A stretch of 64,000 nt of DNA from Friedmanniella luteola. Lineage in GTDB: Bacteria; Actinomycetota; Actinomycetes; Propionibacteriales; Propionibacteriaceae. The translations under genes and the position numbers were made by a program. The notes under the pieces were generated by a model. It had not been told where the DNA came from. It saw nothing but the letters and a program-made list of their open reading frames with translations, and did not search any database. The stretch is from assembly GCF_900105065.1 (NCBI RefSeq), contig NZ_LT629749.1:2108001-2172000 (forward strand), read 5' to 3'. Positions 1-64,000 of this stretch are shown piece after piece (within the stretch, counting starts at the first letter, position 1; each line of letters opens with the position of its first letter).

Positions 1-172
1 GGGCACGATCACCCGCGACGACGGGAGCAAGCAGGTCACGGTGAACGGGCTGCCCGTCTACCTCTTCCAGAAGGACAAGGCGCCCGGCGACGTGACGGGG
101 CAGGGCGTCGGCAAGGTCTGGTACGTCGTCGCCCCCGACGGGAAGATGATCACCACCGCCGCGGGCAGCTGA
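1..172 (+). CDS. Secreted-repeat lipoprotein (Lipoprotein_15 / COG4315), 3' end only
   Basis: Only the last 56 codons are inside the window, read from base 2 to a TGA at 170-172. The visible peptide holds the family signature: an aromatic-rich LPVYLFQKDKAPGD stretch followed by GQGVGKVWYVVAPDGK, which is the Yx(F/W/Y)xxD-PGxxxG-W-PDG repeat of the secreted repeat of unknown function found in actinobacterial lipoproteins. No enzyme activity is established for the family. The N-terminal signal and lipobox must lie upstream of base 1. A strong hairpin follows immediately. Confidence 0.8.
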   Translation, partial: GTITRDDGSKQVTVNGLPVYLFQKDKAPGDVTGQGVGKVWYVVAPDGKMITTAAGS

Positions 173-178
173 CCGGCA

Positions 179-210
179 CGGGGCGGCGGGGCGCCGGCCC
201 CGCCGCCCCG
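179..210. terminator. Bidirectional hairpin terminator
   Basis: A perfect 14-bp GC stem (179-192 with 197-210) and a 4-base GCCG loop sit between two convergent genes, 6 bases past the first stop codon and 5 bases before the second gene's end. There is no T-tract, as is usual in high-GC genomes. Confidence 0.75.
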
Positions 211-215
211 ACGGC

Positions 216-1364
216 TCAGCGGTGGTGCTCCTGCACCACGTCGGCCCCGTCGTCCACCCCGTCGAGCCAGGCCGACGCCGGGCCGGCCAGGCCGAGAGCG
301 CCGACCGCGACCACGGCCACGAGGGCCAGCGCCAGGGCGTGCGCCCCGACGGCGGCCCGCTCGGGCCGCCCCGCGCGGCGGAGCAGGACGAGGGCGGCGA
401 CCAGCGTGCCCACCTCCAGGAGGCAGGCCACCACGTCGGCCAGACCGACCGCCTCCGGCGCCCCGGCCTCGGGACCGAACGGCAGCCCCGCCGTCCGGGA
501 CACCGTCCACACCACCAGCGGGACCGCCGACACGACGACCGCGGCCAGCAGCGCGGCGCGCTGGCGGGGCTGGAACAGGCGGTCGGCCACGGCGACCTCC
601 GCCACGGCCAGCAGGAGGAAGAACACCGCCGCGCCCAGCCACTCGCGCAGGTGCTCGGGGATGACCGCCGCGTGGATGGCGGCGCTGGCGAGCAGCCCGG
701 TGGCCAGCAGCACCCGGACGTCCCGGGTCCAGCTGCCCGCGGTGGCCGGAGCGCCGGACCTCCGGACGCGCGGACCGGTCGTGGCGACCCGGAGCCGGCC
801 GCCGGCCATCGCGACCAGCCAGCCGACGAGCACCACGTTGGTCGCCAGCAGCGCGGCAGCGGCGTAGCCCACTGCGCGGACGTGGGCCGCGACGGTGGCC
901 GACCGCTGGAGGTCCAGGCAGGTGCTGCTGCAGTCGTGCCCCATGCCGGGCATCGCCTGCATCAGCGTCAGCTGCTCGGCCTGGAGGTGGTAGTCGTAGG
1001 CCGCGCTGACGGCGCTCAGCCCGACGGCCGTGACGGTGGCCGCGACGGCGACCAGCAGCCCCGTGACCACCAGGGCCCGCCGGGACCGCAGCTCCGCGCC
1101 GTAGCGTCGGAACGCGAGGGTGAGGGCCGCCAGGACGGCCAGGACGAAGGCCGGCAGCATCAGCGCCGTGGTGCGCCAGTAGCTGGTGAACGGCTCCTGC
1201 GTCCGCGAGATGGCGCCGACGGCACCGCGCAGGGACGTCATCCAGAAGCCGTCCGCGGCCGCCAGCACGACGGCCAGCAGCAGCACGGTCGGCCAGGCGA
1301 CGCCTGGTCGGGTGGGACGCGGGTCGGCCTGAGCCGACGGCGGGGTGGTGGTGAGAGCAGTCAT
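216..1364 (-). CDS. Multi-pass integral membrane protein beside multicopper oxidase
   Basis: This 382-residue protein has eight or nine hydrophobic spans, the first near residues 22-40 and the last near 340-365. A loop after the third span carries a small GMGHDCSSTC cluster with Met, His and Cys residues that could bind metal. I do not recognise a named family. It lies 102 bases downstream of, and on the same strand as, the multicopper oxidase, so a common role in copper handling or in the oxidase's membrane partner is an inference from position only. The start is an ATG at 1364. Confidence 0.7.
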   Translation of the reverse strand: MTALTTTPPSAQADPRPTRPGVAWPTVLLLAVVLAAADGFWMTSLRGAVGAISRTQEPFTSYWRTTALMLPAFVLAVLAALTLAFRRYGAELRSRRALVVTGLLVAVAATVTAVGLSAVSAAYDYHLQAEQLTLMQAMPGMGHDCSSTCLDLQRSATVAAHVRAVGYAAAALLATNVVLVGWLVAMAGGRLRVATTGPRVRRSGAPATAGSWTRDVRVLLATGLLASAAIHAAVIPEHLREWLGAAVFFLLLAVAEVAVADRLFQPRQRAALLAAVVVSAVPLVVWTVSRTAGLPFGPEAGAPEAVGLADVVACLLEVGTLVAALVLLRRAGRPERAAVGAHALALALVAVVAVGALGLAGPASAWLDGVDDGADVVQEHHR

Positions 1365-1466
1365 CCTCGAACTCGTCTCTGGGTAGGGGCGGTGCGGCCC
1401 GGGCGTCGCGCCCGGGCCGCACCGACGGAAGGCCGGTGTCCTCGGCTCGCAGCGAGCCGGCCGCCC

Positions 1467-3816
1467 CTACGGGGTGATCTCCCAGCCGAACATCATGGCG
1501 TGGTCCTCGTGGGCCAGGTTGTGGCAGTGACCCACGTACGGGCCGGTGAAGTCCCGGAAGCCGCGGTAGATCATCACGGACTCGCTCGGGTCGAGGGCCA
1601 CCAGGTCCTCGCGGGAGTAGTCCTCGGGACGCCCCTTGTCGGCGCCCCGCGCGGTGACGTCCCTGCCGTTGCGCATGACCGTCCGGTGCTCCTCCATGTG
1701 GAGGTGGAACGGGTGCACCCAGCCGCCGCCGCCGTTCTTGATCTCCCAGATGTTGAAGCTGCCCAGCTTCTGCGTCGCGGGGAGGGTCTTGCCGAGCGGG
1801 TTCTTCATGCTGGTGGCGGGCTTGGAGGGGTCGAACGGCTTGCCGTTGATCAACCACTCGGTCTCACCGATGGTGTTGCCCCGCTGGACCTCGAAGACCA
1901 GCCGGTTGTCCAGCATGGTCTTCCAGTTGCTGGGCAGCGGCGGGATGTCCCGCAGCTTCTTGTCGGGGGTGGGCATGACGCTGTTGTCGGGCGCGTCGTC
2001 GCCGATGACGAACTTGATGATCGGCACCTTGTACTTCGCGTCCGGGGAGAAGCGGTTCGACGCCGCCCACATGCGTCCGTCGGGCATCTTCATCGTGTTG
2101 GTCAGGTAGATGACGTCGCCCTTCTTGGTGGGGCTGCCGTCCTGGTAGCGGGTGAAGTCGATGATCATCTCCCGCCGCTTGGCCGGCCAGAGCTCGAAGT
2201 TGTCCCGCTCCACCGCGAACGGCAGCAGGCCGCCGTCAGAGGCGATCTGGGTGAACTTCATGCACTGCTGGCCGTCCGGGATGCGGTACTGGCCCTGCAG
2301 CTCGTCGCCGGAGTAGCCCAGCGAGATCGCCGTCTTCGGACCCTGCGTCGAGCTCATCAGCTTGAAGTCGTAGATCCGGGCGATCGAGGCGTCCAGGAAC
2401 CGGAAGCGGTACTTGCGGCGCTTCACCTCCATGACCGGGAACGCGGTGCCGTTGACGGTCATGACGTCCCCGACGAACCCGTGGTTGGGGAAGTGCTTGT
2501 AGAAGGTCTTGCCCCACCACTCGGGGTGCGCCTTCGGGTTGTTGGCGTCGGGGAACTCGCCCTCGGTGTCGTGGATGTCCTTGTGGGTGGTCACCCCGTC
2601 GTCGAAGCGGAAGTCGGAGAACGCCAGCGGGACGTCGTACTCCACGTCGAAGGAGCCGTCGGAGTTGTCGGTCCGGACGCCGGGCAGCCGCAGCCCCTGG
2701 CGCTCGTCCCCGCCGTCGAGCATGCCCTGGGGTCCGCCGGAGGCCGAGTAGTCCTTGGGGTCGTAGATCGGGTACAGCCCGACGAGACCCTTGTAGACGT
2801 TGGAGCCGGTCTGGTCCATCCGGTGGTCGTGGAACCAGAAGAAGCTCTGCTTCTCGCGGTCGTCGCCGCCGGCCCGCCCAGTTGAGGTAGAGATTGTCGA
2901 CGAACTCCCCGGGCAGGTAGCCCGTGCGGTTGGACACGGATCCGTCCTTCAGCTTCATCCGCATCGTGTAGTGCGGGTTGCCGTCGCTCTCCGGCGCCGT
3001 GTGCCCGTTGTGCAGGTGGGTCAGGAACGAGTGGTCGTGCGTGCCGAAGTCCTGCCGGTCGAGGTTGCCGGGGTTGTCGTCCAGGTGGTTCTCGAACCGG
3101 ACCAGGCAGGGCTTGCCGTACTCGGCGTTGATCCTGGGCAGGGTCCCGTCGGTGGTGCCGCCGAAGATGTACCGGGTGCTCGCCGGCATCCTCCGCCTCG
3201 TCCCCGCCGCGTACGTCTTGCCGTCGGCGTCGAAGGAGGCGATGGGCCGGCCGTTCTTGTCGATCGGCAGCACCTCCGACGTGGTGAACGAGTGCGGCGC
3301 GACCTTGACGTCCAGCTTGTAGACGACGGGGTCCGGGGAGCCGACGTCGGTCGACCACTTCTGGTGGCGCTCGCACTCGAGGGAGTTCTGCTGGCCGAAG
3401 CCCGGTCCGGGCGGCTGCTTCCAGTTGCTGAAGACCCCCTGGTCCAGGGGCTTCTCGGCCTTCGGCACCTTGAGCTCGTCCTTGAACGGCTCGAGGATCA
3501 GCGGGCTGGTCGGGAACACCTCGAGGTAGACGAGGTCGGTGATCGCCGTCGCCGCGGCGGCGAAGATCCCGTCGGGGGACAGCAGCCCCCGCGTCGCCAG
3601 GGCGGGGCCCACGGTGGTGCTGGCCGCGGTCATCGCGATGCCGGTGGCCCCCAAGGCGCCGAGCCGCAGCGCGGTCCGACGGGTGACGTTGCCCGTCGGC
3701 TCCGCCGGGAGCGGGTCGAGGGCGGCGAAGCCCGGGTCGCCGGGGAGCAGCAGTCCGGCCGGCGGTCCGGCGTCGCTGCGGTGGTCAGCTGCTGGCCGTT
3801 CCAGCTCTGTGCTCAT
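1467..3816 (-). pseudogene. Tat-exported multicopper oxidase, broken by one frameshift
   Basis: The N-terminal frame runs from the ATG at 3816 (CAGGAG Shine-Dalgarno) and carries a Tat motif, TRRTALRLG, at residues 45-53, then the first copper motif HLHNGH. At 2866-2879 the frame is lost at a CG-rich run; the other frame continues with FWFHDHR, HPFHLHMEEH and the C-terminal type-1 motif GHCHNLAHEDHAMM, ending at 1467. Together the pieces give about 780 residues with all four copper-binding motif blocks of multicopper oxidases (laccase/CotA-like). One surplus base explains everything, so this may be a sequencing error in an intact gene rather than a true pseudogene. The product would oxidise Cu(I), Mn(II) or phenolics outside the membrane. 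Confidence 0.85.
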
Positions 3817-4182
3817 CTCGTGGCTCCTGGTGAGTGCGTGGTGGCGGTGGCGCGGACCTGCGGCGCGCCGGGTGGCGGGGAGGTCCGGACTCCGGGGCGG
3901 GCGTTGGGGGCATCGGACCGGCCCCGCCCCAGAGCGTCGGGGGGCCGGCTGTCGGGGACGTCGGCTGCAGGCATCGGGCCCCCTCCTGGGGAGTGGGGGC
4001 CCGCAGGGAGCCCGGGAGGTCGACCGTCGCCGGTCCGTGCCCCGATCTTCGGTCGAGGGGCGGGTGGGCCGCTGCCCTCACGCGGGGGGGCGCCGGGCAC
4101 CCCATTTGGGAGGTGTCGACTCCGCCACCGCGGTCGGCCCGCGGTCCGCCCGCGGCGCTCGACCCACCACTACGCTCACCCC
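3817..4182. other. Intergenic region between divergent genes
   Basis: This 366-base gap separates the oxidase (leftward) from the DUF2200 gene (rightward). It is extremely GC-rich with runs of G and C. Apart from the Shine-Dalgarno of the oxidase and the -10 box of the DUF2200 gene, I see no convincing reading frame or repeat. Confidence 0.5.
4171..4176 (+). promoter_or_regulatory. -10 box of a probable leaderless transcript
   Basis: TACGCT fits TANNNT and ends 6 bases before the GTG at 4183, so transcription would begin at or next to the start codon. No Shine-Dalgarno sequence is present. Confidence 0.5.
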
Positions 4183-4524
4183 GTGAGCAGGATCTTCACG
4201 ACCAGCGTCGCCGCGGTCTACCCGCACTACGTGACGAAGGCCGAGCGGAAGGGCCGCACGCAGGCCGACGTCGACCGGGTGATCGGCTGGCTCACCGGGT
4301 TCAGCCAGGCCGAGCTGGCGGACCACCTGGCCGCCGGCACGACGTTCGCGGACTTCTTCGCGGCGGCCCGGCTCAACCCGGCGGCGTCCGCCATCACGGG
4401 CGTCGTCTGCGGGATCCGCGTGGAGGACGTCGAGGACCCGCTCATGCAGAAGATCCGCTACCTCGACAAGCTGGTCGACGAGCTCGCGCGCGGTAGGTCG
4501 ATGGACAAGGTGCTGCGGGGCTGA
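4183..4524 (+). CDS. DUF2200 family protein
   Basis: The 113-residue product matches the DUF2200 pattern along its full length: [17 protein letters not shown] near the start, a VIGWLTGF segment, [18 protein letters not shown] in the middle, and the [18 protein letters not shown] ending. The family is small, cytosolic and of unknown biochemical role. The GTG start was chosen because it gives the family's usual N-terminus and lies 6 bases after a -10 box. The gene stands alone between the divergent oxidase and a convergent transporter. Confidence 0.85.
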
Positions 4525-4539
4525 GGCGGCGCGGCCGCC
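4525..4539. terminator. Short GC hairpin after DUF2200 gene
   Basis: GGCGGC, a 3-base loop and GCCGCC directly follow the stop codon. It is a weak 6-bp stem placed between convergent genes. Confidence 0.35.
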
Positions 4540-4551
4540 CCGGGCGGGTGG

Positions 4552-5778
4552 CTAGGGCCGGCGGGTGAGGGCGCGCGGCTGGGCGACGGCCTGCAGCAGC
4601 AGCCCGACGGCGGCCACCACGCACAGCAGGGCGGGGACCAGGAAGACGCCGGGCACACCCAGCCAGGCCACCCCGAGGCCGCCGGCGACCCCCCCGATCG
4701 CGCCCGCGAACCGGATGGCGGAGAAGTAGAGGGAGGAGGCCATGCCGATCCCGTCCGGGTAGAGCTCGTGGGCGACCGTGATGCCGATCCCGCCGAGGGT
4801 CGCCCACATCGCCGCGTTGAGCAGCGTCGCCCCGATCAGCACCAGCTCGCTGCCGCCGACCATGAACCCCAGGTTCGCCACGACGCCCAGCAGGACGTTC
4901 GCCACGACCAGCCGGTGGGCGCCGAACCGGTCGGCCAGCAGGCCCATGAGCGGGATGAGCACGAGCATCCCGACGGACTGCGTCGAGATCACCAGCCCGC
5001 GCAGCCAGTCCGGCGTCCCCAGCTGGAGCTCCATGTAGATCGGCAGGTAGGCGAACTTGACGGTGTCCCCGCACATCGCCAGCACCCCGAGGCCGAGGAA
5101 GACCACCAGGGGCACGATGCTGGTGCGCCGCGACGGGTCCGGGCTCACGGTGCCGTCCGCGCCGACCAGGTGGTCGGGGACGACGCGCGCGACCCGCTGC
5201 CCGAGCACCGGGAGGGCCTGCACGAGCGTGCAGACCCCGGCCGCGACCAGGGTCACCCGGAGCCCCGCCACACCGCCCACCACGCTGCCGACCAGCGGTC
5301 CGGTCATGAAGCCGGCGCTGAACCCGAGCCGGACGGTGGACATCACCCGGTTGTCGGCGCCGGTGGGCTCGAGGGTCAGCTGGTCGCGGACGGCGGCGAA
5401 GATCAGCGAGCCGGTCGCGCCGGCGAACCCGAGGACCGTGAGGTTCACCGCGAAGGCCATCCACACCTCGGTCGCGAACGCCATCGCCACCCAGCCGAGC
5501 AGTCCCACCACGGCGCCGACCTTGAAGAGGCTGAGCCGGTCGGTCATCCGGTCCGACCACCGGCCGACCAGGAAGCCCAGCCCGGGTGCGGCCAGGTTGG
5601 TGAGGAAGAACAGGCCGGCCACCGGCAGGGACGCGCCGAGGTCCTGCACCAGGAACAGGGAGAGCTGGGGCATCGCGATCGAGAGGCCCAGCCCGCCGAA
5701 GAACAGGCTGACGACCGCCCGCCGGTACAGCCTGGTCCCCAGCACCACGCCGAGCGTCGAGCCCGACCTCGTCAGCAC
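4552..5778 (-). CDS. MFS transporter, sugar-efflux (SET)-like
   Basis: The 408-residue protein has twelve hydrophobic segments. The second cytoplasmic loop carries GRWSDRMTDR, an MFS motif-A variant, and a second copy, GLLADRFGAHR, lies after the seventh span. MPQLSLFLVQDLGAS in the first span and the late SLYFSAIRFAGAIGG segment resemble SetA/SetB sugar-efflux transporters. The likely role is proton-driven export of a sugar or drug across the inner membrane; the substrate cannot be read from sequence. The GTG at 5778 is preferred because sequence upstream loses membrane-protein character. An internal GTG about ten codons later is an alternative. Confidence 0.75.
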   Translation of the reverse strand: MLTRSGSTLGVVLGTRLYRRAVVSLFFGGLGLSIAMPQLSLFLVQDLGASLPVAGLFFLTNLAAPGLGFLVGRWSDRMTDRLSLFKVGAVVGLLGWVAMAFATEVWMAFAVNLTVLGFAGATGSLIFAAVRDQLTLEPTGADNRVMSTVRLGFSAGFMTGPLVGSVVGGVAGLRVTLVAAGVCTLVQALPVLGQRVARVVPDHLVGADGTVSPDPSRRTSIVPLVVFLGLGVLAMCGDTVKFAYLPIYMELQLGTPDWLRGLVISTQSVGMLVLIPLMGLLADRFGAHRLVVANVLLGVVANLGFMVGGSELVLIGATLLNAAMWATLGGIGITVAHELYPDGIGMASSLYFSAIRFAGAIGGVAGGLGVAWLGVPGVFLVPALLCVVAAVGLLLQAVAQPRALTRRP

Positions 5779-5864
5779 GGCTTGGTCGGGCACCGGGCAG
5801 GGTAGTCGTCGCCGGCCGGGAACCGGTGCAGGCCCCGACCGCGACCGCGGGGCGCGGGACCGGT

Positions 5865-6086
5865 TCAGCGCTGGCCCGGGCACCAGCCGTCGGAGGTGAC
5901 GCTGGCCGGCCCGCCGGCGTCGGGCAGGGCGAGGTGCCCGTGCAGCTCCCCGTCGGCGGACCAGTGCAGCACGTCCTCGAGCCAGGGCCGGTCGATCAGC
6001 CGGCGCCGTTCGTGCAGCCTCTTGTACTGCGTCCAGTACCGCTGCAGCACGCGGCGCGGGTGGTGCGGTCGGCTCACGGTGGTCAT
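5865..6086 (-). CDS. Small hypothetical protein, 73 residues
   Basis: The ATG at 6086 is preceded by GGAGAGGAGACCGAGG, a strong ribosome-binding site, which favours it over an upstream in-frame ATG at 6146. The peptide is basic at its N-terminus (RPHHPRRVLQRYWTQYKRLHERRR) and has a WSADGELHGHLALPD stretch in the second half. No transmembrane segment, signal peptide or known motif is visible, and I do not recognise the family. It precedes the MFS gene on the same strand by 86 bases and could be co-transcribed with it. Confidence 0.5.
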   Translation of the reverse strand: MTTVSRPHHPRRVLQRYWTQYKRLHERRRLIDRPWLEDVLHWSADGELHGHLALPDAGGPASVTSDGWCPGQR

Positions 6087-6268
6087 CCTCGGTCTCCTCT
6101 CCCGGGTGGTGACCCCAGCCTGCGTCTGAGGTGGGCGGCCCGGCATGGGGCGTTCGCCTCATCTTCGGGGCACGCCGGGCACGGGCGGGCGTCTGAGGTG
6201 GCCGGGCGCGACGACCGCCACCGTCGCGGGCGCCGGAACTGTCGGTGGTGGCTGGCACGATCCCGGCC

Positions 6269-6826
6269 ATGACGGAGTCCCGCCCCCCGCTCACCGACGA
6301 GCTGTCCGGCCCCGAGCTGCTGCGCTGGTACTGGACGCGGGCGGAGCTCTTGCGCTTCGCCCGGGCGTCGGGCCTGGACGCCTCCGGGGACAAGCAGGCG
6401 CTGACGGCGAAGGTCGCCGCCCACCTCGACGGCGCACCGGCCCCCCGGGCAGCCCCCCGCCGCCCGCCGCCGCCGCCCCCGCTGCCCGAGCCGCTGTCCC
6501 CGGACACCGTGATCCCGGCCGGTCAACGGTGCACCCAGCAGCTGCGACGCCACCTCACGGCCGTGGTCGGGCCCTCGTTCCGCTTCGACGCCGCGATGCG
6601 GGACTTCGTCGCCGGTGGTGCCGGGAGGACCCTCGGCGCGGCGGCCGACCACTGGTCCCGGACCCGTGGGCGGCCCCGGCCCGCGATCGGGGCCCAGTTC
6701 GAGCTCAACCGGTTCCTCCGGGACTGGCACCACGACCACCCCGCCGGGACCCGCGCCGAGGCGCTCGAGGCGTGGCAGGTGCGCCGGGCCCTGCCCGTGG
6801 AGGCCTGGACCGCGCCGAGGCCCTGA
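6269..6826 (+). CDS. SAP-like domain protein with DUF6434
   Basis: The 185-residue protein starts with a SAP-like helix-extension-helix region (residues 5-55: LTDELSGPELLRWYWTR, LRFARASGLDASGDKQAL), then a proline-rich linker, then a domain beginning FRFDAAMRDFV and containing TLGAAADHW and FELNRFLRDWHHDHP, which matches the DUF6434 region often paired with SAP. SAP domains usually bind DNA or RNA; no enzymatic residues are apparent. The ATG at 6269 was chosen over one eight codons upstream because the family normally begins close to the SAP domain. Confidence 0.65.
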   Translation: MTESRPPLTDELSGPELLRWYWTRAELLRFARASGLDASGDKQALTAKVAAHLDGAPAPRAAPRRPPPPPPLPEPLSPDTVIPAGQRCTQQLRRHLTAVVGPSFRFDAAMRDFVAGGAGRTLGAAADHWSRTRGRPRPAIGAQFELNRFLRDWHHDHPAGTRAEALEAWQVRRALPVEAWTAPRP

Positions 6827-6872
6827 CGGGCGGTGGCTCCGGGCGTCAGCCGGTGCGACCCCGGTCGCGCGG

Positions 6873-7182
6873 TCAACGGCGGGGCGGGGCGGTCCGAGCG
6901 AGGCCGCTCCCCAGGAGCGCGGTGGACGGCAGCCGCAGCTCCCCACCCGCGTACCGCTCCTGCGCCAGCCGGCGGTCGGCCTCCTGCAGGCGCTCCCGGA
7001 CCGGCGGCGGTTGCGCCCGGTCGACCCGGCCGGTGGTCGCGACACCGACGCCGGAGGTCCTCGGGGTCGATCCGGAGGACCCCAGCGCAGCTCGCGCACC
7101 ACGACGTCGTCGAGCCCCGCCTCGGCCAGCACCCGCCCCGGGCCGGCGACGGTGCAGCACCGGTCCCCGTCCTCCGGCACCG
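6873..7182 (-). pseudogene. C-terminal remnant of a SAM-dependent methyltransferase, frameshifted
   Basis: Reading leftward, one frame encodes GRVLAEAGLDDVVVRELRWGPPD up to about 7075. A second frame then gives VDRAQPPPVRERLQEADRR, YAGGELRLPSTALLGSGLA and a stop at 6873. Put together these are the last hundred or so residues typical of a small class-I methyltransferase: the final beta-strand AGL-DVVVRE, then a helix, then the LRLP-ALLASG tail. The SAM-binding half is missing because an intact acetyltransferase gene occupies the upstream side. I read it as a decayed 3' end; the assignment rests on pattern resemblance only. Confidence 0.5.
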
Positions 7183-7183
7183 G

Positions 7184-7747
7184 TCAGACCGGCCGGACGA
7201 CGGCGTGCAGCAGCATGTCGCGCCGCCGGCCGCCGATCTCCTGGTGGCTGCGCAGCCTCCCCTCGCAGACGTAGCCGGCGCGCTCCGCCGTCCGCACCGA
7301 CGCCCGGTTGTCCGGCTCGATGTACAGCTCCACCCGGTGCAGGGCGGGCAGGGTCCAGGCGAACGCGGTCAGCGCCGTCAGGGCGTCCGCCGCCAGGCCG
7401 TGACCGCGGTACCGCGGCGCGATGGCGTAGCCGGCGCTGGCCCGGCCGTGGGCGATCTCGGCGAGCCACAGCCCCGCTGAGCCGACGGCCTCACCGGTCG
7501 CGGCGTCGGCGACGGCGAAGGAGAACCCCCGCCCCTCCGACCACCGACCCCGGTTGCGCACGAGCCAGTCCCGGGCCTCCGCGCGGGTGGCCTCGGCCGG
7601 CAGCGAGCCGATCAGCGGCACGTAGGGGTCGGTGGCGAGGTCTCGGACCATCGGCTCGTCCGCGTCCACGCGGAACGCCCGCAGCAGCACCGCACCGGCC
7701 GCCGGCGGGTCGGCCGGCCACGGAGGCAGCGGTGCGGGCGGGAGCAC
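7184..7747 (-). CDS. GNAT family N-acetyltransferase (RimJ/RimL-like)
   Basis: The 187-residue protein has the GNAT fold signature: VGSAGLWL on strand 4, then YAIAPRYRGHGLAADAL, which holds the acetyl-CoA-binding R/Q-x-x-G-x-G/A motif, and the RimJ-type RVELYIEPDNRASVRTAERAGY segment. It probably transfers acetyl from acetyl-CoA to a peptide N-terminus or small amine; the acceptor is unknown. The start is a GTG at 7747, six bases after a -10-like TAGGGT, so the mRNA is probably leaderless. The methyltransferase remnant lies directly downstream. Confidence 0.85.
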   Translation of the reverse strand: MLPPAPLPPWPADPPAAGAVLLRAFRVDADEPMVRDLATDPYVPLIGSLPAEATRAEARDWLVRNRGRWSEGRGFSFAVADAATGEAVGSAGLWLAEIAHGRASAGYAIAPRYRGHGLAADALTALTAFAWTLPALHRVELYIEPDNRASVRTAERAGYVCEGRLRSHQEIGGRRRDMLLHAVVRPV

Positions 7748-7753
7748 AGCCGG

Positions 7754-7759
7754 ACCCTA
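7754..7759 (-). promoter_or_regulatory. -10 box of a probable leaderless transcript
   Basis: On the minus strand TAGGGT ends 6 bases before the GTG at 7747 of the acetyltransferase gene, and no Shine-Dalgarno lies between them. Confidence 0.5.
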
Positions 7760-7786
7760 CGCCCGCGCGACGGCCCCCTGCGCGCC

Positions 7787-9196
7787 TCAGCCCAGGGGTG
7801 CGACGTCGACGTCGGAGATGAACCCGGGGAAGCCGGGCGCCCTGGTCCCCGGCCAGCGGAGCACCAGCCCCAGGTCGGGTGGGGCGAGGTCGCCGCCCAG
7901 CCGGGCGTCGGCGACGGTGAGGCCGCCCTGGGCGTGCAGCCGGGCGCCGGTCTCCTCGAGCACGACGGAGAAGTCGACGACCCCTTCGGCCCCGGGCGCG
8001 ACCAGCGCCGGTGACGACGGGTCGGGGTCGTTCAGGGCGACGGCGGCCGCACCGTCCGCGTAGACCCAGCCGTGCAGCCGGCCGTCGCGTCGGACGACGA
8101 ACAGCAGGGCGTTCTGGCCGGGCTGCGCACCGTCGGTGAAGCTGCGGGTCATCGCGTGCTGGAGGAGCACGAGCCCGGCGTTCTCGCCCTGGTCGGTGGA
8201 CGGCCCGAAGTGGACCCGCATCGAGATCCGCACGGGGCGGGCCACCACGCCGGCCCAGGGGGCGCGCACGTAGGTGGGGGAGCCGGTCGGTGCGGTCCAC
8301 CCGAGCTTCCGGCCGGCGAGGCGGAGGCTCGGGGTGAGGACCTCGGCGCCGCCGGAGCGGTACGGCTTCCCCATCCCGAAGGGCCTGACCCCGTCGTCGA
8401 ACGGGTCACCGGACTGCACGGCGATCGAGTCGGTGGTGAGCCAGGCGTCGTTCGAGAAGATCCCGTCGCAGGCGAGCGCGACCGGTGTCGTCGCGTCGGC
8501 GACGGTGTCGGCGGTGAAGCCGAACACCTTGAGCCCGGCGGCCTGCAGGGCGGCGACCTCGGCTGTCGACCACCCGGTGAGGGCGGCCCCGACGAAGCCG
8601 ATCCCGGCGGCCAGCACCTGCTCGGGGGTCTGGACGGGGTAGCGGTGGGACAGGAACAGCGTCGGGATGCCGGCGGCCGCGACCTGCCGGGCGATGGTCC
8701 AGTCGAAGGTCTGGGCGATCACGCTGGGCGCGAGACCGCGGCGCAGGACGCCTTCGACGAAGACGGCGGCGCCCGCCGGGTCCTTCAGCTCGGGCACCAG
8801 CACGACCCGGCCACCCCACCGGTCCAGCACCTCGTCCCAGAAGATCGGTCGACCCTCGCGCCCCCCGGGGATCGCGGGCCGGATCCGCGCCCGCTGCCAC
8901 TCCGCCACCGTCTTCGTGCTCACGGGACCGGGCCCGATGCCGGTCATGGTCCGGTCGACCGTCGGGTCGTGGCAGGAGACGAGGGTCCGCCCGTCGGCGA
9001 GCAGCTGGAGGTCGAACTCCGGGACGAACCCCGAGGACACCGAGCCGGTCTTCGCCTCCCAGCTGTTCTCCGGGTAGATGTCCGGGCCGCCACGGTGGGA
9101 GAGGGTGAGGGGGTAGACCAGGTCGGCCACCCGGGTGGCGGCGGCCGCCGGCGGCCCCGGCTCCGCCCTCGTGCTCGCGTCGTCGGGTGTTCCCAC
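7787..9196 (-). CDS. Glycerophosphodiester phosphodiesterase family protein with C-terminal beta domain
   Basis: The 469-residue protein opens with the GDPD active-site pattern: LSHRGGPDIYPENSWEA (His and Glu), EFDLQLLADG (Glu-x-Asp) and SCHDPTVDRT (second His), followed by VPELKDP. The TIM-barrel part ends near residue 240. Residues of roughly 250-469 form a beta-rich extension of the kind that binds ligands or carbohydrate. No signal peptide is visible from the chosen GTG at 9196, which is unusual for an enzyme with an extra beta domain. Expected reaction: hydrolysis of glycerophosphodiesters to sn-glycerol-3-phosphate and an alcohol. Confidence 0.8.
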   Translation of the reverse strand: MGTPDDASTRAEPGPPAAAATRVADLVYPLTLSHRGGPDIYPENSWEAKTGSVSSGFVPEFDLQLLADGRTLVSCHDPTVDRTMTGIGPGPVSTKTVAEWQRARIRPAIPGGREGRPIFWDEVLDRWGGRVVLVPELKDPAGAAVFVEGVLRRGLAPSVIAQTFDWTIARQVAAAGIPTLFLSHRYPVQTPEQVLAAGIGFVGAALTGWSTAEVAALQAAGLKVFGFTADTVADATTPVALACDGIFSNDAWLTTDSIAVQSGDPFDDGVRPFGMGKPYRSGGAEVLTPSLRLAGRKLGWTAPTGSPTYVRAPWAGVVARPVRISMRVHFGPSTDQGENAGLVLLQHAMTRSFTDGAQPGQNALLFVVRRDGRLHGWVYADGAAAVALNDPDPSSPALVAPGAEGVVDFSVVLEETGARLHAQGGLTVADARLGGDLAPPDLGLVLRWPGTRAPGFPGFISDVDVAPLG

Positions 9197-9243
9197 AGCG
9201 TCATCCCTAGCAGACCGCGGCGGGCCCGGCGCAGCAGCGGCCG

Positions 9244-10263
9244 TCAGGTCCAGGAGAGCCCCAGGTAGTCCTCCTGGCGGTCCCGGACGAGGGCGATGGT
9301 CGCCTCGTCGCCGAGGCCGTGCTCGACCAGCGCCACCTGCCACCGGGCGTTGAACGCGAGGATCCAGGCGACGGCGCCGGCCGCCGCGCGCCGCTCGGAC
9401 CCCGTCCACGGCTGCCCGCGCACCTGCTCGTAGTCCTGCAGGAAGGCCACCGCCTCCTCGGGGGTCGAGAGGCCGCCACCGCCGGTGGCGCTGGAGGCGT
9501 AGCAGGACGCCGCGAAGCCGGCGATGACGGCCTCGGTGTCGGCGACGAGCTCCCAGTCGAAGACGCCGACCAGGCGGCCGTCGACCACGGCCGTGTTCCC
9601 GGCGTACCAGTCGGCGTGGCCGGTGACGACCTCGGCGTCCACCCGGTGCTCCAGCACCTGGTCGGCGGCGCGCCGGCCGAGGGCGTCGAGCCAGCCGAAC
9701 TCGTCGGGGGTCGAGCGGAGGTCGACGAGCGTGTCGTGCGGCACCGGCCACGGGCCGTCCTGGTAGCGGCACCACGACGGGCCGGGACCGGCGCGTCCCA
9801 CCAGGTCGGGGAGGGCTCGGAGGATCTCGACGTGGTGGGCGAGCCCGTCGGCGAGGAGCCGGCGGACGGCGGGGTCGCGCCCGTCGGGGCGCGGTCCGGG
9901 GAGCAGCGTCTCCGCCGTCAGGACCCGGCCGTCCAGCTCCTCCGGTCCCGCCAGCGGGAGGGGGCAGGGGAAGCCGGCGGCCGCCAGCGCGCGCTGGGCG
10001 TCGACCGTCGCCCGGGCCGCCTCCAGGTCCACGGGGGTCCGGTGCGCCTTGATGACGACCGGCCGGCCGTCCCGCAGCTCGACGCCCCACACGGCGTCGA
10101 TGCGCCCGGCGCGGAAGCGCACCTCCGCGATCCCGGCACCCAGCCGGTCCCGCGCCCACGCGTCGAGGAAGGCGCGCAGCTGGTCCGAGGTCACCGCGCC
10201 GTGCACCGCCCGCTCGGTGTCGCTGATCTCCGCCGACGACCCGTCCCCGCTCCCGGTGCTCAT
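9244..10263 (-). CDS. Aminoglycoside phosphotransferase (APH)/choline-kinase-like protein
   Basis: The 339-residue protein has a kinase-like layout: VVIKAHRTP with the ATP-binding Lys near residue 75, the Brenner-type catalytic loop TGHADWYAGNTAVV, and GVFDWELVAD with the Mg-binding Asp. Such proteins phosphorylate small hydroxyl compounds such as aminoglycosides, choline or homoserine; nothing here shows which. The ATG at 10263 is assumed. The same frame stays open for about 250 bases upstream and looks coding, so a longer N-terminus is possible. Confidence 0.75.
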   Translation of the reverse strand: MSTGSGDGSSAEISDTERAVHGAVTSDQLRAFLDAWARDRLGAGIAEVRFRAGRIDAVWGVELRDGRPVVIKAHRTPVDLEAARATVDAQRALAAAGFPCPLPLAGPEELDGRVLTAETLLPGPRPDGRDPAVRRLLADGLAHHVEILRALPDLVGRAGPGPSWCRYQDGPWPVPHDTLVDLRSTPDEFGWLDALGRRAADQVLEHRVDAEVVTGHADWYAGNTAVVDGRLVGVFDWELVADTEAVIAGFAASCYASSATGGGGLSTPEEAVAFLQDYEQVRGQPWTGSERRAAAGAVAWILAFNARWQVALVEHGLGDEATIALVRDRQEDYLGLSWT

Positions 10264-10317
10264 GGCCTGAGCATGGTCCCTGCCCCGGGGGTGGGCGACG
10301 CCGGCCGGGTCGGGTGG

Positions 10318-10485
10318 GCTCCTCCACCAGCCGTCGAGGGTGACCACGTACCGGCGGGAGTCGTCGAGCACGGGCACGCCGGTCCACGGCTGCTCGAGGT
10401 GGCCGTCGTCCTCCTCGTCGAACCCGCGCAGCGGCCGCCCGCCGGGGACCCGCCTGAGCCGTCCGGTGGTCCCGTCCCGCTCCAC
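10318..10485 (-). pseudogene. Orphan coding-like frame upstream of the APH gene
   Basis: In the same frame as the APH gene, about 56 codons with almost exclusively G or C at the third position encode an acidic, arginine-poor peptide beginning VERDGTTGRLRR and containing FDEEDDGHLEQPWTGVP. Shadow frames in this DNA are arginine- and proline-rich, so this stretch looks genuinely coding. There is no stop before the APH start. It may be an N-terminal extension of that protein or the 5' remnant of a lost gene. Confidence 0.3.
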
Positions 10486-10526
10486 GACGGTGCCCTCGGC
10501 CGCCAGGTCAGGGCGAGCGGACGGCT

Positions 10527-11303
10527 TCAGGCCGGTGGCAGCCGGACGCCGAAGCCCACCAGGGCGAGCCGGAGCAGCACGGGGCCGGGCCGCAGCAGGT
10601 CGACGATCTTGGCCGAGGCCAGCACGTCCAGCTCGGCCAGCCGGGTGCGGTAGGCGTCGGCACCCTGCTGCCGTGCTCGGTGCAGGTCCACGGCGTTGGC
10701 CCACACCTGACGTCGGGCGGCGGACAGGAAGCGCCGGCTGCTCCACCGGTCGAGCGGAGCGAGCAGCCTCCGCCGGAGCCGGGTCGACGCCGGCAGGAGC
10801 TCGCCCTCGGCGGCCACCCGGGACGCGATCAGCGCGTCCACCCGCTCGTGGTCGCGGTGCCGGCTCGCCATCACCGCCGCGTCCTCGAAGTCCTCGTCGC
10901 TGATCACGGCCAGCACCGCCAGCGGCAGGTCGTAGTTGACGTGGGCGTTCAGGTCGAGCAGCAGGTGCACGAGGGTCGGGAGCGCCGGGTCCGCCGCGAA
11001 GGCCAGCCGCCACGGGCGCGGGACGTCACCGCCGGCGACGTCCGCGTCGTGGGCCGCCAGGAAGTGGCCCACGAAGGCGACGTCCCAGCGCCGCACCCAA
11101 CCCGGGTCCTCGAACACCCCACCGGCGACGGCCTGACCGATGGTGGCCGTCATCCGCAGGTAGGTGCCGAGGAACGCCCGCCGCTGGTCCTGCCCGGCGC
11201 CCAGCGCGTGGAGCCGCCGCTCCAGCTGCGTGACGACCTCGGCGATCCCGGCGTCGACCGGGGCTCCGGCCGCGACGACCGGTGGCTCCTCCGGCGGGCT
11301 CAT
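10527..11303 (-). CDS. DUF5995 family protein
   Basis: The 258-residue protein contains the DUF5995 core: RWDVAFVGHFLAAHDAD near residue 75, PRPWRLAF, and HLLLDLNAHVNYDLPLAV near residue 115. It is largely helical with conserved histidines and aspartates that could bind metal, but the family has no established activity. The ATG at 11303 is used. The downstream gene on the same strand is the APH-like kinase, after the orphan frame. Confidence 0.75.
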   Translation of the reverse strand: MSPPEEPPVVAAGAPVDAGIAEVVTQLERRLHALGAGQDQRRAFLGTYLRMTATIGQAVAGGVFEDPGWVRRWDVAFVGHFLAAHDADVAGGDVPRPWRLAFAADPALPTLVHLLLDLNAHVNYDLPLAVLAVISDEDFEDAAVMASRHRDHERVDALIASRVAAEGELLPASTRLRRRLLAPLDRWSSRRFLSAARRQVWANAVDLHRARQQGADAYRTRLAELDVLASAKIVDLLRPGPVLLRLALVGFGVRLPPA

Positions 11304-11420
11304 CGGCCCGACCGCGGGTCTGCCCCGTTCAGCGTCCGCATGAGCACCAGCGAAGCACGGTCCGGGCCGGAGGTGAAGACCGCCAGGGTCCAGCGCGAGC
11401 GCGATCGGCCGAGCCCGCGT

Positions 11421-12320
11421 TCAGCCCCGCGTCGACCCCAGCCGGCGCCACTCCCGCGGCGTGACGCCGAAGGCCTGGCGGAACCGGCGGCTGAAGTGGC
11501 TGGGGTCGGCGAAGCCGCACCGGCGGGCGACGACGGCGATGCTGAGGCCCGACCCGGCACCCGTCAGCTGCTCCCGGGCCCGCTCGAGGCGCCGCTGGGT
11601 CAGCCAGCGCGCCGGGGTGACGTCGTGCCCGGCCTCGGCCCAGGTCGCGTAGAGCTGCCGCACGGAGACGTGGTGGGCAGCCGCCGCCCTCTCGATCGTC
11701 AGGTCCGGGTCGGTGAGGTGCGCGTCGAGGTAGAGGGCCAGCCGGGACGCCAGCGCTGCGTCGAGCGCCTCGTGGGCGCCTCCGGTCGCGGCGGCGGTGG
11801 TCAGCAGAGCCCGGACCAGGGCGGTGGTGGCCTGGCCCACGAGCTGGCGCACCTCCGGGGACAGCAGGCGGGTGCCGGCGAAGAGGCCGGCGACGTGCCC
11901 ACGGACCAAGCCGTACACCGGGCTGCGTCGCAGGGCGGGTGCCGCCGCCCGGACGACGTCGACCGACACCCCGGCCGCCGCGTTGCTGAGGATGAGCACG
12001 TCGTGGACGTGGGCGGTGCTGTGCACCAGCCGGTAGGGCCGGGTCATGTCGACGCAGTTCAGGTGCCCGACGGGGAGGTCGGCCTCGGCGCCGGCCACCG
12101 AGACCAGACCCCGTCCGTGCCGGCGCAGCCCGATGGCGACGTGCTCGGGGGCGTCCGCCCGCACCTGGCGGGCGGTGCGGAGGATGTCGAGGGGACTGCC
12201 GCCGGTGTGCAGGAGGTGGATCTGGGGCCCCAGCGCCAACCGCTCGACCCGGTGCCGGACCGGCTGGGTCCCCACGACGACGTGCCGGCGCGGCTGCTGG
12301 TCCTCGTAGGCGGCGTGCAC
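11421..12320 (-). CDS. AraC family transcriptional regulator
   Basis: The 299-residue product ends with a clear AraC double helix-turn-helix: LTIERAAAAHHVSVRQLYATW, then RLERAREQL and SIAVVARRCGFADPSHFSRRFR to GVTPREWRR. The N-terminal half resembles the AraC-binding-like domain of actinobacterial activators. The GTG at 12320 is the first usable start in this frame. However, TDLVPERSRLEA immediately before it also looks like family sequence, and a GTG at 12372 with a GAGGTGG ribosome site would supply it after a one-base shift, so the true N-terminus may be about 17 residues longer. Confidence 0.8.
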   Translation of the reverse strand: MHAAYEDQQPRRHVVVGTQPVRHRVERLALGPQIHLLHTGGSPLDILRTARQVRADAPEHVAIGLRRHGRGLVSVAGAEADLPVGHLNCVDMTRPYRLVHSTAHVHDVLILSNAAAGVSVDVVRAAAPALRRSPVYGLVRGHVAGLFAGTRLLSPEVRQLVGQATTALVRALLTTAAATGGAHEALDAALASRLALYLDAHLTDPDLTIERAAAAHHVSVRQLYATWAEAGHDVTPARWLTQRRLERAREQLTGAGSGLSIAVVARRCGFADPSHFSRRFRQAFGVTPREWRRLGSTRG

Positions 12321-12499
12321 GGCCTCGAGGCGCGACCGCTCGGGAACCAGGTCGGTCGAGCACGACGGTCACGGACCACCTCGTTCAGGAGGGCTGCCGG
12401 TGGGTCAGCGCTGCCGTCCCGGCGGATGGCCACAGCCTGCCACCACGCCCCGTCGCCGGGCCAGAGCGGGGCCCGTGCCCTCCGGCGCGGGTGCCCCGC

Positions 12500-13216
12500 T
12501 CAGCCGGCGGTCGCGCGCACGGCCTCGCGGATGAGGTCGACGACGGCGTCGGGGTGGGCGAGCATCACGAGGTGCGAGGACGCGACCTCGCGGACGGTCA
12601 TCCCGGCCCGGCTGTAGCCGAACCGCTCGACGTCGGGGTTGATCGTGCGGTCCTCGGAGGCGACCAGGCCCCAGGAGGGCTTGCTCCGCCAGGCCGCATC
12701 CGCCGCCGGCTCGCCGAACGCGGCCCCGGCCAGCGCCCGCTGGGAGACGGCGAGCACCTCCGCGAGCCGCGGTTCGACCCCGGCGGCGAAGATGTCCGGG
12801 AACCTGGCGACGTCGACGTAGACGTCGGTGCCGTCTGGCTGTCCCTCGACCGGGTAGGGCCGGTAGACCAGGGCGTCGGCGAGGTCGGAGTCGGGGAAAC
12901 GGCCCTGCAGCTCGCCGAGGCTCTCGCCCTTCTCGAGGGCGTAACCGGCCAGGTAGACGAGGCCGACGACGTTCTCCTCGGCTCCTGCGACGGTGATCAC
13001 CGCGCCACCGTAGGAGTGGCCGACCAGCAGCACCGGCCCGTCGACCTGACGGACGACGGAGGCGATGGAGGCCGCGTCACCGGCCAGGCTGCGGTTGGGG
13101 ACGGGCGGCACGACGACGGTCAGGCCGTCGTCGAGCAGCAGGCGGGTCACGGCGGCGAAGCTGGCCGCGTCGGCGAAGGCGCCGTGCACCAGCACGACGG
13201 TCGGGGTGGTGGTCAT
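12500..13216 (-). CDS. Alpha/beta hydrolase (EstC-like esterase)
   Basis: The 238-residue protein has VVLVHGAFADAASF with the oxyanion HG motif, the nucleophile elbow VGHSYGGAV near residue 80, a late Asp in VASEDRTI and the catalytic His in VASSHLVMLAHP. This layout is that of small cytosolic esterases and hydroxynitrile-lyase-like hydrolases. The substrate is unknown. The ATG at 13216 follows a GAGGAG ribosome site. It is divergent from the LuxR-type regulator, with a palindromic operator candidate between them. Confidence 0.85.
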   Translation of the reverse strand: MTTTPTVVLVHGAFADAASFAAVTRLLLDDGLTVVVPPVPNRSLAGDAASIASVVRQVDGPVLLVGHSYGGAVITVAGAEENVVGLVYLAGYALEKGESLGELQGRFPDSDLADALVYRPYPVEGQPDGTDVYVDVARFPDIFAAGVEPRLAEVLAVSQRALAGAAFGEPAADAAWRSKPSWGLVASEDRTINPDVERFGYSRAGMTVREVASSHLVMLAHPDAVVDLIREAVRATAG

Positions 13217-13394
13217 GGTTCTCCTCGGGGTGGGTGTGGGGACGGGGAGGCGCGGACGGTCGGTCGGCGGGGCGTGGCCGAGGTGTCGCCCCGGTCGTGT
13301 GGAGCCGAGCCGATGCCGGCACGCCCGGACGCCAGCCCCAACGTGGCGGCCCGACCGGGTGTCCGGGAGCTGGGGCGGCTGGTCGTGCAGGCAC

Positions 13395-13420
13395 GGCCCA
13401 GACCTGTGCAGGTCTGGACC
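13395..13420. promoter_or_regulatory. Operator-like inverted repeat
   Basis: CCAGACCTG at 13398-13406 and CAGGTCTGG at 13409-13417 are exact inverse complements separated by two bases. The symmetry extends to 12-base arms with a single mismatch. The length and close spacing suit a dimeric regulator such as a TetR or MarR protein. Confidence 0.5.
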
Positions 13421-13530
13421 AGGGACCTCACCGGACCCGGCACGAGCCAGCCTCGCGCCGAGGTCCGGGTGGGCCCGGCCCTCGTCCCACGTCGGGCGCG
13501 CAGCCCTGGCGGCCCCGCGCCGGCCGTCAC

Positions 13531-13536
13531 TACAGT
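13531..13536 (+). promoter_or_regulatory. -10 box of a probable leaderless transcript
   Basis: TACAGT ends 6 bases before the ATG at 13543, with no ribosome-binding site between them. Confidence 0.5.
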
Positions 13537-13542
13537 CCGGCC

Positions 13543-16272
13543 ATGGGGGCGGTCACCGGGCTGGTGGGACGGGACGAGGAGCGCCGCAGCGTGGCGGCCC
13601 TGGTGGCTGGGGCGCGCAACGGGGTCGGCGGGGCGCTGGTCCTGCGCGGCGAGCCGGGGATCGGCAAGACGGCCTTGCTGGCGGCCGCGACGACGGGCCT
13701 GGTCGGTGTGCGCGTGCTGCGGGTGGACGGCTTCGAGGCCGAGTCGAGCATGCCCTTCGCCGCCCTGCAACGACTCCTGACGCCGCTGCGGCCGCACCTG
13801 CAGGACCTGCTCCCACGCCATCAGCAGGCCCTGCTGACGGCGGCGGGCCTCGGTGAGGGTCCGCCCCCGGACCGGTTCCTGGTCGGTCTGGCGGTCCTGG
13901 GCCTGCTGGCCGCCGCCGGTTCGAGGCAGCCGGTGGTCTGCGTCGTCGACGACGCCCAGTGGCTGGACCACGAGTCGCTGGAGGTGCTGGCCTTCGTCGG
14001 CCGGCGGCTGCAGGCCGAGTCCGCTGCGCTGCTGCTCGCCGTCCGGGAGGAGGACGGCGTGGAGCTGCCGCTGGCCGGGGTGCGTGAGCTCCGCCTCGCC
14101 GGGCTGGACACGGCGTCGGCGCTGACCCTGCTCGGCTCCGTGCTGCACCGGCCACTCGACCGGCTCGCCGCCGCTCAGGTCGTCCGGGCCACCGGCGGGA
14201 ACCCGTTGGCGCTGGTGGACCTCGCCGAGGAGTGGACGCCCGCGCGCCTCGTCGAGTCGAGCCTGGCCGCCGAGCCCGTGCCGATCGGGCGGCACCTGGA
14301 GGCCCACTACCTCCGGCGGGTGCACCGCCTCGAGCCCGCCGTGCAGCTGTGGGTGCTGGTCGCGGCCGCGGACTCGACCGACGACGTCCGGCTGGTCGAG
14401 GCCGCCGCGGCGACGCTGGACCTGCCGGCCGGCACCGGCGACGTCGCCGAGACCGAGGGCCTCGTCGAGCTCGGCGGCACGCTCCGCTTCCGGCACCCGC
14501 TGGTGCGCTCCGCCGTCTACAACGCCGCTCGCGGGGCTGACCGCCGCCGGGTCCACCGAGCGCTGTCCTCGGCCGCCGAGCGCGCGGGGCAACCGGAGCT
14601 CGAGGCCTGGCACGCCGCGAAGGCCGCGCTGGGCACGGACGCCGTCCTGGCCGACCGGCTCGAGCAGGTCGCCGACCGCGCCGGTCGGCGCGGCGGTCAC
14701 GCCTCGCGGCTCACCGTGCTCCGTCGTGCTGCCGAGCTGACCCCGCCGGGTGAGGTGCAGGCGCGACGGCTGATCGGCGCGGCGGAGTCGGCCCTGGCGG
14801 CCGGGGCCGCGCAGGTGGCCGGCGGCCTGCTCGACGAAGCCGAGCAGCAGCGGTTGCCGGAACCGCTGCGGGGCCGGCTGATCGCGGTCCGGGCCGCGCT
14901 GGGCCTCTTCACCGCCGACGGACCGAGCCTGACGCGTGCCTCGGCCGCCATGCTCGAGGCCGCACGGTGCTTCCGGCCCACCGACCCGGCCCTGGAGCAG
15001 GACGCCCTGATCAAGGCGTTCGAGTACAGCCTGCCCGCGGAGAGGCTGCTGCGGGACGTCACCCTCGAGCGGCTGGGCCGCTGCCTCGAGCAGGGCGCGC
15101 AGGTGGGGGACGGTCCGCCGGCGGTCCTGCTGGGAGCCCTGGCGGCGCACGTGCTGCGGCCCTTCCCCGATGCGGTCCCGGTGCTGCGCGACGCGGTCCG
15201 CCTCCTCGCCGGCCTGGACCCGGAGGACCTGCTGCGCTACGGCACGGTCAGCGTGGCCCTGACGACAGCCCTGTGGGACGAGCGCGCCCGGCGCGCCTGC
15301 CTGCACCGCACCGCGGAGGCGGCCCGGGACGCCGGGTCGCTGCAGCTGCTCGAGTCGGTGCTGTGGATCATGTCGCTGGCCGAGCTGACGGGGGGCACCC
15401 CGCGGCGGGCCGAGGAGCACATGAACCAGGTGCGGGAGCTGCGACGGGTGATGGGCTACGACGCCGAGCACGTCGTCAACGCCGCGCTGCTGGCCTGGAG
15501 CGGTGCTCCACGGGCCCAGGTCCAGCAGGTCGCGGAAGGAGCTCGGGCCGCCGGCTTCGGCGGGGTGCACGCCTCGGCGCAGGCCGCGCTGGCGGTCGTC
15601 GACCTCGCCGGCGGCCACTACCGCGACGCCCGGGACGGCCTCGCCCCCCTGGTGGCGGAGCCGTTCCTGCAGACCACACCGCACCAGTACCCGGACTTCA
15701 TCGAGGCCGCCGTCCGCTCGGGCCACCGCGACGAGGCCACCGACCCGCTCCGGCGCCTCGAGACGATCGCGGCCACCAGCGGCTCGGCCTGGGCCCGGGG
15801 CGTGGCGCAGCGGTCGCGTGCGCTCGTCACCGACGACGCGTCGGCCGGACCCCTGTACGGGGCTGCCGTCGCCACCCTCCAGACGGCGGACGTCCCGGTC
15901 GAGCTGGGGCGTGCCCACCTCCTGCACGGGGAGTGGTTGCGCCGGCTCCGTCGCCGCGGCGAGGCCCGCGACCAGCTGCAGGCCGCCGTGGCGCTCTTCG
16001 AGCAGAGCGGCGCCGAGCAGTTCGCCCGCCGGGCCCGGGCCGAGCTGGGGGTGACCGGCGGGCGGTCCACGCCGGACGGCGCGGTCGCCGGGGTCGACCT
16101 CACCGCGCAGGAGGCGACGGTGGCGCGGCTCGCCGCCTCCGGACGCACCAACGCCGAGATCGGCGCCGCCCTGTTCATCAGTGCGAACACGGTCGACTAC
16201 CACCTGCGCAAGGTGTTCCAGAAGTTCGGCATCACCTCGCGGCGGCAGCTCGCGGACCGGCTCGACGCCTGA
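13543..16272 (+). CDS. LuxR family regulator with AAA ATPase domain (LAL type)
   Basis: The 909-residue protein starts with a STAND-type ATPase: Walker [12 protein letters not shown] at residues 36-46 and Walker [13 protein letters not shown] near residue 131. A long helical TPR-like middle follows, then a LuxR-type helix-turn-helix at about 855-905 ([20 protein letters not shown], then [17 protein letters not shown]). Such LAL proteins are large signal-integrating activators, often of secondary metabolism or carbohydrate genes. The ATG at 13543 gives the standard GLVGRDEE opening. Two alpha/beta hydrolases lie directly downstream and are plausible targets. Confidence 0.9.
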
Positions 16273-16282
16273 CCACCGGCCG

Positions 16283-16305
16283 GGACCACGTGCCGCACGT
16301 GGTCC
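16283..16305. terminator. Hairpin/palindrome after the LuxR-family gene
   Basis: GGACCACGTG pairs with CACGTGGTCC across a 3-base loop, 10 bases after the stop codon and 55 bases before the next ATG. It could terminate the LuxR-family transcript or, since each arm carries CACGTG, act as a protein-binding site for the following hydrolase genes. Confidence 0.5.
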
Positions 16306-16360
16306 GGGGAGCCCTCGGGTCCCGGCAGGCTCGGCCGTGACCGAGAGCCGAGGAGGCCCG

Positions 16361-17209
16361 ATGCCCACCGTCACCACCGAGGACGGCGCCCAGATCTTCT
16401 ACAAGGACTGGGGCGGGGAGGACGCCGGGTCACCCGTCCTGCTCAGCCACGGCTGGCCGCTCAACGCCGACGCCTGGGAGGCGGCGGCGCTGTTCCTCGC
16501 CGAGCACGGCCACCGCGCCATCGCCCACGACCGCCGCGGCCACGGCCGGTCCAGCCAGACCTGGCACGGCAACGAGATGGACACCTACGCCGACGACCTC
16601 GCCGCCCTCGTCGAGGCCCTCGACCTCACCGACCTGACCCTGGTGGGGCACTCCACCGGGGGCGGGGAGGTCGTGCGGTACCTGGCGCGGCACGGCGGTC
16701 GACGGGTGTCCCGGCTGGTGCTCGTCTCCGCGGTCCCGCCGTTCATGCTGCAGACCGACGACAACCCCGACGGACTGCCGGTCGAGGTGTTCGACCAGAT
16801 CCGGGCCGGGGAGATCGCCGACCGTTCCCAGCTCTACCGGGACCTGGCGGACGGACCGTTCTTCGGCCACAACCGCAACCACGACGTCGAGCAGGGGTTC
16901 CGCGACGCGTTCTGGTTGCAGGGCATGGCCTGCGGCCACCGGGCGGCCCACGCGTGCATCGCCGCCTTCTCGGCGACGGACTTCCGCGAGGACCTGGCCC
17001 GCATCGACGTCCCCACCCTGGTCGTGCACGGCGACGACGACCAGATCGTCCCCTTCGCCGTCGGCGGCGCCCGCTCGGCCCAGCTGGTCCGGGGCGCCGT
17101 GCTCACGGTCTACGAGGGCAGTCCGCACGCGCTGCCCGACACCGACCGCGACCGGCTGCACGCCGACCTCCTCCAGTTCATCACCTCCCACCCGAAGGAC
17201 ACGCCATGA
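16361..17209 (+). CDS. Alpha/beta hydrolase, non-heme chloroperoxidase/esterase-like
   Basis: The 282-residue protein shows the pattern of the cofactor-free haloperoxidase/arylesterase group: [32 protein letters not shown], the nucleophile elbow [13 protein letters not shown] near residue 97, an Asp in HGDDDQIVP and a late His in YEGSPHAL. It probably acts as a serine esterase; perhydrolase activity is common as a side reaction. The ATG follows a GAGGAGG ribosome site. The next gene starts inside its stop codon. Confidence 0.88.
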
Positions 17210-18039
17210 CCGACGACCACCCCCGCACCATCGTGCTCGTGCACGGCCTCTGGATGACGCCGCGCAGCTGGGAGCACTGGGTCGCCCACTACGAGGCCCA
17301 GGGCCACCAGGTCCTCGCCCCCGCCTACCCCGGTTTCGAGGTCGAGGTGGAGGCGCTCCGCGCTGACCCCTCGGTGATCGCCCGGCTCACCGTCCCCGAG
17401 ACGGTCGACCACCTCGCCGGCGTGGTCGAGGCGCTGCCGGCGCCGCCCGTCATCATCGGCCACTCCTTCGGCGGCACCCTCACCCAGCTGCTGCTGGCGC
17501 GCGGTCTCGGCAGCGCCGGCGTCGTCATCGACTCGGCCCCCACCGAGGGCGTCCGGGTCAACCCCGTCTCCCAGGCCCGGTCGCTGTTCCCGGCGCTGAA
17601 GAACCCGGCGAACCGGCACCGCGCCGTCGCGTTCACCCCCGAGGAGTTCCACTACGCCTTCGCCAACACCCTCACCGAGGAGGAGTCGCGCGCCGCCTGG
17701 GAGCGCTACGCCATCGCGGCCCCCGGTCACTGGGTCTGGGAGTACGGGCTGTTCGCCAACTTCAAGCCGGGCCACCAGGAGACGTGGGTCGACTACGCCC
17801 AGGACCGGGCGCCGCTGCTGTTCATCGCCGGCGAGAAGGACCACATCATGCCGCCGTCGGTGAACCGGTCCAACGCCCAGCACTACCAGAAGTCGCCCGC
17901 GCTCACCGCGTACCACGAGTTCGCCGGCCGCGACCACTGGACCTGCGCCGCCCCCGGGTGGGAAGCCGTCGCCGACCACGCCCTCAGCTGGGCGCTCGAC
18001 CACGCGGACGCGGACCGGGGGGCGGCGGCACGGTCCTGA
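17206..18039 (+). CDS. Alpha/beta hydrolase
   Basis: The 277-residue protein has [14 protein letters not shown], the nucleophile elbow [10 protein letters not shown] near residue 85, the acid in GEKDHIMPP and the His in FAGRDHWTC, so the Ser-Asp-His triad is complete. A lid-like helical insert lies between. The start overlaps the upstream stop as ATGA, so the two hydrolases are translationally coupled and may act on one substrate series. The specific substrate is unknown. Confidence 0.85.
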
Positions 18040-18392
18040 GGGGCTGGCACCGGGGGGCTGCTCGGCGGGTGCTGGAGAGGTGCCCGCCGGACGCCCCGCG
18101 GCGTGCCGCTCTCCGGCACTCGCGCCTCGACGGCCCACCCCCTGGCCCCACCGCCGCCACGACCGGGTGGAGCGCGGGTCGGCGAAGGCGCCGGTGACCT
18201 GTGCCTGAGGTGTTCCTGAGGGCGTCCGGAGGGTGCTCCCGTGCTGGGGGAGTGCTGAGCGGAGGTGCCCTCGGAGCCTGAGCCGGGGTGGAGGTCGGCG
18301 GGCCAGAGTTCTTCTCACCGGCCCGGGACACGGGCCGGGGAGCCGCCGGGGGGCAGCTCGACACCCGCCCGACCCGCCCCGAGGAGCCCGCC
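18040..18392 (+). other. Long leader region upstream of the TasA-like gene
   Basis: This 353-base gap has no convincing reading frame. It contains repeated short GC-rich blocks and a clear stem-loop at 18318-18338 (CCGGCCCG, 5-base loop, CGGGCCGG) in the presumed 5' leader of the secreted-protein gene, which could stabilise the mRNA or affect translation. Confidence 0.45.
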
Positions 18393-19016
18393 ATGACCGC
18401 CACCACCACCGCCAAGACCGCCCGCCCGTCGCGCCGGGCCGCCAAGGTCGCCACCCTGCTGGCCGTGCCCGCCGCGGTCGCGGTCTCGGGCCTGGTCGTC
18501 TCGCAGGCCTCCTACTCCGCCTACTCCGCCACCACGGTGAACCCGACCAGCAACTGGGCGACCGGCACCGTCGTCCTCGCCGACGACGACGCGAACACCG
18601 CCGCCTTCACGGTGGCGAACCTCAAGCCCGGGTCGACCGGCACCCAGTGCGTCGTCGTCACCTCGAAGGGCAGCCTCGCCTCGGCCGTGCGGCTGTACGC
18701 GACGACGCCGACCTCCACCAAGGACGTGGCCGCGAACCTCGACCTGAAGGTCACCCAGGGCACCGGCGGCAGCTTCGGCTCCTGCACCGGCTACACCCCG
18801 CTCGCCTCCGGCGCCGACGTCTACACCGGCACCCTGGACAACCTCGGCAAGACCGCCACCGGCTACACCAGCGGCCTCGGCAGCTGGACGCCGACCGGCA
18901 AGGCCACCGAGTCCCGGACGTACCAGATCACCTACACGGTCCGGGCCGACGCCCCGGACAGCACGCAGGGCGGCACCGCGGCCGCCGGACTCACCTGGGA
19001 GGCGCAGAACAGCTGA
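18393..19016 (+). CDS. SipW-dependent secreted protein, TasA/camelysin-like
   Basis: The 207-residue protein has a basic N-terminus, a hydrophobic segment at about 23-40 and then SYSAYSATTVNPTSNWATGTVVLADDD, which is the SipW-type signal region with a cleavage zone followed by a conserved TGT-hydrophobic strand. The mature part is a threonine/serine-rich beta domain with two cysteines (GTQCVV and GSCTGY) that could form a disulfide. TasA and camelysin relatives are secreted fibre or matrix proteins. A paralogue lies at 22019-22666 next to a SipW-type peptidase gene, which is the likely processing enzyme for both. Confidence 0.8.
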   Translation: MTATTTAKTARPSRRAAKVATLLAVPAAVAVSGLVVSQASYSAYSATTVNPTSNWATGTVVLADDDANTAAFTVANLKPGSTGTQCVVVTSKGSLASAVRLYATTPTSTKDVAANLDLKVTQGTGGSFGSCTGYTPLASGADVYTGTLDNLGKTATGYTSGLGSWTPTGKATESRTYQITYTVRADAPDSTQGGTAAAGLTWEAQNS

Positions 19017-19062
19017 CCCAGCCTCGACCCCGGGCCCCGTCGGGGGAGACCCGGCGACCAGC

Positions 19063-19099
19063 AGGGCCACCCGCACCTACGGTGCGGGTGGCCCTGCCG
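19063..19099 (+). terminator. Strong hairpin terminator
   Basis: A perfect 17-bp stem (19063-19079 with 19083-19099) with a 3-base TAC loop lies about 45 bases after the stop of the TasA-like gene. Confidence 0.85.
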
Positions 19100-19144
19100 G
19101 CGTCGGCCGGCTCCGCCGGGGCGCGGTCGCTCAGTCCTGCGGAC

Positions 19145-19262
19145 CTACAGCTGGAGGTCGTCGCCCTCGCTGTCCTCGAAGGACGCGATCCGGCCCCACG
19201 GGTGGGTCGCTGATGCCCCCGATGAGCTCGACCCCGGCCGCCGGCGACCTCGTCGCGCGAGG
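19145..19262 (-). pseudogene. C-terminal remnant of a VOC/glyoxalase-like protein
   Basis: The last 19 codons before a stop at 19145 read HPWGRIASFEDSEGDDLQL, which is the metal-binding C-terminal strand typical of VOC proteins (GR-x-x-x-F-x-D-x-x-G-N-x-LQL). Directly upstream, in another frame, lies PAAGVELIGGISD, the preceding helix-strand unit, and before that RDEV in a third frame. At least two frameshifts within 120 bases mark it as decayed. No start region remains. Confidence 0.55.
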
Positions 19263-19364
19263 GCAGCGCCGTCCTCGCGGACGGCGGCGCCGTCATCACC
19301 TACCCAGGAACGGCTCCGCCGCCCGGTCGGGAACAATCCCGGCGCCGGTCGGCTTGCCAGGAGC

Positions 19365-20057
19365 ATGACGACCATCGGACTGATCGGCAGCGGGAACATC
19401 GGCAGCACCATCGCGCGGTTGGCGGTCGACGCCGGACACGCCGTGGTGCTGAGCAACAGCCGGGGCCCCGAGACGCTCGTCGGGCTGGTCGACCAGCTGG
19501 GACCGCAGGCCCGTGCCGCCACGCCGTCCGAGGCCGCCGCAGCCGGCGACGTCGTCGTCGTGACGGTCCCGCTGCGGGCGTACCGCGAGGTGCCGGTCGA
19601 GCCGCTGCGCGGCAAGGTGGTCATCGACACGAACAACTACTACCCGGACCGGGACGGGCACATCGGCGTGCTCGACGACGAGTCGACCACGACCAGCGAG
19701 CTGCTGCAGCAGCACCTCCCCGAGTCCCGGGTCGTGAAGGCGTTCAACAACATCTACGTCAGCCATCTCGCGACCCTCGCGCGCCCGGCCGGGCACCCGG
19801 AGCGCTCCGCGCTCCCGATCGCGGGCGACGACGACGCGGCCAAGCAGGTGGTGACCGGCTTCCTCGCCGCCATCGGCTTCGACGCCCACGACGTCGGGCC
19901 GCTGTCGGAGGGCTGGCGCTACCAGCGCGACACCGCCGCCTACGTCCAGCCCTACGCCGTCCCGGGCACGGCGCTCCCCGACTGGCCCGCGCGCCCGCTC
20001 ACGGCCGAGGCGCTGGCGGAGAAGCTGGCCGCGGCCGTCCGCTACCGGGACAGCTGA
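19365..20057 (+). CDS. NAD(P)-binding F420-dependent oxidoreductase family protein
   Basis: The 230-residue protein opens with the Rossmann motif IGLIGSGNIGSTIARLA and has LSNSRGPET after the second strand, where Ser-Arg suggests NADP preference. DVVVVTVPLRAYREV, GKVVIDTNNYYPDRDG and VVKAFNNIY follow, all typical of the F420H2:NADP oxidoreductase/coenzyme F420-dependent family. Such enzymes transfer hydride between NADP and F420 or another substrate. The ATG at 19365 follows CAGGAG. It is monocistronic or read with the VOC gene 88 bases on. Confidence 0.85.
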   Translation: MTTIGLIGSGNIGSTIARLAVDAGHAVVLSNSRGPETLVGLVDQLGPQARAATPSEAAAAGDVVVVTVPLRAYREVPVEPLRGKVVIDTNNYYPDRDGHIGVLDDESTTTSELLQQHLPESRVVKAFNNIYVSHLATLARPAGHPERSALPIAGDDDAAKQVVTGFLAAIGFDAHDVGPLSEGWRYQRDTAAYVQPYAVPGTALPDWPARPLTAEALAEKLAAAVRYRDS

Positions 20058-20144
20058 GCACCGGGACCGCCGCGGCCGCGGTCAGGAACTGACCGCAACT
20101 GCTGCCACGGTGGGGGGAGCACCCAGACCCGAGAGAGGACCGAC

Positions 20145-20549
20145 GTGCCGGCCACCCTGTCCCTGTTCACGCTCTACCAGGACCCGGCGGCGGCGGTCGC
20201 CTGGCTCGTGCGGGCCTTCGGGTTCGAGGTCACCGCCCAGCACGGACCGCGCGAGGGTGCCGTCGACCACGCCGAGCTCAGGCTGGGCGACGCCGTGGTC
20301 ATGGTGCAGGCCGCCGCCGCGGGGCAGGCCGCGTCGCCGGTCGTCGACGGCGCCTCCAGCCGGGCACCCGTGCTGTGCCTGGAGGACGAGGCCGCGGTCG
20401 ACGACCTCTACGTCCGGGCCGTGGCGGCGGGGGCCACCGTCCTCCGCGGACCGGAGACGACGGCGTGGGGCAACCACCGCTTCGAGGTCCTCGACCTCGA
20501 GGGCCACCAGTGGTCGGTCGGGAGCTACCGGCCCGGGCAGGCCTGGTGA
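20145..20549 (+). CDS. VOC family protein (glyoxalase/bleomycin-resistance fold)
   Basis: The 134-residue protein has one paired beta-alpha-beta-beta-beta unit: LYQDPAAAVAWLVRAFGFEV, HAELRLGDAVVMV, then AVDDLYVRAVAAGATVLRGPE, WGNHRFEVLDLEGHQWSVGSY. The usual metal ligands are only partly kept, with His in DHAEL and in GHQW, so binding of a small ligand rather than catalysis is possible. The start is a GTG at 20145 behind a GAGAGAGGA ribosome site. Confidence 0.8.
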   Translation: MPATLSLFTLYQDPAAAVAWLVRAFGFEVTAQHGPREGAVDHAELRLGDAVVMVQAAAAGQAASPVVDGASSRAPVLCLEDEAAVDDLYVRAVAAGATVLRGPETTAWGNHRFEVLDLEGHQWSVGSYRPGQAW

Positions 20550-20555
20550 TCCCGC

Positions 20556-22019
20556 TCAGGTGCCCGCCTCGTACTGCGCCTCGACCTGGGCCGGGGAGAG
20601 AGCGGTGAGGTAGAGGGCGACGTCGTCGAGGGTGCCGGTGAAGTACCGGCTGGTGGGGGCGCTGGGCCAGCCGTCGAGGTTGTCGAAGCCGACCCGCAGG
20701 TAGCCGGAGCTGACCGGCTCGGCGGAGGTCGTCGAGGCGTCGGAGGCGACGAGGTCGCCGTCGAGGTAGAGCCGCATCCCCGCCGAGGACAAGGTGGCGA
20801 CGGCCTGGTGCCACCGGCCGTCCCGGTAGGGGTTCGGCGAGATCACCGTCTTCGTCGCGCCGGCGTAGACGCCGAAGACCACCCGGCCGGTGTCGGCGAG
20901 GTAGAGGTGCCGGTCGAAGACGCCGGAGGCCCCGGTCTGGACGTTCCCGTAGCCGACCAGCTTGCCGCCCCGGGTGGCGGTCGTCTTGAACCAGACGGCG
21001 GTGGTGAAGGTCTGGGGTGCCGTGCCGGTGATCTGGGCGGAGCTCAGGTAGCCGCTCGCGCCGTCGAACCTCATGGCCCCGCCGGTGTCGCGGGCACAGG
21101 CCCGGTCGGTGACCGTGGCCTTCCCGGCCGACCCGTAGACGCCGTTGCGCGCGTTGCGCGAGCTGTCGGTCGCCGTGGTGGCCGTCGAGGTGGTCTCGTC
21201 CAGCCGGAACCACACGGCCGGGCTGGACGCCGTCACCGCGCCGGCGCAGGTGAAGTACGGGGCCGCCGCCAGACCGGCCCGGCTGCTGGTGCGGCCCGTG
21301 AACGCCGCGTCGGCCGGCAGCGCGGGCACCAGCACGAGCAGGGCGGCGCCGGCCGCGGCGAGCGCGGCCCGGCGGGCGGTCCGGGCGGACCGCTCGGCAC
21401 GACCCGCCCGCGTCGTGACGACGCCGTCCGCCGGGCTCGCCTCGTCGGCCGCGGCCGGGGCCGCTTCGTCGGCGTCCCCGCCGCCGTCGGGCGGGCCCTC
21501 GGCGTCGTCCGGGTAGCCGAAGCGGCGGCTCTGCCCGGCGACCAGGGCCAGCCCGACCAGCCCGACCAGGGCGAGTCCCAGCGGGACGAGGGCCCGTTCC
21601 CGCGCCCAGACGACCGGCAGGCCCACCCAGGGGACGCGCAGCGTGCCGACGCCGCGGACCGCGCCCAGGGTGACGGGAGAGGAGTCGTCGCCGTCGTTGG
21701 CGTCGCCGCGGGTGACGAGCAGGCCGTCGTCGTCGACCCGCACGAAGCGGTGCAGGCGGAGCCGGCCGGGGTGGTCGGGGTCGTCGAAGAGCAGGACGCT
21801 GCCCAACGTCGGCGCGGCGCCCTGCAGCGGGCGCGAGACGGCGACGTCCCCGACGTGCAGCCGGGGGAGCATCGAGCCGCTGCTGACGGTGGTCGGCAGC
21901 CACCCGAGCAGCGCCGGCGCGGCGCCCCACAGGCCCAGGCACAGGACGCTCGCGAGGACGGCCTTGGCCAGCGTGCAGGCCACCAGCCAGGGCCAGCTCC
22001 AGGGCCGCTGCTGCTCCAT
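20556..22019 (-). CDS. SipW-type signal peptidase I fused to a LamG domain
   Basis: Of 487 residues, the first 175 form a signal peptidase I module of the SipW/ER type: one N-terminal membrane span, the Ser nucleophile in SSGSMLPRLHVGD, and a His in LRLHRFV where bacterial Lep enzymes have Lys, then TRGDANDGDD. A second span near 185-205 is followed by an acidic linker, a third span near 255-275, and a LamG/concanavalin-like domain (about 295-487, with AVWFRLDE, GAMRFDGASGYL and WHQAVATLSS). The start overlaps the upstream gene's stop, giving tight coupling with the TasA-like gene. It should process SipW-dependent preproteins at the membrane while displaying a carbohydrate- or protein-binding module outside. 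Confidence 0.85.
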   Translation of the reverse strand: MEQQRPWSWPWLVACTLAKAVLASVLCLGLWGAAPALLGWLPTTVSSGSMLPRLHVGDVAVSRPLQGAAPTLGSVLLFDDPDHPGRLRLHRFVRVDDDGLLVTRGDANDGDDSSPVTLGAVRGVGTLRVPWVGLPVVWARERALVPLGLALVGLVGLALVAGQSRRFGYPDDAEGPPDGGGDADEAAPAAADEASPADGVVTTRAGRAERSARTARRAALAAAGAALLVLVPALPADAAFTGRTSSRAGLAAAPYFTCAGAVTASSPAVWFRLDETTSTATTATDSSRNARNGVYGSAGKATVTDRACARDTGGAMRFDGASGYLSSAQITGTAPQTFTTAVWFKTTATRGGKLVGYGNVQTGASGVFDRHLYLADTGRVVFGVYAGATKTVISPNPYRDGRWHQAVATLSSAGMRLYLDGDLVASDASTTSAEPVSSGYLRVGFDNLDGWPSAPTSRYFTGTLDDVALYLTALSPAQVEAQYEAGT

Positions 22020-22666
22020 CAGGTGTTCTGCGCCTCCCAGACGAGGTCGAAGGCGGCGGTCCCGCCCTGGACCGAGTCGGGCGCGTTCGGGCTGACGGCG
22101 TAGGCCAGCTGGTAGCTGCGGGTCTCGGTGCTGGCGCCGCTCGGTGCCCAGGTGCCGACGCCGGTGCCGAAGCTCGACGCCGCGGTGGTGAAGGCGGCCA
22201 GCGTGCCGGTGTAGACGCTCGAGCCGCTGGCCAGCGCGGTGAAGCCGGTGCACGAGCCGAAGCTGCCGCCCGTCCCCTGGGTGACGGTCCAGGTCACGTA
22301 GCTGCCCAGCCCCTTGGTGACCGCGACCTCGGCCGCGTAGAGCTTGACCGACGAGGCGAGGGTGCCCGTCGACGTGACGGCGATGCACCGCGACCCCGAC
22401 GCGCCGGGCTTGAGGTTCGTCAGCGACAGCGCGGCGGCTCCGGCGTCGTCGTCGGCCAGGCTGACCGTGCCCGCGGCGAGCTTGTTCCCGCCGTTGGTGA
22501 CCTTGGAGCTGAAGGCGGAGTACGACGAGTGGCTGACGAGCCCGAGCGTCACCAGGGCCGCGGCCGGCCAGACCAGCCAGCGCAGGGACCGGGCGGCACG
22601 GGGGGTGGGGGGCAAGGGATCTCCTGCAGCAGCTCGTCCGGTGCTCGGGACCGCCCCCGCGGCCAT
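22019..22666 (-). CDS. SipW-dependent secreted protein, TasA/camelysin-like paralogue
   Basis: The 215-residue protein has a hydrophobic segment at about 28-44 followed by SHSSYSAFSSKVTNGGN and GTVSLADDD, matching the signal region of the protein at 18393-19016. Shared blocks in the mature part include QGTGGSFGSCTGF, SVYTGTL and the final DLVWEAQNT, so the two genes are clear paralogues. It is translated just before the SipW-LamG peptidase (stop and start overlap), which marks it as that enzyme's cognate substrate. The ATG at 22666 was used; an earlier start is not available. Confidence 0.8.
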   Translation of the reverse strand: MAAGAVPSTGRAAAGDPLPPTPRAARSLRWLVWPAAALVTLGLVSHSSYSAFSSKVTNGGNKLAAGTVSLADDDAGAAALSLTNLKPGASGSRCIAVTSTGTLASSVKLYAAEVAVTKGLGSYVTWTVTQGTGGSFGSCTGFTALASGSSVYTGTLAAFTTAASSFGTGVGTWAPSGASTETRSYQLAYAVSPNAPDSVQGGTAAFDLVWEAQNT

Positions 22667-22694
22667 CGCGCTCAGGATAGACGAACCGCCGCGC

Positions 22695-22945
22695 TCACCG
22701 CCGGACCGCGCTGACCAGCGCGAAGCCGATCGCGTCGGCCGCCGACGGGGTGAGCACCGTCAGCAGCGGGCCGGCCTCGCTCTCGCCGGTGGCGCGGGCC
22801 CAGCGGATCCAGTCGTCGCGGCTGCCGGCTTGGTTCCCGACGCCCGCCGCGTCGACCGCGACCACCTGGACCCCGAGCTCGCGCGCGAGGAAGACGGCCG
22901 TGGCGCCACGCCCGCAGCACCCGGTCAACGGGGGTGGCTCGTCAT
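22695..22945 (-). pseudogene. Collapsed SAM-dependent methyltransferase gene
   Basis: Reading leftward, CCGRGATAVFLARELGVQVVAVD is the SAM-binding motif I region of a class-I methyltransferase and is followed, after only a few codons, by what looks like a C-terminal tail (RDDWIRWARATGES to FALVSAVRR, stop at 22695). The upstream ATG at 22945 opens MTSHPR and stops at once. The expected motif LDLGCGRG is shortened to CCGRG across a junction. Start loss, a local deletion and an internal deletion together mark a pseudogene. Confidence 0.5.
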
Positions 22946-23056
22946 GGCCGCAGTCTGCTGCGCCGGGCCCGTCCCGGGCGAGCGGGTGACGCCGGAGGGT
23001 CGCTCCTCCGACGCGCGCCGGCGGACGGTTCGTCAGCGCTTCCCCCGCCGACGCCG

Positions 23057-23062
23057 TACCGT
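23057..23062 (+). promoter_or_regulatory. -10 box of a probable leaderless transcript
   Basis: TACCGT ends 7 bases before the GTG at 23070, with no ribosome-binding site between them. Confidence 0.5.
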
Positions 23063-23069
23063 CCAGACC

Positions 23070-23720
23070 GTGGACCCGAGCGAGGAGCAGGCTGCCGGAC
23101 CCGGTCCTGGGCAGCCCCCGGTCCTCTTCCTCAACGGCTCCTACGGGGTGGGCAAGTCGGCGACGCTGGAGCACCTGGGCGACCTGCTCGCCGAGCGCGG
23201 ACTCGCGTTCAGCCTGATGGACGTGGACTGGTTCCACCGGTCCTGGCCGCCCGCCGAGGATGACCCCGAGAACGTCCGCACCGAGGCCGCGAACCTGGCT
23301 GCCGTCTGGCGCAACTACCGTCGCACCGGCCCGCGCCAGCTCGTCGTGGCCGGGGTCATCGCCGACGAGCGGGACCGGCAGCGCTACGCAGCGGCCTTCG
23401 CCCTGCCGCTGCGGTCGGTCCGCCTGGTGACCGAGCCGGCGGTGGCCGAGGTCCGGCTGCGGGGGCGCTACCGGGCGCAGCAGGACCGGGCGCTGGCCTG
23501 GCACCTCGCCCGGCACGTCCAGCTGGCCCGGCGGCTCGCCGAGAACGCGCTCGACGAGCACGTGGTGGACACCGGCGGGCGCGGCCCGCGCGACGTCGCG
23601 GAGGCCGTGCTCGCGCAGGTCGGCCTGCCCGGGCCGGTGCCGAGCGCGCGGCGGGATGACCCGGGAAGAAGTTCGGCCCGCGATGTCGAGAACGGTCGTA
23701 CGGCTCCGTCCCCGGGGTGA
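23070..23720 (+). CDS. P-loop NTPase/kinase-like protein
   Basis: The 216-residue protein has a Walker A motif NGSYGVGKSATLEHL at residues 22-36, then a DVDWFHRSWPP segment resembling the substrate-binding Asp of small-molecule kinases, VVAGVIADERDR, and an arginine-rich LRGRYRAQQDRAL lid-like region. This is the layout of adenylate/shikimate-kinase-fold proteins annotated only as AAA or kinase-like. The phosphate acceptor is unknown. The C-terminal 25 residues are low in complexity. Confidence 0.7.
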   Translation: MDPSEEQAAGPGPGQPPVLFLNGSYGVGKSATLEHLGDLLAERGLAFSLMDVDWFHRSWPPAEDDPENVRTEAANLAAVWRNYRRTGPRQLVVAGVIADERDRQRYAAAFALPLRSVRLVTEPAVAEVRLRGRYRAQQDRALAWHLARHVQLARRLAENALDEHVVDTGGRGPRDVAEAVLAQVGLPGPVPSARRDDPGRSSARDVENGRTAPSPG

Positions 23721-23760
23721 ACGCGGCCAGAATGGGCCGCAGCCCAGCGAGGAGATCATC

Positions 23761-24168
23761 ATGGCCAAGTACCTGCTGCTCAAGCACTACCGCGGCGCCC
23801 CGGCGGCCGTCAACGACGTGCCGATGGACCGGTGGAGCCCCGACGAGGTCACCGCCCACCTGCAGTACATGCAGGACTTCGCCACCCGCCTCGAGGGCAC
23901 CGGCGAGTACGTCGACGGCCAGGCGCTCTCGCCGGAGGGCACCTTCGTCCGCTACGACGGGGAGGGCCGGCCCCCGGTGACCGACGGCCCGTTCGCCGAG
24001 ACCAAGGACCTCATCGCCGGCTGGATGGTGATCGACGTCGAGAGTCGCGACCGGGCCCTGGAGCTGGCCGGCGAGCTGTCGGCCGCTCCCGGCGCCGGCG
24101 GTCGGCCGATCCACGAGTGGCTCGAGGTCCGGCCGTTCCTCACGGACGCCCCGACGATCACCGAGTGA
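23761..24168 (+). CDS. YCII-related (DGPF domain) protein
   Basis: The 135-residue protein starts AKYLLLKHYRG and contains the DGPFAETKDLIAGWMVIDV motif that names the DGPF group of YCII-like ferredoxin-fold proteins, followed by an ALELAGELS helix and IHEWLEVRPF. The ATG follows GAGGAG. The sigma-factor gene begins within its stop codon, the standard arrangement of ECF42 sigma factors with DGPF proteins. The DGPF protein is thought to be part of that signalling or response unit, but its biochemical function is not established. Confidence 0.88.
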   Translation: MAKYLLLKHYRGAPAAVNDVPMDRWSPDEVTAHLQYMQDFATRLEGTGEYVDGQALSPEGTFVRYDGEGRPPVTDGPFAETKDLIAGWMVIDVESRDRALELAGELSAAPGAGGRPIHEWLEVRPFLTDAPTITE

Positions 24169-25319
24169 GCGCGGTGGACGAGGGTCAGCTCCGGGCCCTC
24201 ATCCCCGCCGTGATCGGGATCCTCGGCCACCGCGGAGCAGGCTTCGCCGCGGCCGAGGACGCGGTCCAGGACGCCCTGGTGGAGGCGGTCCGGGTCTGGC
24301 CGGACGACCCGCCCCGCGACCCCAAGGGCTGGCTGGTCACCGTCGCCTGGCGCCGGTTCCTCGACGCCACCCGCGCCGACGCCTCGCGGCGGCGGCGCGA
24401 GGTGGTCGTCGAGGAGGAGCCGGTGGCCGGGACGGGGACCGACGTCGACGACACCCTCCAGCTCTACTTCCTGTGCGGTCACCCCTCGCTCACCCCGGCC
24501 TCGGCCGTGGCGCTGACGCTGCGGGCGGTGGGTGGGCTGACCACGCGTCAGATCGCGCAGGCCTACCTCGTGCCGGAGGCGACGATGGCCCAGCGGATCA
24601 GCCGGGCCAAGCGGACGGTCGCCGGCGTCCGGCTCGACGAGCCCGGCGACGTGGGCACCGTCCTGCGGGTGCTCTACCTGATCTTCAACGAGGGGTACTC
24701 GGGCGACGTCGACCTCGCGGCCGAGGCGATCCGGCTCACCCGCCAGCTGGCGGCCGGGGTCGACCACCCGGAGGTGGCGGGCCTGCTCGCGCTGATGCTG
24801 CTGCACCACGCGCGGCGGCCGGCCCGGACCGAGGACGACGGCCGGCTCGTCCCGCTGGCCGAGCAGGACCGCGGGCGGTGGGACACCGGGCTGATCACGG
24901 AGGGCGTCGCGGTGCTGCAGGCCGCGCTGGCCCGCGACCAGCTCGGTGAGTTCCAGGCCCAGGCCGCCGTCGCCGCCCTGCACGCGGACGCACCGCGGGC
25001 GGAGGAGACCGACTGGGTGCAGATCGTCGCGTGGTACGACGAGCTGGTCCGGCTCACCGGCAGCCCGGTGGCCCGCCTCAACCGGGCCGTCGCGGTCGGG
25101 GAGGCGGACGGCCCGCGCGCGGGCCTGGCCGCCCTGGCCGGGCTCGACCCCGCACTGCCCCGGCACACCGCGGTCGCCGCCTACCTGCACGAGCGGGACG
25201 GCGACGCGACGACGGCCGCCCGGCTCTACGCCGAGGCCGCCCGGTCCGCGCCCAACGTCCCCGAGCGCGACCACCTGACCCGGCAGGCCGCCCGGCTCAA
25301 CGCGGGCCTGGGCGGCTGA
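24165..25319 (+). CDS. ECF42-type RNA polymerase sigma factor with C-terminal TPR-like extension
   Basis: The 384-residue protein has a sigma-2 region (AAAEDAVQDALVEAVRVWPDD, PKGWLVTVAWRRFLDATR), a sigma-4 region (LTLRAVGGLTTRQIAQAYLVPEATMAQRISRAKR) and a long helical extension with RLNRAVAVGEADGPRAGLAAL, the TPR-like part of ECF42 proteins. It would direct RNA polymerase to a small stress regulon, usually including its own operon. No anti-sigma gene is present; in this group the extension is thought to take that role. The GTG start overlaps the upstream stop as GTGA. Confidence 0.85.
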   Translation: MSAVDEGQLRALIPAVIGILGHRGAGFAAAEDAVQDALVEAVRVWPDDPPRDPKGWLVTVAWRRFLDATRADASRRRREVVVEEEPVAGTGTDVDDTLQLYFLCGHPSLTPASAVALTLRAVGGLTTRQIAQAYLVPEATMAQRISRAKRTVAGVRLDEPGDVGTVLRVLYLIFNEGYSGDVDLAAEAIRLTRQLAAGVDHPEVAGLLALMLLHHARRPARTEDDGRLVPLAEQDRGRWDTGLITEGVAVLQAALARDQLGEFQAQAAVAALHADAPRAEETDWVQIVAWYDELVRLTGSPVARLNRAVAVGEADGPRAGLAALAGLDPALPRHTAVAAYLHERDGDATTAARLYAEAARSAPNVPERDHLTRQAARLNAGLGG

Positions 25320-25329
25320 CCCGCCGCCC
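25310..25329. terminator. Hairpin overlapping the sigma-factor stop codon
   Basis: GGGCGGC and GCCGCCC form a 7-bp stem around a 6-base loop containing the TGA. It lies between convergent genes. Confidence 0.4.
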
Positions 25330-25341
25330 GCCCCGCGGTCC

Positions 25342-25947
25342 CTAGGCTCCGACCAGCAGCGAGACCGCCAGGGCGAGCATCACCACGGCGATGCCCGCGT
25401 CCAGGACCCGCCAGGCGTTGCGGCGTCGGAAGACCGGGGTGAGGACGCGGGCGCCGTAGCCGAGGGCGGTGAACCACGCGAGGCTGGCGACGCCCGCGCC
25501 CGCGGCGAACCACCAGCGGCCCGGCAGGCCGTGGGTGCTGGCGATCGAGCCCACCAGCAGCACGGTGTCGAGGTAGACGTGCGGGTTGAGCCAGGTGAAG
25601 GCGAGGGCGGCGCCCAGCACGGCCGAGGCGCTCAACGGACGGTCGGCCGCGGCCTCGAGGCGCCCGCCACGGACGGCGCGGCGGGCGGCGAGCAGGCCGT
25701 AGCCCAGGAGGAACGCGGCGCCCAGCCAGCGGACCACGACGAGCACGAGCGGGGCCCGCTCCACCAGCGTGCCGACCCCGGCGACGCCGGCGAGGATCAG
25801 CACCAGGTCCGAGACGGCGCACACGGCCACGACCAGCCCGACGTGCCGGCGGCGGAGCCCCTGGCGGAGCACGAAGGCGTTCTGGGCCCCGATGGCGACG
25901 ATCAGGGAGAACCCGGTGAGGAAGCCCGCGAGGGCGGCGGTGAGCAC
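25342..25947 (-). CDS. LysE/ArgO family amino-acid exporter
   Basis: The 201-residue protein has five or six membrane spans and the family signature near the N-terminus, GFLTGFSLIVAIGAQNAFVLRQGLRR, plus AFTWLNPHVYLDTVLL in the middle. Family members export basic amino acids such as L-lysine or L-arginine across the inner membrane. It is divergent from an ArgP/LysG-like regulator 68 bases away, the classic lysE-lysG arrangement. The start is a GTG at 25947 with a -10 box six bases upstream. Confidence 0.9.
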   Translation of the reverse strand: MLTAALAGFLTGFSLIVAIGAQNAFVLRQGLRRRHVGLVVAVCAVSDLVLILAGVAGVGTLVERAPLVLVVVRWLGAAFLLGYGLLAARRAVRGGRLEAAADRPLSASAVLGAALAFTWLNPHVYLDTVLLVGSIASTHGLPGRWWFAAGAGVASLAWFTALGYGARVLTPVFRRRNAWRVLDAGIAVVMLALAVSLLVGA

Positions 25948-25953
25948 CCGACG

Positions 25954-25959
25954 ACCGTA
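25954..25959 (-). promoter_or_regulatory. -10 box of a probable leaderless transcript (lysE-like gene)
   Basis: On the minus strand TACGGT ends 6 bases before the GTG at 25947. Confidence 0.5.
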
Positions 25960-26003
25960 CGGCGCGGCAGACCATCAGACCAGTTCACGTTCCTCACGCA
26001 TCG

Positions 26004-26009
26004 TAAGAT
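26004..26009 (+). promoter_or_regulatory. -10 box of a probable leaderless transcript (argP-like gene)
   Basis: TAAGAT ends 6 bases before the ATG at 26016. The 68-base divergent region that also drives the exporter gene is unusually AT-rich for this DNA. Confidence 0.5.
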
Positions 26010-26015
26010 CCGCTC

Positions 26016-26897
26016 ATGGTGACCGTGCAGCCCGAGCAGGCGTCGACCCTGGCAGCGATCGCGGCGGAGGGCACCTTCGACGCAGCCGCGCAGCGGCTGC
26101 ACCTGACGCCGTCGGCCATCAGCCAGCGGGTGCGGGCGCTGGAGGTGGCCGTCGGCCGGCCGGTCCTGCGGAGGGTCCGACCGGTGGAGCTGACGCCGGC
26201 CGGCGAGGCGGTGGTCCGCTTCGCCCGGCAGCTCGAGCTGCTGAGCGGCGACCTGTCCGACCAGCTCGAGCCCGAGCCGGCCGGCAGCGCACCGCGGATC
26301 ACCCTGGTCGTGAACGCGGACTCGCTGCACACCTGGGCCCTGCCCGCCCTCGCGCAGGTCGCGGAGGCGGTCCAGCTGACGATCCTCCGGGAGGATCAGG
26401 ACCACTCCCTGGACCTGGTCCGCGCGGGCACCGCTCACGCCGCGATCACCGCCACCGCCACCCCGGTGCCCGGCTGCACCTCCCGGCCCCTGGGCGTGAT
26501 GCGCTACCGGCCGGCCTGCACCCCGGCGTTCGCCGCGCGCTGGTTCCCCGACGGCGTGACCGGCGCCGCCCTCGCCGCCGCCCCGGTCGTCGTCTACGAC
26601 GAGAAGGACGACCTCCAGGACCGCTTCCTGCGGCGCCGTCGGCGCACGGTCGCGCACCCGCCGCGCCACCACGTGCCGGCCACCCACGAGTTCGGGCGGG
26701 CGATCCAGCTGGGTCTGGGGTGGGGCATGCTGCCCGAGCTCCAGCTCGCGCAGCTGGAGCCGGGCACGGTGGTCCCGCTGGCGCCGTCGGCGCACCTCGA
26801 CGTCCCGCTGCACTGGCAGCAGTGGCGGCTGAGCACCGGTGCGCTGGACCGGGTCGCCGCCGCGATCAGCGGCGCCGCCGAGGTGCTCCGGCGCTGA
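26016..26897 (+). CDS. LysR family regulator, ArgP/LysG-like
   Basis: The 293-residue protein begins with the ArgP-type helix-turn-helix (ASTLAAIAAEGTFDAAAQRL, then LTPSAISQRVRALE), which differs from most LysR proteins in QRV. The effector domain has NADSLHTWALPAL and the late FGRAIQLGLGWGMLPE. By analogy it senses lysine or arginine and activates the divergent exporter gene when the pool is too high. The short shared promoter region supports this pairing. Confidence 0.88.
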   Translation: MVTVQPEQASTLAAIAAEGTFDAAAQRLHLTPSAISQRVRALEVAVGRPVLRRVRPVELTPAGEAVVRFARQLELLSGDLSDQLEPEPAGSAPRITLVVNADSLHTWALPALAQVAEAVQLTILREDQDHSLDLVRAGTAHAAITATATPVPGCTSRPLGVMRYRPACTPAFAARWFPDGVTGAALAAAPVVVYDEKDDLQDRFLRRRRRTVAHPPRHHVPATHEFGRAIQLGLGWGMLPELQLAQLEPGTVVPLAPSAHLDVPLHWQQWRLSTGALDRVAAAISGAAEVLRR

Positions 26898-27465
26898 AGA
26901 CGGAGGGCTCACGTCGCCAGCCGACCAGATCCGGACCGGGCGGTCACCCCGGGCGGTGGTGACCCCGGGCTCGCCGGGCGGCGAGGCCCCGTCCGTGCAG
27001 GTCCGTGGGCGTGCCGTCAGCCGCTGGTGCCCACGGGGACGACGCTGGCGGACACCCGTTCGATGCCGAGGCTCGCGGGCGGACGACAACACCGGACGGA
27101 TCCGGGCAGCACCGGCCGGGTCGCACCCCGCGGTCCGCCGGGCCGGTGGACCCGTGACGCGCCGGGGTGGGCCGGGGGTGCTCCGGGGGCAAACCCTGCT
27201 GGCCCCGCCGCTCCCTGCGCGACAAGGCTGGCTGGCATGCCGCCGTCACCGTCGACCACTCCCCGGGCCGTCCGGGCACGGCCCCCACGATGACGTCGGA
27301 CCCTCGGCCGACGTTCACCCGGCGTTCCCCCGGACGAACCTGCGCCCGCGACGCTGAGGTCGTCGTGCTGGCCGGGGGAGCAGCCGCTGGGCGGCCTGGC
27401 CCGAGGAGCCTCCCGGTGGGGCCACCGCCCGCACCGCGGGTCGACCCGCGAGGGAGGGGAGTGCC
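26898..27465. other. 568-base region without a recognisable gene
   Basis: Both strands carry only arginine/proline/glycine-rich open frames typical of non-coding high-GC DNA. There are tandem-like blocks near 26938-26965 (GGTCACCCCGGGCGG followed by GGTGACCCCGGG). The last 20 bases contain the AGGGAGGGGA ribosome site of the next gene. I see no RNA gene or intact remnant. Confidence 0.4.
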
Positions 27466-28455
27466 GTGGTGCTGACCCCGCTCCTGGTGCCCGAGCCAGC
27501 CGGCCCCCTCGGATGGCCCGTCGCGGCCGTGCTGCTGGCCGTGTCGGCGGCGGTGCTCTTCGGTCTGGCGACGGTCCGGCAGCACGCCGCCGTCGAGCGC
27601 CTGGCCGGGGCCGGCGACCTGGGCGACCTGCGCCAGCTGGTCCGGGCGCCGGGCTGGCTGGCGGGGGCGGCGCAGTCCCTGGTCGCCGGCAGCCTGCACC
27701 TCGGCGCCCTGGCCCTCGCCCCCGTCGCGCTGGTGCAGCCGCTCGGGGTGCTGGCCGTGCCGGTGGCCGTGGTCGCCCACGCCCGCACGGCGGGCCGTCG
27801 GCCGGCCCCGACCTCGCTGGTCGCCGCGCTGCTCAGCGTGCTCGGCACCGCCGGGCTGACCCTGACGCTGCTGCTGGCCCCGCCCGCCGACGTCGAGCCC
27901 ACCCTTCCCGGGCTCCCCACCGTCGCGCTGCTGCCGGTGGCGGCCCTGCTGGTCCCCCTGCTGGGGCTGATCGGTTCGTCGGCGCCAGTGACGAGGGCAG
28001 CAGCGTCGGCCCTGACCGGGGCCGTGCTCTTCGGGATCACCTCGGTGCTGGTGCGGGCCGCGGCCACGGCCTGGACCACCGGCCACGCCGTCGTCGGGCT
28101 CACCGCCGTGGTCGGGGCCGTGCTGCTCGCCGGCGTCGGCGGGGTGAGCGTCCAGCGGGCGTACCGCACCGGTTCGCCCGCCCTGGTCGTCTGCTGCCTG
28201 ACCCTGCTGGACCCGCTCGTCGCCACCGCCGGGGCCGCCGCGCTCCTGCACGAGGCCCCTGCCCTCACCGTCGCCACCGCCGGCGGGGCGGTGCTCGGCT
28301 TCGTGCTCGCGGCCGGCGGGGTGCTGCTGCTCTCCCGCGACCACCCGGGTGCCGTCCCGCCCCGTCCCTCCAGCCCGCCCGAGCCGATCCCGCCGACGCG
28401 GCTCGGCGTCCCCCAGCCCACCGCTCGTCCCACCCTCACGAGGAGCCCGTCATGA
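27466..28455 (+). CDS. DMT-like integral membrane protein
   Basis: The 329-residue protein has nine or ten hydrophobic spans and short loops, with QHAAVERLAG in the first loop and ALAPVALVQPLGVLAVPVA in a middle span, which resembles DMT-superfamily proteins such as the NIPA-like group. The C-terminal 35 residues are proline-rich and cytoplasmic. A transport role is likely but the substrate is not readable. The GTG start follows AGGGAGGGGA. The glycosyltransferase gene starts within its stop codon, so the two are coupled. Confidence 0.7.
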   Translation: MVLTPLLVPEPAGPLGWPVAAVLLAVSAAVLFGLATVRQHAAVERLAGAGDLGDLRQLVRAPGWLAGAAQSLVAGSLHLGALALAPVALVQPLGVLAVPVAVVAHARTAGRRPAPTSLVAALLSVLGTAGLTLTLLLAPPADVEPTLPGLPTVALLPVAALLVPLLGLIGSSAPVTRAAASALTGAVLFGITSVLVRAAATAWTTGHAVVGLTAVVGAVLLAGVGGVSVQRAYRTGSPALVVCCLTLLDPLVATAGAAALLHEAPALTVATAGGAVLGFVLAAGGVLLLSRDHPGAVPPRPSSPPEPIPPTRLGVPQPTARPTLTRSPS

Positions 28456-29645
28456 GAATCCTGCTCGGCGCCGACCAGTACCCGGAGTACATCAACGGCG
28501 CCGCCACCTTCACCGCGCGGCTGGCCGGCGGTCTCGCGGCTCGCGGCCACACCGTCGACCTGGTCTGGCCGTCGGTCGACGGCCGCCCGCACTACGGCTT
28601 CGACGCGGGTGTCCGGGTGCACCGGGTCAGCTCCCTCCGCCTCCCCACCAGCGCGGCGATCCGCACCTCCACGCCGTGGGCCGTGAGCCGGGAGGTCCGC
28701 GCGATCCTCGGGTTCGCCCGGCCCGACGTCGTGCACGTCCAGTCCCACTTCGCGCTGGGTCGGGCGCTGGTCCGCTCGGCCAAGGCCGCCGGCCTCCCGG
28801 TCCTGGCCACCAACCACTTCATGCCCGAGAACCTGACCCACCACGTACCGCTGCTGCGGCACGCCTCGAGGCCGGCCGCGCGCGCCGCCTGGAACGACCT
28901 CGCCCGCGTCTACCGGGCCGCCGACGCCATCACCGCCCCGACCGAGCGCGCCGTGCAGCTGCTCGCGGCCGCCACCGACCTGCCGCGCGCCGAGGCCGTC
29001 TCCTGCGGCATCGACCTGGACCGGTTCCGGCCGGCCGGCCCGGCCTCGGTGGAGCCCGCGACCCTGCTGTTCGTGGGCCGGCTGGAGCAGGAGAAGCACG
29101 TCGACGACCTCCTGCGCGCCTTCGCCCGGGTGCCCGTGACGCAGGGCGCCCGGCTGGAGGTGGTCGGCATGGGCAGCCAGCGCGCCGAGCTCGAGGCGCT
29201 CGCGCGCCAGCTGGCGCTGGCCGGTCGGGTCCTCTTCCGGGGTGCGGTCAGCGACGACGAGCTGCTCCGGGCCTACCAGCGCGCGACCGTCTTCGTGATG
29301 CCGGGGACGGCCGAGCTGCAGAGCCTGGCGACGCTGGAGGCGATGGCCGCGGGCTGCCCGGTGGTGGCGGCCGACGCGATGGCGCTGCCGCACCTGGTCG
29401 GGCACGGCGACAACGGCTACCTGGTCCGCCCCGGGGACCTGCCGGGGCTCGCGGACGCCCTCGGCGCCCTGCTGGCCGACGCACCGCTGCGCCGGCGGAT
29501 GGGCGCGGCCAGCCGGGCCCGGGCCGCCCGGCACCAGCTCACCGCCACGCTCACCGCGTTCGAGGACCGCTACGCGGCGCTCAGCGGCCTGCCGCTGCCG
29601 ACCCGCGTGGCCCCGGCCGACGCCGAGCTGCTCCTCGCCTCCTGA
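28452..29645 (+). CDS. GT4 family glycosyltransferase
   Basis: The 397-residue protein is a GT-B enzyme: the N-terminal domain has INGAATFTARLAGGLAARGH and VVHVQSHFALGRALV; the C-terminal domain has LLFVGRLEQEKHVDDLLRAF, VVGMGSQRAELE, and MPGTAELQSLATLEAMAAG with the nucleotide-sugar-binding Glu pair. It resembles mannosyl- or glucosyl-transferases acting on lipid acceptors such as phosphatidylinositol or diacylglycerol. Coupling to an upstream membrane protein (ATGA overlap) suits lipid glycosylation at the membrane, which is inference. Confidence 0.85.
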   Translation: MRILLGADQYPEYINGAATFTARLAGGLAARGHTVDLVWPSVDGRPHYGFDAGVRVHRVSSLRLPTSAAIRTSTPWAVSREVRAILGFARPDVVHVQSHFALGRALVRSAKAAGLPVLATNHFMPENLTHHVPLLRHASRPAARAAWNDLARVYRAADAITAPTERAVQLLAAATDLPRAEAVSCGIDLDRFRPAGPASVEPATLLFVGRLEQEKHVDDLLRAFARVPVTQGARLEVVGMGSQRAELEALARQLALAGRVLFRGAVSDDELLRAYQRATVFVMPGTAELQSLATLEAMAAGCPVVAADAMALPHLVGHGDNGYLVRPGDLPGLADALGALLADAPLRRRMGAASRARAARHQLTATLTAFEDRYAALSGLPLPTRVAPADAELLLAS

Positions 29646-29661
29646 GGCGGCGCCGCGCCCG

Positions 29662-29667
29662 TAGAGT
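29662..29667 (+). promoter_or_regulatory. -10 box of a probable leaderless transcript
   Basis: TAGAGT ends 7 bases before the GTG at 29675. Confidence 0.5.
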
Positions 29668-29674
29668 CCGCACC

Positions 29675-30412
29675 GTGGACGAACCGCCCCCGCCGACGGT
29701 GCGGCAGAAGCTCGGGGGCTGGTTCCTGGACTACGGCTACGTCGCCTACTGGACGGCCCGTGGCGTCGTCGGGGGCCGGCCCGACCAGCGGCTGCACCCG
29801 GCCGGCCAGCCGCGGTCGCCGGTGCTGCTCATCCCCGGTGTGTTCGAGAGCTGGCGGTTCATGCAGCCCGTCGCCGAGCACCTGTACCGGCGCGGTCACC
29901 CGGTGCACGTGCTCGACCAGCTGGGCTGGAACACCCGGGCCATCCCCGAGCTCGCCGCAGTCGTGTCGGACCACCTCGAGCGGGAGGACCTGCACGACGT
30001 CACCGTCGTGGCGCACAGCAAGGGCGGGCTGATCGCGAAGCAGGCGCTGGGCCACCCCGGCACGCTCGCCCGGGTCCGGCACCTGGTCGCCGTCGGCACC
30101 CCGTTCACCGGCTCCCGCTACGCCTCGCCGTTCCTGCTGCCGAGCGTGCGGATGTTCGCCCCGGACGGGCCGGTGATCCGGGCCCTCAGCCTCGAGACCA
30201 CGGTGAACCGGCGGATCACCTCGCTGTACAGCGTCTTCGACCCGCACATCCCCGAGACCGGACGGCTGGACGGCGCGGAGAACGTCGTGCTGCCGACGGT
30301 CGGCCACGTCCGGCCGCTGGGCGACCCCCGCACGCTGTCCCTGATCACCGACGTCCTCGAGCGCCCGCCGCCCCCGGCCGAGACCGACCAGCCCGGGAGC
30401 CCCGGCGCCTGA
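29675..30412 (+). CDS. Lipase-like alpha/beta hydrolase
   Basis: The 245-residue protein has VLLIPGVFESWRFMQPVAEHL, then the nucleophile elbow VVAHSKGGLIAKQAL (Ser near residue 115), VGTPFTGSRYASPFL and a late His in VLPTVGHVRPLGD. The GxSxG variant AHSKGG with the following lid pattern is that of bacterial triacylglycerol lipases and acyltransferases of the permuted-ketosteroid type. No signal peptide is visible, so an intracellular lipid or ester substrate is likely. The GTG start sits 7 bases after a -10 box. Confidence 0.8.
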   Translation: MDEPPPPTVRQKLGGWFLDYGYVAYWTARGVVGGRPDQRLHPAGQPRSPVLLIPGVFESWRFMQPVAEHLYRRGHPVHVLDQLGWNTRAIPELAAVVSDHLEREDLHDVTVVAHSKGGLIAKQALGHPGTLARVRHLVAVGTPFTGSRYASPFLLPSVRMFAPDGPVIRALSLETTVNRRITSLYSVFDPHIPETGRLDGAENVVLPTVGHVRPLGDPRTLSLITDVLERPPPPAETDQPGSPGA

Positions 30413-30423
30413 GCAGCCCGGCC

Positions 30424-30429
30424 TAGGCT
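30424..30429 (+). promoter_or_regulatory. -10 box of a probable leaderless transcript
   Basis: TAGGCT ends 5 bases before the GTG at 30435. Confidence 0.5.
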
Positions 30430-30434
30430 GAACC

Positions 30435-31946
30435 GTGTCCCTGACCGGCGGAGCCCACCCCCTGCAGCAGTTCCTGCGGCAGCACGTCGCCCCCCGGGTC
30501 GCCGCGCTGGCCGGCTGGCTGGGCGAGCGCGGCCCGGAGCCGGACCCGGTCGTCGGCCTGGTGCTCAGCGGCGGCGGGGCCAGCGCCAGCTTCCAGGTGG
30601 GCGCCCTGCGCTACCTCTACGACGTCGTCGGCATCACCCCCACCGTCATCACCGGCACCTCCGCCGGCTCCGTCCTGGCCACCCTGCTGGCCCAGGCCGA
30701 CGACGCCCGCGGTCAGCGGGAGGTGCTGGACCGGATCGAGGAGCAGTACGCGAACCTGCGCGAGCCCGCGGACCTGATGGTCGAGCTGGACTGGTTCAGC
30801 GAGCTGCAGAAGCTGGTGCCCGCGCTCCAGCGGGTCGGGCAGGCCCGGGCCTCCCACCTCGAGCCCCAGACGATCACCCTGCCCGGGCTCGGCCTCAGCC
30901 GCGCCCGCCGGCACCCCGGCGCCCCCGGAGCGGCACCGCCGACCGGCCCCGTGATCCGGCTGCCGCGGTGGGACACGACGCCGGTCCGGGAGACGCTCTC
31001 CGCCGTGTGGACCGTGAGCCGCTCGCGGCCGGACTTCGAGACCCTGGTGCGCGGCGGACGGCACGAGCAGTCCCTCTACCGGCGCGGCCCGATCTTCGAC
31101 CGCCTGCTGGGGCCGGCGATGTTCGACGCCGACCGGCTGGCCCGCTCGGCCACCGAGCTGCGGGTGGGGGTCGTCGCGCTCGAGTCCGGCGAGCTGCGCT
31201 ACGTCACCGGCCGGGGTGTCCTCGTCGACCGGACCGACCGGCCGGTGCCCGACCAGCCTCCGGTCCCGGTGGTGGCCGCCGTGCACGCCTCGTGCGCCAT
31301 CCCGGCGATCTACCCGCCCGTCCGGCTGGGCGACGAGCACTACGTGGACGGGGCGACCCGGGAGAACCTGCCCGTCGAGGTGGCCATGACGCACCTCGGG
31401 GCGACCCGCTGCTACGCCGTCAACTCCCTCCCCAGCGGGGTGCCCGTGGACAGCAGCTACGCCGGCAAGGACCTCCTCGCCATCGTGCTGCGCGCCGCGG
31501 CCGGCATCATGTCCGACGAGGTGCAGCTCGACGACGTCGCCCGCGCCCACGCCGCCGGCGCCGTGCTGATCGCCCCGGAGGTGGACGTGCTGGGGGTGCT
31601 CGAGGTGGACCCGGGCCTGCTCGCCATCGCCCACGACTACGGCTACCTGAGGGCGGCCGAGGCCTGCGAGGACGCGAGCGCCGCCGAGCAGCGGGTGACC
31701 CGGGACCTGGTCGAGCTCCGCCGGCGGATCTGGAAGGCGGAGGGCCCGCGCCCGGCCGGGGACGGGGCGGACTCCGCGGAGGACGACCTCGGAGCCCTCA
31801 AACGCCAGCTCCGCGACCTGGTCGCCCGGGTGCCGCCCGGCCGCCGGCCGCCCGGCGCCGACCGGTGGTGGCAGGTCTGGGAGCGGCACGTGGTCGAGAT
31901 CACCGACCCGGTCAGCTGGGTCGCCGACCCGCCGCCCGCCGGCTGA
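30435..31946 (+). CDS. Patatin-like phospholipase
   Basis: The 503-residue protein has the patatin elements in order: the glycine-rich oxyanion loop GLVLSGGGASASFQVGALR near residue 42, the nucleophile GTSAGSVLA near residue 75, and the catalytic Asp in YVDGATRENLPVE near residue 310. A roughly 110-residue insert between nucleophile and Asp and a charged C-terminal helix are extra to the core. It should be a cytosolic serine acyl hydrolase acting on phospholipids or lipid esters. It follows the lipase-like gene by 22 bases and has its own promoter-like -10 box. Confidence 0.85.
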   Translation: MSLTGGAHPLQQFLRQHVAPRVAALAGWLGERGPEPDPVVGLVLSGGGASASFQVGALRYLYDVVGITPTVITGTSAGSVLATLLAQADDARGQREVLDRIEEQYANLREPADLMVELDWFSELQKLVPALQRVGQARASHLEPQTITLPGLGLSRARRHPGAPGAAPPTGPVIRLPRWDTTPVRETLSAVWTVSRSRPDFETLVRGGRHEQSLYRRGPIFDRLLGPAMFDADRLARSATELRVGVVALESGELRYVTGRGVLVDRTDRPVPDQPPVPVVAAVHASCAIPAIYPPVRLGDEHYVDGATRENLPVEVAMTHLGATRCYAVNSLPSGVPVDSSYAGKDLLAIVLRAAAGIMSDEVQLDDVARAHAAGAVLIAPEVDVLGVLEVDPGLLAIAHDYGYLRAAEACEDASAAEQRVTRDLVELRRRIWKAEGPRPAGDGADSAEDDLGALKRQLRDLVARVPPGRRPPGADRWWQVWERHVVEITDPVSWVADPPPAG

Positions 31947-31966
31947 CGGGCGCTCCCGAGGTGGCG

Positions 31967-32812
31967 TCAGAGTCGCGTGGCGGTCCTGACCAGGGCGGCG
32001 AGCGCCCGGGAGGTGCTCTGCGGCGGCCAGGCGATCACCGTGGTCACCGCCGGGGCGTCGACCAGGGGGACGACAACCTGGCCGCTGCGCACCTGGACCT
32101 GCACCGACGCCGGCAGCACGGCCATCGTGTGACCCAGCGCGATCAGCTGGAAGAGCTGCTCGTGGTTGCGCACCTCGGGGCCGGGACCGTCGGGGTAGCG
32201 GCCGTCGGCGCGGGGCCAGCGGGGGAGCGGCAGGTCGGGGACCGCGGCGAGGTCGGCCAGCCGCAGCTCCCGACGGGTGGTGAGGGGGTGGCCGGCCGGC
32301 AGCACCGCGACCTGCCCCTCGGTGGTCAGCTCCTCCGTGTCCAGGCCGGTGGTGGAGTCGAAGGGCCGGTGCAGCAGCGCGACGTCCGCGCGGCCGTCCC
32401 GCAGCAGTCCCTCCTGCTCGCCCGGACCGCAGAGCAGCACCTCGACCGCGACCGCCTCCGGATCCGCGGCGTAGGCGTCCAGCAGCTTGGCGAGCAGCTC
32501 GACCGAGGCGCCGGCCTTGGTCACCAGGACCAGCCGCGGCCGCCCGTCGCCGGCCGCGGCGCGGCGCGTCCGCCGCTCGGCCGCGGTCACCGCGTCGAGC
32601 GCTGCGCGGCCCTCGCGCAGCAGCACCGACCCGGCCGGGGTCAGCGCCACGCCGCGGCTGGTGCGGTCCAGCAGGGCGACGCCGAGCCGCCGTTCGAGCT
32701 GCTGGACGGCCCGGGACAGCGGCGGCTGGGTCATCCCGAGCCGTTCGGCGGCCCGGCCGAAGTGCAGCTCCTCGGCCACTGCCACGAAGTACTGCAGCTC
32801 GCGGGTCTCCAC
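31967..32812 (-). CDS. LysR family transcriptional regulator
   Basis: The 281-residue protein starts with the standard LysR helix-turn-helix (ELQYFVAVAEELHFGRAAERL, QPPLSRAVQQLERRLGV) and has an effector domain with GRADVALLHRP and IALGHTMAVLPASV. The opening METRELQYFVAV resembles CatR/BenM-type regulators. The start is a GTG, placed 6 bases after a TACCGT box, so translation is probably leaderless. It is divergent from an SDR gene with an exact LysR operator in between, so it very likely controls that gene and itself. Confidence 0.9.
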   Translation of the reverse strand: METRELQYFVAVAEELHFGRAAERLGMTQPPLSRAVQQLERRLGVALLDRTSRGVALTPAGSVLLREGRAALDAVTAAERRTRRAAAGDGRPRLVLVTKAGASVELLAKLLDAYAADPEAVAVEVLLCGPGEQEGLLRDGRADVALLHRPFDSTTGLDTEELTTEGQVAVLPAGHPLTTRRELRLADLAAVPDLPLPRWPRADGRYPDGPGPEVRNHEQLFQLIALGHTMAVLPASVQVQVRSGQVVVPLVDAPAVTTVIAWPPQSTSRALAALVRTATRL

Positions 32813-32818
32813 CCCTCC

Positions 32819-32824
32819 ACGGTA
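32819..32824 (-). promoter_or_regulatory. -10 box of the lysR-type gene (leaderless)
   Basis: On the minus strand TACCGT ends 6 bases before the GTG at 32812. The intervening GGAGGG touches the start codon and is too close to serve as a ribosome site. Confidence 0.5.
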
Positions 32825-32845
32825 GGCGCTGTTCCTCCCACCAGG

Positions 32846-32883
32846 ACCGATGCCGGTCGGGTATCGGTCGTTGCCGGATCGGT
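32846..32883. promoter_or_regulatory. LysR operator: ACCGAT-N11-ATCGGT plus extra half-site
   Basis: ACCGAT (32846-32851) and ATCGGT (32863-32868) are perfect inverse complements 11 bases apart, exactly the T-N11-A recognition form of LysR regulators. A further ATCGGT at 32878-32883 lies towards the SDR gene and fits the activation half-site. Confidence 0.8.
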
Positions 32884-32920
32884 GCTGGTCCGCGGGCGCG
32901 CACCGACGAACGATCGGGAC

Positions 32921-33667
32921 ATGACAGCAAACACGACGGACGACAGGACCACCGCGCTGGTGACCGGCGCCAACAAGGGGATCGGGTACGAGATCGCCGC
33001 GGGCCTGGGGGGCCTCGGCTGGCGGGTCGGGGTCGGCGCCCGCGACGACGACCGGCGGGACGCGGCCGTGCAGCGGCTGCGGGCGGCCGGGGTCGACGCC
33101 TTCGGCGTCCCCCTGGACGTGACCGACGACGCCAGCGTCACCGCCGCCGCCCGCCTGGTCGAGCAGCAGGAGGGCCGCCTCGACGTGCTGGTCAACAACG
33201 CCGGGGTGACGGGCGGGATGCCGCAGGAGCCCACCCAGGTCTCGCCCGACCAGCTCCGGACCGTGGTGGAGACCAACGTCATCGGCGTCGTCCGGGTGAC
33301 CAACGCGCTGCTGCCGCTGCTCCGGCGCTCGGCCTCACCGCGCATCGTCAACATGTCGAGCGGGGTCGGGTCCCTGGCCCGGCAGTCCGTCACCACCGAC
33401 CCGCTCTCCACCGGCCCGATCTCCGCCGCCTACTCGCCCTCGAAGACCTTCCTCAACGCCGTGACGGTGCAGTACGCCAAGGAGCTGCAGGGGACCGGGG
33501 TCCTGATCAACCTCGCCTGCCCGGGCTTCGTGGCGACCGACCTCAACGGCTTCCGGGGGGTCCGCACGCCCCAGCAGGGCGCCCAGATCGCCGTCCACCT
33601 CGCGACCCTGCCCGACGGCGGCCCCTCCGGCGGCTACTTCGAGGACGCCGGGGTCATCCCCTGGTGA
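32921..33667 (+). CDS. Short-chain dehydrogenase/reductase (SDR)
   Basis: The 248-residue protein is a classical SDR: cofactor motif VTGANKGIGYEIA, LVNNAGVTGG, catalytic Ser in IVNMSSGVGSLA, and the Tyr-x-x-x-Lys pair in AAYSPSKTFLN. Arg after the second strand (VGARDDDRRD) suggests NADPH. The closing GGYFEDAGVIPW resembles carbonyl-reductase-like SDRs. The substrate, probably a ketone or aldehyde, is unknown. It is divergent from and probably regulated by the adjacent LysR protein. Confidence 0.9.
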   Translation: MTANTTDDRTTALVTGANKGIGYEIAAGLGGLGWRVGVGARDDDRRDAAVQRLRAAGVDAFGVPLDVTDDASVTAAARLVEQQEGRLDVLVNNAGVTGGMPQEPTQVSPDQLRTVVETNVIGVVRVTNALLPLLRRSASPRIVNMSSGVGSLARQSVTTDPLSTGPISAAYSPSKTFLNAVTVQYAKELQGTGVLINLACPGFVATDLNGFRGVRTPQQGAQIAVHLATLPDGGPSGGYFEDAGVIPW

Positions 33668-33691
33668 CCTCCGGCGGCTGGCGTCCGGCGC

Positions 33692-34747
33692 TCAGCCGGC
33701 CGGCGTCCAGACGACACCGCGCGTCGCGGTGCTGCCGACGACCCGGCCTCCGTCGTCGAGGCCGGAGGGGAGGGCCGTCGCGCCGGCGGGGACGGGCAGC
33801 ACGCGGACCGGCTGCCCGCACCCGGCCCAGACCACGCCGCGGACGGTGCGAGCGGCGTAGGACACCTCGGTCCCGACGACCTGGCCGCGGTTGTTGAGCG
33901 CGTTCGCGTCGCTGTTGCCGGTGGCGGTCGTCAGCGAGCAGGGCGTGGCGGTGCGGGAGCTCCAGAGCACCGGCCGGGTGACCAGGTCGTCGCGCTCCAG
34001 GCTGTAGGACCGCCCGACGACCACCCCCCGGTCGTTGACGTCGTCCGGCTCGGCGCTGTCGTCGCCGGCGAGCGGACGCAGCGCGTCCACGCGCAGGGTG
34101 GCGGGCGTCCAGACCAGGGCCTGGTTGGCGGTGCCCAGCCCGTACCGGTAGCCGACGACGGCGCCGTTCTCGTTGATGCCGACGGCGGCGTCCATGGCGA
34201 GGGTGAAGCGGTTGCCGCTGCGGATGTTCCAGACCGTCGCCCGGCTCCCGGCCGAGGTGACGATCGCGCCGACCGCGACGCCGCGGTCGTTGATCGCCCG
34301 GGCCGTGGACGAGGTCGCACCCGGCGCAGCCAGCAGGGTGACCGCCCCCGTGCTCGTCCGCCAGGCGAACGCCCGGCCGGCCCCGCTGGCGCCCACCACC
34401 CCCACCACCTCGCCGGCGAGGTTGACGTCGGTCGCCCGCGTCGGCTGGCCGGGGTAGGCGGCCAGCACCCGGATCGTGCGGGCCGTCAGGTCGAAGACGG
34501 CGGCCCGGGCGGTCCCGCCGACGGTCGTCGACCCGGCGACGAGACCCTTCTCGTTGACCGGGTTCCCGACCGTGCTGGGGACGAACGCCTGGCCCGAGGC
34601 GGCCGTCAGGTCGCGCGCGACGTACGCCGGGGCGGGCGGTGCCGTCGTGGGCGCGGCCTGGGCGGCCGGCGCGGAGGCCCCGGCGATGAGGGCGGCGGCG
34701 ACGACGCCGAGGACGCCGCGAGCGGTGGACGAGCGAGGAGCGGTCAT
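33692..34747 (-). CDS. Secreted HAF-repeat protein
   Basis: The 351-residue protein has a signal peptide at about 1-31 (STARGVLGVVAAALIAGAS to AAQA) and then at least six degenerate repeats of about 45 residues, each centred on a motif such as INDRGVAVG, INENGAVVG, VNDRGVVVG or LNNRGQVVG followed by a FxW or VLW strand. This is the extracellular HAF repeat, predicted to form a beta-propeller. It has no known enzymatic role and probably binds something at the surface. The ATG at 34747, behind GGGAG, was chosen over an upstream ATG that would bury the signal peptide. Confidence 0.8.
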   Translation of the reverse strand: MTAPRSSTARGVLGVVAAALIAGASAPAAQAAPTTAPPAPAYVARDLTAASGQAFVPSTVGNPVNEKGLVAGSTTVGGTARAAVFDLTARTIRVLAAYPGQPTRATDVNLAGEVVGVVGASGAGRAFAWRTSTGAVTLLAAPGATSSTARAINDRGVAVGAIVTSAGSRATVWNIRSGNRFTLAMDAAVGINENGAVVGYRYGLGTANQALVWTPATLRVDALRPLAGDDSAEPDDVNDRGVVVGRSYSLERDDLVTRPVLWSSRTATPCSLTTATGNSDANALNNRGQVVGTEVSYAARTVRGVVWAGCGQPVRVLPVPAGATALPSGLDDGGRVVGSTATRGVVWTPAG

Positions 34748-34880
34748 CGCGGATCTCCCTGGGGGACGGGCGGCGCCCGGGACCGCACGCCCCGAGCCGG
34801 CGCCGACGGGTCCGCTCACCCTAGCGAGGGCGTCGGCGGTTCCCCCGAGGCTCGGCCGGCAGCGCGCCCACCGCGTCGAT

Positions 34881-34936
34881 GATCATGGTCCCGGGTCGAC
34901 CCGGGAGCCGACCGTGATCATGGTCGACCATGATCA
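34881..34936. repeat. Compound palindrome, REP-like
   Basis: Two perfect palindromes lie side by side: TCCCGGGTCGACCCGGGA at 34889-34906 and the 22-base GATCATGGTC/GACCATGATC palindrome at 34915-34936. An extra GATCATGGTC copy at 34881-34890 can also pair with the last arm. The sequence sits in the gap between the SRPBCC and HAF genes, both read leftward, and could act as terminator, operator or dispersed repeat. Confidence 0.65.
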
Positions 34937-34968
34937 ACTCGACGTCGGCGCGCTGCCGACCGGCTGTC

Positions 34969-35793
34969 TCAGGCGTCGTGCCGGGTGTTGCCCTCGCTGT
35001 CCTCGACGCTGGCGTCGATCTCGTCGCTGGTCAGCACGTGCCCGGGCTCGACGCCCGCGCTGCCACCGACCGGGCGGTCCGCCACGGGGGCCGCCGGGGT
35101 CTCGGTGACCGGGGTCGGGACCGCGGTGGCCGGGGTCGGGGTCGGGGTCGGAGCCGTGGGGACCGGGGTGTCGCCCTTGTCGTCGGAGCGACCTGCCGCC
35201 GCGAGGCCGACCGCTGTCGCCGCCGCGGCAGCCACCCCGAGGCCGGCGGCGACGGCCTTCCCCGACACCCCGGCCTTCCCGCTGTCGCCACGCGTCTGGT
35301 CGGCGTCGTCGACGCCCGGGGTGCTGCCGGCCGTGCGCTCGCCGACGACCGCGCCGCGCCAGGCGCCGCTGGCGTAGCCCTCCGACTCGATGAACGCCTT
35401 GAAGCGGTCCAAGTCGGACTCCGCCCGGTTCTCGATCACGCCCAGCTTGTCGCCCACGTTCTCGACGAGGCCCTCGGGCTCGTACTCCAGCGACAGGTGG
35501 ACCGAGGTCTGGCCGCCGCCGACGTCCTCGAAGCTGACCGATCCGGCGTTCGTGGCGCCCTCGGTCGCCGCCCAGGCGACCCGGCGGTCCGGGACCTGCT
35601 CGACGACGCGGGCCTCCCACTGCCGGCGGATGCCGGCGATCTCGGCCACCCACTGCAGGCGGTCGTCCGACAGCTGGGTCACGGAGGTGATCCCGCCCAT
35701 GAACTGGGGGAACTCCTCGAACTGCGTCCACTGGTTGTACGCCACGCTCAGCGGCACGTTCACGAGGACGGTTTTCTCGACCTTGGTCGTCAC
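34969..35793 (-). CDS. SRPBCC/polyketide-cyclase-like protein with disordered C-terminal half
   Basis: Residues 1-145 of 274 form an SRPBCC domain (KTVLVNVPLSVAYNQWTQFEEFPQFM at the start, then WEARVVEQVPDRRVAW and HLSLEYEPEGLVENVGDKLG), the cyclase/dehydrase type often annotated as ribosome-associated START-like proteins. A variable linker follows, then an alanine-rich hydrophobic stretch at about 178-197 that could span a membrane, a TPTPTP-rich segment and an acidic tail. The combination suggests a membrane-tethered lipid-binding protein, which is inference. The GTG start follows GAAGGAGA. Confidence 0.75.
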   Translation of the reverse strand: MTTKVEKTVLVNVPLSVAYNQWTQFEEFPQFMGGITSVTQLSDDRLQWVAEIAGIRRQWEARVVEQVPDRRVAWAATEGATNAGSVSFEDVGGGQTSVHLSLEYEPEGLVENVGDKLGVIENRAESDLDRFKAFIESEGYASGAWRGAVVGERTAGSTPGVDDADQTRGDSGKAGVSGKAVAAGLGVAAAAATAVGLAAAGRSDDKGDTPVPTAPTPTPTPATAVPTPVTETPAAPVADRPVGGSAGVEPGHVLTSDEIDASVEDSEGNTRHDA

Positions 35794-36013
35794 AGCGTCT
35801 CCTTCGACGAGATGTTCGGGTGCGGTGGGGCGGCGAGCGCCCCTCGGGGTCGACGATAGCGACGCCGATCAGGGCTGGTCACCACCCCTAGGGGCCCCCG
35901 GTCCGACGGGCGAGGAGCACCGCTCGACCATCCCGCTCCGCCGCCCGGCGGTGCCCGTCCTCGGCGCCCGGCTACGGTGCCGGGATCCAGGACGGGGTGG
36001 CGAGGAGGCCGGG

Positions 36014-37090
36014 GTGCGGGTCGTGGTGGTGGGCGCCGGGGTCGTCGGCGCGGCCGTGGCCCACCACCTGGCGCGGGCGGGCGCGGCCGTGACCCTCCTC
36101 GAGACCTCCACACCGGCGTCGGGGGTGACGGGCCGGTCCTTCGGCTGGATCGGCGAGCCGGGCGGGGCCGACCCGGTCGACGCCAGCACGGTGCTCCGGC
36201 GGACCGCCCTGGTGGACTACCGCCGGCTGGAGCAGGAGCTCCCGGGCCTGGTGGTGCGCTGGTGCGGGTCGCTGGGCTGGGGCTCCGCCCCGCTGCCCCG
36301 CGCCGCGGACCTGGCGCCCGGTGAGCGCCTCGTGGACGCGGACGCGGTGCGCCGCCTCGAGCCGCACCTGCGGGAGCCCCCCGGCGTCGCCCTGCTGAGG
36401 ACCACCGACGGGGTGGTCGAGCCGGCGGCCGTCACCGCGGCGCTGGTCGCCGGAGCCCGTGGGCACGGGGCGGTCGTGCACCTCGACCGTCCCGTCACCG
36501 CCCTGCGGCAGGTGGGCGGCCGCGTCGTCGGCGTGGACACCCCCACCGGTCCGCTCCCGGCGGACCGGGTGGTGCTCGCGGCGGGTGCGGCGACCGCGGC
36601 GCTCTGCGCGCCGCTGGGGGTGGGCCTGCCGCTCCGGGCCTCGCCGGCCCTGCTGCTGCACCTCGACGCCCCGCCTGGGCTGGTGCGCACCGTCGTGGAC
36701 GGACCTGACCTCGAGGTGCGGGAGGCCGCGCCCGGCCACCTGCTGGCCGCCGAGGAGCACCGGGGGCAGACGACCCGGGACGACCTGCAGCGCGCCGGCA
36801 GCGCCGTCCTCGCCCGGCTCCGGGCCCGCTTCCGCGGGGCGGCGGAGGTCCGGGTGGCCGACGTCCAGGTCGGGGCGCGGCCGATGCCCGCCGACGGTCT
36901 GCCGCTCGTCGGACCCCTGCCCGGTCACCCCGAGGTGCACGTCGTGGTGATGCACTCCGCCGTCACGCTGGCGCCCGTGGTCGGCCGGCTGGTGGCGGCG
37001 GAGCTGGTCGGCGGGACCCCGGCGCCCGCGCTGCAGGGGCTGCGCCCCGGTCGCCCTGCGCCGGCCGCGGGGGCGGCCGGCCGGCGGTAG
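36014..37090 (+). CDS. FAD-dependent oxidoreductase (DAO family)
   Basis: The 358-residue protein starts with the FAD-binding motif VVVVGAGVVGAAVAHHLARAG and ends its first strand pair with LLETSTPASGVTGRSFGWIG, typical of D-amino-acid oxidase and sarcosine-oxidase-like enzymes. The C-terminal motif ARPMPADGLPLVGPLP and a final HSAVTLAPVVGRL complete the FAD site. It should oxidise an amine or hydroxy acid; the substrate is not visible. The GTG at 36014 follows GAGGAGG. The MmcQ-like gene follows within 10 bases. Confidence 0.88.
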   Translation: MRVVVVGAGVVGAAVAHHLARAGAAVTLLETSTPASGVTGRSFGWIGEPGGADPVDASTVLRRTALVDYRRLEQELPGLVVRWCGSLGWGSAPLPRAADLAPGERLVDADAVRRLEPHLREPPGVALLRTTDGVVEPAAVTAALVAGARGHGAVVHLDRPVTALRQVGGRVVGVDTPTGPLPADRVVLAAGAATAALCAPLGVGLPLRASPALLLHLDAPPGLVRTVVDGPDLEVREAAPGHLLAAEEHRGQTTRDDLQRAGSAVLARLRARFRGAAEVRVADVQVGARPMPADGLPLVGPLPGHPEVHVVVMHSAVTLAPVVGRLVAAELVGGTPAPALQGLRPGRPAPAAGAAGRR

Positions 37091-37093
37091 CGT
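37088..37093 (+). promoter_or_regulatory. -10 box of a probable leaderless transcript
   Basis: TAGCGT overlaps the stop of the oxidoreductase gene and ends 7 bases before the ATG at 37101. Confidence 0.45.
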
Positions 37094-37100
37094 CGGGGCC

Positions 37101-37523
37101 ATGGACGACCCGGAGCGCCCGGCCAGCGCCGCCGACGTGCACGCGGTCGCGGCCGGGATGCCGCACGTCGTCGTCGACGGGTCCCCCGACCGGCCCGTCT
37201 ACCAGGTGGGGGGCAAGAGCTTCGTGTTCTTCCGCAGCCCGCGGCCTGACGCCGTCGACCCGGTCACGGGGGAGCGCTACGACGACGTCGTCGTCGTCTG
37301 GGTGCCCGACCAGGCGGAGAAGCTCGCCCTGGTGCAGGATCCCGGCTCGCCCTGGTTCACCACCCCCCACTTCAACGGCCACCCCTCGGTGCTGGTGCGC
37401 ACCAGCCGGCTGGCCGAGCTGAGCGTGGGCGAGCTGACCGAGGTCGTCCAGGACGCCTGGCGGTGCCGGGCCTCCGTCCGCCGGGCAGCAGCGTGGGACG
37501 CGGAGCACCGTCCCGAGCGCTGA
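37101..37523 (+). CDS. MmcQ/YjbR family protein
   Basis: The 140-residue protein has the MmcQ/YjbR layout: HAVAAGMPHVVVDGSPDRPVY, then GKSFVFF, VVWVPDQAEKLALVQD, PWFTTPHFNGHPSVLVR and a C-terminal LTEVVQDAWRCRAS helix. The fold is a double-wing DNA-binding-like domain of unproven function. It starts 10 bases after the FAD-enzyme gene and probably has its own start site. Confidence 0.85.
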   Translation: MDDPERPASAADVHAVAAGMPHVVVDGSPDRPVYQVGGKSFVFFRSPRPDAVDPVTGERYDDVVVVWVPDQAEKLALVQDPGSPWFTTPHFNGHPSVLVRTSRLAELSVGELTEVVQDAWRCRASVRRAAAWDAEHRPER

Positions 37524-37879
37524 CCACCCTGCATCGGCCGTGTCCCGGACTGAGGGTCCGGCCCACGGGACGCGGCGCCCCGGACCAATCCGAACGGCCC
37601 CGGGCTCAGAACCACACCAGGGCCGGGTCGACGGACGTCCCTGACGGCGTCCTGACCCGGCCCAGGGCCGTCGCGGACCGCGGGGAGCGGGTCGCGGCGG
37701 CTCGCCCGGGGGACGAGCTGCCGGCCGGCGGCCGCAGCGGGACCGGGGCGACCCTTGCGCCCTCGTCGCGCGAGCGGCTATACCGGAGCCACGTCCCCCA
37801 CCGGCACCGCGCGGCTCCCACCCCGATGGTCTCCGGCCGAGGACGCCGCTCACCCCACGCCCCGACGGAGAGGCTCGCC
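37524..37879 (+). other. Intergenic region with hairpin and promoter
   Basis: The 356 bases hold a small stem-loop at 37545-37561 (CCGGAC, 5-base loop, GTCCGG) suited to ending the upstream transcript, and the promoter at 37755-37784. No reading frame stands out. Confidence 0.5.
37755..37784 (+). promoter_or_regulatory. Promoter of the secreted glycosidase gene
   Basis: TTGCGC at 37755-37760 and TATACC at 37779-37784 are 18 bases apart. Transcription would start near 37791, giving a leader of about 90 bases before the GTG at 37880. Confidence 0.5.
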
Positions 37880-40492
37880 GTGCTGCCCACGCGCACCACC
37901 CGAGGGAGGGCGGCAGCAGGTGTGGCGGTCGCCGCCCTCCTCCTGCCCCTGGTCACCCTGACCGCACCCGCCACGGCGGCCACCGCCGTCCTCGACCCCG
38001 CCCTGGCCCGCTCGGCCGAGCTGACGGAGACCTCCCGGCTCAGCGAGCGGCGGACCGTCGTGACCGGCGACCGCGCCTGGGTGCTGGGCACCGCCGACGG
38101 CCGGTTCCCCGCGGCGGGCTTCCACACCCGCGGGGAGATGGGCGGCTTCTGGCTGCCCGACCTCAAGCTGCTGGACGGGATGTGGTTCGGCATCAACGGC
38201 CGCTGGATCGGCGAGGGCACCCGGACCACCACCGGCTGGGGCTACGTCCGCACCGACCTGCCGGTCACCGACGGCGTCCGGGCCAGCCGCACCGACGTCG
38301 TGCCGGACGGCGTCTCCGGCGCCCTGGTCGGCCTGACCCTGCGGGCCGACCGCACCCGGACCATCACGCTGCGCGCCGACGCGCACTCGGAGCTGCTCAG
38401 CTCCTACCCGTGGGGCGAGACCACGCCGAGCCAGACCGACGTGAACCGGCCCGACACCGCCGCCGCCCGGGCCCGCACCCTGGAGTTCACCGACCGCGGC
38501 AACCCGCCGGGTGCGACCACCGGGGCGCACGACTGGGCGGCCGTCGTCGGTTCCACGCTGCGGCCGACGGCGTCGACCACCGGCCCCGACCACCGCGGTC
38601 CGCAGGACCCCGCCGTCATCTGCCCCGCCTCGGGACCGGCGTCCCCGACGCAGCCGCCGCGCTGCGACGACACGGCCTACGGCCGGGGCGCCGGCGGGCA
38701 GCTGACCTACCGGGTGAAGCTGCGGGCCGGTCAGGTCCGCACCGTCTGGTTCGGCGTCGGCGGCTCCACCGAGGGCGTGGCCGACGCGCGCGCCGAGCTG
38801 CGGGCGGCCCTGCAGGACCCGGTCGGCGCCCTGGAGGACAAGGTGGCCGAGCGGCAGCGGATCGACGCGCGGACCGTCGTCGACCTCCCGGGGGACCCCC
38901 GGCTGGCCGCCAGCGTGCGCTGGTCCAAGCAGATGCTGGCCGCCTCGGAGCAGACCGTCGACGACCCGCAGCTCCGGGTCGTCAACGCCGGCAAGGCCTA
39001 CCCGGCGCCGGTCGGGACCCTCGACAGCATGACCTGGCTGGGGGCCGGCTGGCCGGACTACACCTGGCTGTTCGGCACGGACGGTGAGTACACCGCCTAC
39101 GCCGCCGTCGCGGCAGGGCAGTTCGAGCCGATCAAGGCGCACCTCCGCGCGCTCCGGGACGTCTCCGAGGTGGTCAACGAGGGCAGCGGCAAGATCGTCC
39201 ACGAGGTCACGCCCGACGGCGCCGTCTACTTCGGTGCCAACGCGGACCCGGGCAACACCGACGAGTCGGCGAAGTACCCCTCGGCCGTCAACCTGGTGTG
39301 GAAGTGGTCGGGCGACCGGGCCTTCCTGCGCGACCTCTACCCGGCCAGCGTCAAGGCCATGCGGCACGTCGCCAGCCTGGACGCCGACGAGGACGGGTGG
39401 CCGGAGGGGCTGGGCAACGTCGAGCGTCCCGGGATGGGGGAGGAGAAGCTGGACAACGCCGTCTACACCCTCCGCGGCTACGCCGACCTGGCCGACCTCG
39501 CCCGGGCCCGCGGCGACAGGGCCACCCGCCGGTGGGCGCTCGGCCGGGCCGACCGGCTGCTGCAGAGGTTCGAGGACACCTGGTGGTTCGGCGGCGACAC
39601 CCGTTCCTACGCCGACTCGCTCCGCGACCCCGACGACGTGAAGGTGTTCCAACGGCACTGGATCGGGCTGACACCCACCGACGCGGTGCTGCCACGGATC
39701 CCCGGCCGCGCGTCGGGGCCCCTGGCCAGCCGCGAGCACGCCCTGAGCACGCTCGAGCAGCACGAGCGGGCCTGCTACACCGGTGAGCTCGGTCTGTTCC
39801 ACACCGGCACCGGTCCCACGTCGGCGCCGGCCGGCAACCCCGGGGACAGCTGCGACTCCGAGGTCTCGGCGGTCCCCAGCGAGCGGAACGTGTTCACGCT
39901 GAACTCGGCCATCGCCGCGGTGAGCGAGGGCAACTACGGGCGGCTGGCCGCCGACCAGCAGGGCCGCTACACGTCGGGCAACGCCCGCAGCCAGCTCGAC
40001 CCGGAGCTGTGGGAGATGCCCGGGATGATGCCGGAGATCGTGCGCAGCCCCGACGCGCCGGCGAACATCGACCGGCTCTTCACCCAGCGCTCGATGGTCA
40101 TGCAGGCCTGGGGTGCCTACGGGACGCTGTGGCCGGTCGTGCACCAGTGGCTGGGCGTCTCGCCCGACGCCGGACGGGGCCGGGTGGCCGTCGTGCCTCA
40201 GGTGCCCGTCGGCCAGACCCGGGCCTCGGGCCGGGCGATCCGGGTGGGCCGCGGCAGCCTCGACGTCGCCGCGCGGCACCGGGGCACTGCCTACCGCACC
40301 GAGGTGACCCGGCACGGGCGCACGGCGCTGACCATCGGCGCGGTGCTGCCGGCCGGGTCCCGGGTCGCCACGGCGACCCTCGACGGGCGGGGGGTGCGCC
40401 CCACCCTCACGCGGACGGCCCGGGGCGTGGAGGCGACGGTGCGGGTACGGGCCGGGTCCGGGACCTCGACCCTGGTCGTGACGGTCCGGTAG
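37880..40492 (+). CDS. Secreted six-hairpin glycosidase, glycogen-debranching/GH63-like
   Basis: The 870-residue protein has a signal peptide (residues 1-34, ending TAPATAATA), an N-terminal beta-sandwich with FGINGRWIG and VSGALVGLTLRA, and an alpha-toroid from about 350 with SMTWLGAGWPDYTWLFGTDG, HEVTPDGAVYFGAN, DADEDGWPEGLGN and MPGMMPEIV. Acidic residues in GTDGEY and in DGWPEG are likely catalytic. This arrangement is that of inverting glucosidase and debranching enzymes. It acts outside the cell and opens the carbohydrate island. The GTG at 37880 has GGAGAGG seven bases upstream; an ATG at 37826 is an alternative. Confidence 0.75.
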   Translation: MLPTRTTRGRAAAGVAVAALLLPLVTLTAPATAATAVLDPALARSAELTETSRLSERRTVVTGDRAWVLGTADGRFPAAGFHTRGEMGGFWLPDLKLLDGMWFGINGRWIGEGTRTTTGWGYVRTDLPVTDGVRASRTDVVPDGVSGALVGLTLRADRTRTITLRADAHSELLSSYPWGETTPSQTDVNRPDTAAARARTLEFTDRGNPPGATTGAHDWAAVVGSTLRPTASTTGPDHRGPQDPAVICPASGPASPTQPPRCDDTAYGRGAGGQLTYRVKLRAGQVRTVWFGVGGSTEGVADARAELRAALQDPVGALEDKVAERQRIDARTVVDLPGDPRLAASVRWSKQMLAASEQTVDDPQLRVVNAGKAYPAPVGTLDSMTWLGAGWPDYTWLFGTDGEYTAYAAVAAGQFEPIKAHLRALRDVSEVVNEGSGKIVHEVTPDGAVYFGANADPGNTDESAKYPSAVNLVWKWSGDRAFLRDLYPASVKAMRHVASLDADEDGWPEGLGNVERPGMGEEKLDNAVYTLRGYADLADLARARGDRATRRWALGRADRLLQRFEDTWWFGGDTRSYADSLRDPDDVKVFQRHWIGLTPTDAVLPRIPGRASGPLASREHALSTLEQHERACYTGELGLFHTGTGPTSAPAGNPGDSCDSEVSAVPSERNVFTLNSAIAAVSEGNYGRLAADQQGRYTSGNARSQLDPELWEMPGMMPEIVRSPDAPANIDRLFTQRSMVMQAWGAYGTLWPVVHQWLGVSPDAGRGRVAVVPQVPVGQTRASGRAIRVGRGSLDVAARHRGTAYRTEVTRHGRTALTIGAVLPAGSRVATATLDGRGVRPTLTRTARGVEATVRVRAGSGTSTLVVTVR

Positions 40493-40547
40493 TGCAGGAG
40501 CCGGGGCGCGCGCGGACCGCGGCCCTGGCGCTGGCGCTGAGGTAGCA

Positions 40548-40576
40548 GCAGCCCCCGTCGGAGCGACGGGGGCTGC
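40548..40576 (+). terminator. Hairpin terminator of the secreted glycosidase gene
   Basis: GCAGCCCCCGTCG and CGACGGGGGCTGC form a perfect 13-bp stem with a GAG loop, 55 bases after the stop codon. Confidence 0.8.
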
Positions 40577-40736
40577 CGCTCGTCCCTCCCCAGGAACGTC
40601 AGACGTCCCCTCCCGTACCCCGTGGTCGTCGATCCAATCGCGTGCACGGGGTGCGAGATCCACGCGGTGGCGCGGGCCGGGTGGACCCGCTAACCCGAGC
40701 TGCCGGAGGAGGGCGGGGTCGACGTCGGTCCGAGCC

Positions 40737-40752
40737 GGAGAAAGCGTTTCCT
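40737..40752. promoter_or_regulatory. LacI-type operator, distal site
   Basis: The core GAAAGCGTTTC at 40740-40750 matches the other three sites in this island, and lies about 215 bases upstream of the proximal operator. It could support looping by the repressor. Confidence 0.6.
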
Positions 40753-40922
40753 GACCCGTCCCGGGGGCGAGCCGACGCCTGCCGACTCCGCCCCGGGCCG
40801 AGGGCGGCCGGACCCGGGTGGGCGTCGGCCCGTGACGGTGGCCGCTCACAGCCTCCTGACAGGCGGAAACGGTCGGCAGCAGGGCCTCCGGCCACCCGTT
40901 GGTGCGCGGCTGACGCAACCCG

Positions 40923-40951
40923 TTGACAGCCACGAACCCGACGTCTAGGGT
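40923..40951 (+). promoter_or_regulatory. Promoter of the ABC importer operon
   Basis: A consensus -35 TTGACA (40923-40928) and -10 TAGGGT (40946-40951) are 17 bases apart. Transcription is predicted to start near 40957-40959, inside the adjacent operator. Confidence 0.8.
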
Positions 40952-40954
40952 CCA

Positions 40955-40966
40955 GAAAGCGCTTTC
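40955..40966. promoter_or_regulatory. LacI-type operator, proximal perfect palindrome
   Basis: GAAAGCGCTTTC is a perfect 12-base palindrome placed over the predicted transcription start and 25 bases before the ATG at 40991. A bound repressor would block initiation. Confidence 0.85.
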
Positions 40967-40990
40967 ACATCACCGTCGAGGGGAAGTTCC

Positions 40991-42295
40991 ATGGGCTTGA
41001 ATCGTAGGCAGTTCCTGACCGGCAGCCTGGCGGTCGCCGCCGCCACGGCGGGCCTGAGCGCCTGCGGGGGCGGCTCGAGCAGCGGGGGGAGCGGGGGGAG
41101 CGGCGACGGGTCGGCGGACCTCGCCTTCGCCTGGTGGGGCAACGACGTGCGCAACAAGAACACCGCGGCGGCGGTCACGGCGTACACCGCGGCCAACCCG
41201 ACGGTGAAGATCTCCCAGCAGCCGGGGGAGTGGGCGAGCTACTGGGACAAGCTGGCCACCCAGACCGCCGGCAACACCGCGCCCGACATCATCCAGATGG
41301 ACGTCGCCTACATCAGCGAGTACGGCAGCCGCGGAGCCCTCCTCGACCTGGAGAAGAACGGCGCCGACGTCTCGAAGTTCGCTCCGGGCACCGTGGACTC
41401 CGGCAAGGTCGACGGCCAGCTGGTCGGGATCAACGCCGGCGTGAACGCCGCGGTCATCCTGGCCAACCCCAAGGTCTTCGAGAAGGCCGGGATGGACCTG
41501 CCCGACGACACCACCTGGACGTGGGACTCGATGATGGCCACCGCGTCGGAGGTCGCCGCCAAGGCGGACGTGCCGACCGGCGTCGCCGCGATGTTCCCCA
41601 CCGACGTGATGTTCGCCGCGTTCCTGCGGCAGAACGGCAAGGAGCTGTGGAAGGACGGCCAGCTGGGCTTCGAGGCGGCCGACGCCCAGAGCTGGTTCGA
41701 CCTGATGATGAGGTTCCAGGACGCCAAGGCCATGGGGACGCCGTCGGCGATGACCGAGGAGGCCACCAAGCCCGTCGACCAGGCGGCCATCGCGGTCGGG
41801 TCCGCGGCCATGCAGACGTCGAACTCCAACCAGCTGGAGGCCCTCAGCGCCGCGGCCGGGACGGAGCTGGTGCTGCTGCGCTTCCCGAGCCTGACGGGCA
41901 AGGCCACCGAGCGGAAGGCCTGGTACAAGGCGTCGATGCTGTTCTCGGCCTCCGCGCGCAGCAAGGACCCCGAGGCCGCCGTCGCCTTCATCAACTGGCT
42001 GGTGAACTCTCCCGACGCCGCGAACGCGAACCTCGCGGAGCGCGGCATCCCCGCCAACACCGAGATCGCGGCGGCCATCCAGCCGAAGCTGTCCAAGGTC
42101 CAGCAGACCGTCGCGAAGTTCATCGCCGACATCGAGCCCGAGCTGAGCGGCACGCTGCCGAACCCGCCGGCCGGCGGAGGCACCCTGGGCGCGGTGATGC
42201 TGCGCTACGAGACCGACGTGCTGTTCCAGAAGTCGAGCACGGCCGACGCGGCCCAGAAGTTCGTGGACGAAGTCAAGTCGAATCTGACGGCCTGA
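40991..42295 (+). CDS. ABC transporter sugar-binding lipoprotein
   Basis: The 434-residue protein has a Tat-type and lipobox signal, NRRQFLTGSLAVAAATAGLSAC, with lipidated Cys at about residue 26, followed by a Gly/Ser linker. The mature part is a family-1 solute-binding protein: LAFAWWGNDVRNKNTAAAV, PGEWASYWDKLATQTAGNTAPDI and INWLVNSPDAA near the end. It captures a mono- or oligosaccharide outside the membrane for the two permeases encoded next. The promoter carries a LacI operator, so it is induced by the island's substrate. Confidence 0.93.
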   Translation: MGLNRRQFLTGSLAVAAATAGLSACGGGSSSGGSGGSGDGSADLAFAWWGNDVRNKNTAAAVTAYTAANPTVKISQQPGEWASYWDKLATQTAGNTAPDIIQMDVAYISEYGSRGALLDLEKNGADVSKFAPGTVDSGKVDGQLVGINAGVNAAVILANPKVFEKAGMDLPDDTTWTWDSMMATASEVAAKADVPTGVAAMFPTDVMFAAFLRQNGKELWKDGQLGFEAADAQSWFDLMMRFQDAKAMGTPSAMTEEATKPVDQAAIAVGSAAMQTSNSNQLEALSAAAGTELVLLRFPSLTGKATERKAWYKASMLFSASARSKDPEAAVAFINWLVNSPDAANANLAERGIPANTEIAAAIQPKLSKVQQTVAKFIADIEPELSGTLPNPPAGGGTLGAVMLRYETDVLFQKSSTADAAQKFVDEVKSNLTA

Positions 42296-42299
42296 CGCC

Positions 42300-43256
42300 A
42301 TGAGCGTCATCTCCGAGCTCTCGAGCATCAGCCGCACCAAGGCCAGGACCCCGGAGGAGAGGCGGCGGCGGGCGAAGGAGGCCGGCCGGGACGACAAGGC
42401 GGGCTACCTCTTCCTGCTGCCGTGGCTGATCGGCCTGGTGGTGATCACCATCGGGCCGATGCTGGCCTCGCTCTACCTGTCGTTCACCGACTACAGCCTG
42501 ATCCAGCCGCCGGAGTGGAGCGGTCTGGACAACTACGCCCGGATGCTCCAGGACGCCCGGCTGCACAACTCGATCAAGGTCACCTTCACCTACGTGCTGG
42601 TCTCGGTGCCGCTGCAGCTGCTGCTGGCGCTCGGCATCGCGGTGCTCCTCGACAAGGGGATGCGCGGGCTCTCGCTCTACCGGTCGCTGTTCTACCTGCC
42701 CTCGATGCTCGGTGCCTCCGTCGCCATCGCGGTGCTGTGGCGGCAGATGTTCGGCGGCGAGGGGCTGGTCAACCAGCTGCTGCAGGCCGTCGGCATCAAC
42801 GCCACCACCGGCTGGATCTCCGACCCGTCCTACGCCCTGGGGACCATCATCCTGCTGCACATCTGGACGTTCGGGTCGCCGATGGTGATCTTCCTGGCCG
42901 GGCTGCGGCAGATCCCCGCCATGTACTACGAGGCGGCCGCCGTCGACGGGGCGAGCCGGTGGACGCGGTTCACCAAGATCACGCTGCCGCTGCTGTCGCC
43001 GATCATCTTCTTCAACCTCGTGCTGCAGGTCATCGGGGCCTTCCAGTCCTTCACCCAGGCCTTCGTCGTGTCCAACGGGACCGGTGGTCCGTCGGACTCG
43101 ACGATGTTCTTCACGCTCTACCTGTACCAGCGCGGCTTCGGGCAGTTCCAGATGGGCTACGCCTCGGCGATGGCCTGGCTGCTGGTGGTCATCGTCGGGG
43201 TCCTCACCGCCATCAACTTCTTCGCCTCCAAGTACTGGGTGTTCTACGATGACTGA
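42300..43256 (+). CDS. Sugar ABC transporter permease (MalF type)
   Basis: The 318-residue protein has six membrane spans from about residue 36 and the permease signature EAAAVDGASRWTRFTKITLPLLSP near residue 215, the EAA loop that contacts the ATPase. It starts 4 bases after the binding-protein stop. It forms the channel with the next gene's product. The following ATG lies inside its last codons (8-base overlap). Confidence 0.93.
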   Translation: MSVISELSSISRTKARTPEERRRRAKEAGRDDKAGYLFLLPWLIGLVVITIGPMLASLYLSFTDYSLIQPPEWSGLDNYARMLQDARLHNSIKVTFTYVLVSVPLQLLLALGIAVLLDKGMRGLSLYRSLFYLPSMLGASVAIAVLWRQMFGGEGLVNQLLQAVGINATTGWISDPSYALGTIILLHIWTFGSPMVIFLAGLRQIPAMYYEAAAVDGASRWTRFTKITLPLLSPIIFFNLVLQVIGAFQSFTQAFVVSNGTGGPSDSTMFFTLYLYQRGFGQFQMGYASAMAWLLVVIVGVLTAINFFASKYWVFYDD

Positions 43257-44163
43257 TCTCCAGACACGTCCGCAGACGGCCCCCCGAGGCGGCCCCGCCC
43301 CGGCGGCGACCTCGGAGCACCGACGGCACCTCCTGCTCGGTCGCGGCCGGTCGGTCCTCAAGCACGTGGTGCTGGTCCTCGTCAGCCTGGTGATGATCTA
43401 CCCGCTGCTGTGGATGCTCGTCAGCTCGTTCCGGCCGACCGAGGTGATCTTCCGCAGCCCCGGGCTCTGGGTCAACGACCTGATCACGACCAACTACACG
43501 TCCGGGTGGAACGCGCTCAGCAACCCCTTCGGCCACTACCTGCTCAACTCGGCGGTCGTGGTGGTCGGGGCGGTCGTCGGGAACCTGCTGTCGTGCTCGC
43601 TGGCGGCGTACGCGTTCGCCCGGCTGAAGTTCCGGCTGAAGACGCTGTGGTTCTCGATCATGCTCGTGACGATCATGCTGCCGATCCACGTGATCGTGGT
43701 CCCGCAGTACATCCTCTTCAACCAGCTGGGCTGGATCAACACCTTCATCCCGCTGGTGCTGCCCAAGTTCCTCGCCACGGACGCGTTCTTCGTGTTCTTG
43801 ATGGTCCAGTTCATCCGCGGCATCCCGCGCGAGCTGGACGAGGCCGCCCGGATCGACGGCTGCGGTCACGGGAAGATCTTCCTCCGGGTGATGATCCCGC
43901 TGATGGGCCCGGCGCTCGCCACCACCGCGATCTTCACCTTCATCTGGACCTGGAGCGACTTCTTCACCTCGCTCATCTACCTGACCGACCCGGACAAGTA
44001 CACCGTCCCGGTGGCGCTGCGGTCCTTCCTGGACTCCACCAGCGGCAGCAACTGGGGCGCCATGTTCGCGATGTCGATCGTCTCCCTCGTGCCGATCTTC
44101 CTGGCCTTCCTGTTCGGCCAGCGGTTCCTGGTCAAGGGCATCGCCACCACCGGCGGCAAGTGA
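43249..44163 (+). CDS. Sugar ABC transporter permease (MalG type)
   Basis: The 304-residue protein has six membrane spans and the EAA loop ELDEAARIDGCGHGKIFLRVMIPL near residue 200. The ending FGQRFLVKGIATTGGK is standard for MalG-type permeases. No ATPase gene is present in the window, so a shared MsmK-like ATPase encoded elsewhere must power the importer. Confidence 0.93.
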   Translation: MTDLQTRPQTAPRGGPAPAATSEHRRHLLLGRGRSVLKHVVLVLVSLVMIYPLLWMLVSSFRPTEVIFRSPGLWVNDLITTNYTSGWNALSNPFGHYLLNSAVVVVGAVVGNLLSCSLAAYAFARLKFRLKTLWFSIMLVTIMLPIHVIVVPQYILFNQLGWINTFIPLVLPKFLATDAFFVFLMVQFIRGIPRELDEAARIDGCGHGKIFLRVMIPLMGPALATTAIFTFIWTWSDFFTSLIYLTDPDKYTVPVALRSFLDSTSGSNWGAMFAMSIVSLVPIFLAFLFGQRFLVKGIATTGGK

Positions 44164-44227
44164 CCGGCACCGCCCGTCCCCTGCCCCCTCCTCCTCCTCC
44201 CACCTCACCTCGAGAGAAGACCCCCAC

Positions 44228-45559
44228 GTGACTGCCAGACGCCGCTACATCCTGGTCGGCACGGGCCACCGGGCGCAGATGTACCTCGACGCGATCGCCG
44301 GCGCACACCGCGACGACGCCGAGCTCGTCGCCCTCGTGGAGCCGAACCCCGGCCGGCTCGCCGCCCACCTCGACCGGCTCGCCGGCACGGGCCTCGACGT
44401 CAGCGCGGTCGAGCGAGCCCACCCCGACGAGCTCGAGCAGGTCATCGCGCGGACCCGGGCGGACCGCGTGATCATCACCTCGCCCGACTACACGCACGCG
44501 GGGATGATCGTCCGCGGGCTGGACGCCGGCGTGGACGTCGTCGTCGAGAAGCCGCTGACCATCGACCCGGAGAGCGTGCGCCGGATCGCCGCGGCGGTGG
44601 AGAGCTCGGGCCGGCAGGTCGTCGTCACCCACAACTACCGCTACTCCCCGCGGAACTCCGGTCTCAAGGAGCTGATCAAGGACGGCGCCGTCGGCCGCCC
44701 GCTCTCGGTGACGTTCGAGTGGGTGCTGGACACCGCCCACGGGGCCGACTACTTCCGTCGCTGGCACCGCGACAAGGCGAACTCGGGCGGACTGCTGATC
44801 CACAAGGCCTCCCACCACTTCGACCTGATCAACTGGCTGCTGGCCGACGCGCCCGTCTCGGTGTACGCGCGGGGAGGGGTGCTCTTCTACGGGGCCGAGG
44901 CCGCCGCCGGGCGCGGCCTGGCGCCCAGCCCACCGCGCGGCACCCACGACGGCGAGCACACGCCCTGGGAGCTGGACCTGCGCAGCGACGCGTGGATGAA
45001 GACGCTCTACCTCGACAACGAGGCCCACGACGGTTACCTGCGCGACCAGGACGTCTTCGGCGAGGGCATCACCACCGAGGACAACCTGGCTCTCGTCGTC
45101 GACTACGGCCGCGGGGCGACGCTCAGCTACGCGCTGAACGCCCACGCGCCCTGGGAGGGCTACCGGATCGCCGTCAACGGCACCGAGGGCCGGGCCGAGC
45201 TCGAGGTCGTCGAGCGGGCCGCCGTGCTCACCGACGCGGAGGGCCGCGTCGTCGTCGACCCCAGCGCGCTGCCGGCGTCCTCGAGCCGGTCCGGCGGCGA
45301 GCGGCTGACCCTGCAGCGGCACTGGGAGGCGGCGCAGGACGTCAAGATCGAGCAGGGCGAGGGGGGCCACGGCGGTGGGGACGCCCTGCTGCTGGCCGAC
45401 GTCTTCCGCGGCCCGGGCGACGACTGGCTCGAGCGACCGTCCACCTGGGTGGACGGCGTCCGCTCCATCGCCGTCGGCCTGGCCGGCAACGAGTCGCTGC
45501 GGACCGGGCTGCCCGTCCGGGTGGCCGACCTCGCGCTCGGCGTGGAGGTGGCGCGCTGA
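44228..45559 (+). CDS. Gfo/Idh/MocA family oxidoreductase
   Basis: The 443-residue protein has a Rossmann start [36 protein letters not shown], the catalytic-region motif VVVEKPLTI near residue 110 and [18 protein letters not shown]; a His pair occurs in [14 protein letters not shown]. Unusual length comes from a long C-terminal part with [13 protein letters not shown]. It probably oxidises or epimerises a sugar at C3 using NAD(P). The GTG at 44228 follows GAGAGAAG. The glycosidase gene follows with an overlapping start. Confidence 0.88.
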
Positions 45560-48135
45560 CCTCCCACCCCGGTCCTGCGGCCCTGCGGGCCGGGTTCGCC
45601 CGGCCGCCGCGCACCGCCGCTCCGATGGTGCGCTGGTGGTGGTTCGGCCCGTCCGTGCGCCGCGACGAGCTGGACCGGGAGCTGACGGCGATGGCCCGGG
45701 CGGGCTTCGGCGGGGCGGAGGTCTCCTACGTCTACCCCCTCGGGCCGGTCGAGCACCCGCTGCTGTCGGCGGGCTTCCTGGCCGACCTCCGCTTCGCGGC
45801 GGAGCGGGCGGCGGCGCTGGGCCTGCGGTTCGACCTCACCCTGGGCAGTGGCTGGTCCTTCGGAGGGCCCCACACGACCCCCGAGCTCGCCGCCCGCAAG
45901 CTGCGCTGGGAGCGCCGGGAGATCGGTCCTGGTCCCCTCCGGGTCCCGGTGGTCGCGGCCTGGCCCGGTGACGCGCTGGTCGCCGCCTTCGTCGGGGCCG
46001 GCTCGCTGCAGGAGCAGCCCGAGGCGTGGCAGCCGGTCCCCGTCGTGGACGGGGTCCTGGAGGTCCCGGACGGGACCGGCACCCGGGTGGTGCTGCTGGC
46101 CACCGCCCAGCACACCGGCCAGAACGTCAAGCGCGCTGCGGTGGGCGCCGAGGGCCCGGTCCTCGACCACTACAGCGCCGCCGCGACGGACGCCCACCTG
46201 CGCGCGGTGGCCGACCCGCTGCTCGACGCGGTCCCCGCCTCGCTGCTCGGCTCGGTGTTCTGCGACAGCCTGGAGGTGTACGAGGCCGACTGGACGCCTG
46301 CGCTGCCCGAGGAGTTCGCCCGACGCTGCGGCTACCCGCTGCTCCCGGTGCTGCACGCCCTGGCGGCCGACGGCCCCGACAGCGCCCGGGTGCGGGCCGA
46401 CCACCACCGGACGCTGGTGCAGCTCTACGAGGAGAACTTCGTCCAGCGGATCCAGCGGTGGGCGTCCGCCCGCGGGGTCCCGTTCCGGCTCCAGGGTTAC
46501 GGCACCCCGCCCGCGACCGTCAGCAGCTACCGGTTCGCCGACCTGCCGGAGGGGGAGGGCTGGGGCTGGAAGACGGTCACCCAGACACGCTGGGCCTCCT
46601 CGGCCGGGCACCTCTACGACCGTCCCGTCATCTCCTCCGAGGTGTGGACCTGGGTGCACTCGCCCTCGTTCCGGGCGACGCCGCTGGACCTCCAGGGCGA
46701 GGCTCACGACCACCTGCTCAACGGCGTCAACCAGCTGGTCGGGCACGGCTGGCCCTGCTCACCGCCCGACGCCCCGGGCCTCGGCTGGTTCTTCTACGCC
46801 GCCGGCGCGATCGACGACCGGAACCCGTGGTGGGCCGCCATGCCCGGGCTGAACGCCCAGCTCACCCGGCTCTGCTGGCTGCTGCGGCAGGGCGACCCGG
46901 TGGCCGACGTCGCGGTCTACGTCCCCGACGAGGACCTCTTCGCCACGATGGGCACGGCCGTCGGCGGCTCCCTGGACCTCTGGCGGGAGGCCCGCGGGCG
47001 GATCGGGGACGGCGTCCCCGCGGCGGTCCGGGAGTCCGGCCTGGACTACGACCTCGTCGACGACGACGCCCTCGCCGTCGTGGCGCCCGACCGCTACCGG
47101 GTGGTCGTGCTGCCCGCCACCACCACGGTGCCGGCGGCCACGGCCAGCTGGCTCGACCACGTGAGCGCCGCCGGGGGGACGGTGCTGCGGCTGGGCTCGA
47201 GCGTGGACGTGCCCGGAGCCGTCGACGTCGTCGCCGAGGACCTGGCCCAGGCCCTGCTGGCCGCCGTCGCCCCCGATCTCGCCCTGGCCCCCGACAGCCC
47301 GGACCTCGGCTTCGTCCACCGCCACCTGCCCGACGCCGACGTCTACCTGCTGGCCAACACCGGGCCCGCCGACCGGACCGCCGAGGTCACGCCACGCGCG
47401 GAGCGGTCCTGGTGGGCGGTCTGGGACGCCCGCACCGGCGACGTCCGGCGGACGGGGCCGGCCGCGGAGCCGCTCGTGCTCACCCTGGAGCCCTACGAGG
47501 CGGTGGTGCTGGTGCTGACCGACGACGAGCCCGCCGCTCCGACCGTCCCGGCGCCGCCCGGCGGTGCCGCACGGGTCCAGCCGCTCGCCGACGGCTGGCG
47601 GGTGGCCTTCGACGCCGGGCCCGACGAGCCGGTGGCGCTGCCGCACCTCTGGGAGGAGCAGCCGGGACGGCGCCACCACGCGGGGGCGGCCGTCTACCGG
47701 ACCGCCTTCGAGCTGGACGGCCTGGGCCCGGGTGCGGTCGTCGTGCTGGACCTGGGCAGCGCCGAGGTGCGGGACGACGACGCCCAGCCCGTGCACGTCG
47801 GGATGGTCGGGCCCTCCTACCGGGCGGCGGCGCGGCCCCCGGTGGGCGAGGTCGCCACGGTCCGCGTCAACGGCGTCGACTGCGGCCTGGTGTGGGCTCC
47901 GCCCTACCGGGTGGACGTCACGGCCGCCGTCCGGGCCGGGCAGAACCGGCTGGAGGTGGAGGTCGCGAACACGGCGGCCGGGGCGCTGGCCGCCGACGAG
48001 CACATCGGCCCGCTGGCCGCGGCGAGCGAGGAGCGCCACGGGCGCCGGTTCCGGATGCAGCAGCTGGACCGAGCCCTGGACACCGTCCGGTCGGGTCTGC
48101 TCGCCGTCCCGGTGCTGCGGATCCGCGAGCCCTAG
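45556..48135 (+). CDS. GH106-like glycoside hydrolase (alpha-L-rhamnosidase family), CTG start
   Basis: The protein of about 859 residues carries the family opening [24 protein letters not shown] and [12 protein letters not shown], a barrel with [13 protein letters not shown] and [12 protein letters not shown] (likely acidic catalytic region), and a C-terminal galactose-binding-like jelly roll ending [22 protein letters not shown] and [11 protein letters not shown]. No signal peptide is seen, so it acts on imported oligosaccharides. The only ATG (45625) would delete the conserved N-terminus. A CTG at 45556, four bases after GGAGGTGG and overlapping the upstream TGA, is the best start. Confidence 0.8.
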
Positions 48136-48161
48136 CTGGACGAGCCGTGGACGAAGTCAGA

Positions 48162-48821
48162 CTAGACGACCAGTTCCTCCACGGCTTGTCGGCCGGCCAG
48201 CGAGGCCGCCCGCGCCCGGAGACCGTCGAGGTCGCCGCTGGTGAGGGTGTCGCCGAACAGCGCCGCGCTGACGCCGACGGCGACCGCACCGAGGCGCAGG
48301 TACTCGGCCGCCGCCTCCAGCGTGACGCCGCCCGTCGGCATCAGCGCCACGTCGGGCAACGGGCCCCGCAGCTCGCGGAGGTAGTCCAGGCCGCCCAGCG
48401 GTCCGATGGGGGACACCTTGACGGCGGGCACCCCCGTCTCCCAGGCCGAGACGATCTCGGTGGGGGTCAGCGCGCCCGGCACGTAGCTGAGGCCGAGCGC
48501 GACGGCGGCCTCCACCAGCCGCGGCAGGAAGACCTGGCTCACCGCGAAGTGGGCGCCCGCGTCGGCCGCGCGCCGCAGGTCGTCCGGCGTCCGGACGGTG
48601 CCCACGCCCAGCACGGCGTCGGGCAGCGCCTCCCCCGCCGCCGTCAGCGCGTCGAGCGCCCCCTCGGTGGTCAGGGTGTACTCGAAGACGCCGAGGCCGG
48701 CCTCGTGCAGCGTCCGGGAGGAGGCGACGAAGTGCCGGGCGTCGGGGGCCCGCATCACGGCGACCACCGCCCCGGGCGGGAGCGCGGAGCGGCGGCGGTC
48801 CGGCGTGGTCGAACTGGTCAT
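48162..48821 (-). CDS. KDPG/KHG aldolase family protein (Eda-like)
   Basis: The 219-residue protein is a class-I aldolase barrel: VVAVMRAPDARHFVASSRTL, the catalytic-region Glu in VFEYTLTTEGAL, VGVGTVRTPDDL, AVSQVFLPRLVE, and the Schiff-base Lys in PAVKVSPIGPLGG, closing with MPTGGVTLEAAAEYLRLGA. It should cleave a 2-keto-3-deoxy acid (phosphorylated or not) to pyruvate plus an aldehyde. It is convergent with the glycosidase and has its own promoter and LacI-type operator 30 bases upstream. Confidence 0.88.
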   Translation of the reverse strand: MTSSTTPDRRRSALPPGAVVAVMRAPDARHFVASSRTLHEAGLGVFEYTLTTEGALDALTAAGEALPDAVLGVGTVRTPDDLRRAADAGAHFAVSQVFLPRLVEAAVALGLSYVPGALTPTEIVSAWETGVPAVKVSPIGPLGGLDYLRELRGPLPDVALMPTGGVTLEAAAEYLRLGAVAVGVSAALFGDTLTSGDLDGLRARAASLAGRQAVEELVV

Positions 48822-48850
48822 GCGATCCCCTCGTGGGCGTCCGTGTCGGC

Positions 48851-48866
48851 GAGAAAGCGCTTCCTC
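48851..48866. promoter_or_regulatory. LacI-type operator upstream of the aldolase gene
   Basis: GAGAAAGCGCTTCCTC is a near-perfect palindrome matching the importer operator at 11 of 12 core positions. It lies between the predicted promoter and the ATG at 48821. Confidence 0.75.
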
Positions 48867-48881
48867 ACCGCTGGTCCGGGG

Positions 48882-48911
48882 AGCCTACCGCCGACGTCGC
48901 GGCCCCGGCAA
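48882..48911 (-). promoter_or_regulatory. Promoter of the aldolase gene
   Basis: On the minus strand TTGCCG (48911-48906) and TAGGCT (48887-48882) are 18 bases apart. The predicted start near 48875 puts the operator at about +10 to +25, a normal repressor position. Confidence 0.6.
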
Positions 48912-48925
48912 CGAGGCCGGCGCGG

Positions 48926-50038
48926 TCAGAGGGCGTCGCCGAGGAACCGCCAGGCCTCGTCCTGCATCGGCCCGTCGAAGACGTGCCCACCCGGCCGGAG
49001 GCGGCCGCGGTACCGGTCCCCGCCGGCGTGCAGCTCCTGCAGCCGGGCGTGGGCGGCCCGCATCCCCGCGGGCGGGAAGAGCGGGTCGGACTCCTGGTAC
49101 TGGACCAGGAACCGGGCCCGGCCCAGGGCGGTGAGGTCGGGCCAGTCGCGCCAGGCGGCCAGCCGGGGCACGTGCAGCAGCCACGAGTGGCTGTCCAGGT
49201 GGGCGGGCACGAGGGAGGCGGACGTCGCCATCATGCAGCTGACGACGGCGGCCCGCAGCCGGTGGTCCAGCGCGGCGAGCAGCAGGCCGCGCCCGCCGCC
49301 CCCGGAGAACCCGAACGCGCCGAGCCGGTCCGCGTCCGTGCCCGGGTCGGCGGCCAGCACCTCGAGGGCGACCAGGTCGTCGGCCACCACCAGGCCGGCG
49401 AAGGTCTGGCCGAGCACGCCGGCCGCCTTGGCGAGGGTGTCCTCGTGCAGGTTCGCGAGGACGTCGAAGCGCTCGTCCGGGTCGAGCGCGACCCCCAGCT
49501 CGCGCCAGCGGGCCTCGTGGGCCTCGAACTGGGCCGCCAGCCGCGGCGTCGGCCGGCTGAGGTCGAAACGGCGGCTGCCCCAGGAGAACGCGTCGTGCAC
49601 GAGCACCGCCACGCCCCGCCGGGCGAGGTCGTTGGCGGGCGCCCGGCCGTCGTACCAGTCCTGCCGCAGCCGGACCGCCCGTGGAGCCGTGCCCGGTCCG
49701 GAGTCGACCAGCTGCTCGCCGCCCACCGAGCGGACGCCGCCGTGGCAGTGCAGGCCGAGCACGCCGGGCAGCGGTCCGTCGACGCCCGCCGGGCGGAGCA
49801 ACCAGCCGGTCGTGTCCGGTCCGAAGCCCACCGACCAGCGCAGCCGCCGCACGGCGACGCCGTCCACCGTGCTGCTGCCCTCGTCGTGCACCCGCGGGGC
49901 GGGGGACCGGGCCGGCAGCCCCAGGATCTGGCCGAGCGCGGTGCTCTCCGCGTCGGCCCCGACGAAGGGCGCGGCCGCCCGCGCTGCCGCCGGCCAGTCG
50001 GGGTAGCCGGCCAGGGCGTCCGGCGACGGCGGCGTCAG
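48926..50038 (-). CDS. Acetyl-xylan-esterase/dienelactone-hydrolase-like esterase
   Basis: The protein of about 370 residues has LPGVLGLHCHGGVRS (oxyanion region), the nucleophile elbow GAFGFSGGGGRGLLL (Ser near residue 240), the acid in QYQESDPLFPP and the His in RPGGHVFDGP. It resembles the large alpha/beta hydrolases that deacetylate carbohydrates. No signal peptide is seen, so intracellular deacylation of imported sugars fits. No ATG, GTG or TTG exists at a sensible N-terminus; a CTG at 50038 overlapping the LacI stop as CTGA is the best start. Confidence 0.75.
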   Translation of the reverse strand: MTPPSPDALAGYPDWPAAARAAAPFVGADAESTALGQILGLPARSPAPRVHDEGSSTVDGVAVRRLRWSVGFGPDTTGWLLRPAGVDGPLPGVLGLHCHGGVRSVGGEQLVDSGPGTAPRAVRLRQDWYDGRAPANDLARRGVAVLVHDAFSWGSRRFDLSRPTPRLAAQFEAHEARWRELGVALDPDERFDVLANLHEDTLAKAAGVLGQTFAGLVVADDLVALEVLAADPGTDADRLGAFGFSGGGGRGLLLAALDHRLRAAVVSCMMATSASLVPAHLDSHSWLLHVPRLAAWRDWPDLTALGRARFLVQYQESDPLFPPAGMRAAHARLQELHAGGDRYRGRLRPGGHVFDGPMQDEAWRFLGDAL

Positions 50039-51072
50039 GAGGCGGCCTCGGCGCCGACCGTGCGGGCCGGCGCCGGGCCGGTGCTGCCGCGCACCTCCAG
50101 CCGCGGCCGGAACAGGATGGTGTGGCCGGGGGCGCGGGAGCCCAGCAGCTCGGCCATCCGGTGCCAGGCCTGCTCGCCCAGCTCGGTCACCGGGACCGAG
50201 GCCGTGGTGAGCGGCGGGGTCAGGTAGCGGGCGAAGGGGATGTCGTCGAAGCCGGTGACCGACACGTCGTCGGGCACCCGGACCCCGCGCTCGCCGAGAG
50301 CGCTCATCAACCCCATCGCGACCAGGTCGTTGAAGGCCAGCACGCCCGTGGCGCCGGAGGCGAGGACGCCGTCGGCCGCATCGTGCCCCTCGGCGAAGTT
50401 GACCCCGCAGGGCTCGACCCGGACCGCGACGTCGGGGTGCTCGGCCGAGAAGGCGCGGAGCGCGGCCAGCCGCTGGAGGTTCGACGAGCTCTGGGGGGCC
50501 CCGGCGAGGTAGAGCAGGGTGCGGTGCCCCTCGGCCCGCAGCAGGTGGAGCAGCTCGGTCAGCCCGCTGCGGTAGTCCGCGGTCACGGCCGGGGTGCCGG
50601 TGGAGCGCGCCTCGCGGTTGACCAGCACCACCGGCTGCAGCTGGGTCAGCAACCGCTCCAGGTCGTCCTCGGGCATCCGCGGGGCGCAGAGGACGATGCC
50701 GTCGCACCGCCGCCGCGTCTCGACCGCCAGGATGCGCTCCTCCTCGACCGACTCCACGGAGTCGGCGACCAGCACGTGGTAGCCGTCCCGGGCCGCAGCC
50801 CGGCTGAGGCCGCGCAGCACGCCGTGGAACGTCGGGTTCTCCAGGTCGGGCACGACGACCGCGACGGTGTTGGTGCGGCCCAGCACGAGGCTGCGGGCCA
50901 GCGGGCTGGCGGTGTAGTCGAGCGCGTCGGCGGCCGCGCGCACCTTGGCGGCCAGCGCCTCGTCCACCCGGGCGTTGCCGTTCAGGACGCGCGACACCGT
51001 GGAGAGCGAGACGCCGGCGCGGGCCGCCACGTCGGCGATGGTGCGCGAGCGCTCGTGCGGTCGACCGGTCAC
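50035..51072 (-). CDS. LacI family transcriptional repressor
   Basis: The 345-residue protein starts with a standard LacI headpiece, TIADVAARAGVSLSTVSRVL, and a hinge helix ASPLARSLVLGRTN, then a periplasmic-binding-like sugar domain (VAVVVPDLENPTFHGVLRGL, FNDLVAMGLMSAL, SVTGFDDIPFARYLTPPLTT). It is the only LacI protein in the island and the obvious reader of the four GAAAGCGCTTTC-type operators. The start is a GTG at 51072 behind GGAGGGAG. One operator lies upstream of its own gene, pointing to autoregulation. Confidence 0.92.
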   Translation of the reverse strand: MTGRPHERSRTIADVAARAGVSLSTVSRVLNGNARVDEALAAKVRAAADALDYTASPLARSLVLGRTNTVAVVVPDLENPTFHGVLRGLSRAAARDGYHVLVADSVESVEEERILAVETRRRCDGIVLCAPRMPEDDLERLLTQLQPVVLVNREARSTGTPAVTADYRSGLTELLHLLRAEGHRTLLYLAGAPQSSSNLQRLAALRAFSAEHPDVAVRVEPCGVNFAEGHDAADGVLASGATGVLAFNDLVAMGLMSALGERGVRVPDDVSVTGFDDIPFARYLTPPLTTASVPVTELGEQAWHRMAELLGSRAPGHTILFRPRLEVRGSTGPAPARTVGAEAAS

Positions 51073-51145
51073 CCGGGGTCTCCCTCCTTCGGCTCGTCAT
51101 CCCTGCTGACCACCCGACCGCTCTCCCGTCCGGTAGCCGCTCCGC

Positions 51146-51178
51146 ATCCTATCGTGTAGCGTGAAAACGCTTTCTCAC
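51146..51178. promoter_or_regulatory. LacI-type operator in the divergent lacI/epimerase promoter
   Basis: GTGAAAACGCTTTCTCAC at 51161-51178 is an imperfect palindrome matching the other sites. To its left, TAGGAT on the minus strand (51151-51146) is a -10 box for the repressor gene, and TAGCGT at 51157-51162 could serve the rightward genes. Confidence 0.7.
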
Positions 51179-51222
51179 GCCTGGCGACGAGGCCGGGTCC
51201 GAGCACAGACAGGGGCCAGCCC

Positions 51223-52164
51223 ATGGACCACCGCGACCTCACGCCCACCCCGCCCAGCCGCGTGCTGGTCACCGGAGGGGCGGGCCGGCTGGGCCGGACC
51301 GTCGTCGCCGGCCTGCGGGAGCGGGGCCACACCGTGGTCTCGGTCGACCGGGAACCGGGCGACGACCCCGGGAGCCTGGTTGCCGACCTCACCGACGCCG
51401 CCGCGACCGAGGCCGTGCTGGCCGACGTCCGGCCCGAGGCCGTGGTCCACCTGGCGGCCATCGCCGTGCCGTTCAGCGCCCCGGAGCCGGTGATCCTGCA
51501 GACCAACACGATGCTGGCGTGGACCGTGCTGTCGGCGGCGGTCGCCGCGGGTGTGCCGAAGGTCGTCGTGGCCAGCAGCCCGACGGTCCACGGCTACGGC
51601 GCGCCCACCGGCTGGGTGCCGGCGTCGCTGCCGCTGGACGAGGAGTCCCCGGCCCGGCCCTGGAACGCCTACAGCCTCTCCAAGCTGACCGCCGAGCACG
51701 TCATGCGCACCCTCGTCGCCCAGGTGGGGGACCGGGTGCGGTTCGCCGCCTTCCGGCCCTGCTTCGTCATCGCGCCGGAGGAGTGGCACGGGGCGCTGAC
51801 CCAGCAGGGCCACACGGTCGCGGAGCGGCTGGCCAACCCCGCCCTGTCCGCGCCGGCCCTGTTCAACTACCTCGACGCCCGGGACGCGGCGTCCTTCGTC
51901 GACGCGCTGCTGGCCGGCCTGCCCGACATCCCCAACGGCGAGACCTTCCTCGTGGGCGCCGACGACGCGCTGGCCACGGCGCCGCTGGCCGAGCTGCTGC
52001 CCCGGTTCCACCCCGGCACAGCCGCTGCCGCGCAGGCGCTCACCGGCACCGCCCCGGCGTTCGCCAACGGCAAGGCGCGGCGGCTGCTGGGCTGGCGGCC
52101 GCAGCACAGCTGGCGGACCGCCCTGGTCGACGCGCCGCGCGCCGCGGCCGGGGCGGTGCGGTGA
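51223..52164 (+). CDS. NAD-dependent epimerase/dehydratase family protein, uronate-dehydrogenase-like
   Basis: The 313-residue protein is an extended SDR: VLVTGGAGRLGRTVVAGL, Asp after strand 2 (VVSVDREPGDD, favouring NAD), VVHLAAIAVPF, VASSPTVHGYG and the catalytic Tyr/Lys pair in NAYSLSKLTAEH. The short length and the AAIAVPF segment resemble uronate dehydrogenases, which oxidise galacturonate or glucuronate to the aldaro-lactone. It opens a run of overlapping genes of acid-sugar enzymes, which supports that role. Confidence 0.8.
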   Translation: MDHRDLTPTPPSRVLVTGGAGRLGRTVVAGLRERGHTVVSVDREPGDDPGSLVADLTDAAATEAVLADVRPEAVVHLAAIAVPFSAPEPVILQTNTMLAWTVLSAAVAAGVPKVVVASSPTVHGYGAPTGWVPASLPLDEESPARPWNAYSLSKLTAEHVMRTLVAQVGDRVRFAAFRPCFVIAPEEWHGALTQQGHTVAERLANPALSAPALFNYLDARDAASFVDALLAGLPDIPNGETFLVGADDALATAPLAELLPRFHPGTAAAAQALTGTAPAFANGKARRLLGWRPQHSWRTALVDAPRAAAGAVR

Positions 52165-53273
52165 CGACGGGCACCGACGGTCCCCGCCTGGTCGAGCTGC
52201 GGACCCGGCGGCACGTCGCCCGGCTCCGGCGACCGTGGGGGCCGGACGTCGGCGTCAACCACGTCCTCGAGGTGACGGTCGTCGACAGCACGGGCGCGAC
52301 GGGGACCGGCTTCAGCTGGACCCCGAGCATCGGCGCCGAGGCCGTGCACGCCCTGCTGGAGCACGACATCAGCGCCGCCGTGGTCGGCGGGCCGGTCGAC
52401 CCGGAGGTCGTCTGGCCGGCCCTGTGGTCGCGGCTGCACGAGGCCGGCTCGGGCGGGCTGACCACCATCGCGATGGCCGGCCTCGACCTCGCCCTGTGGG
52501 ACCTCGCCGGCCGCCGGTCGGGGCGCTCCCTCGTCGACCTGCTGGGCGCGCGGCGCGCGGGCGTCGCGGTCTACGGCAGCGGGGTCAACCTGCACTACCC
52601 GCTCGAGGAGCTGGTGGCCCAGGCGCGGCGCTGGGTGGAGGCCGGGTTCGCCAGCGTCAAGATCAAGGTCGGGGGCCCCGACCTCGCCGTCGACCACGAG
52701 CGGGTGGCGGCCGTGCGGGCGGTGATCGGTCCCGAGCGGGGGCTGATGCTCGACGCCAACCAGCGCTGGGACCTGGCGACGGCGACGGCGGCGATGGCCG
52801 TCCTCGAGGAGCACGCCCCGGCCTGGATCGAGGAGCCGCTGCGCGCGGACGACCTCGCCGGCCACGCCGAGCTGCGCCGCCGGATCGCCACCCCCGTCGC
52901 GATGGGGGAGAACCTGCACACCGTGTACCGCTTCCGCGACGCCCTCGACCTCGGCGCCTGCGACATCGTCCAGCCCAACGTCGTCCGGGTGGGCGGCATC
53001 ACCCCGTTCCGCAGCATCGCGGCGCTGGCCGACGAGCGCGGTGTCGCGCTGCACCCCCACCTGCTGCCCGAGATCTCCGGCCAGCTGGCCCTCACGCTGA
53101 CCCGGCCCTGCCTGGTGGAGGAGGTCGAGGACGCCTCGCTGACCGCCCTCGGGCTGCTGGCCGACCCGCCGCCGGTGGTGGTGCAGGACGGCGAGCTGCG
53201 CGTGACCGGGAGCCCCGGACTGGGCCTCGACTTCTCCGGCGCCCTCGTCGGCGCGTCGGGACGTCCGGCGTGA
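52161..53273 (+). CDS. Enolase-superfamily acid-sugar dehydratase (mandelate racemase group)
   Basis: The 370-residue protein has the full mandelate-racemase-type active site: the Lys-x-Lys pair in SVKIKVGG near residue 165, metal ligands in LMLDANQRW, WIEEPL and AMGENL, Asp in CDIVQPNVVRVGG, and His in LHPHLLPEISG. These residues support dehydration of an aldonic or aldaric acid to a 2-keto-3-deoxy acid. The substrate cannot be fixed from sequence. The GTG start overlaps the upstream stop as GTGA, and the next gene overlaps its stop in the same way. Confidence 0.88.
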   Translation: MTTGTDGPRLVELRTRRHVARLRRPWGPDVGVNHVLEVTVVDSTGATGTGFSWTPSIGAEAVHALLEHDISAAVVGGPVDPEVVWPALWSRLHEAGSGGLTTIAMAGLDLALWDLAGRRSGRSLVDLLGARRAGVAVYGSGVNLHYPLEELVAQARRWVEAGFASVKIKVGGPDLAVDHERVAAVRAVIGPERGLMLDANQRWDLATATAAMAVLEEHAPAWIEEPLRADDLAGHAELRRRIATPVAMGENLHTVYRFRDALDLGACDIVQPNVVRVGGITPFRSIAALADERGVALHPHLLPEISGQLALTLTRPCLVEEVEDASLTALGLLADPPPVVVQDGELRVTGSPGLGLDFSGALVGASGRPA

Positions 53274-55264
53274 CGGGCGGGCCCGCCCGGGTCGTCCTCG
53301 TCGGCGTCCGCGGCTTCGGGGCCGTGCACGCGGCCCGGATCGCCGGGCTGCAGCAGCAGGGGCGGGTCGAGCTGGTGGCCTGCGTCGACCCGGTCGTGGT
53401 GGCCGACCCGCCGGTCGCGCACGGGGTCCCGCTGCACCCCGACCTGCCCGCGGCCCTGGCCGTCGCCGGCCCGGTCGACGTCGTCGTGGTGGCCGCACCG
53501 CTGGGCGAGCACTTCGTCCTGGCCGAGACCGCCCTGCGGGCGGGCGCGGACGTGCTGCTGGAGAAGCCGCCGGTCGCCTCGCTCGACGACTTCGCCCGGC
53601 TGCTCGCCACGGAGACCGCCACCGGCCGGGTGGTGCAGGTCGGCTTCCAGAGCCTGGGCTCGGACGGGTTGGAGGCCTTCGCCGCGGACGCGTTCGAGAT
53701 CGGCGCGGTCACCCACGTCGGTGCCGTCGGGGCCTGGTCGCGCCCGCGCGCCTACTGGGAGCGCTCGCCCTGGGCCGGCCACCGCAGCCTGGACGGCCGC
53801 GCCGTCGTCGACGGGGTCGCCACCAACCCGCTCGCGCACGCCGTGGCCACCGCCCTGGCCCTGGTGCGCGCCCGCACCGTCGACGACGTGCGGGCGGTCG
53901 ACGTGGACCTGTACCGGGCGAACGCCATCGAGAGCGACGACACCTCCGTGGTCCGCGTCCACACCACCGGCGGGCGGACGGTCACCTGCGCGCTGACCCT
54001 GTGCGCGCCCGTGCAGCGGGAGCCGGTGCTGCACGTGCACGGCCCCGGCGGGTCGGCCGACTACCGCTACACCACCGACGAGGTGGTCGTCCACGGACCC
54101 GACGGACCCCGGACCCAGGTCCTCGGCCGCGAGGACCTGCTGGAGAACCTGCTCGCGCACCGCCGCACGGGTGAGCCGCTGCGGGTCCCGCTGGTCAGCA
54201 CGGGGGCGTTCATGCGGGTGCTGGCCGCGGTGGCCGACGCCGACGACCCCGTCCGCATCGACCCGCGAGCCATCCGCTGGGTGGGCGAGGGGCCGGACCG
54301 GTACCCCGTCGTCGACGACGTGGAGCACTGGCTGGAGCGGGCGGCCTCCACCGGCCGCACCTTCCGGGAGCTCGGGGTGCCCTGGGCGCACGCCGGCCGC
54401 GACCGCGTGCTGGTGCGGCTCCGGGTCGAGGGCCACCGCGTCGCCGACTACCACGACGGGGCCGGCACGCTGCCGACCTCCACCCCACGGCCGGTGCTGC
54501 ACCCGGTCTCGACGCTCACCGGGGTGCGGGTGTCCGCGCAGCACCCGGCCGACCACGACTGGCACACCGGTGTCGGGCTGGCCGTCCCCGACGTCGACGG
54601 CACCAACCTCTGGGGCGGTGGCACCTACGTGCACGGCCAGGGCTACCGGCTGCTGGACGACCACGGCCGGGTCGACGGTGAGCCCCCGCTGGTCACCGAC
54701 GGCGGGTTCCGCCAGCGGCTGGCGTGGCGGAGCCGCGACGGCGCCGTGCTGCTCGAGGAGCAGCGGACGGTCCGCTGGGGGCCCCTCGACGGCCGGGCCT
54801 GGCACCTCCACCTCGGCACGGTGCTGCGCGCCGGGCGCGGCGCGACGGTGGGCTCGCCGGGCAGCAAGGGCCGCCCCGACGGCGGCTACGGCGGCTTCTT
54901 CTGGCGGTTCCCGGCCTGCGCGGACGTCGACGTCCTCACCGCCGACGCCCGGGGCGAGCAGGCGGTGCAGGGCACCGTCAGCCCCTGGGTGGCGTGGGCG
55001 GCCGACTTCACGGCCGCCCCCGGGGTCAGCGGCCCGGCGACGGTGGTGCTGTCCTCCCCGTCGGCCGCCGACGCGGGGGACCCCTGGTTCGTCCGGGTCC
55101 GCGACTACCCCGGGCTCGGCTCCGCCCTCGCCTGGCGGGACCCGGTGGTGCTGCCCCCGGGCGGCGAGCTCGCCCGGCGGTTCGACGTCGCCGTCGTCGA
55201 CGGCCGGCTGAGCCCCGCCGAGGCCGCCGACGTGGCCGCCGCGCTGGTCGGGGTGCGGGCATGA
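53270..55264 (+). CDS. Gfo/Idh/MocA oxidoreductase fused to a DUF6807 (PmoA) domain
   Basis: Residues 1-360 of 664 form a Gfo/Idh enzyme: VVLVGVRGFGAVHAARI, VVVVAAPLGEHFVLAETAL, the motif VLLEKPPVA near residue 95, then VDGVATNPLAHAVATAL. Residues from about 375 form a DUF6807 domain: LHPVSTLTGVRVS, DHDWHTGVGLAV, NLWGGGTYVHGQG and GGYGGFFWRFPA. DUF6807 proteins are frequent neighbours of Gfo/Idh genes in sugar loci but a fusion is less common. The pairing implies a two-step conversion of the same sugar derivative. Confidence 0.85.
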   Translation: MTGGPARVVLVGVRGFGAVHAARIAGLQQQGRVELVACVDPVVVADPPVAHGVPLHPDLPAALAVAGPVDVVVVAAPLGEHFVLAETALRAGADVLLEKPPVASLDDFARLLATETATGRVVQVGFQSLGSDGLEAFAADAFEIGAVTHVGAVGAWSRPRAYWERSPWAGHRSLDGRAVVDGVATNPLAHAVATALALVRARTVDDVRAVDVDLYRANAIESDDTSVVRVHTTGGRTVTCALTLCAPVQREPVLHVHGPGGSADYRYTTDEVVVHGPDGPRTQVLGREDLLENLLAHRRTGEPLRVPLVSTGAFMRVLAAVADADDPVRIDPRAIRWVGEGPDRYPVVDDVEHWLERAASTGRTFRELGVPWAHAGRDRVLVRLRVEGHRVADYHDGAGTLPTSTPRPVLHPVSTLTGVRVSAQHPADHDWHTGVGLAVPDVDGTNLWGGGTYVHGQGYRLLDDHGRVDGEPPLVTDGGFRQRLAWRSRDGAVLLEEQRTVRWGPLDGRAWHLHLGTVLRAGRGATVGSPGSKGRPDGGYGGFFWRFPACADVDVLTADARGEQAVQGTVSPWVAWAADFTAAPGVSGPATVVLSSPSAADAGDPWFVRVRDYPGLGSALAWRDPVVLPPGGELARRFDVAVVDGRLSPAEAADVAAALVGVRA

Positions 55265-56322
55265 CCGGGCTCGCACCCGCCGTCGTCACGACGTCGGCCG
55301 ACCACGCCGAGAAGCGGCGCCGGCTGCTGGCGGTCCTGGACGGCACGGGCGCCGAGGCGCTGGCGCTGACCGGTTCGACGGCGCTGGCCTGGTACCTCGA
55401 CGGGGCGCGCAGCCACGTCAGCCTGGCCGCCGACCCGGTGCTCGCCGTCCGGGTCAGCCGGGACGCCGACGAGGTCCTGCTCACGAGCAACGAGACGGCC
55501 CGGCTGGTCCGCGAGGAGCTGCCCGGCTGGCTGACCGTCTGCGAGCGGCCCTGGTACGCGGGGCGGCCCGACCTCCACGCGCGGCCCGAGACCGCCCTGG
55601 CCGACGCCCTGCTGCGGGCCCGCTCGCCGCTGCTGCCGGTCGAGACCGAGCGGTTCGCCCGGCTGGGCGCCGACGCGGCGACCGCCCTGACCGACGTCCT
55701 CGCCGTCGCGGAGCCGTCCTGGACCGAGCGCCGGCTGGCGGGCGAGGTCGCCCGGGCCGTCGTGGAGCGCGGGGCCGACCCCCTGGTCGTCCTCGTCGGC
55801 GGCGAGGACCGTGCCCACCTGCCCCACCCGCTGCCCACCGGCGGCCCGCTGGGCCGCCGGGTCCTGGTCGTGCTGTGCGCCCGGCGGCACGGGCTGGTGG
55901 TGAACCTGAGCCGGGCCCTCGCCTTCGGAGACCTCGACGCGGCCGAGCGGGACGTCCAGGACCGGGTGCTCGCCGTGGAGCAGGCCGCCCTCGACGCGCT
56001 GGCCCCCGGGGTCACGCTGGCGGAGGTCCTGGGGGTGGTCGGCCGGGCCTACGCCACCCAGGGTTTCGGCGCCGACCACTGGCGCGGGCACCACCAGGGC
56101 GGCGTCGCCGGCTACGCCGGCCGGGACCCGCGCGCCACCCCCGACTGCTCCTTCTCCGTCGCGGTCGGCCAGGCCTTCGCCTGGAACCCGTGGGTGCCCG
56201 GGGGGAAGGTCGAGGACACCGTGCTGCTGGGCGACGACGGCCTGGAGGTGCTCAGCGTCGACCCGCGCTGGCCGTCCGTCCGGGTCGGCGGCCGCCGCCG
56301 GCCCGTCGTCTGGGAGCGCTGA
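55261..56322 (+). CDS. M24-fold (aminopeptidase P/creatinase-like) protein lacking obvious metal ligands
   Basis: The 353-residue protein has a creatinase-like N-terminal domain (AEKRRRLLAVLDGTGAEALAL) and a pita-bread domain with HHQGGVAGYAG, FAWNPWVPGGKVEDTVLL and a final VLSVDP strand. In active M24 peptidases two Asp ligands sit in the strand region that here reads HGLVVNLSRALAFGD, and neither is present at the expected place. The protein is therefore probably not a metallopeptidase and may act as a creatinase-like hydrolase or binder. It overlaps the upstream gene as ATGA. Confidence 0.7.
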   Translation: MTGLAPAVVTTSADHAEKRRRLLAVLDGTGAEALALTGSTALAWYLDGARSHVSLAADPVLAVRVSRDADEVLLTSNETARLVREELPGWLTVCERPWYAGRPDLHARPETALADALLRARSPLLPVETERFARLGADAATALTDVLAVAEPSWTERRLAGEVARAVVERGADPLVVLVGGEDRAHLPHPLPTGGPLGRRVLVVLCARRHGLVVNLSRALAFGDLDAAERDVQDRVLAVEQAALDALAPGVTLAEVLGVVGRAYATQGFGADHWRGHHQGGVAGYAGRDPRATPDCSFSVAVGQAFAWNPWVPGGKVEDTVLLGDDGLEVLSVDPRWPSVRVGGRRRPVVWER

Positions 56323-56386
56323 CCCGCCAGCGGGCCCGCCCCACCACCCACGCCGCCCCCGGGCGGCCGAGAGGACACGCGACACC

Positions 56387-57277
56387 ATGAGCACCATCGC
56401 CTTCGTCGGGCTCGGCATCATGGGCGGCCCGATGGCCGCCCACCTCGTGCGCGCCGGCCACACCGTGCGGGGCGTCAACCGCAGCCCCGCGGCCGTCCAG
56501 CGGCTGGTCGAGGCCGGCGGCCAGGACGGCGGCAGCGTCGCGGAGGCCGTCCGGGACGCCGACGTGGTCATCACCATGGTCCCGGACTCCCCGGACGTCG
56601 AGGCCGTGGCGCTCGGCCCGGACGGGATCTACGCCCACGCCCGCCCCGGGGCGCTGCACGTCGACATGTCCTCGATCCGCCCGGACGTGGCCGTCGGCCT
56701 GGCCGCGACCGGGGCGGCGGCCGGCGTCCGGGTGCTCGACGCCCCCGTGAGCGGCGGGCAGGCGGGCGCCCAGGAGGCCACGCTCTCGATCATGGTCGGC
56801 GGCGAGGTGGACGCCTTCGCCGCGGCCCGGCCGCTGCTCGAGGTGATGGGCAGCACCGTCGTCCACGTCGGTCCGGCCGGCTCCGGCCAGACGGTCAAGG
56901 CGGCCAACCAGCTGGTGGTGGGCGGCACCTACCAGCTGCTCGCCGAGGCGATCGTCTTCCTGCGCGCCCACGGTGTCGACGACGAGGCGGCGCTCCGGGT
57001 GCTGGCCGGCGGCCTCGCGGGGAGCACTGTGCTGGACCGCAAGGGCGCCGCCATGCTGGCCGGCCGCTTCGAGCCGGGGTTCCGGGTGGACCTGCACCAC
57101 AAGGACATGGGCATCGTCACCGCCGCGGCCCGGGAGCAGGGCGTCGCCCTGCCCCTCGGGGCGCTGACCGCCCAGCTGATCGGCGCCCTCCGCGCCCAGG
57201 GCGACGGCGGGCTCGACCACTCCGCCCTGCTGCGCGGCGTCGAGCGGCTGTCCGGCCGCCCGGTGAGCGGGGACTGA
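56387..57277 (+). CDS. 2-hydroxy-3-oxopropionate (tartronate semialdehyde) reductase-like enzyme
   Basis: The 296-residue protein belongs to the beta-hydroxyacid dehydrogenases: IAFVGLGIMGGPMAAHLVRAGH, VNRSPAA (NADP-type Arg), LDAPVSGGQAGAQEATLSIMVGG as substrate motif, the catalytic Lys in GQTVKAANQLVVG, and HHKDMGIVTAAA. The expected reaction is reduction of tartronate semialdehyde to D-glycerate, the last step of aldarate breakdown. It follows the M24-like gene by 64 bases with its own GAGAGGA ribosome site and closes the acid-sugar gene run. Confidence 0.85.
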   Translation: MSTIAFVGLGIMGGPMAAHLVRAGHTVRGVNRSPAAVQRLVEAGGQDGGSVAEAVRDADVVITMVPDSPDVEAVALGPDGIYAHARPGALHVDMSSIRPDVAVGLAATGAAAGVRVLDAPVSGGQAGAQEATLSIMVGGEVDAFAAARPLLEVMGSTVVHVGPAGSGQTVKAANQLVVGGTYQLLAEAIVFLRAHGVDDEAALRVLAGGLAGSTVLDRKGAAMLAGRFEPGFRVDLHHKDMGIVTAAAREQGVALPLGALTAQLIGALRAQGDGGLDHSALLRGVERLSGRPVSGD

Positions 57278-57292
57278 GCCCCCGCGGCCTGA

Positions 57293-57317
57293 GCCCGTCG
57301 ACGGCCCTTCGACGGGC
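57293..57317. terminator. Hairpin between convergent genes
   Basis: GCCCGTCGA and TCGACGGGC pair as a 9-bp stem with a 7-base loop, 15 bases after the reductase stop and 45 bases before the end of the opposing gene. The arms resemble the TTCGAC-type dispersed repeats of some actinobacteria. Confidence 0.55.
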
Positions 57318-57361
57318 CCGGGGATGGGCGGCGGCCCCTTCGACCCGCCGGGGAGCGGTGG

Positions 57362-58897
57362 TCAGCTGGGGGTGACCGCCACCTCCACGACGGCCCAGGA
57401 CAGCGCCGGCAGCGTCACCGCGAGCGCGCCGTCCTCGAGGACCGCGCCGTCCCAGTCGACGAGGCCGACCGGCGAGGCGTCGGCGGTGTTCGCGCTGAAG
57501 CGGTCACCGCCCTCCGGCGTCGCGAGCACCCGGGCCGACACGACCTGGTCGGCCGTGAAGCCGTGCAGGGGCACCGTGACCTCGGCGGCCTCGTCGAGGC
57601 TGCGGTTGGCCAGGAAGAGGGCGATCCGGCCGGTCGCCGCGTCCCAGGTCGCGCTGGCGTCGACCAGGTCGGCCTCGCCGTACCGGGCGGTGGTGTAGTG
57701 GTCGGACGTGACGGACAGCCGCAGGATCTCCCCGGACGCCGTCTGCGCCATCGCGGCGAACGGGTAGAAGATCGTCTGCCGCCAGGCGGGGCCGCCCTCC
57801 TGGGTGCGGACCAGGCCGAGCAGGTTGACCAGCTGCGCCTGGTTGGCGATCTTGACCCGGTCCCCGTGCCGGAGCAGCGAGTTGAGCAGGGTGCCGACGA
57901 CGACGGCCTCGGTCACGTCGTAGTCGCCCTCGCCGATCGGCGGGTGCTCGGCCCAGTTCCGGGTGATCTCGGCCTCGGTGGCGACCGGGTGCTCCGGGTC
58001 GTGCCGGTAGGACACGTTCCACTCGTCGAAGGAGAGGTTGATCGTCTTGGTGTGCCGGTCGCGCGCCCGGACGAAGTCGGCGGTCGCGACGACGGCCTCG
58101 ATGAAGCGGTCCATGTCGACGCCGCTGGCCAGGAAGCTGCCGACGTCGCCGTCGGAGTCGGCGTAGTAGACGTGCAGCGAGATGTAGTCGACCAGCGCGT
58201 AGGTGTGGGTGAGGACCGTCTGCTCCCAGGCCCCGAAGGTCGGCATCGAGAGGTTGGAGCTGCCGCACGCGACCAGCTCCAGCGAGTCGTCGATCATCCG
58301 CATCGCCCGCGCGGCCTCCGCCGCCAGCCGGCCGTACTCGTCCGCGGTCTTGAAGCCGATCTGCCAGGGGCCGTCCATCTCGTTGCCGAGGCACCACAGC
58401 TTGATGCCGAAGGGCTCCTCGGCCCCGTTCCGGCGGCGCAGGTCGGAGAGCTCGGTGCCGCCGGGGTGGTTGGCGTACTCCAGCAGCGCCCGGGCCGCCG
58501 CGACGCCGCGCGTGCCGAGGTTGACCGCCTCCATGATCTCGACGTCGGCCTGCCGCGCCCAGTCGACGAACTCGTGCAGGCCGAAGGCGTTGGTCTCCAG
58601 GGTGTGCCACGCGCCGTCCAGCCGCCGCGGACGCTGCTCGACCGGCCCGACCCCGTCCTCCCAGTCGTAGCCCGAGACGAAGTTGCCGCCGGGGTAGCGG
58701 ACGACGCTGACGCCCAGCTCGCGGGTGAGCTCGAGGACGTCCCGGCGCAGCCCGTCCGCGCCGGCCTCGGGATGACCGGGTTCGTAGATCCCCGTGTAGA
58801 CGCAGCGGCCCATGTGCTCCACGAAGGAGCCGAAGAGCCGGCGCGGGACCGGTCCCAGGGTGAAGTCGCGGTCGACGGTGACACGTGCCTGGACCAA
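57362..58897 (-). CDS. abfA: GH51 alpha-L-arabinofuranosidase, TTG start
   Basis: The 511-residue protein is a complete GH51 enzyme: LFGSFVEHMGRCVYTGIYEPG, VVRYPGGNFVSGYDWEDG, the acid/base Glu in CLGNEMDGPWQ near residue 173 and the nucleophile Glu in SFDEWNVSYRH near residue 292. It releases terminal arabinofuranose from oligosaccharides; with no signal peptide it works inside the cell. The TTG at 58897 is chosen because GAGGAAGG lies just upstream. A GTG at 58927 lies at or before the predicted transcription start, which follows a TAGCGT box at 58935-58930. Confidence 0.92.
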   Translation of the reverse strand: MVQARVTVDRDFTLGPVPRRLFGSFVEHMGRCVYTGIYEPGHPEAGADGLRRDVLELTRELGVSVVRYPGGNFVSGYDWEDGVGPVEQRPRRLDGAWHTLETNAFGLHEFVDWARQADVEIMEAVNLGTRGVAAARALLEYANHPGGTELSDLRRRNGAEEPFGIKLWCLGNEMDGPWQIGFKTADEYGRLAAEAARAMRMIDDSLELVACGSSNLSMPTFGAWEQTVLTHTYALVDYISLHVYYADSDGDVGSFLASGVDMDRFIEAVVATADFVRARDRHTKTINLSFDEWNVSYRHDPEHPVATEAEITRNWAEHPPIGEGDYDVTEAVVVGTLLNSLLRHGDRVKIANQAQLVNLLGLVRTQEGGPAWRQTIFYPFAAMAQTASGEILRLSVTSDHYTTARYGEADLVDASATWDAATGRIALFLANRSLDEAAEVTVPLHGFTADQVVSARVLATPEGGDRFSANTADASPVGLVDWDGAVLEDGALAVTLPALSWAVVEVAVTPS

Positions 58898-58929
58898 CGG
58901 AGGTCCTTCCTCTGCGGGGTGGGACACCG

Positions 58930-58935
58930 ACGCTA
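58930..58935 (-). promoter_or_regulatory. -10 box of the arabinofuranosidase gene
   Basis: On the minus strand TAGCGT at 58935-58930 predicts transcription from about 58923, leaving a short leader with GAGGAAGG before the TTG at 58897. Confidence 0.45.
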
Positions 58936-59084
58936 GTGCGTGCCCCCGTCGCTCCCGCCGGGCGACCCGCCGTGCAGGGGTCCCGAGCGCATAGCCCGTC
59001 GAGGCATCCCCGGTCTCCGGCGGGCGGAGCGGCGGGACTACCGTCGGTCCCCGGGGCGCTCGCCCCAGGGTCGGAGGTCAGCAC

Positions 59085-60518
59085 GTGTCCGCAACGACGG
59101 AGCAGAACGAGAAGCACACCGCGAAGGTCGTCGGCGTCACCGTCGCGGCCGCCGTCGGCGGGTTCCTCTTCGGGTTCGACAGCTCGGTGGTGAACGGCGC
59201 CGTCGACGCCATCCAGGGCGACTTCAGGCTCAGCGACGTGCTCGTCGGGTTCTCGGTGGCCGTCGCCCTGCTGGGCTGCGCCGTCGGGGCCTGGTTCGCC
59301 GGCCAGCTGGCCGACCGGATCGGCCGCAAGAAGGTCATGCTGATCGGCGCCGTGCTGTTCCTCGCCTCCGCCTTCGGCGCGGGGCTGGCCACCGGGGTCG
59401 TGTCGCTGATCATCTGGCGGATCATCGGCGGCCTGGGGATCGGCATCGCCTCCGTGATCGCCCCCGCCTACATCGCCGAGATCGCGCCGGCGCGCTACCG
59501 CGGGGCGCTCGCCTCGACCCAGCAGCTGGCGATCACGCTGGGCATCTTCGCCGCGCTGCTCTCCGACGCACTGCTGCAGGACGCCGCCGGGGGCGCGTCC
59601 GAGCAGCTGTGGTTCGGGCTGCAGGCCTGGCGCTGGATGTTCCTGGTCGGCGCGGTGCCGGCCGTGGTCTACGGGCTGCTGTCGCTCACGATCCCCGAGT
59701 CGCCCCGGTACCTGGTGGCCAAGGACCTCGACGACGAGGCGGCCGACGTGCTCAGCCGGGTCACCGGCGAACGGCACCCCGCCGAGCGGATCAAGGAGAT
59801 CCGGATCACCCTGCGGCGGGAGTCGAAGTCGTCCTTCCGGGACGTCCGCGGCGACCGCGGCGGGCTGCATCCGCTCGTCTGGGTGGGCATCGGTCTGGCC
59901 GCGCTGCAGCAGCTGGTCGGCATCAACGCGATCTTCTACTACTCGACCACCCTGTGGCGCTCGGTCGGGTTCACCGAGGACCAGTCCTTCACCACCTCGG
60001 TGATCACCGCCGTCATCAACGTGGTGATGACCTTCGTGGCCATCCTCTTCGTCGACCGGCTCGGCCGCCGCAAGCTGCTGATGAGCGGCTCGGCCGGCAT
60101 GTTCGTCGGCCTGCTGATGGCGTGCCTGGCCTTCACCCAGCAGCAGGGGAGCGGTGACGACGTCACCCTGCCCGGCAACTGGGGGGTCGTCGCCCTCATC
60201 GGCGCCAACCTGTTCGTCGTCTGCTTCGCTGCCACCTGGGGCCCGATCATGTGGGTGATGCTCGGCGAGATGTTCCCGAACCGGATGCGCGCCGTCGCCC
60301 TCGGGCTGTGCACGGCGGTCAACTGGGTCGCCAACTTCGCCGTCTCCCTGCTGTTCCCCGAGCTGGCCCGGTCGGTGGGTCTCGGCTGGATCTACGGCGG
60401 GTTCGCCTTCTTCGCCCTCGTCTCCTTCGTCTTCGTCCGCACTCTCGTGCCCGAGACGAAGGGCATGGAGCTGGAGGACATGCAGGGCAGCACCAACCGG
60501 ACCCGCGCGGAGGTCTGA
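59085..60518 (+). CDS. Sugar porter family MFS transporter (sugar/proton symporter)
   Basis: The 477-residue protein has twelve membrane spans and the sugar-porter signatures: FLFGFDSSVVNGAVDAIQ, DRIGRKK in loop 2-3, RIIGGLGIGIASVIAPAYIAE, PESPRYL, QQLVGINAIFYYS, DRLGRRKL and PETKG. It resembles xylose, arabinose and glucose symporters. Being divergent from the arabinofuranosidase gene suggests import of free arabinose or another pentose. The GTG start follows TCGGAGG. Confidence 0.92.
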   Translation: MSATTEQNEKHTAKVVGVTVAAAVGGFLFGFDSSVVNGAVDAIQGDFRLSDVLVGFSVAVALLGCAVGAWFAGQLADRIGRKKVMLIGAVLFLASAFGAGLATGVVSLIIWRIIGGLGIGIASVIAPAYIAEIAPARYRGALASTQQLAITLGIFAALLSDALLQDAAGGASEQLWFGLQAWRWMFLVGAVPAVVYGLLSLTIPESPRYLVAKDLDDEAADVLSRVTGERHPAERIKEIRITLRRESKSSFRDVRGDRGGLHPLVWVGIGLAALQQLVGINAIFYYSTTLWRSVGFTEDQSFTTSVITAVINVVMTFVAILFVDRLGRRKLLMSGSAGMFVGLLMACLAFTQQQGSGDDVTLPGNWGVVALIGANLFVVCFAATWGPIMWVMLGEMFPNRMRAVALGLCTAVNWVANFAVSLLFPELARSVGLGWIYGGFAFFALVSFVFVRTLVPETKGMELEDMQGSTNRTRAEV

Positions 60519-60717
60519 GGGGCGGGAGCCGGCGGGTGACCAGCCCTCCTGCACCCCGTCGGTGACGGTGCGCCCCGTGCACCGGGTGCAGCAGCGCGTC
60601 CGGGGTGCAGCAGTGCGGACGGGCGGGCGGCGGCCCGATATGGCGTCGAGCGCCACGGCCGTCCCGGTCTAGGGTTGGGCCGGGCCGCCGGCCCCGAGAA
60701 CCCCGTGAGAAAGGTCA

Positions 60718-62733
60718 GTGCGCAACGTGTCGAGCCTGTCGATCACCCTGGTCCGCGACGACGCCCGTGAGCAGCGTGACGTCGAGACCACGACGACCGG
60801 CCTCGACCTGTTCGGCACCGACCGGGCCGTCGTCGCCGTCCGCGTGGGCGGCGAGCTGCGCGACCTCGACCGGCCCTTCGCCGACGGCGACGTCGTCGAG
60901 CCCGTGCTGGTCGACAGCCCCGACGGGCTCGCGATCCTGCGGCACTCCGCGGCCCACGTCGCCGCGCAGGCCGTCCAGGCCCGGCACCCCGACGCGAAGC
61001 TGGGCATCGGCCCGCCCATCGTCGACGGCTTCTACTACGACTTCGACGTGGCCGAGCCGTTCACCCCGGAGGACCTGCGCGACCTGGAGAAGGCGATGCA
61101 GCGCATCGTCAAGGAGCGCCAGCGCTTCCGCCGCCGGGAGGTCAGCGACGAGGAGGCCCGGGCCGAGCTGGCCGACGAGCCGTACAAGCTGGAGCTGATC
61201 GCCGACAAGGGCTCCGCGGCACCCGAGGCGACCGGTCCCGACGGGCCCGACGGCGGCGGGGACGCGGCCAGCGTCGAGGTCGGCGCCGGCCAGCTGACGA
61301 TCTACGACAACCTGCGGCGCGACGACTCCGTCGCCTGGAAGGACCTGTGCCGCGGCCCGCACGTGCCGCACACGGGCTACCTCACCGCGTTCGCGCTCAC
61401 CCGCAACTCCGCCGCCTACTGGCGCGGCGACCAGGCCAACCAGCAGCTGCAGCGGCTCTACGGCACCGCCTGGCCGAGTCGCGAGGCGCTCAAGGCCTAC
61501 CAGACGCGACTGGAGGAGGCGGCCAAGCGCGACCACCGCAAGCTGGGCGTCGAGCTGGACCTGTACTCCTTCCCCGACGAGCTGGGCTCCGGCCTGCCCG
61601 TGTTCCACCCCAGGGGCGGGGTGCTGAAGCGCGAGATGGAGGACTACGTCCGCCGCCGCCACATCGAGGAGGGCTTCTCCTACGTCGGCACGCCCCACAT
61701 CTCCAAGGAGGGGCTCTTCCACACCTCCGGGCACCTGCCGTACTACGCCGAGGGCATGTTCCCGCCGATGGAGGTCGAGGGCGGGAACTACTACCTCAAG
61801 GCCATGAACTGCCCGATGCACAACCTGATCTACCGCTCGCGCGGGCGGTCCTACCGCGAGCTGCCGCTGCGGCTGTTCGAGTTCGGCAACGTCTACCGCT
61901 ACGAGAAGTCGGGCGTCGTGCACGGCCTGACCCGCGTCCGCGGCATGACGCAGGACGACTCCCACTCCTACGTCACCCCCGAGCAGGCGCCGGGGGAGAT
62001 CCAGCACCTGCTGGACTTCGTGCTGGGGCTGCTGCGCGACTTCGGGCTGAGCGACTACTACCTCGAGCTGTCGACGCGCGACGACTCGGACAAGTTCATC
62101 GGGTCCGACGCGGAGTGGGCGGTCGCGACGCAGGTCCTGGAGGACGTCGCCACCCGCTCGGGCATCGAGCTGGTGCCCGACCCGGGCGGCGCGGCCTACT
62201 ACGGCCCGAAGATCTCCGTGCAGATCCGCGACGCCATCGGCCGCAGCTGGCAGATGTCGACCATCCAGTACGACTTCAACCAGCCCGCACGGTTCGGGCT
62301 GGAATACCAGGCCTCCGACGGCACCCGGCAGCAGCCGGTGATGATCCACTCGGCCAAGTTCGGCTCGATCGAGCGGTTCATCGGGGTCCTCGTCGAGCAC
62401 TACGCCGGCGCCTTCCCGCCCTGGCTGGCCCCGCTCCAGGTGGTGGGGATCCCGGTCGCCGACGAGTTCGCGGACTACCTCGAGGAGGTCTTCGCCGGCC
62501 TCCGGAAGGCGGGGGTCCGGGCCGAGGTCGACCACTCCGACGACCGGATGCAGAAGAAGATCCGGACGGCCCAGAAGGCGAAGGTGCCCTACCAGCTGAT
62601 CGCCGGGGGCGAGGACCGCGACGCGGGGGCGGTGTCGTTCCGCTACCGCGACGGGACCCAGAAGAACGGCGTCCCGGTGGCCGAGGCCGTCGCCGAGATC
62701 ACCGACGCGATCGCCCGCCGCACCCAGGTCTGA
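60718..62733 (+). CDS. thrS: Threonyl-tRNA synthetase
   Basis: The 671-residue protein has the full ThrS layout: TGS domain at residues 1-65, editing domain with [11 protein letters not shown] (His-x-x-x-His) and DLCRGPHV, catalytic core with motif 1 at [28 protein letters not shown] (zinc Cys and His), motif 2 [13 protein letters not shown] to [13 protein letters not shown], and motif 3 [18 protein letters not shown], then an anticodon-binding domain with [14 protein letters not shown]. It charges tRNA-Thr and is essential. The GTG at 60718 follows GAGAAAGG. No T-box leader is visible in the 199-base gap upstream. Confidence 0.97.
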
Positions 62734-62778
62734 GCGCGGCTGGCCGCGTCTGATGTCAGCTGCCCTGCGCCGAGCGCT

Positions 62779-62784
62779 TAGGGT
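62779..62784 (+). promoter_or_regulatory. -10 box of a probable leaderless transcript
   Basis: TAGGGT ends 6 bases before the GTG at 62791. Confidence 0.55.
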
Positions 62785-62790
62785 CGTCCC

Positions 62791-63396
62791 GTGCGTGGTC
62801 AGGGGTCCGAGGAGGACGGCAAGGGGGTGGAGGTGGAGGACGCGGTCCACCTGCCGGGCGAGCCGGACGGTTTCGAGCGGCTCTGGACGCCGCACCGGAT
62901 GGTCTACATCGGCGGCCAGGACAAGCCGGCGACGCCCGACGCCGACGCGTGCCCCTTCTGCCGGATCCCCCAGGGCGAGGACCGCGAGGGCCTCGTCGTG
63001 CACCGGGGCGAGCTCGCCTTCGTCGTCCTCAACCTGTACCCGTACTCGCCGGGCCACCTGCTCGTCTGCCCCTACCGGCACGTCGCGGACTACACCGACC
63101 TGACCGACGCCGAGACGGTGGAGGTGGCGGCGCTCAGCCAGCAGGCCATGCGCGCCGTCCGGGCCGCCAGCGCCCCGCACGGCTTCAACCTGGGGCTCAA
63201 CCAGGGGGCGGTGGCCGGGGCGGGGATCGCCGCGCACCTGCACCAGCACGTCGTCCCCCGCTGGGCCGGCGACGCGAACTTCCTGCCGGTCATCGGGCAG
63301 ACCAAGGCCCTCCCGCAGCTCCTCGACGACACGTGGCAGGTCGTCACCGCCGCGTGGGAACAGCTCGGCCCTTCGACAGGCTCAGGACACCGCTGA
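62791..63396 (+). CDS. HIT family hydrolase/phosphorylase (Ap4A-type)
   Basis: The 201-residue protein has a zinc-binding CPFC motif near residue 51, HRGELAFVVLNLYPYSPGHLLVCPYRHV, and the histidine triad HLHQHVVPRW near residue 150. It resembles the actinobacterial AP4A phosphorylases of the HIT superfamily. The C-terminal seven residues, PSTGSGH, derive from a repeat-like CTTCGACAGGCTCAGGAC segment at 63370-63387 rather than from the family sequence. The pgsA-like gene starts in its stop codon. Confidence 0.92.
   Translation: MRGQGSEEDGKGVEVEDAVHLPGEPDGFERLWTPHRMVYIGGQDKPATPDADACPFCRIPQGEDREGLVVHRGELAFVVLNLYPYSPGHLLVCPYRHVADYTDLTDAETVEVAALSQQAMRAVRAASAPHGFNLGLNQGAVAGAGIAAHLHQHVVPRWAGDANFLPVIGQTKALPQLLDDTWQVVTAAWEQLGPSTGSGHR
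63370..63387. repeat. Dispersed-repeat-like segment inside the end of the HIT gene
   Basis: CTTCGACAGGCTCAGGAC matches a short motif I recognise as recurrent between genes in several actinobacterial genomes. Here it lies inside the last codons of a gene. Only one copy of this exact form is evident in the window. Confidence 0.4.
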
Positions 63397-64000
63397 TGCT
63401 CGAACGGTTCCGCGGGATCTCCGCGGCCCTGCTGGGTCCGCTCGTCCGCCTGCTGCTGCGGCTGGGCGTCTCGCCCGACCTCGTCACCATCGCCGGCACC
63501 GCCGGGGTGGTGGTCGCCGCGCTCGTCTGCTTCCCGCAGGGCTGGCTGTGGCAGGGCGCGCTGGCGGTCACGCTGTTCGTCCTCTCCGACATGCTCGACG
63601 GCCAGATGGCCAAGGTCAGCGGCCAGGCGACCAGCTGGGGCGCCTTCCTCGACTCGACCTCGGACCGGCTCGGGGACGCCGCCGTGTTCGGCGGCATCCT
63701 GCTCTACTTCACCTACCAGCAGGACTCGACCCTGTGGGGCGCCGTCGCCCTGGCCGGTCTGGTGTTCGGGCAGTGGACGTCCTACGTCAAGGCGCGGGCG
63801 GAGAGCCTCGGCTTCACCTGCTACGGCGGGCTCGCGGCGCGCGCCGACCGGCTGGTGATCATCCTGCTCGGCACGCTGCTGGCCGGGTTCGGCGTCCCCT
63901 TCGTGCTGGAGATCGCGGTCGCGGTGCTCGCCGTGACCAGCATGATCACCGTCGTGCAGCGGATCCTGCAGGTGCGCCGCCAGGCGGTGGCTGCCGATGT
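63396..64000 (+). CDS. pgsA: CDP-alcohol phosphatidyltransferase, phosphatidylinositol-phosphate-synthase-like (5' part)
   Basis: The first 201 codons are present and the gene runs off the window. The CDP-alcohol motif is complete: SDMLDGQMAKVSGQATSWGA followed by FLDSTSDR, that is D-x2-DG-x2-A-(K)-x8-G-x3-D-x3-D with Lys where most members have Arg. Several membrane spans flank it. It should join inositol phosphate to CDP-diacylglycerol at the inner membrane for PI and mannoside synthesis. The position next to thrS and the HIT gene matches the actinobacterial pgsA1 locus. The ATG shares one base with the upstream TGA. Confidence 0.88.
   Translation, partial: MLERFRGISAALLGPLVRLLLRLGVSPDLVTIAGTAGVVVAALVCFPQGWLWQGALAVTLFVLSDMLDGQMAKVSGQATSWGAFLDSTSDRLGDAAVFGGILLYFTYQQDSTLWGAVALAGLVFGQWTSYVKARAESLGFTCYGGLAARADRLVIILLGTLLAGFGVPFVLEIAVAVLAVTSMITVVQRILQVRRQAVAAD

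Follow-up and report, generated by a model that had tools for sequence, protein, structure and literature searches.

The window, a stretch of 64,000 nucleotides from the 4.7 Mb genome of Friedmanniella luteola, contains a gene cluster whose proteins were scanned against Pfam and NCBIfam profiles, Table 1. The genes for the SDR, the MR enzyme, the Gfo2-DUF6807 fusion and the M24 protein follow each other with successive 4-base overlaps and are therefore operon-like. For the GH106-like and esterase-like genes the start is uncertain; CTG is the only start codon at the overlap. The profile matches confirm the enzyme set observed in an earlier sequence-only reading of this DNA. That reading listed two Gfo/Idh enzymes and DUF6807; the families are correct, but DUF6807 is fused to the second Gfo/Idh enzyme and is not a separate protein. 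It also missed the M24-fold gene and the ABC transporter of the same regulon. Another genome of this genus (locus L034) has the same genes in unchanged order, and many of them are found again in the best 80 named loci described below, which argues for a gene set beyond chance.

Table 1. Features of the locus, with positions in the window, strand and profile match (scores in bits).
Feature	Position	Strand	Match or remark
LacI-type operator, distal copy 5' of transporter operon	40740..40751	+	
LacI-type operator 5' of SBP gene	40955..40966	.	
ABC sugar substrate-binding protein (SBP)	40991..42295	+	PF01547 71
ABC permease	42300..43256	+	PF00528 48.4
ABC permease	43249..44163	+	PF00528 69.5
Gfo1, Gfo/Idh oxidoreductase	44228..45559	+	PF01408, PF02894
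GH106-like glycosidase	45556..48135	+	PF17132 160.9
Eda-type (KDPG/KHG) aldolase	48162..48821	-	PF01081 128.9; TIGR01182 162.6 (cut-off 156.05)
LacI-type operator upstream of Eda gene	48853..48864	+	also in G211
Alpha/beta-hydrolase, esterase-like	48926..50038	-	AXE1 19.6, sub-threshold (cut-off 21)
LacI-family regulator	50035..51072	-	PF00356, PF13377
LacI-type operator between lacI and SDR genes	51163..51174	.	
Extended SDR, proposed uronate dehydrogenase-like	51223..52164	+	PF01370 (Epimerase) 104.9
MR-subgroup enolase-superfamily enzyme	52161..53273	+	PF13378 (MR_MLE) 207.8
Gfo2-DUF6807 fusion	53270..55264	+	Gfo/Idh; DUF6807 190.4
M24 (pita-bread) fold protein	55261..56322	+	M24 48.6
GarR, putative tartronate semialdehyde (2-hydroxy-3-oxopropionate) reductase	56387..57277	+	TIGR01505 354.8 (cut-off 340.75)
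GH51 arabinofuranosidase and sugar porter, adjoining cluster	57362-60518		

A LacI-type operator occurs in four copies ahead of the three transcription units of the regulon (0 expected in 100 shuffles) and in seven copies genome-wide. According to the operator positions, the regulon starts at the ABC transporter (40991). The copy next to the SBP gene directly follows a TTGACA/TAGGGT pair with 17 bases between them, as read from the sequence by eye, and L034 has a similar stretch. Operator-like sites are also found between the LacI and SDR genes in L034 and L094, and between LacI and Gfo1 in L035, L098 and L127. The shared operators support co-regulation of the cluster genes.

The SDR fits the extended-SDR fold with its catalytic Ser, Tyr and Lys; S118/S119, Y150 and K154 are invariant in 18 sequences. 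The SSNH segment of Udh has a substrate role. Here it is replaced by SSPT, with P120 and T121 invariant in the same number of sequences. The best PDB match, 4id9, is not named a Udh, and the entries named uronate dehydrogenase reach 53.7-68.7 bits. By sequence, the SDR lies some way from the Udh enzymes that have been characterised; we propose that it is a uronate dehydrogenase-like enzyme.

The MR enzyme has the KxK motif (K167, K169), the metal ligands (D198, E224, E250) and the C-terminal His (H300) of its subgroup, all invariant in 15 sequences. It lacks the His-Asp dyad: the dyad position is Asp in chains 2ovl, 5xd7, 5xd9, 2og9 and 2pp0, and Asn (N273 of the MR enzyme) in 15 out of 15 aligned sequences. 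The score against the TalrD/GalrD model NF047820 is 239.9, far below the cut-off of 500, while the arabinonate and rhamnonate dehydratase models give 113.2 and 104.5 bits (cut-off for the latter 393). We propose an aldarate dehydratase or aldarolactone cycloisomerase. The low TalrD/GalrD score, the dyad Asn and the presence of a separate true TalrD in locus L074 mean that another reaction may be catalysed.

We compared the best 80 named loci by similarity from the SDR search, from Microbacterium, Arthrobacter and related genomes. They contain the SDR (80), the MR enzyme (79), Gfo1 (79), a KdgD relative (75) and an aldehyde dehydrogenase (69). At more than 100 bits, 75 loci have KdgD only, two Eda only, three neither and none both. 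The earlier statement that this is not a standard uronate locus is right in comparison with textbook loci, but the Gfo1-SDR-MR core recurs in 79 of these 80. The KdgD relatives sit between the SDR and MR genes, and all three that were scanned exceed the PRK03620 subfamily cut-off of 278 (383.1-396.5 bits). No equivalog was reached by the aldehyde dehydrogenase relatives, the 2-oxoglutarate-semialdehyde model giving 78.3 of 770. Pectinesterase-pectate lyase Pfam matches are over the cut-off in L038, L041 and L048, and relatives of the L038 protein occur in seven of 16 other MR-bearing loci. Together, the composition of the best 80 loci and these pectinesterase-pectate lyase relatives fit an oxidative hexuronate pathway.

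The window aldolase is over its family cut-off. In the alignment with 1eua, E47 and the Schiff-base lysine K135 match Glu45 and Lys133, and Thr51 takes the place of Arg49. From its gene neighbours we infer that it acts on 2-keto-3-deoxy-hexarate (5-KDG). GarR is over the TIGR01505 cut-off and below that of PRK11559 (271.6, cut-off 397). A glycerate kinase is encoded outside the cluster (C1:4231082, PF02595 417.2 bits). No close KdgD is encoded in the window's own genome or in those of G211, L094 and L074, where the best match has 87 bits and at most 37% identity. In L074, Eda, glycerate kinase, GarR and TalrD/GalrD, a second MR enzyme (NF047820 684.7, cut-off 500), form one run. The run adjoins the SBP-perm-perm-Gfo1-SDR-MR-Gfo2-DUF6807-M24 genes and begins next to an apparent IclR regulator gene, read by eye. 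The L094 locus contains Eda, and GarR was not found there. In 28 other loci of the class with Eda relatives (best matches, some truncated by contig ends), neither GarR nor a glycerate kinase lies within 1.5 kb.

According to our preferred reading, to which we give a probability of about 0.57, a LacI-controlled locus imports and trims a uronide and feeds an oxidative hexuronate route ending in Eda and GarR. The ABC transporter would import a small saccharide or glycoside containing uronic acid. The GH106-like glycosidase and the esterase-like hydrolase would trim it inside the cell, with Gfo1, Gfo2-DUF6807 and the M24 protein in further steps. The released hexuronate, most likely D-galacturonate, would be oxidised at C1 by the SDR to an aldarolactone or aldarate, and the MR enzyme would convert this to 2-keto-3-deoxy-hexarate (5-keto-4-deoxy-glucarate). 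The Eda-type aldolase would then yield pyruvate and tartronate semialdehyde, GarR would reduce the latter to D-glycerate, and the glycerate kinase encoded elsewhere would close the route. In most of the relatives found, the same SDR-MR core would lead to 2-oxoglutarate through the KdgD relative and the aldehyde dehydrogenase. Gene content, conservation, shared operators and the occurrence of Eda only in examined loci without KdgD are read from the sequences, and from there we infer every substrate and reaction. An acid-sugar route to pyruvate and a C3 acid had been suggested before. It is supported by GarR exceeding one equivalog cut-off, by the KdgD relative between SDR and MR genes, and by the Eda-kinase-GarR-dehydratase run of L074. 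The same suggestion left the start as a uronic or an aldonic acid; a hexuronate is now favoured and an aldonic acid is less likely. The genome also encodes UxaC and ManD, so some free hexuronate may take another route. Further points against this reading are the distance of the SDR and MR enzymes from characterised ones, the low equivalog scores of the aldehyde dehydrogenase relatives, the IclR-like gene at the start of the L074 run, the L094 locus lacking GarR and the 28 Eda-bearing loci of the class.

DHDPS-family dehydratases and aldehyde dehydrogenases also work in pentose routes. The SDR and MR enzymes could oxidise and dehydrate L-arabinose or D-xylose, with the KdgD relatives as 2-keto-3-deoxy-pentonate dehydratases (Weimberg) and the window Eda splitting the 2-keto-3-deoxy-pentonate into pyruvate and glycolaldehyde (Dahms). 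The KdgD relatives miss the cut-off of the TIGR03249 equivalog (303.4, 297.3 and 276.5 against 373.95), which weakens the hexuronate reading and strengthens this one; the GH51 arabinofuranosidase and sugar porter adjoin the cluster, and pectin-linked loci could supply arabinose too. However, neither GH51 gene nor porter has an exact operator copy in front, GarR exceeds a tartronate-semialdehyde equivalog cut-off, Eda shares a run with TalrD and glycerate kinase in L074, and the MR enzyme is nearer TalrD/GalrD than arabinonate dehydratase. We consider a pentose route unlikely.

It is also improbable that Eda and GarR are ordinary enzymes placed here by chance, with some other enzyme, encoded outside the locus, using up the SDR-MR product. 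The Eda models do cover KDPG and KHG aldolases alike, and in a Microlunatus relative GarR (68%) lies in an apparent glyoxylate cluster, read by eye. Yet the Eda gene has its own operator copy, also present in G211, a second Eda exists elsewhere in the genome (C1:4166082, 140.5 bits), Eda is absent from 75 out of 75 named loci with KdgD, and the genome has no close KdgD.

The GH106-like protein matches the GH106 profile and is a predicted glycosidase. E240, E334 and E362, invariant in five relatives, align with Glu461, Glu561 and Glu593 of 5mqm, which we take to be catalytic. Its score against the AlphaRhamBT4145 equivalog is 266.6, below the cut-off of 1300. GH106 relatives are found in two of the best 80 named loci and in two of 40 stretches chosen by Gfo2-DUF6807 (L034, L067). 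The esterase-like hydrolase has weak PDB matches only, and a relative in 43 of the 80. At E <= 0.001 the genome yields no match to GH28, PL1 or GH88/105, and no rhamnose isomerase (RhaA) exceeds the cut-off (best 20.7 of 22 bits). The acylated rhamnosyl-uronide proposed earlier as substrate is therefore a weak candidate: the kept Glu residues speak for it, while the rarity of GH106, the missing pectin enzymes and isomerase and the sub-threshold esterase match speak against it. Very unlikely is a route where GH106 frees L-rhamnose, SDR, MR and Eda convert it via 2-keto-3-deoxy-rhamnonate to pyruvate and lactaldehyde, and GarR reduces the lactaldehyde: the GH106-like gene directly follows Gfo1, its three Glu are kept and the missing isomerase would make an oxidative rhamnose route necessary, but the relatives accompany KdgD relatives and aldehyde dehydrogenases, 78 of the 80 loci have no GH106 match, and the MR enzyme scores low as a rhamnonate dehydratase.

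The DUF6807 domain has a mutarotase-like beta-supersandwich (model pLDDT 93.7); one full-text literature search found DUF6807 mentioned once, in passing. Fold comparison assigns the M24 protein to the pita-bread fold. In M24 metallopeptidases five residues bind metal: D, D, H, E and E. Here V204, N215, G281 and R288 occupy four of these positions and only E318 is kept; among 39 sequences V204, G281, R288 and E318 are invariant and N215 is conserved in at least 90%. The neighbouring Gfo/Idh, DUF6807 and M24 enzymes may point to an undescribed sugar release. Deglycosylation through 3-keto-glycosides and beta-elimination is described in PMC10628242 (see also PMC7676230), and DUF1080 proteins as 3-keto-glycoside hydrolases in PMC9007349. 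As in those systems, a Gfo/Idh-type dehydrogenase accompanies an uncharacterised carbohydrate-fold protein, here fused to it. In contrast, the window has DUF6807 and the M24 fold, and no TIM-barrel eliminase/hydratase or DUF1080 was found among the scanned cluster proteins. A tentative and rather doubtful extension is that Gfo1, Gfo2-DUF6807, the M24 protein and the esterase-like hydrolase perform an undescribed redox-assisted release of uronic acid. Gfo2 would oxidise a ring hydroxyl, the bond activated in this way would be opened or eliminated by DUF6807, and a further non-peptidase step would fall to the M24 protein. This module would feed the SDR/MR route, whose Eda-type enzyme would add to GarL and GudL a third, independent means of cleaving 5-KDG.

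The locus is best read as a known kind of pathway whose ending is swapped: it would give tartronate semialdehyde besides pyruvate, followed by glycerate. The oxidative hexuronate pathway of Agrobacterium and Pseudomonas, as outlined in PMC6353982, uses Udh, (Gli), Gci or a lactonase plus dehydratase, KdgD and KGSA dehydrogenase. The window shares an SDR and an enolase-superfamily enzyme with it, and in the related loci a relative of KdgD is present too, together with an aldehyde dehydrogenase. However, the window has no KdgD, its SDR and MR enzymes are distant from the characterised ones, and it adds Gfo1, Gfo2-DUF6807, the M24-fold protein, LacI and the ABC transporter. The proposed ending, from 5-KDG to pyruvate and tartronate semialdehyde and on through GarR and glycerate kinase, resembles the E. 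coli gud/gar pathway of GarD/GudD, GarL, GarR and glycerate kinase, with GudL as a DapA-like 5-KDG aldolase variant (PMC11775122). Unlike there, the window aldolase belongs to the Eda family and resembles neither GarL nor DapA, and the route would begin at a uronide rather than an imported aldarate.

This gene set, shared by many actinobacteria and predicted to be co-regulated, probably breaks down a uronic-acid sugar, and a different aldolase and reductase seem to stand in here for the enzymes that usually complete the route. It would be a natural swap of endings behind one core, a KdgD relative and aldehyde dehydrogenase (2-oxoglutarate) against Eda and GarR (pyruvate, glycerate). Two unrelated enzymes for 5-KDG cleavage, GarL and GudL, are reported in PMC11775122; if Eda acts on 5-KDG, it would be the third protein family. 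The reading also predicts uronic acid use in many Microbacterium, Arthrobacter and related genomes, and would give a concrete substrate class for DUF6807 and the ligand-poor M24-fold family.

Translation and profile searches find every enzyme listed for this locus by the sequence-only reading, each at the position given there, and add one more, an M24-fold protein (see the table). The locus is real and the overall logic proposed for it, an oxidative acid-sugar route, holds. CTG is the only candidate start codon where the GH106-like (45556) and esterase-like (50038) genes each overlap the preceding gene, and the starts given for both are tentative. Upstream of the transporter lies a large ORF (37463-40492) that looks secreted by eye and matches DUF608 (GH116) at noise level only. 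Beyond GarR, a GH51 arabinofuranosidase gene that points towards the cluster and a gene for a sugar porter (57362-60518) are likely an arabinose unit, and a pattern search of the window found no exact copy of the LacI-type operator in front of them.

Genes of the cluster and their coordinates in the window (Gfo1 and Gfo2, Gfo/Idh oxidoreductases; MR, enolase-superfamily enzyme; GarR, tartronate semialdehyde reductase)
Feature	Position	Strand
ABC transporter	40991-44163	+
Gfo1	44228-45559	+
GH106-like	45556-48135	+
Eda-type aldolase	48162-48821	-
Esterase-like hydrolase (Est)	48926-50038	-
LacI	50035-51072	-
SDR	51223-52164	+
MR enzyme	52161-53273	+
Gfo2 fused to DUF6807	53270-55264	+
M24-fold protein	55261-56322	+
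GarR	56387-57277	+

The distribution in relatives was examined with two queries. Gfo2-DUF6807 has matches, many of them weak, in 224 of 296 genomes of the class; among the matches listed, nine genomes including our own have one spanning both domains, one with an internal stop. At a threshold of >130 bits, a relative of Gfo2 is present in all 40 fetched stretches and one of DUF6807 in 35. The MR enzyme (>250 bits) is found in 16 of them, 15 of which also contain the SDR and 14 KdgD. The exceptions for KdgD are the second genome of the genus, which has Eda and GarR, and a 20-kb stretch (L062) that also lacks both of these. The second query, the SDR alignment, was run against named genomes, and the best 80 of at least 526 relatives were kept. 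Because they were ranked by similarity, most come from Microbacterium and Arthrobacter-like genera, and they cannot count as independent loci. By tblastn (E <= 1e-8), these 80 loci contain SDR (80), LacI (80), Gfo1 (79), MR (79), KdgD (75), ALDH (69), M24 (57), DUF6807 (43), Est (43), Gfo2 (37), GH106 (2), Eda (2) and GarR (1).

In most of these loci the predicted ending is KdgD and ALDH, whereas the window has Eda and GarR. The KdgD name rests on the PRK03620 subfamily model; all three relatives scanned score below the KdgD equivalog cut-off, and the scanned ALDH relatives reach no equivalog. Five of the 80 loci are without KdgD: L074 (a Propionibacteriaceae MAG) and L094 (Microlunatus kandeliicorticis), which both have Eda, L131, L151, and L145, an 11-kb stretch that stops just past the SDR. 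Eda is present in 0/75 loci with KdgD vs 2/5 without (Fisher p 0.003, for loci that are not independent). Searches of the whole genomes behind the window, L074 and L094, and of G211, another genome that carries the operator, turned up no close KdgD. In L131 (Microbacterium oryzae) and L151 (Jiangella endophytica), SDR and MR are present, and KdgD, Eda and the operator are all missing within the stretch examined. One Curtobacterium ammoniigenes locus (L127:3612-6311) joins a GH106 relative (46%) with KdgD and ALDH, so GH106 also occurs apart from the Eda ending.

From three observations we infer that the window's ending may run via tartronate semialdehyde. The window GarR scores above the TIGR01505 equivalog cut-off and below that of PRK11559, and the genome has a glycerate kinase outside the cluster. 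In L074, a minus-strand run of Eda, glycerate kinase (TIGR00045, 384.2 vs cut-off 168.45), GarR (TIGR01505 433.1 and PRK11559 483, each above cut-off) and galactarate/talarate dehydratase (NF047820, 684.7 vs cut-off 500) adjoins the transporter-Gfo1-SDR-MR-Gfo2-DUF6807-M24 genes. Two observations count against this ending. A gene flanking the L074 run reads by eye as IclR, so the run may serve free aldarates, and L094 has Eda inside the cluster and its best GarR outside it, among genes that by eye look like a glyoxylate cluster.

The locus is predicted to be co-regulated, and sequence patterns suggest that the cluster is one regulon. Four copies of the palindrome GAAARCGYTTYC lie in the window (40740, 40955, 48853, 51163), two before the transporter-Gfo1-GH106 unit, one before Eda and one between LacI and SDR; 100 shuffles of the window gave none. 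The cluster holds four of the seven operator places in its own 4.7-Mb genome, four of six in G211 and two of three in the L094 genome. The pattern read backwards was absent from these three genomes and occurred once in that of L074, so the single L074 site, ahead of the transporter operon, carries little weight. At least one site is found in 77/80 named loci, and 71 have one no more than 400 bp upstream of their Gfo1-SDR pair; none appeared after five rounds of single-base shuffles, a weaker control than dinucleotide shuffles. Such operators can be common to other LacI proteins: one of the three copies outside the cluster in the own genome precedes, by eye, another LacI-like gene. In both genomes of the genus (L204:6000, L207:6260), a gene reading by eye as another LacI adjoins a Gfo/Idh-like gene, with the same operator in the divergent promoter region.

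In alignments, Ser/Tyr/Lys and a PEEWxGAxTQxGHT-like segment are conserved across the SDR family, and the SSNH segment of Udh is not kept. The MR family keeps KxK, the metal ligands and His300. Of the usual His-Asp dyad, the Asp is replaced by Asn273 in 15/15 aligned sequences; this Asp is present in all five solved chains shown, including 3,6-anhydro-L-galactonate cycloisomerase and TalrD/GalrD, and the chemistry may differ from that of the solved relatives. Given Asn273 and the separate true TalrD in L074, the MR enzyme could be either a dehydratase or a Gci-like lactone cycloisomerase. Both would give 2-keto-3-deoxy-hexarate, following the pathway given in PMC6353982.

For the front end, the GH106-like protein keeps three Glu positions of 5mqm, which we take to be catalytic. 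With these residues kept and, by eye, no evident signal peptide, the protein is likely an intracellular glycosidase. The confident DUF6807 model (pLDDT 93.7) is a galactose-mutarotase-like beta-supersandwich with conserved DHxxH and GGxFWR-type segments; carbohydrate-active proteins make up most of its top fold matches, and no single one stands out. The M24 model, also confident (pLDDT 92.4), has the prolidase/creatinase fold with 4/5 metal ligands replaced and His189, His277 and His278 invariant in 39 sequences. An Est-Gfo2-DUF6807-M24 run recurs in many Arthrobacter-like loci of the named set. This run and the Gfo2-DUF6807 fusion suggest consecutive steps, from which comes the case for Gfo1, Est, Gfo2-DUF6807 and M24 as a possible, less likely than not, novel and redox-assisted uronide release. 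In L094:12088-14360, M24 directly follows Gfo2, and tblastn found no DUF6807 in that locus.

Relatives of the L038 pectinesterase-pectate lyase occur in 7/16 MR-bearing loci, that of L047 at only 34% identity; Pfam assigns pectate lyase in L038, L041 and L048, and additionally pectinesterase in L038. Other neighbours of the relatives' core are mixed. The own genome has no GH28, PL1 or GH88/105 match, RhaA falls under the cut-off (20.7 vs 22), and UxaC and ManD are present, an outfit that fits glucuronate via the isomerase route. On these grounds galacturonate from oligosaccharides that others make is favoured, with low certainty. With its unusual ending and a front end that is undeciphered, the locus represents a variant of oxidative pathways already known for uronates and aldarates.
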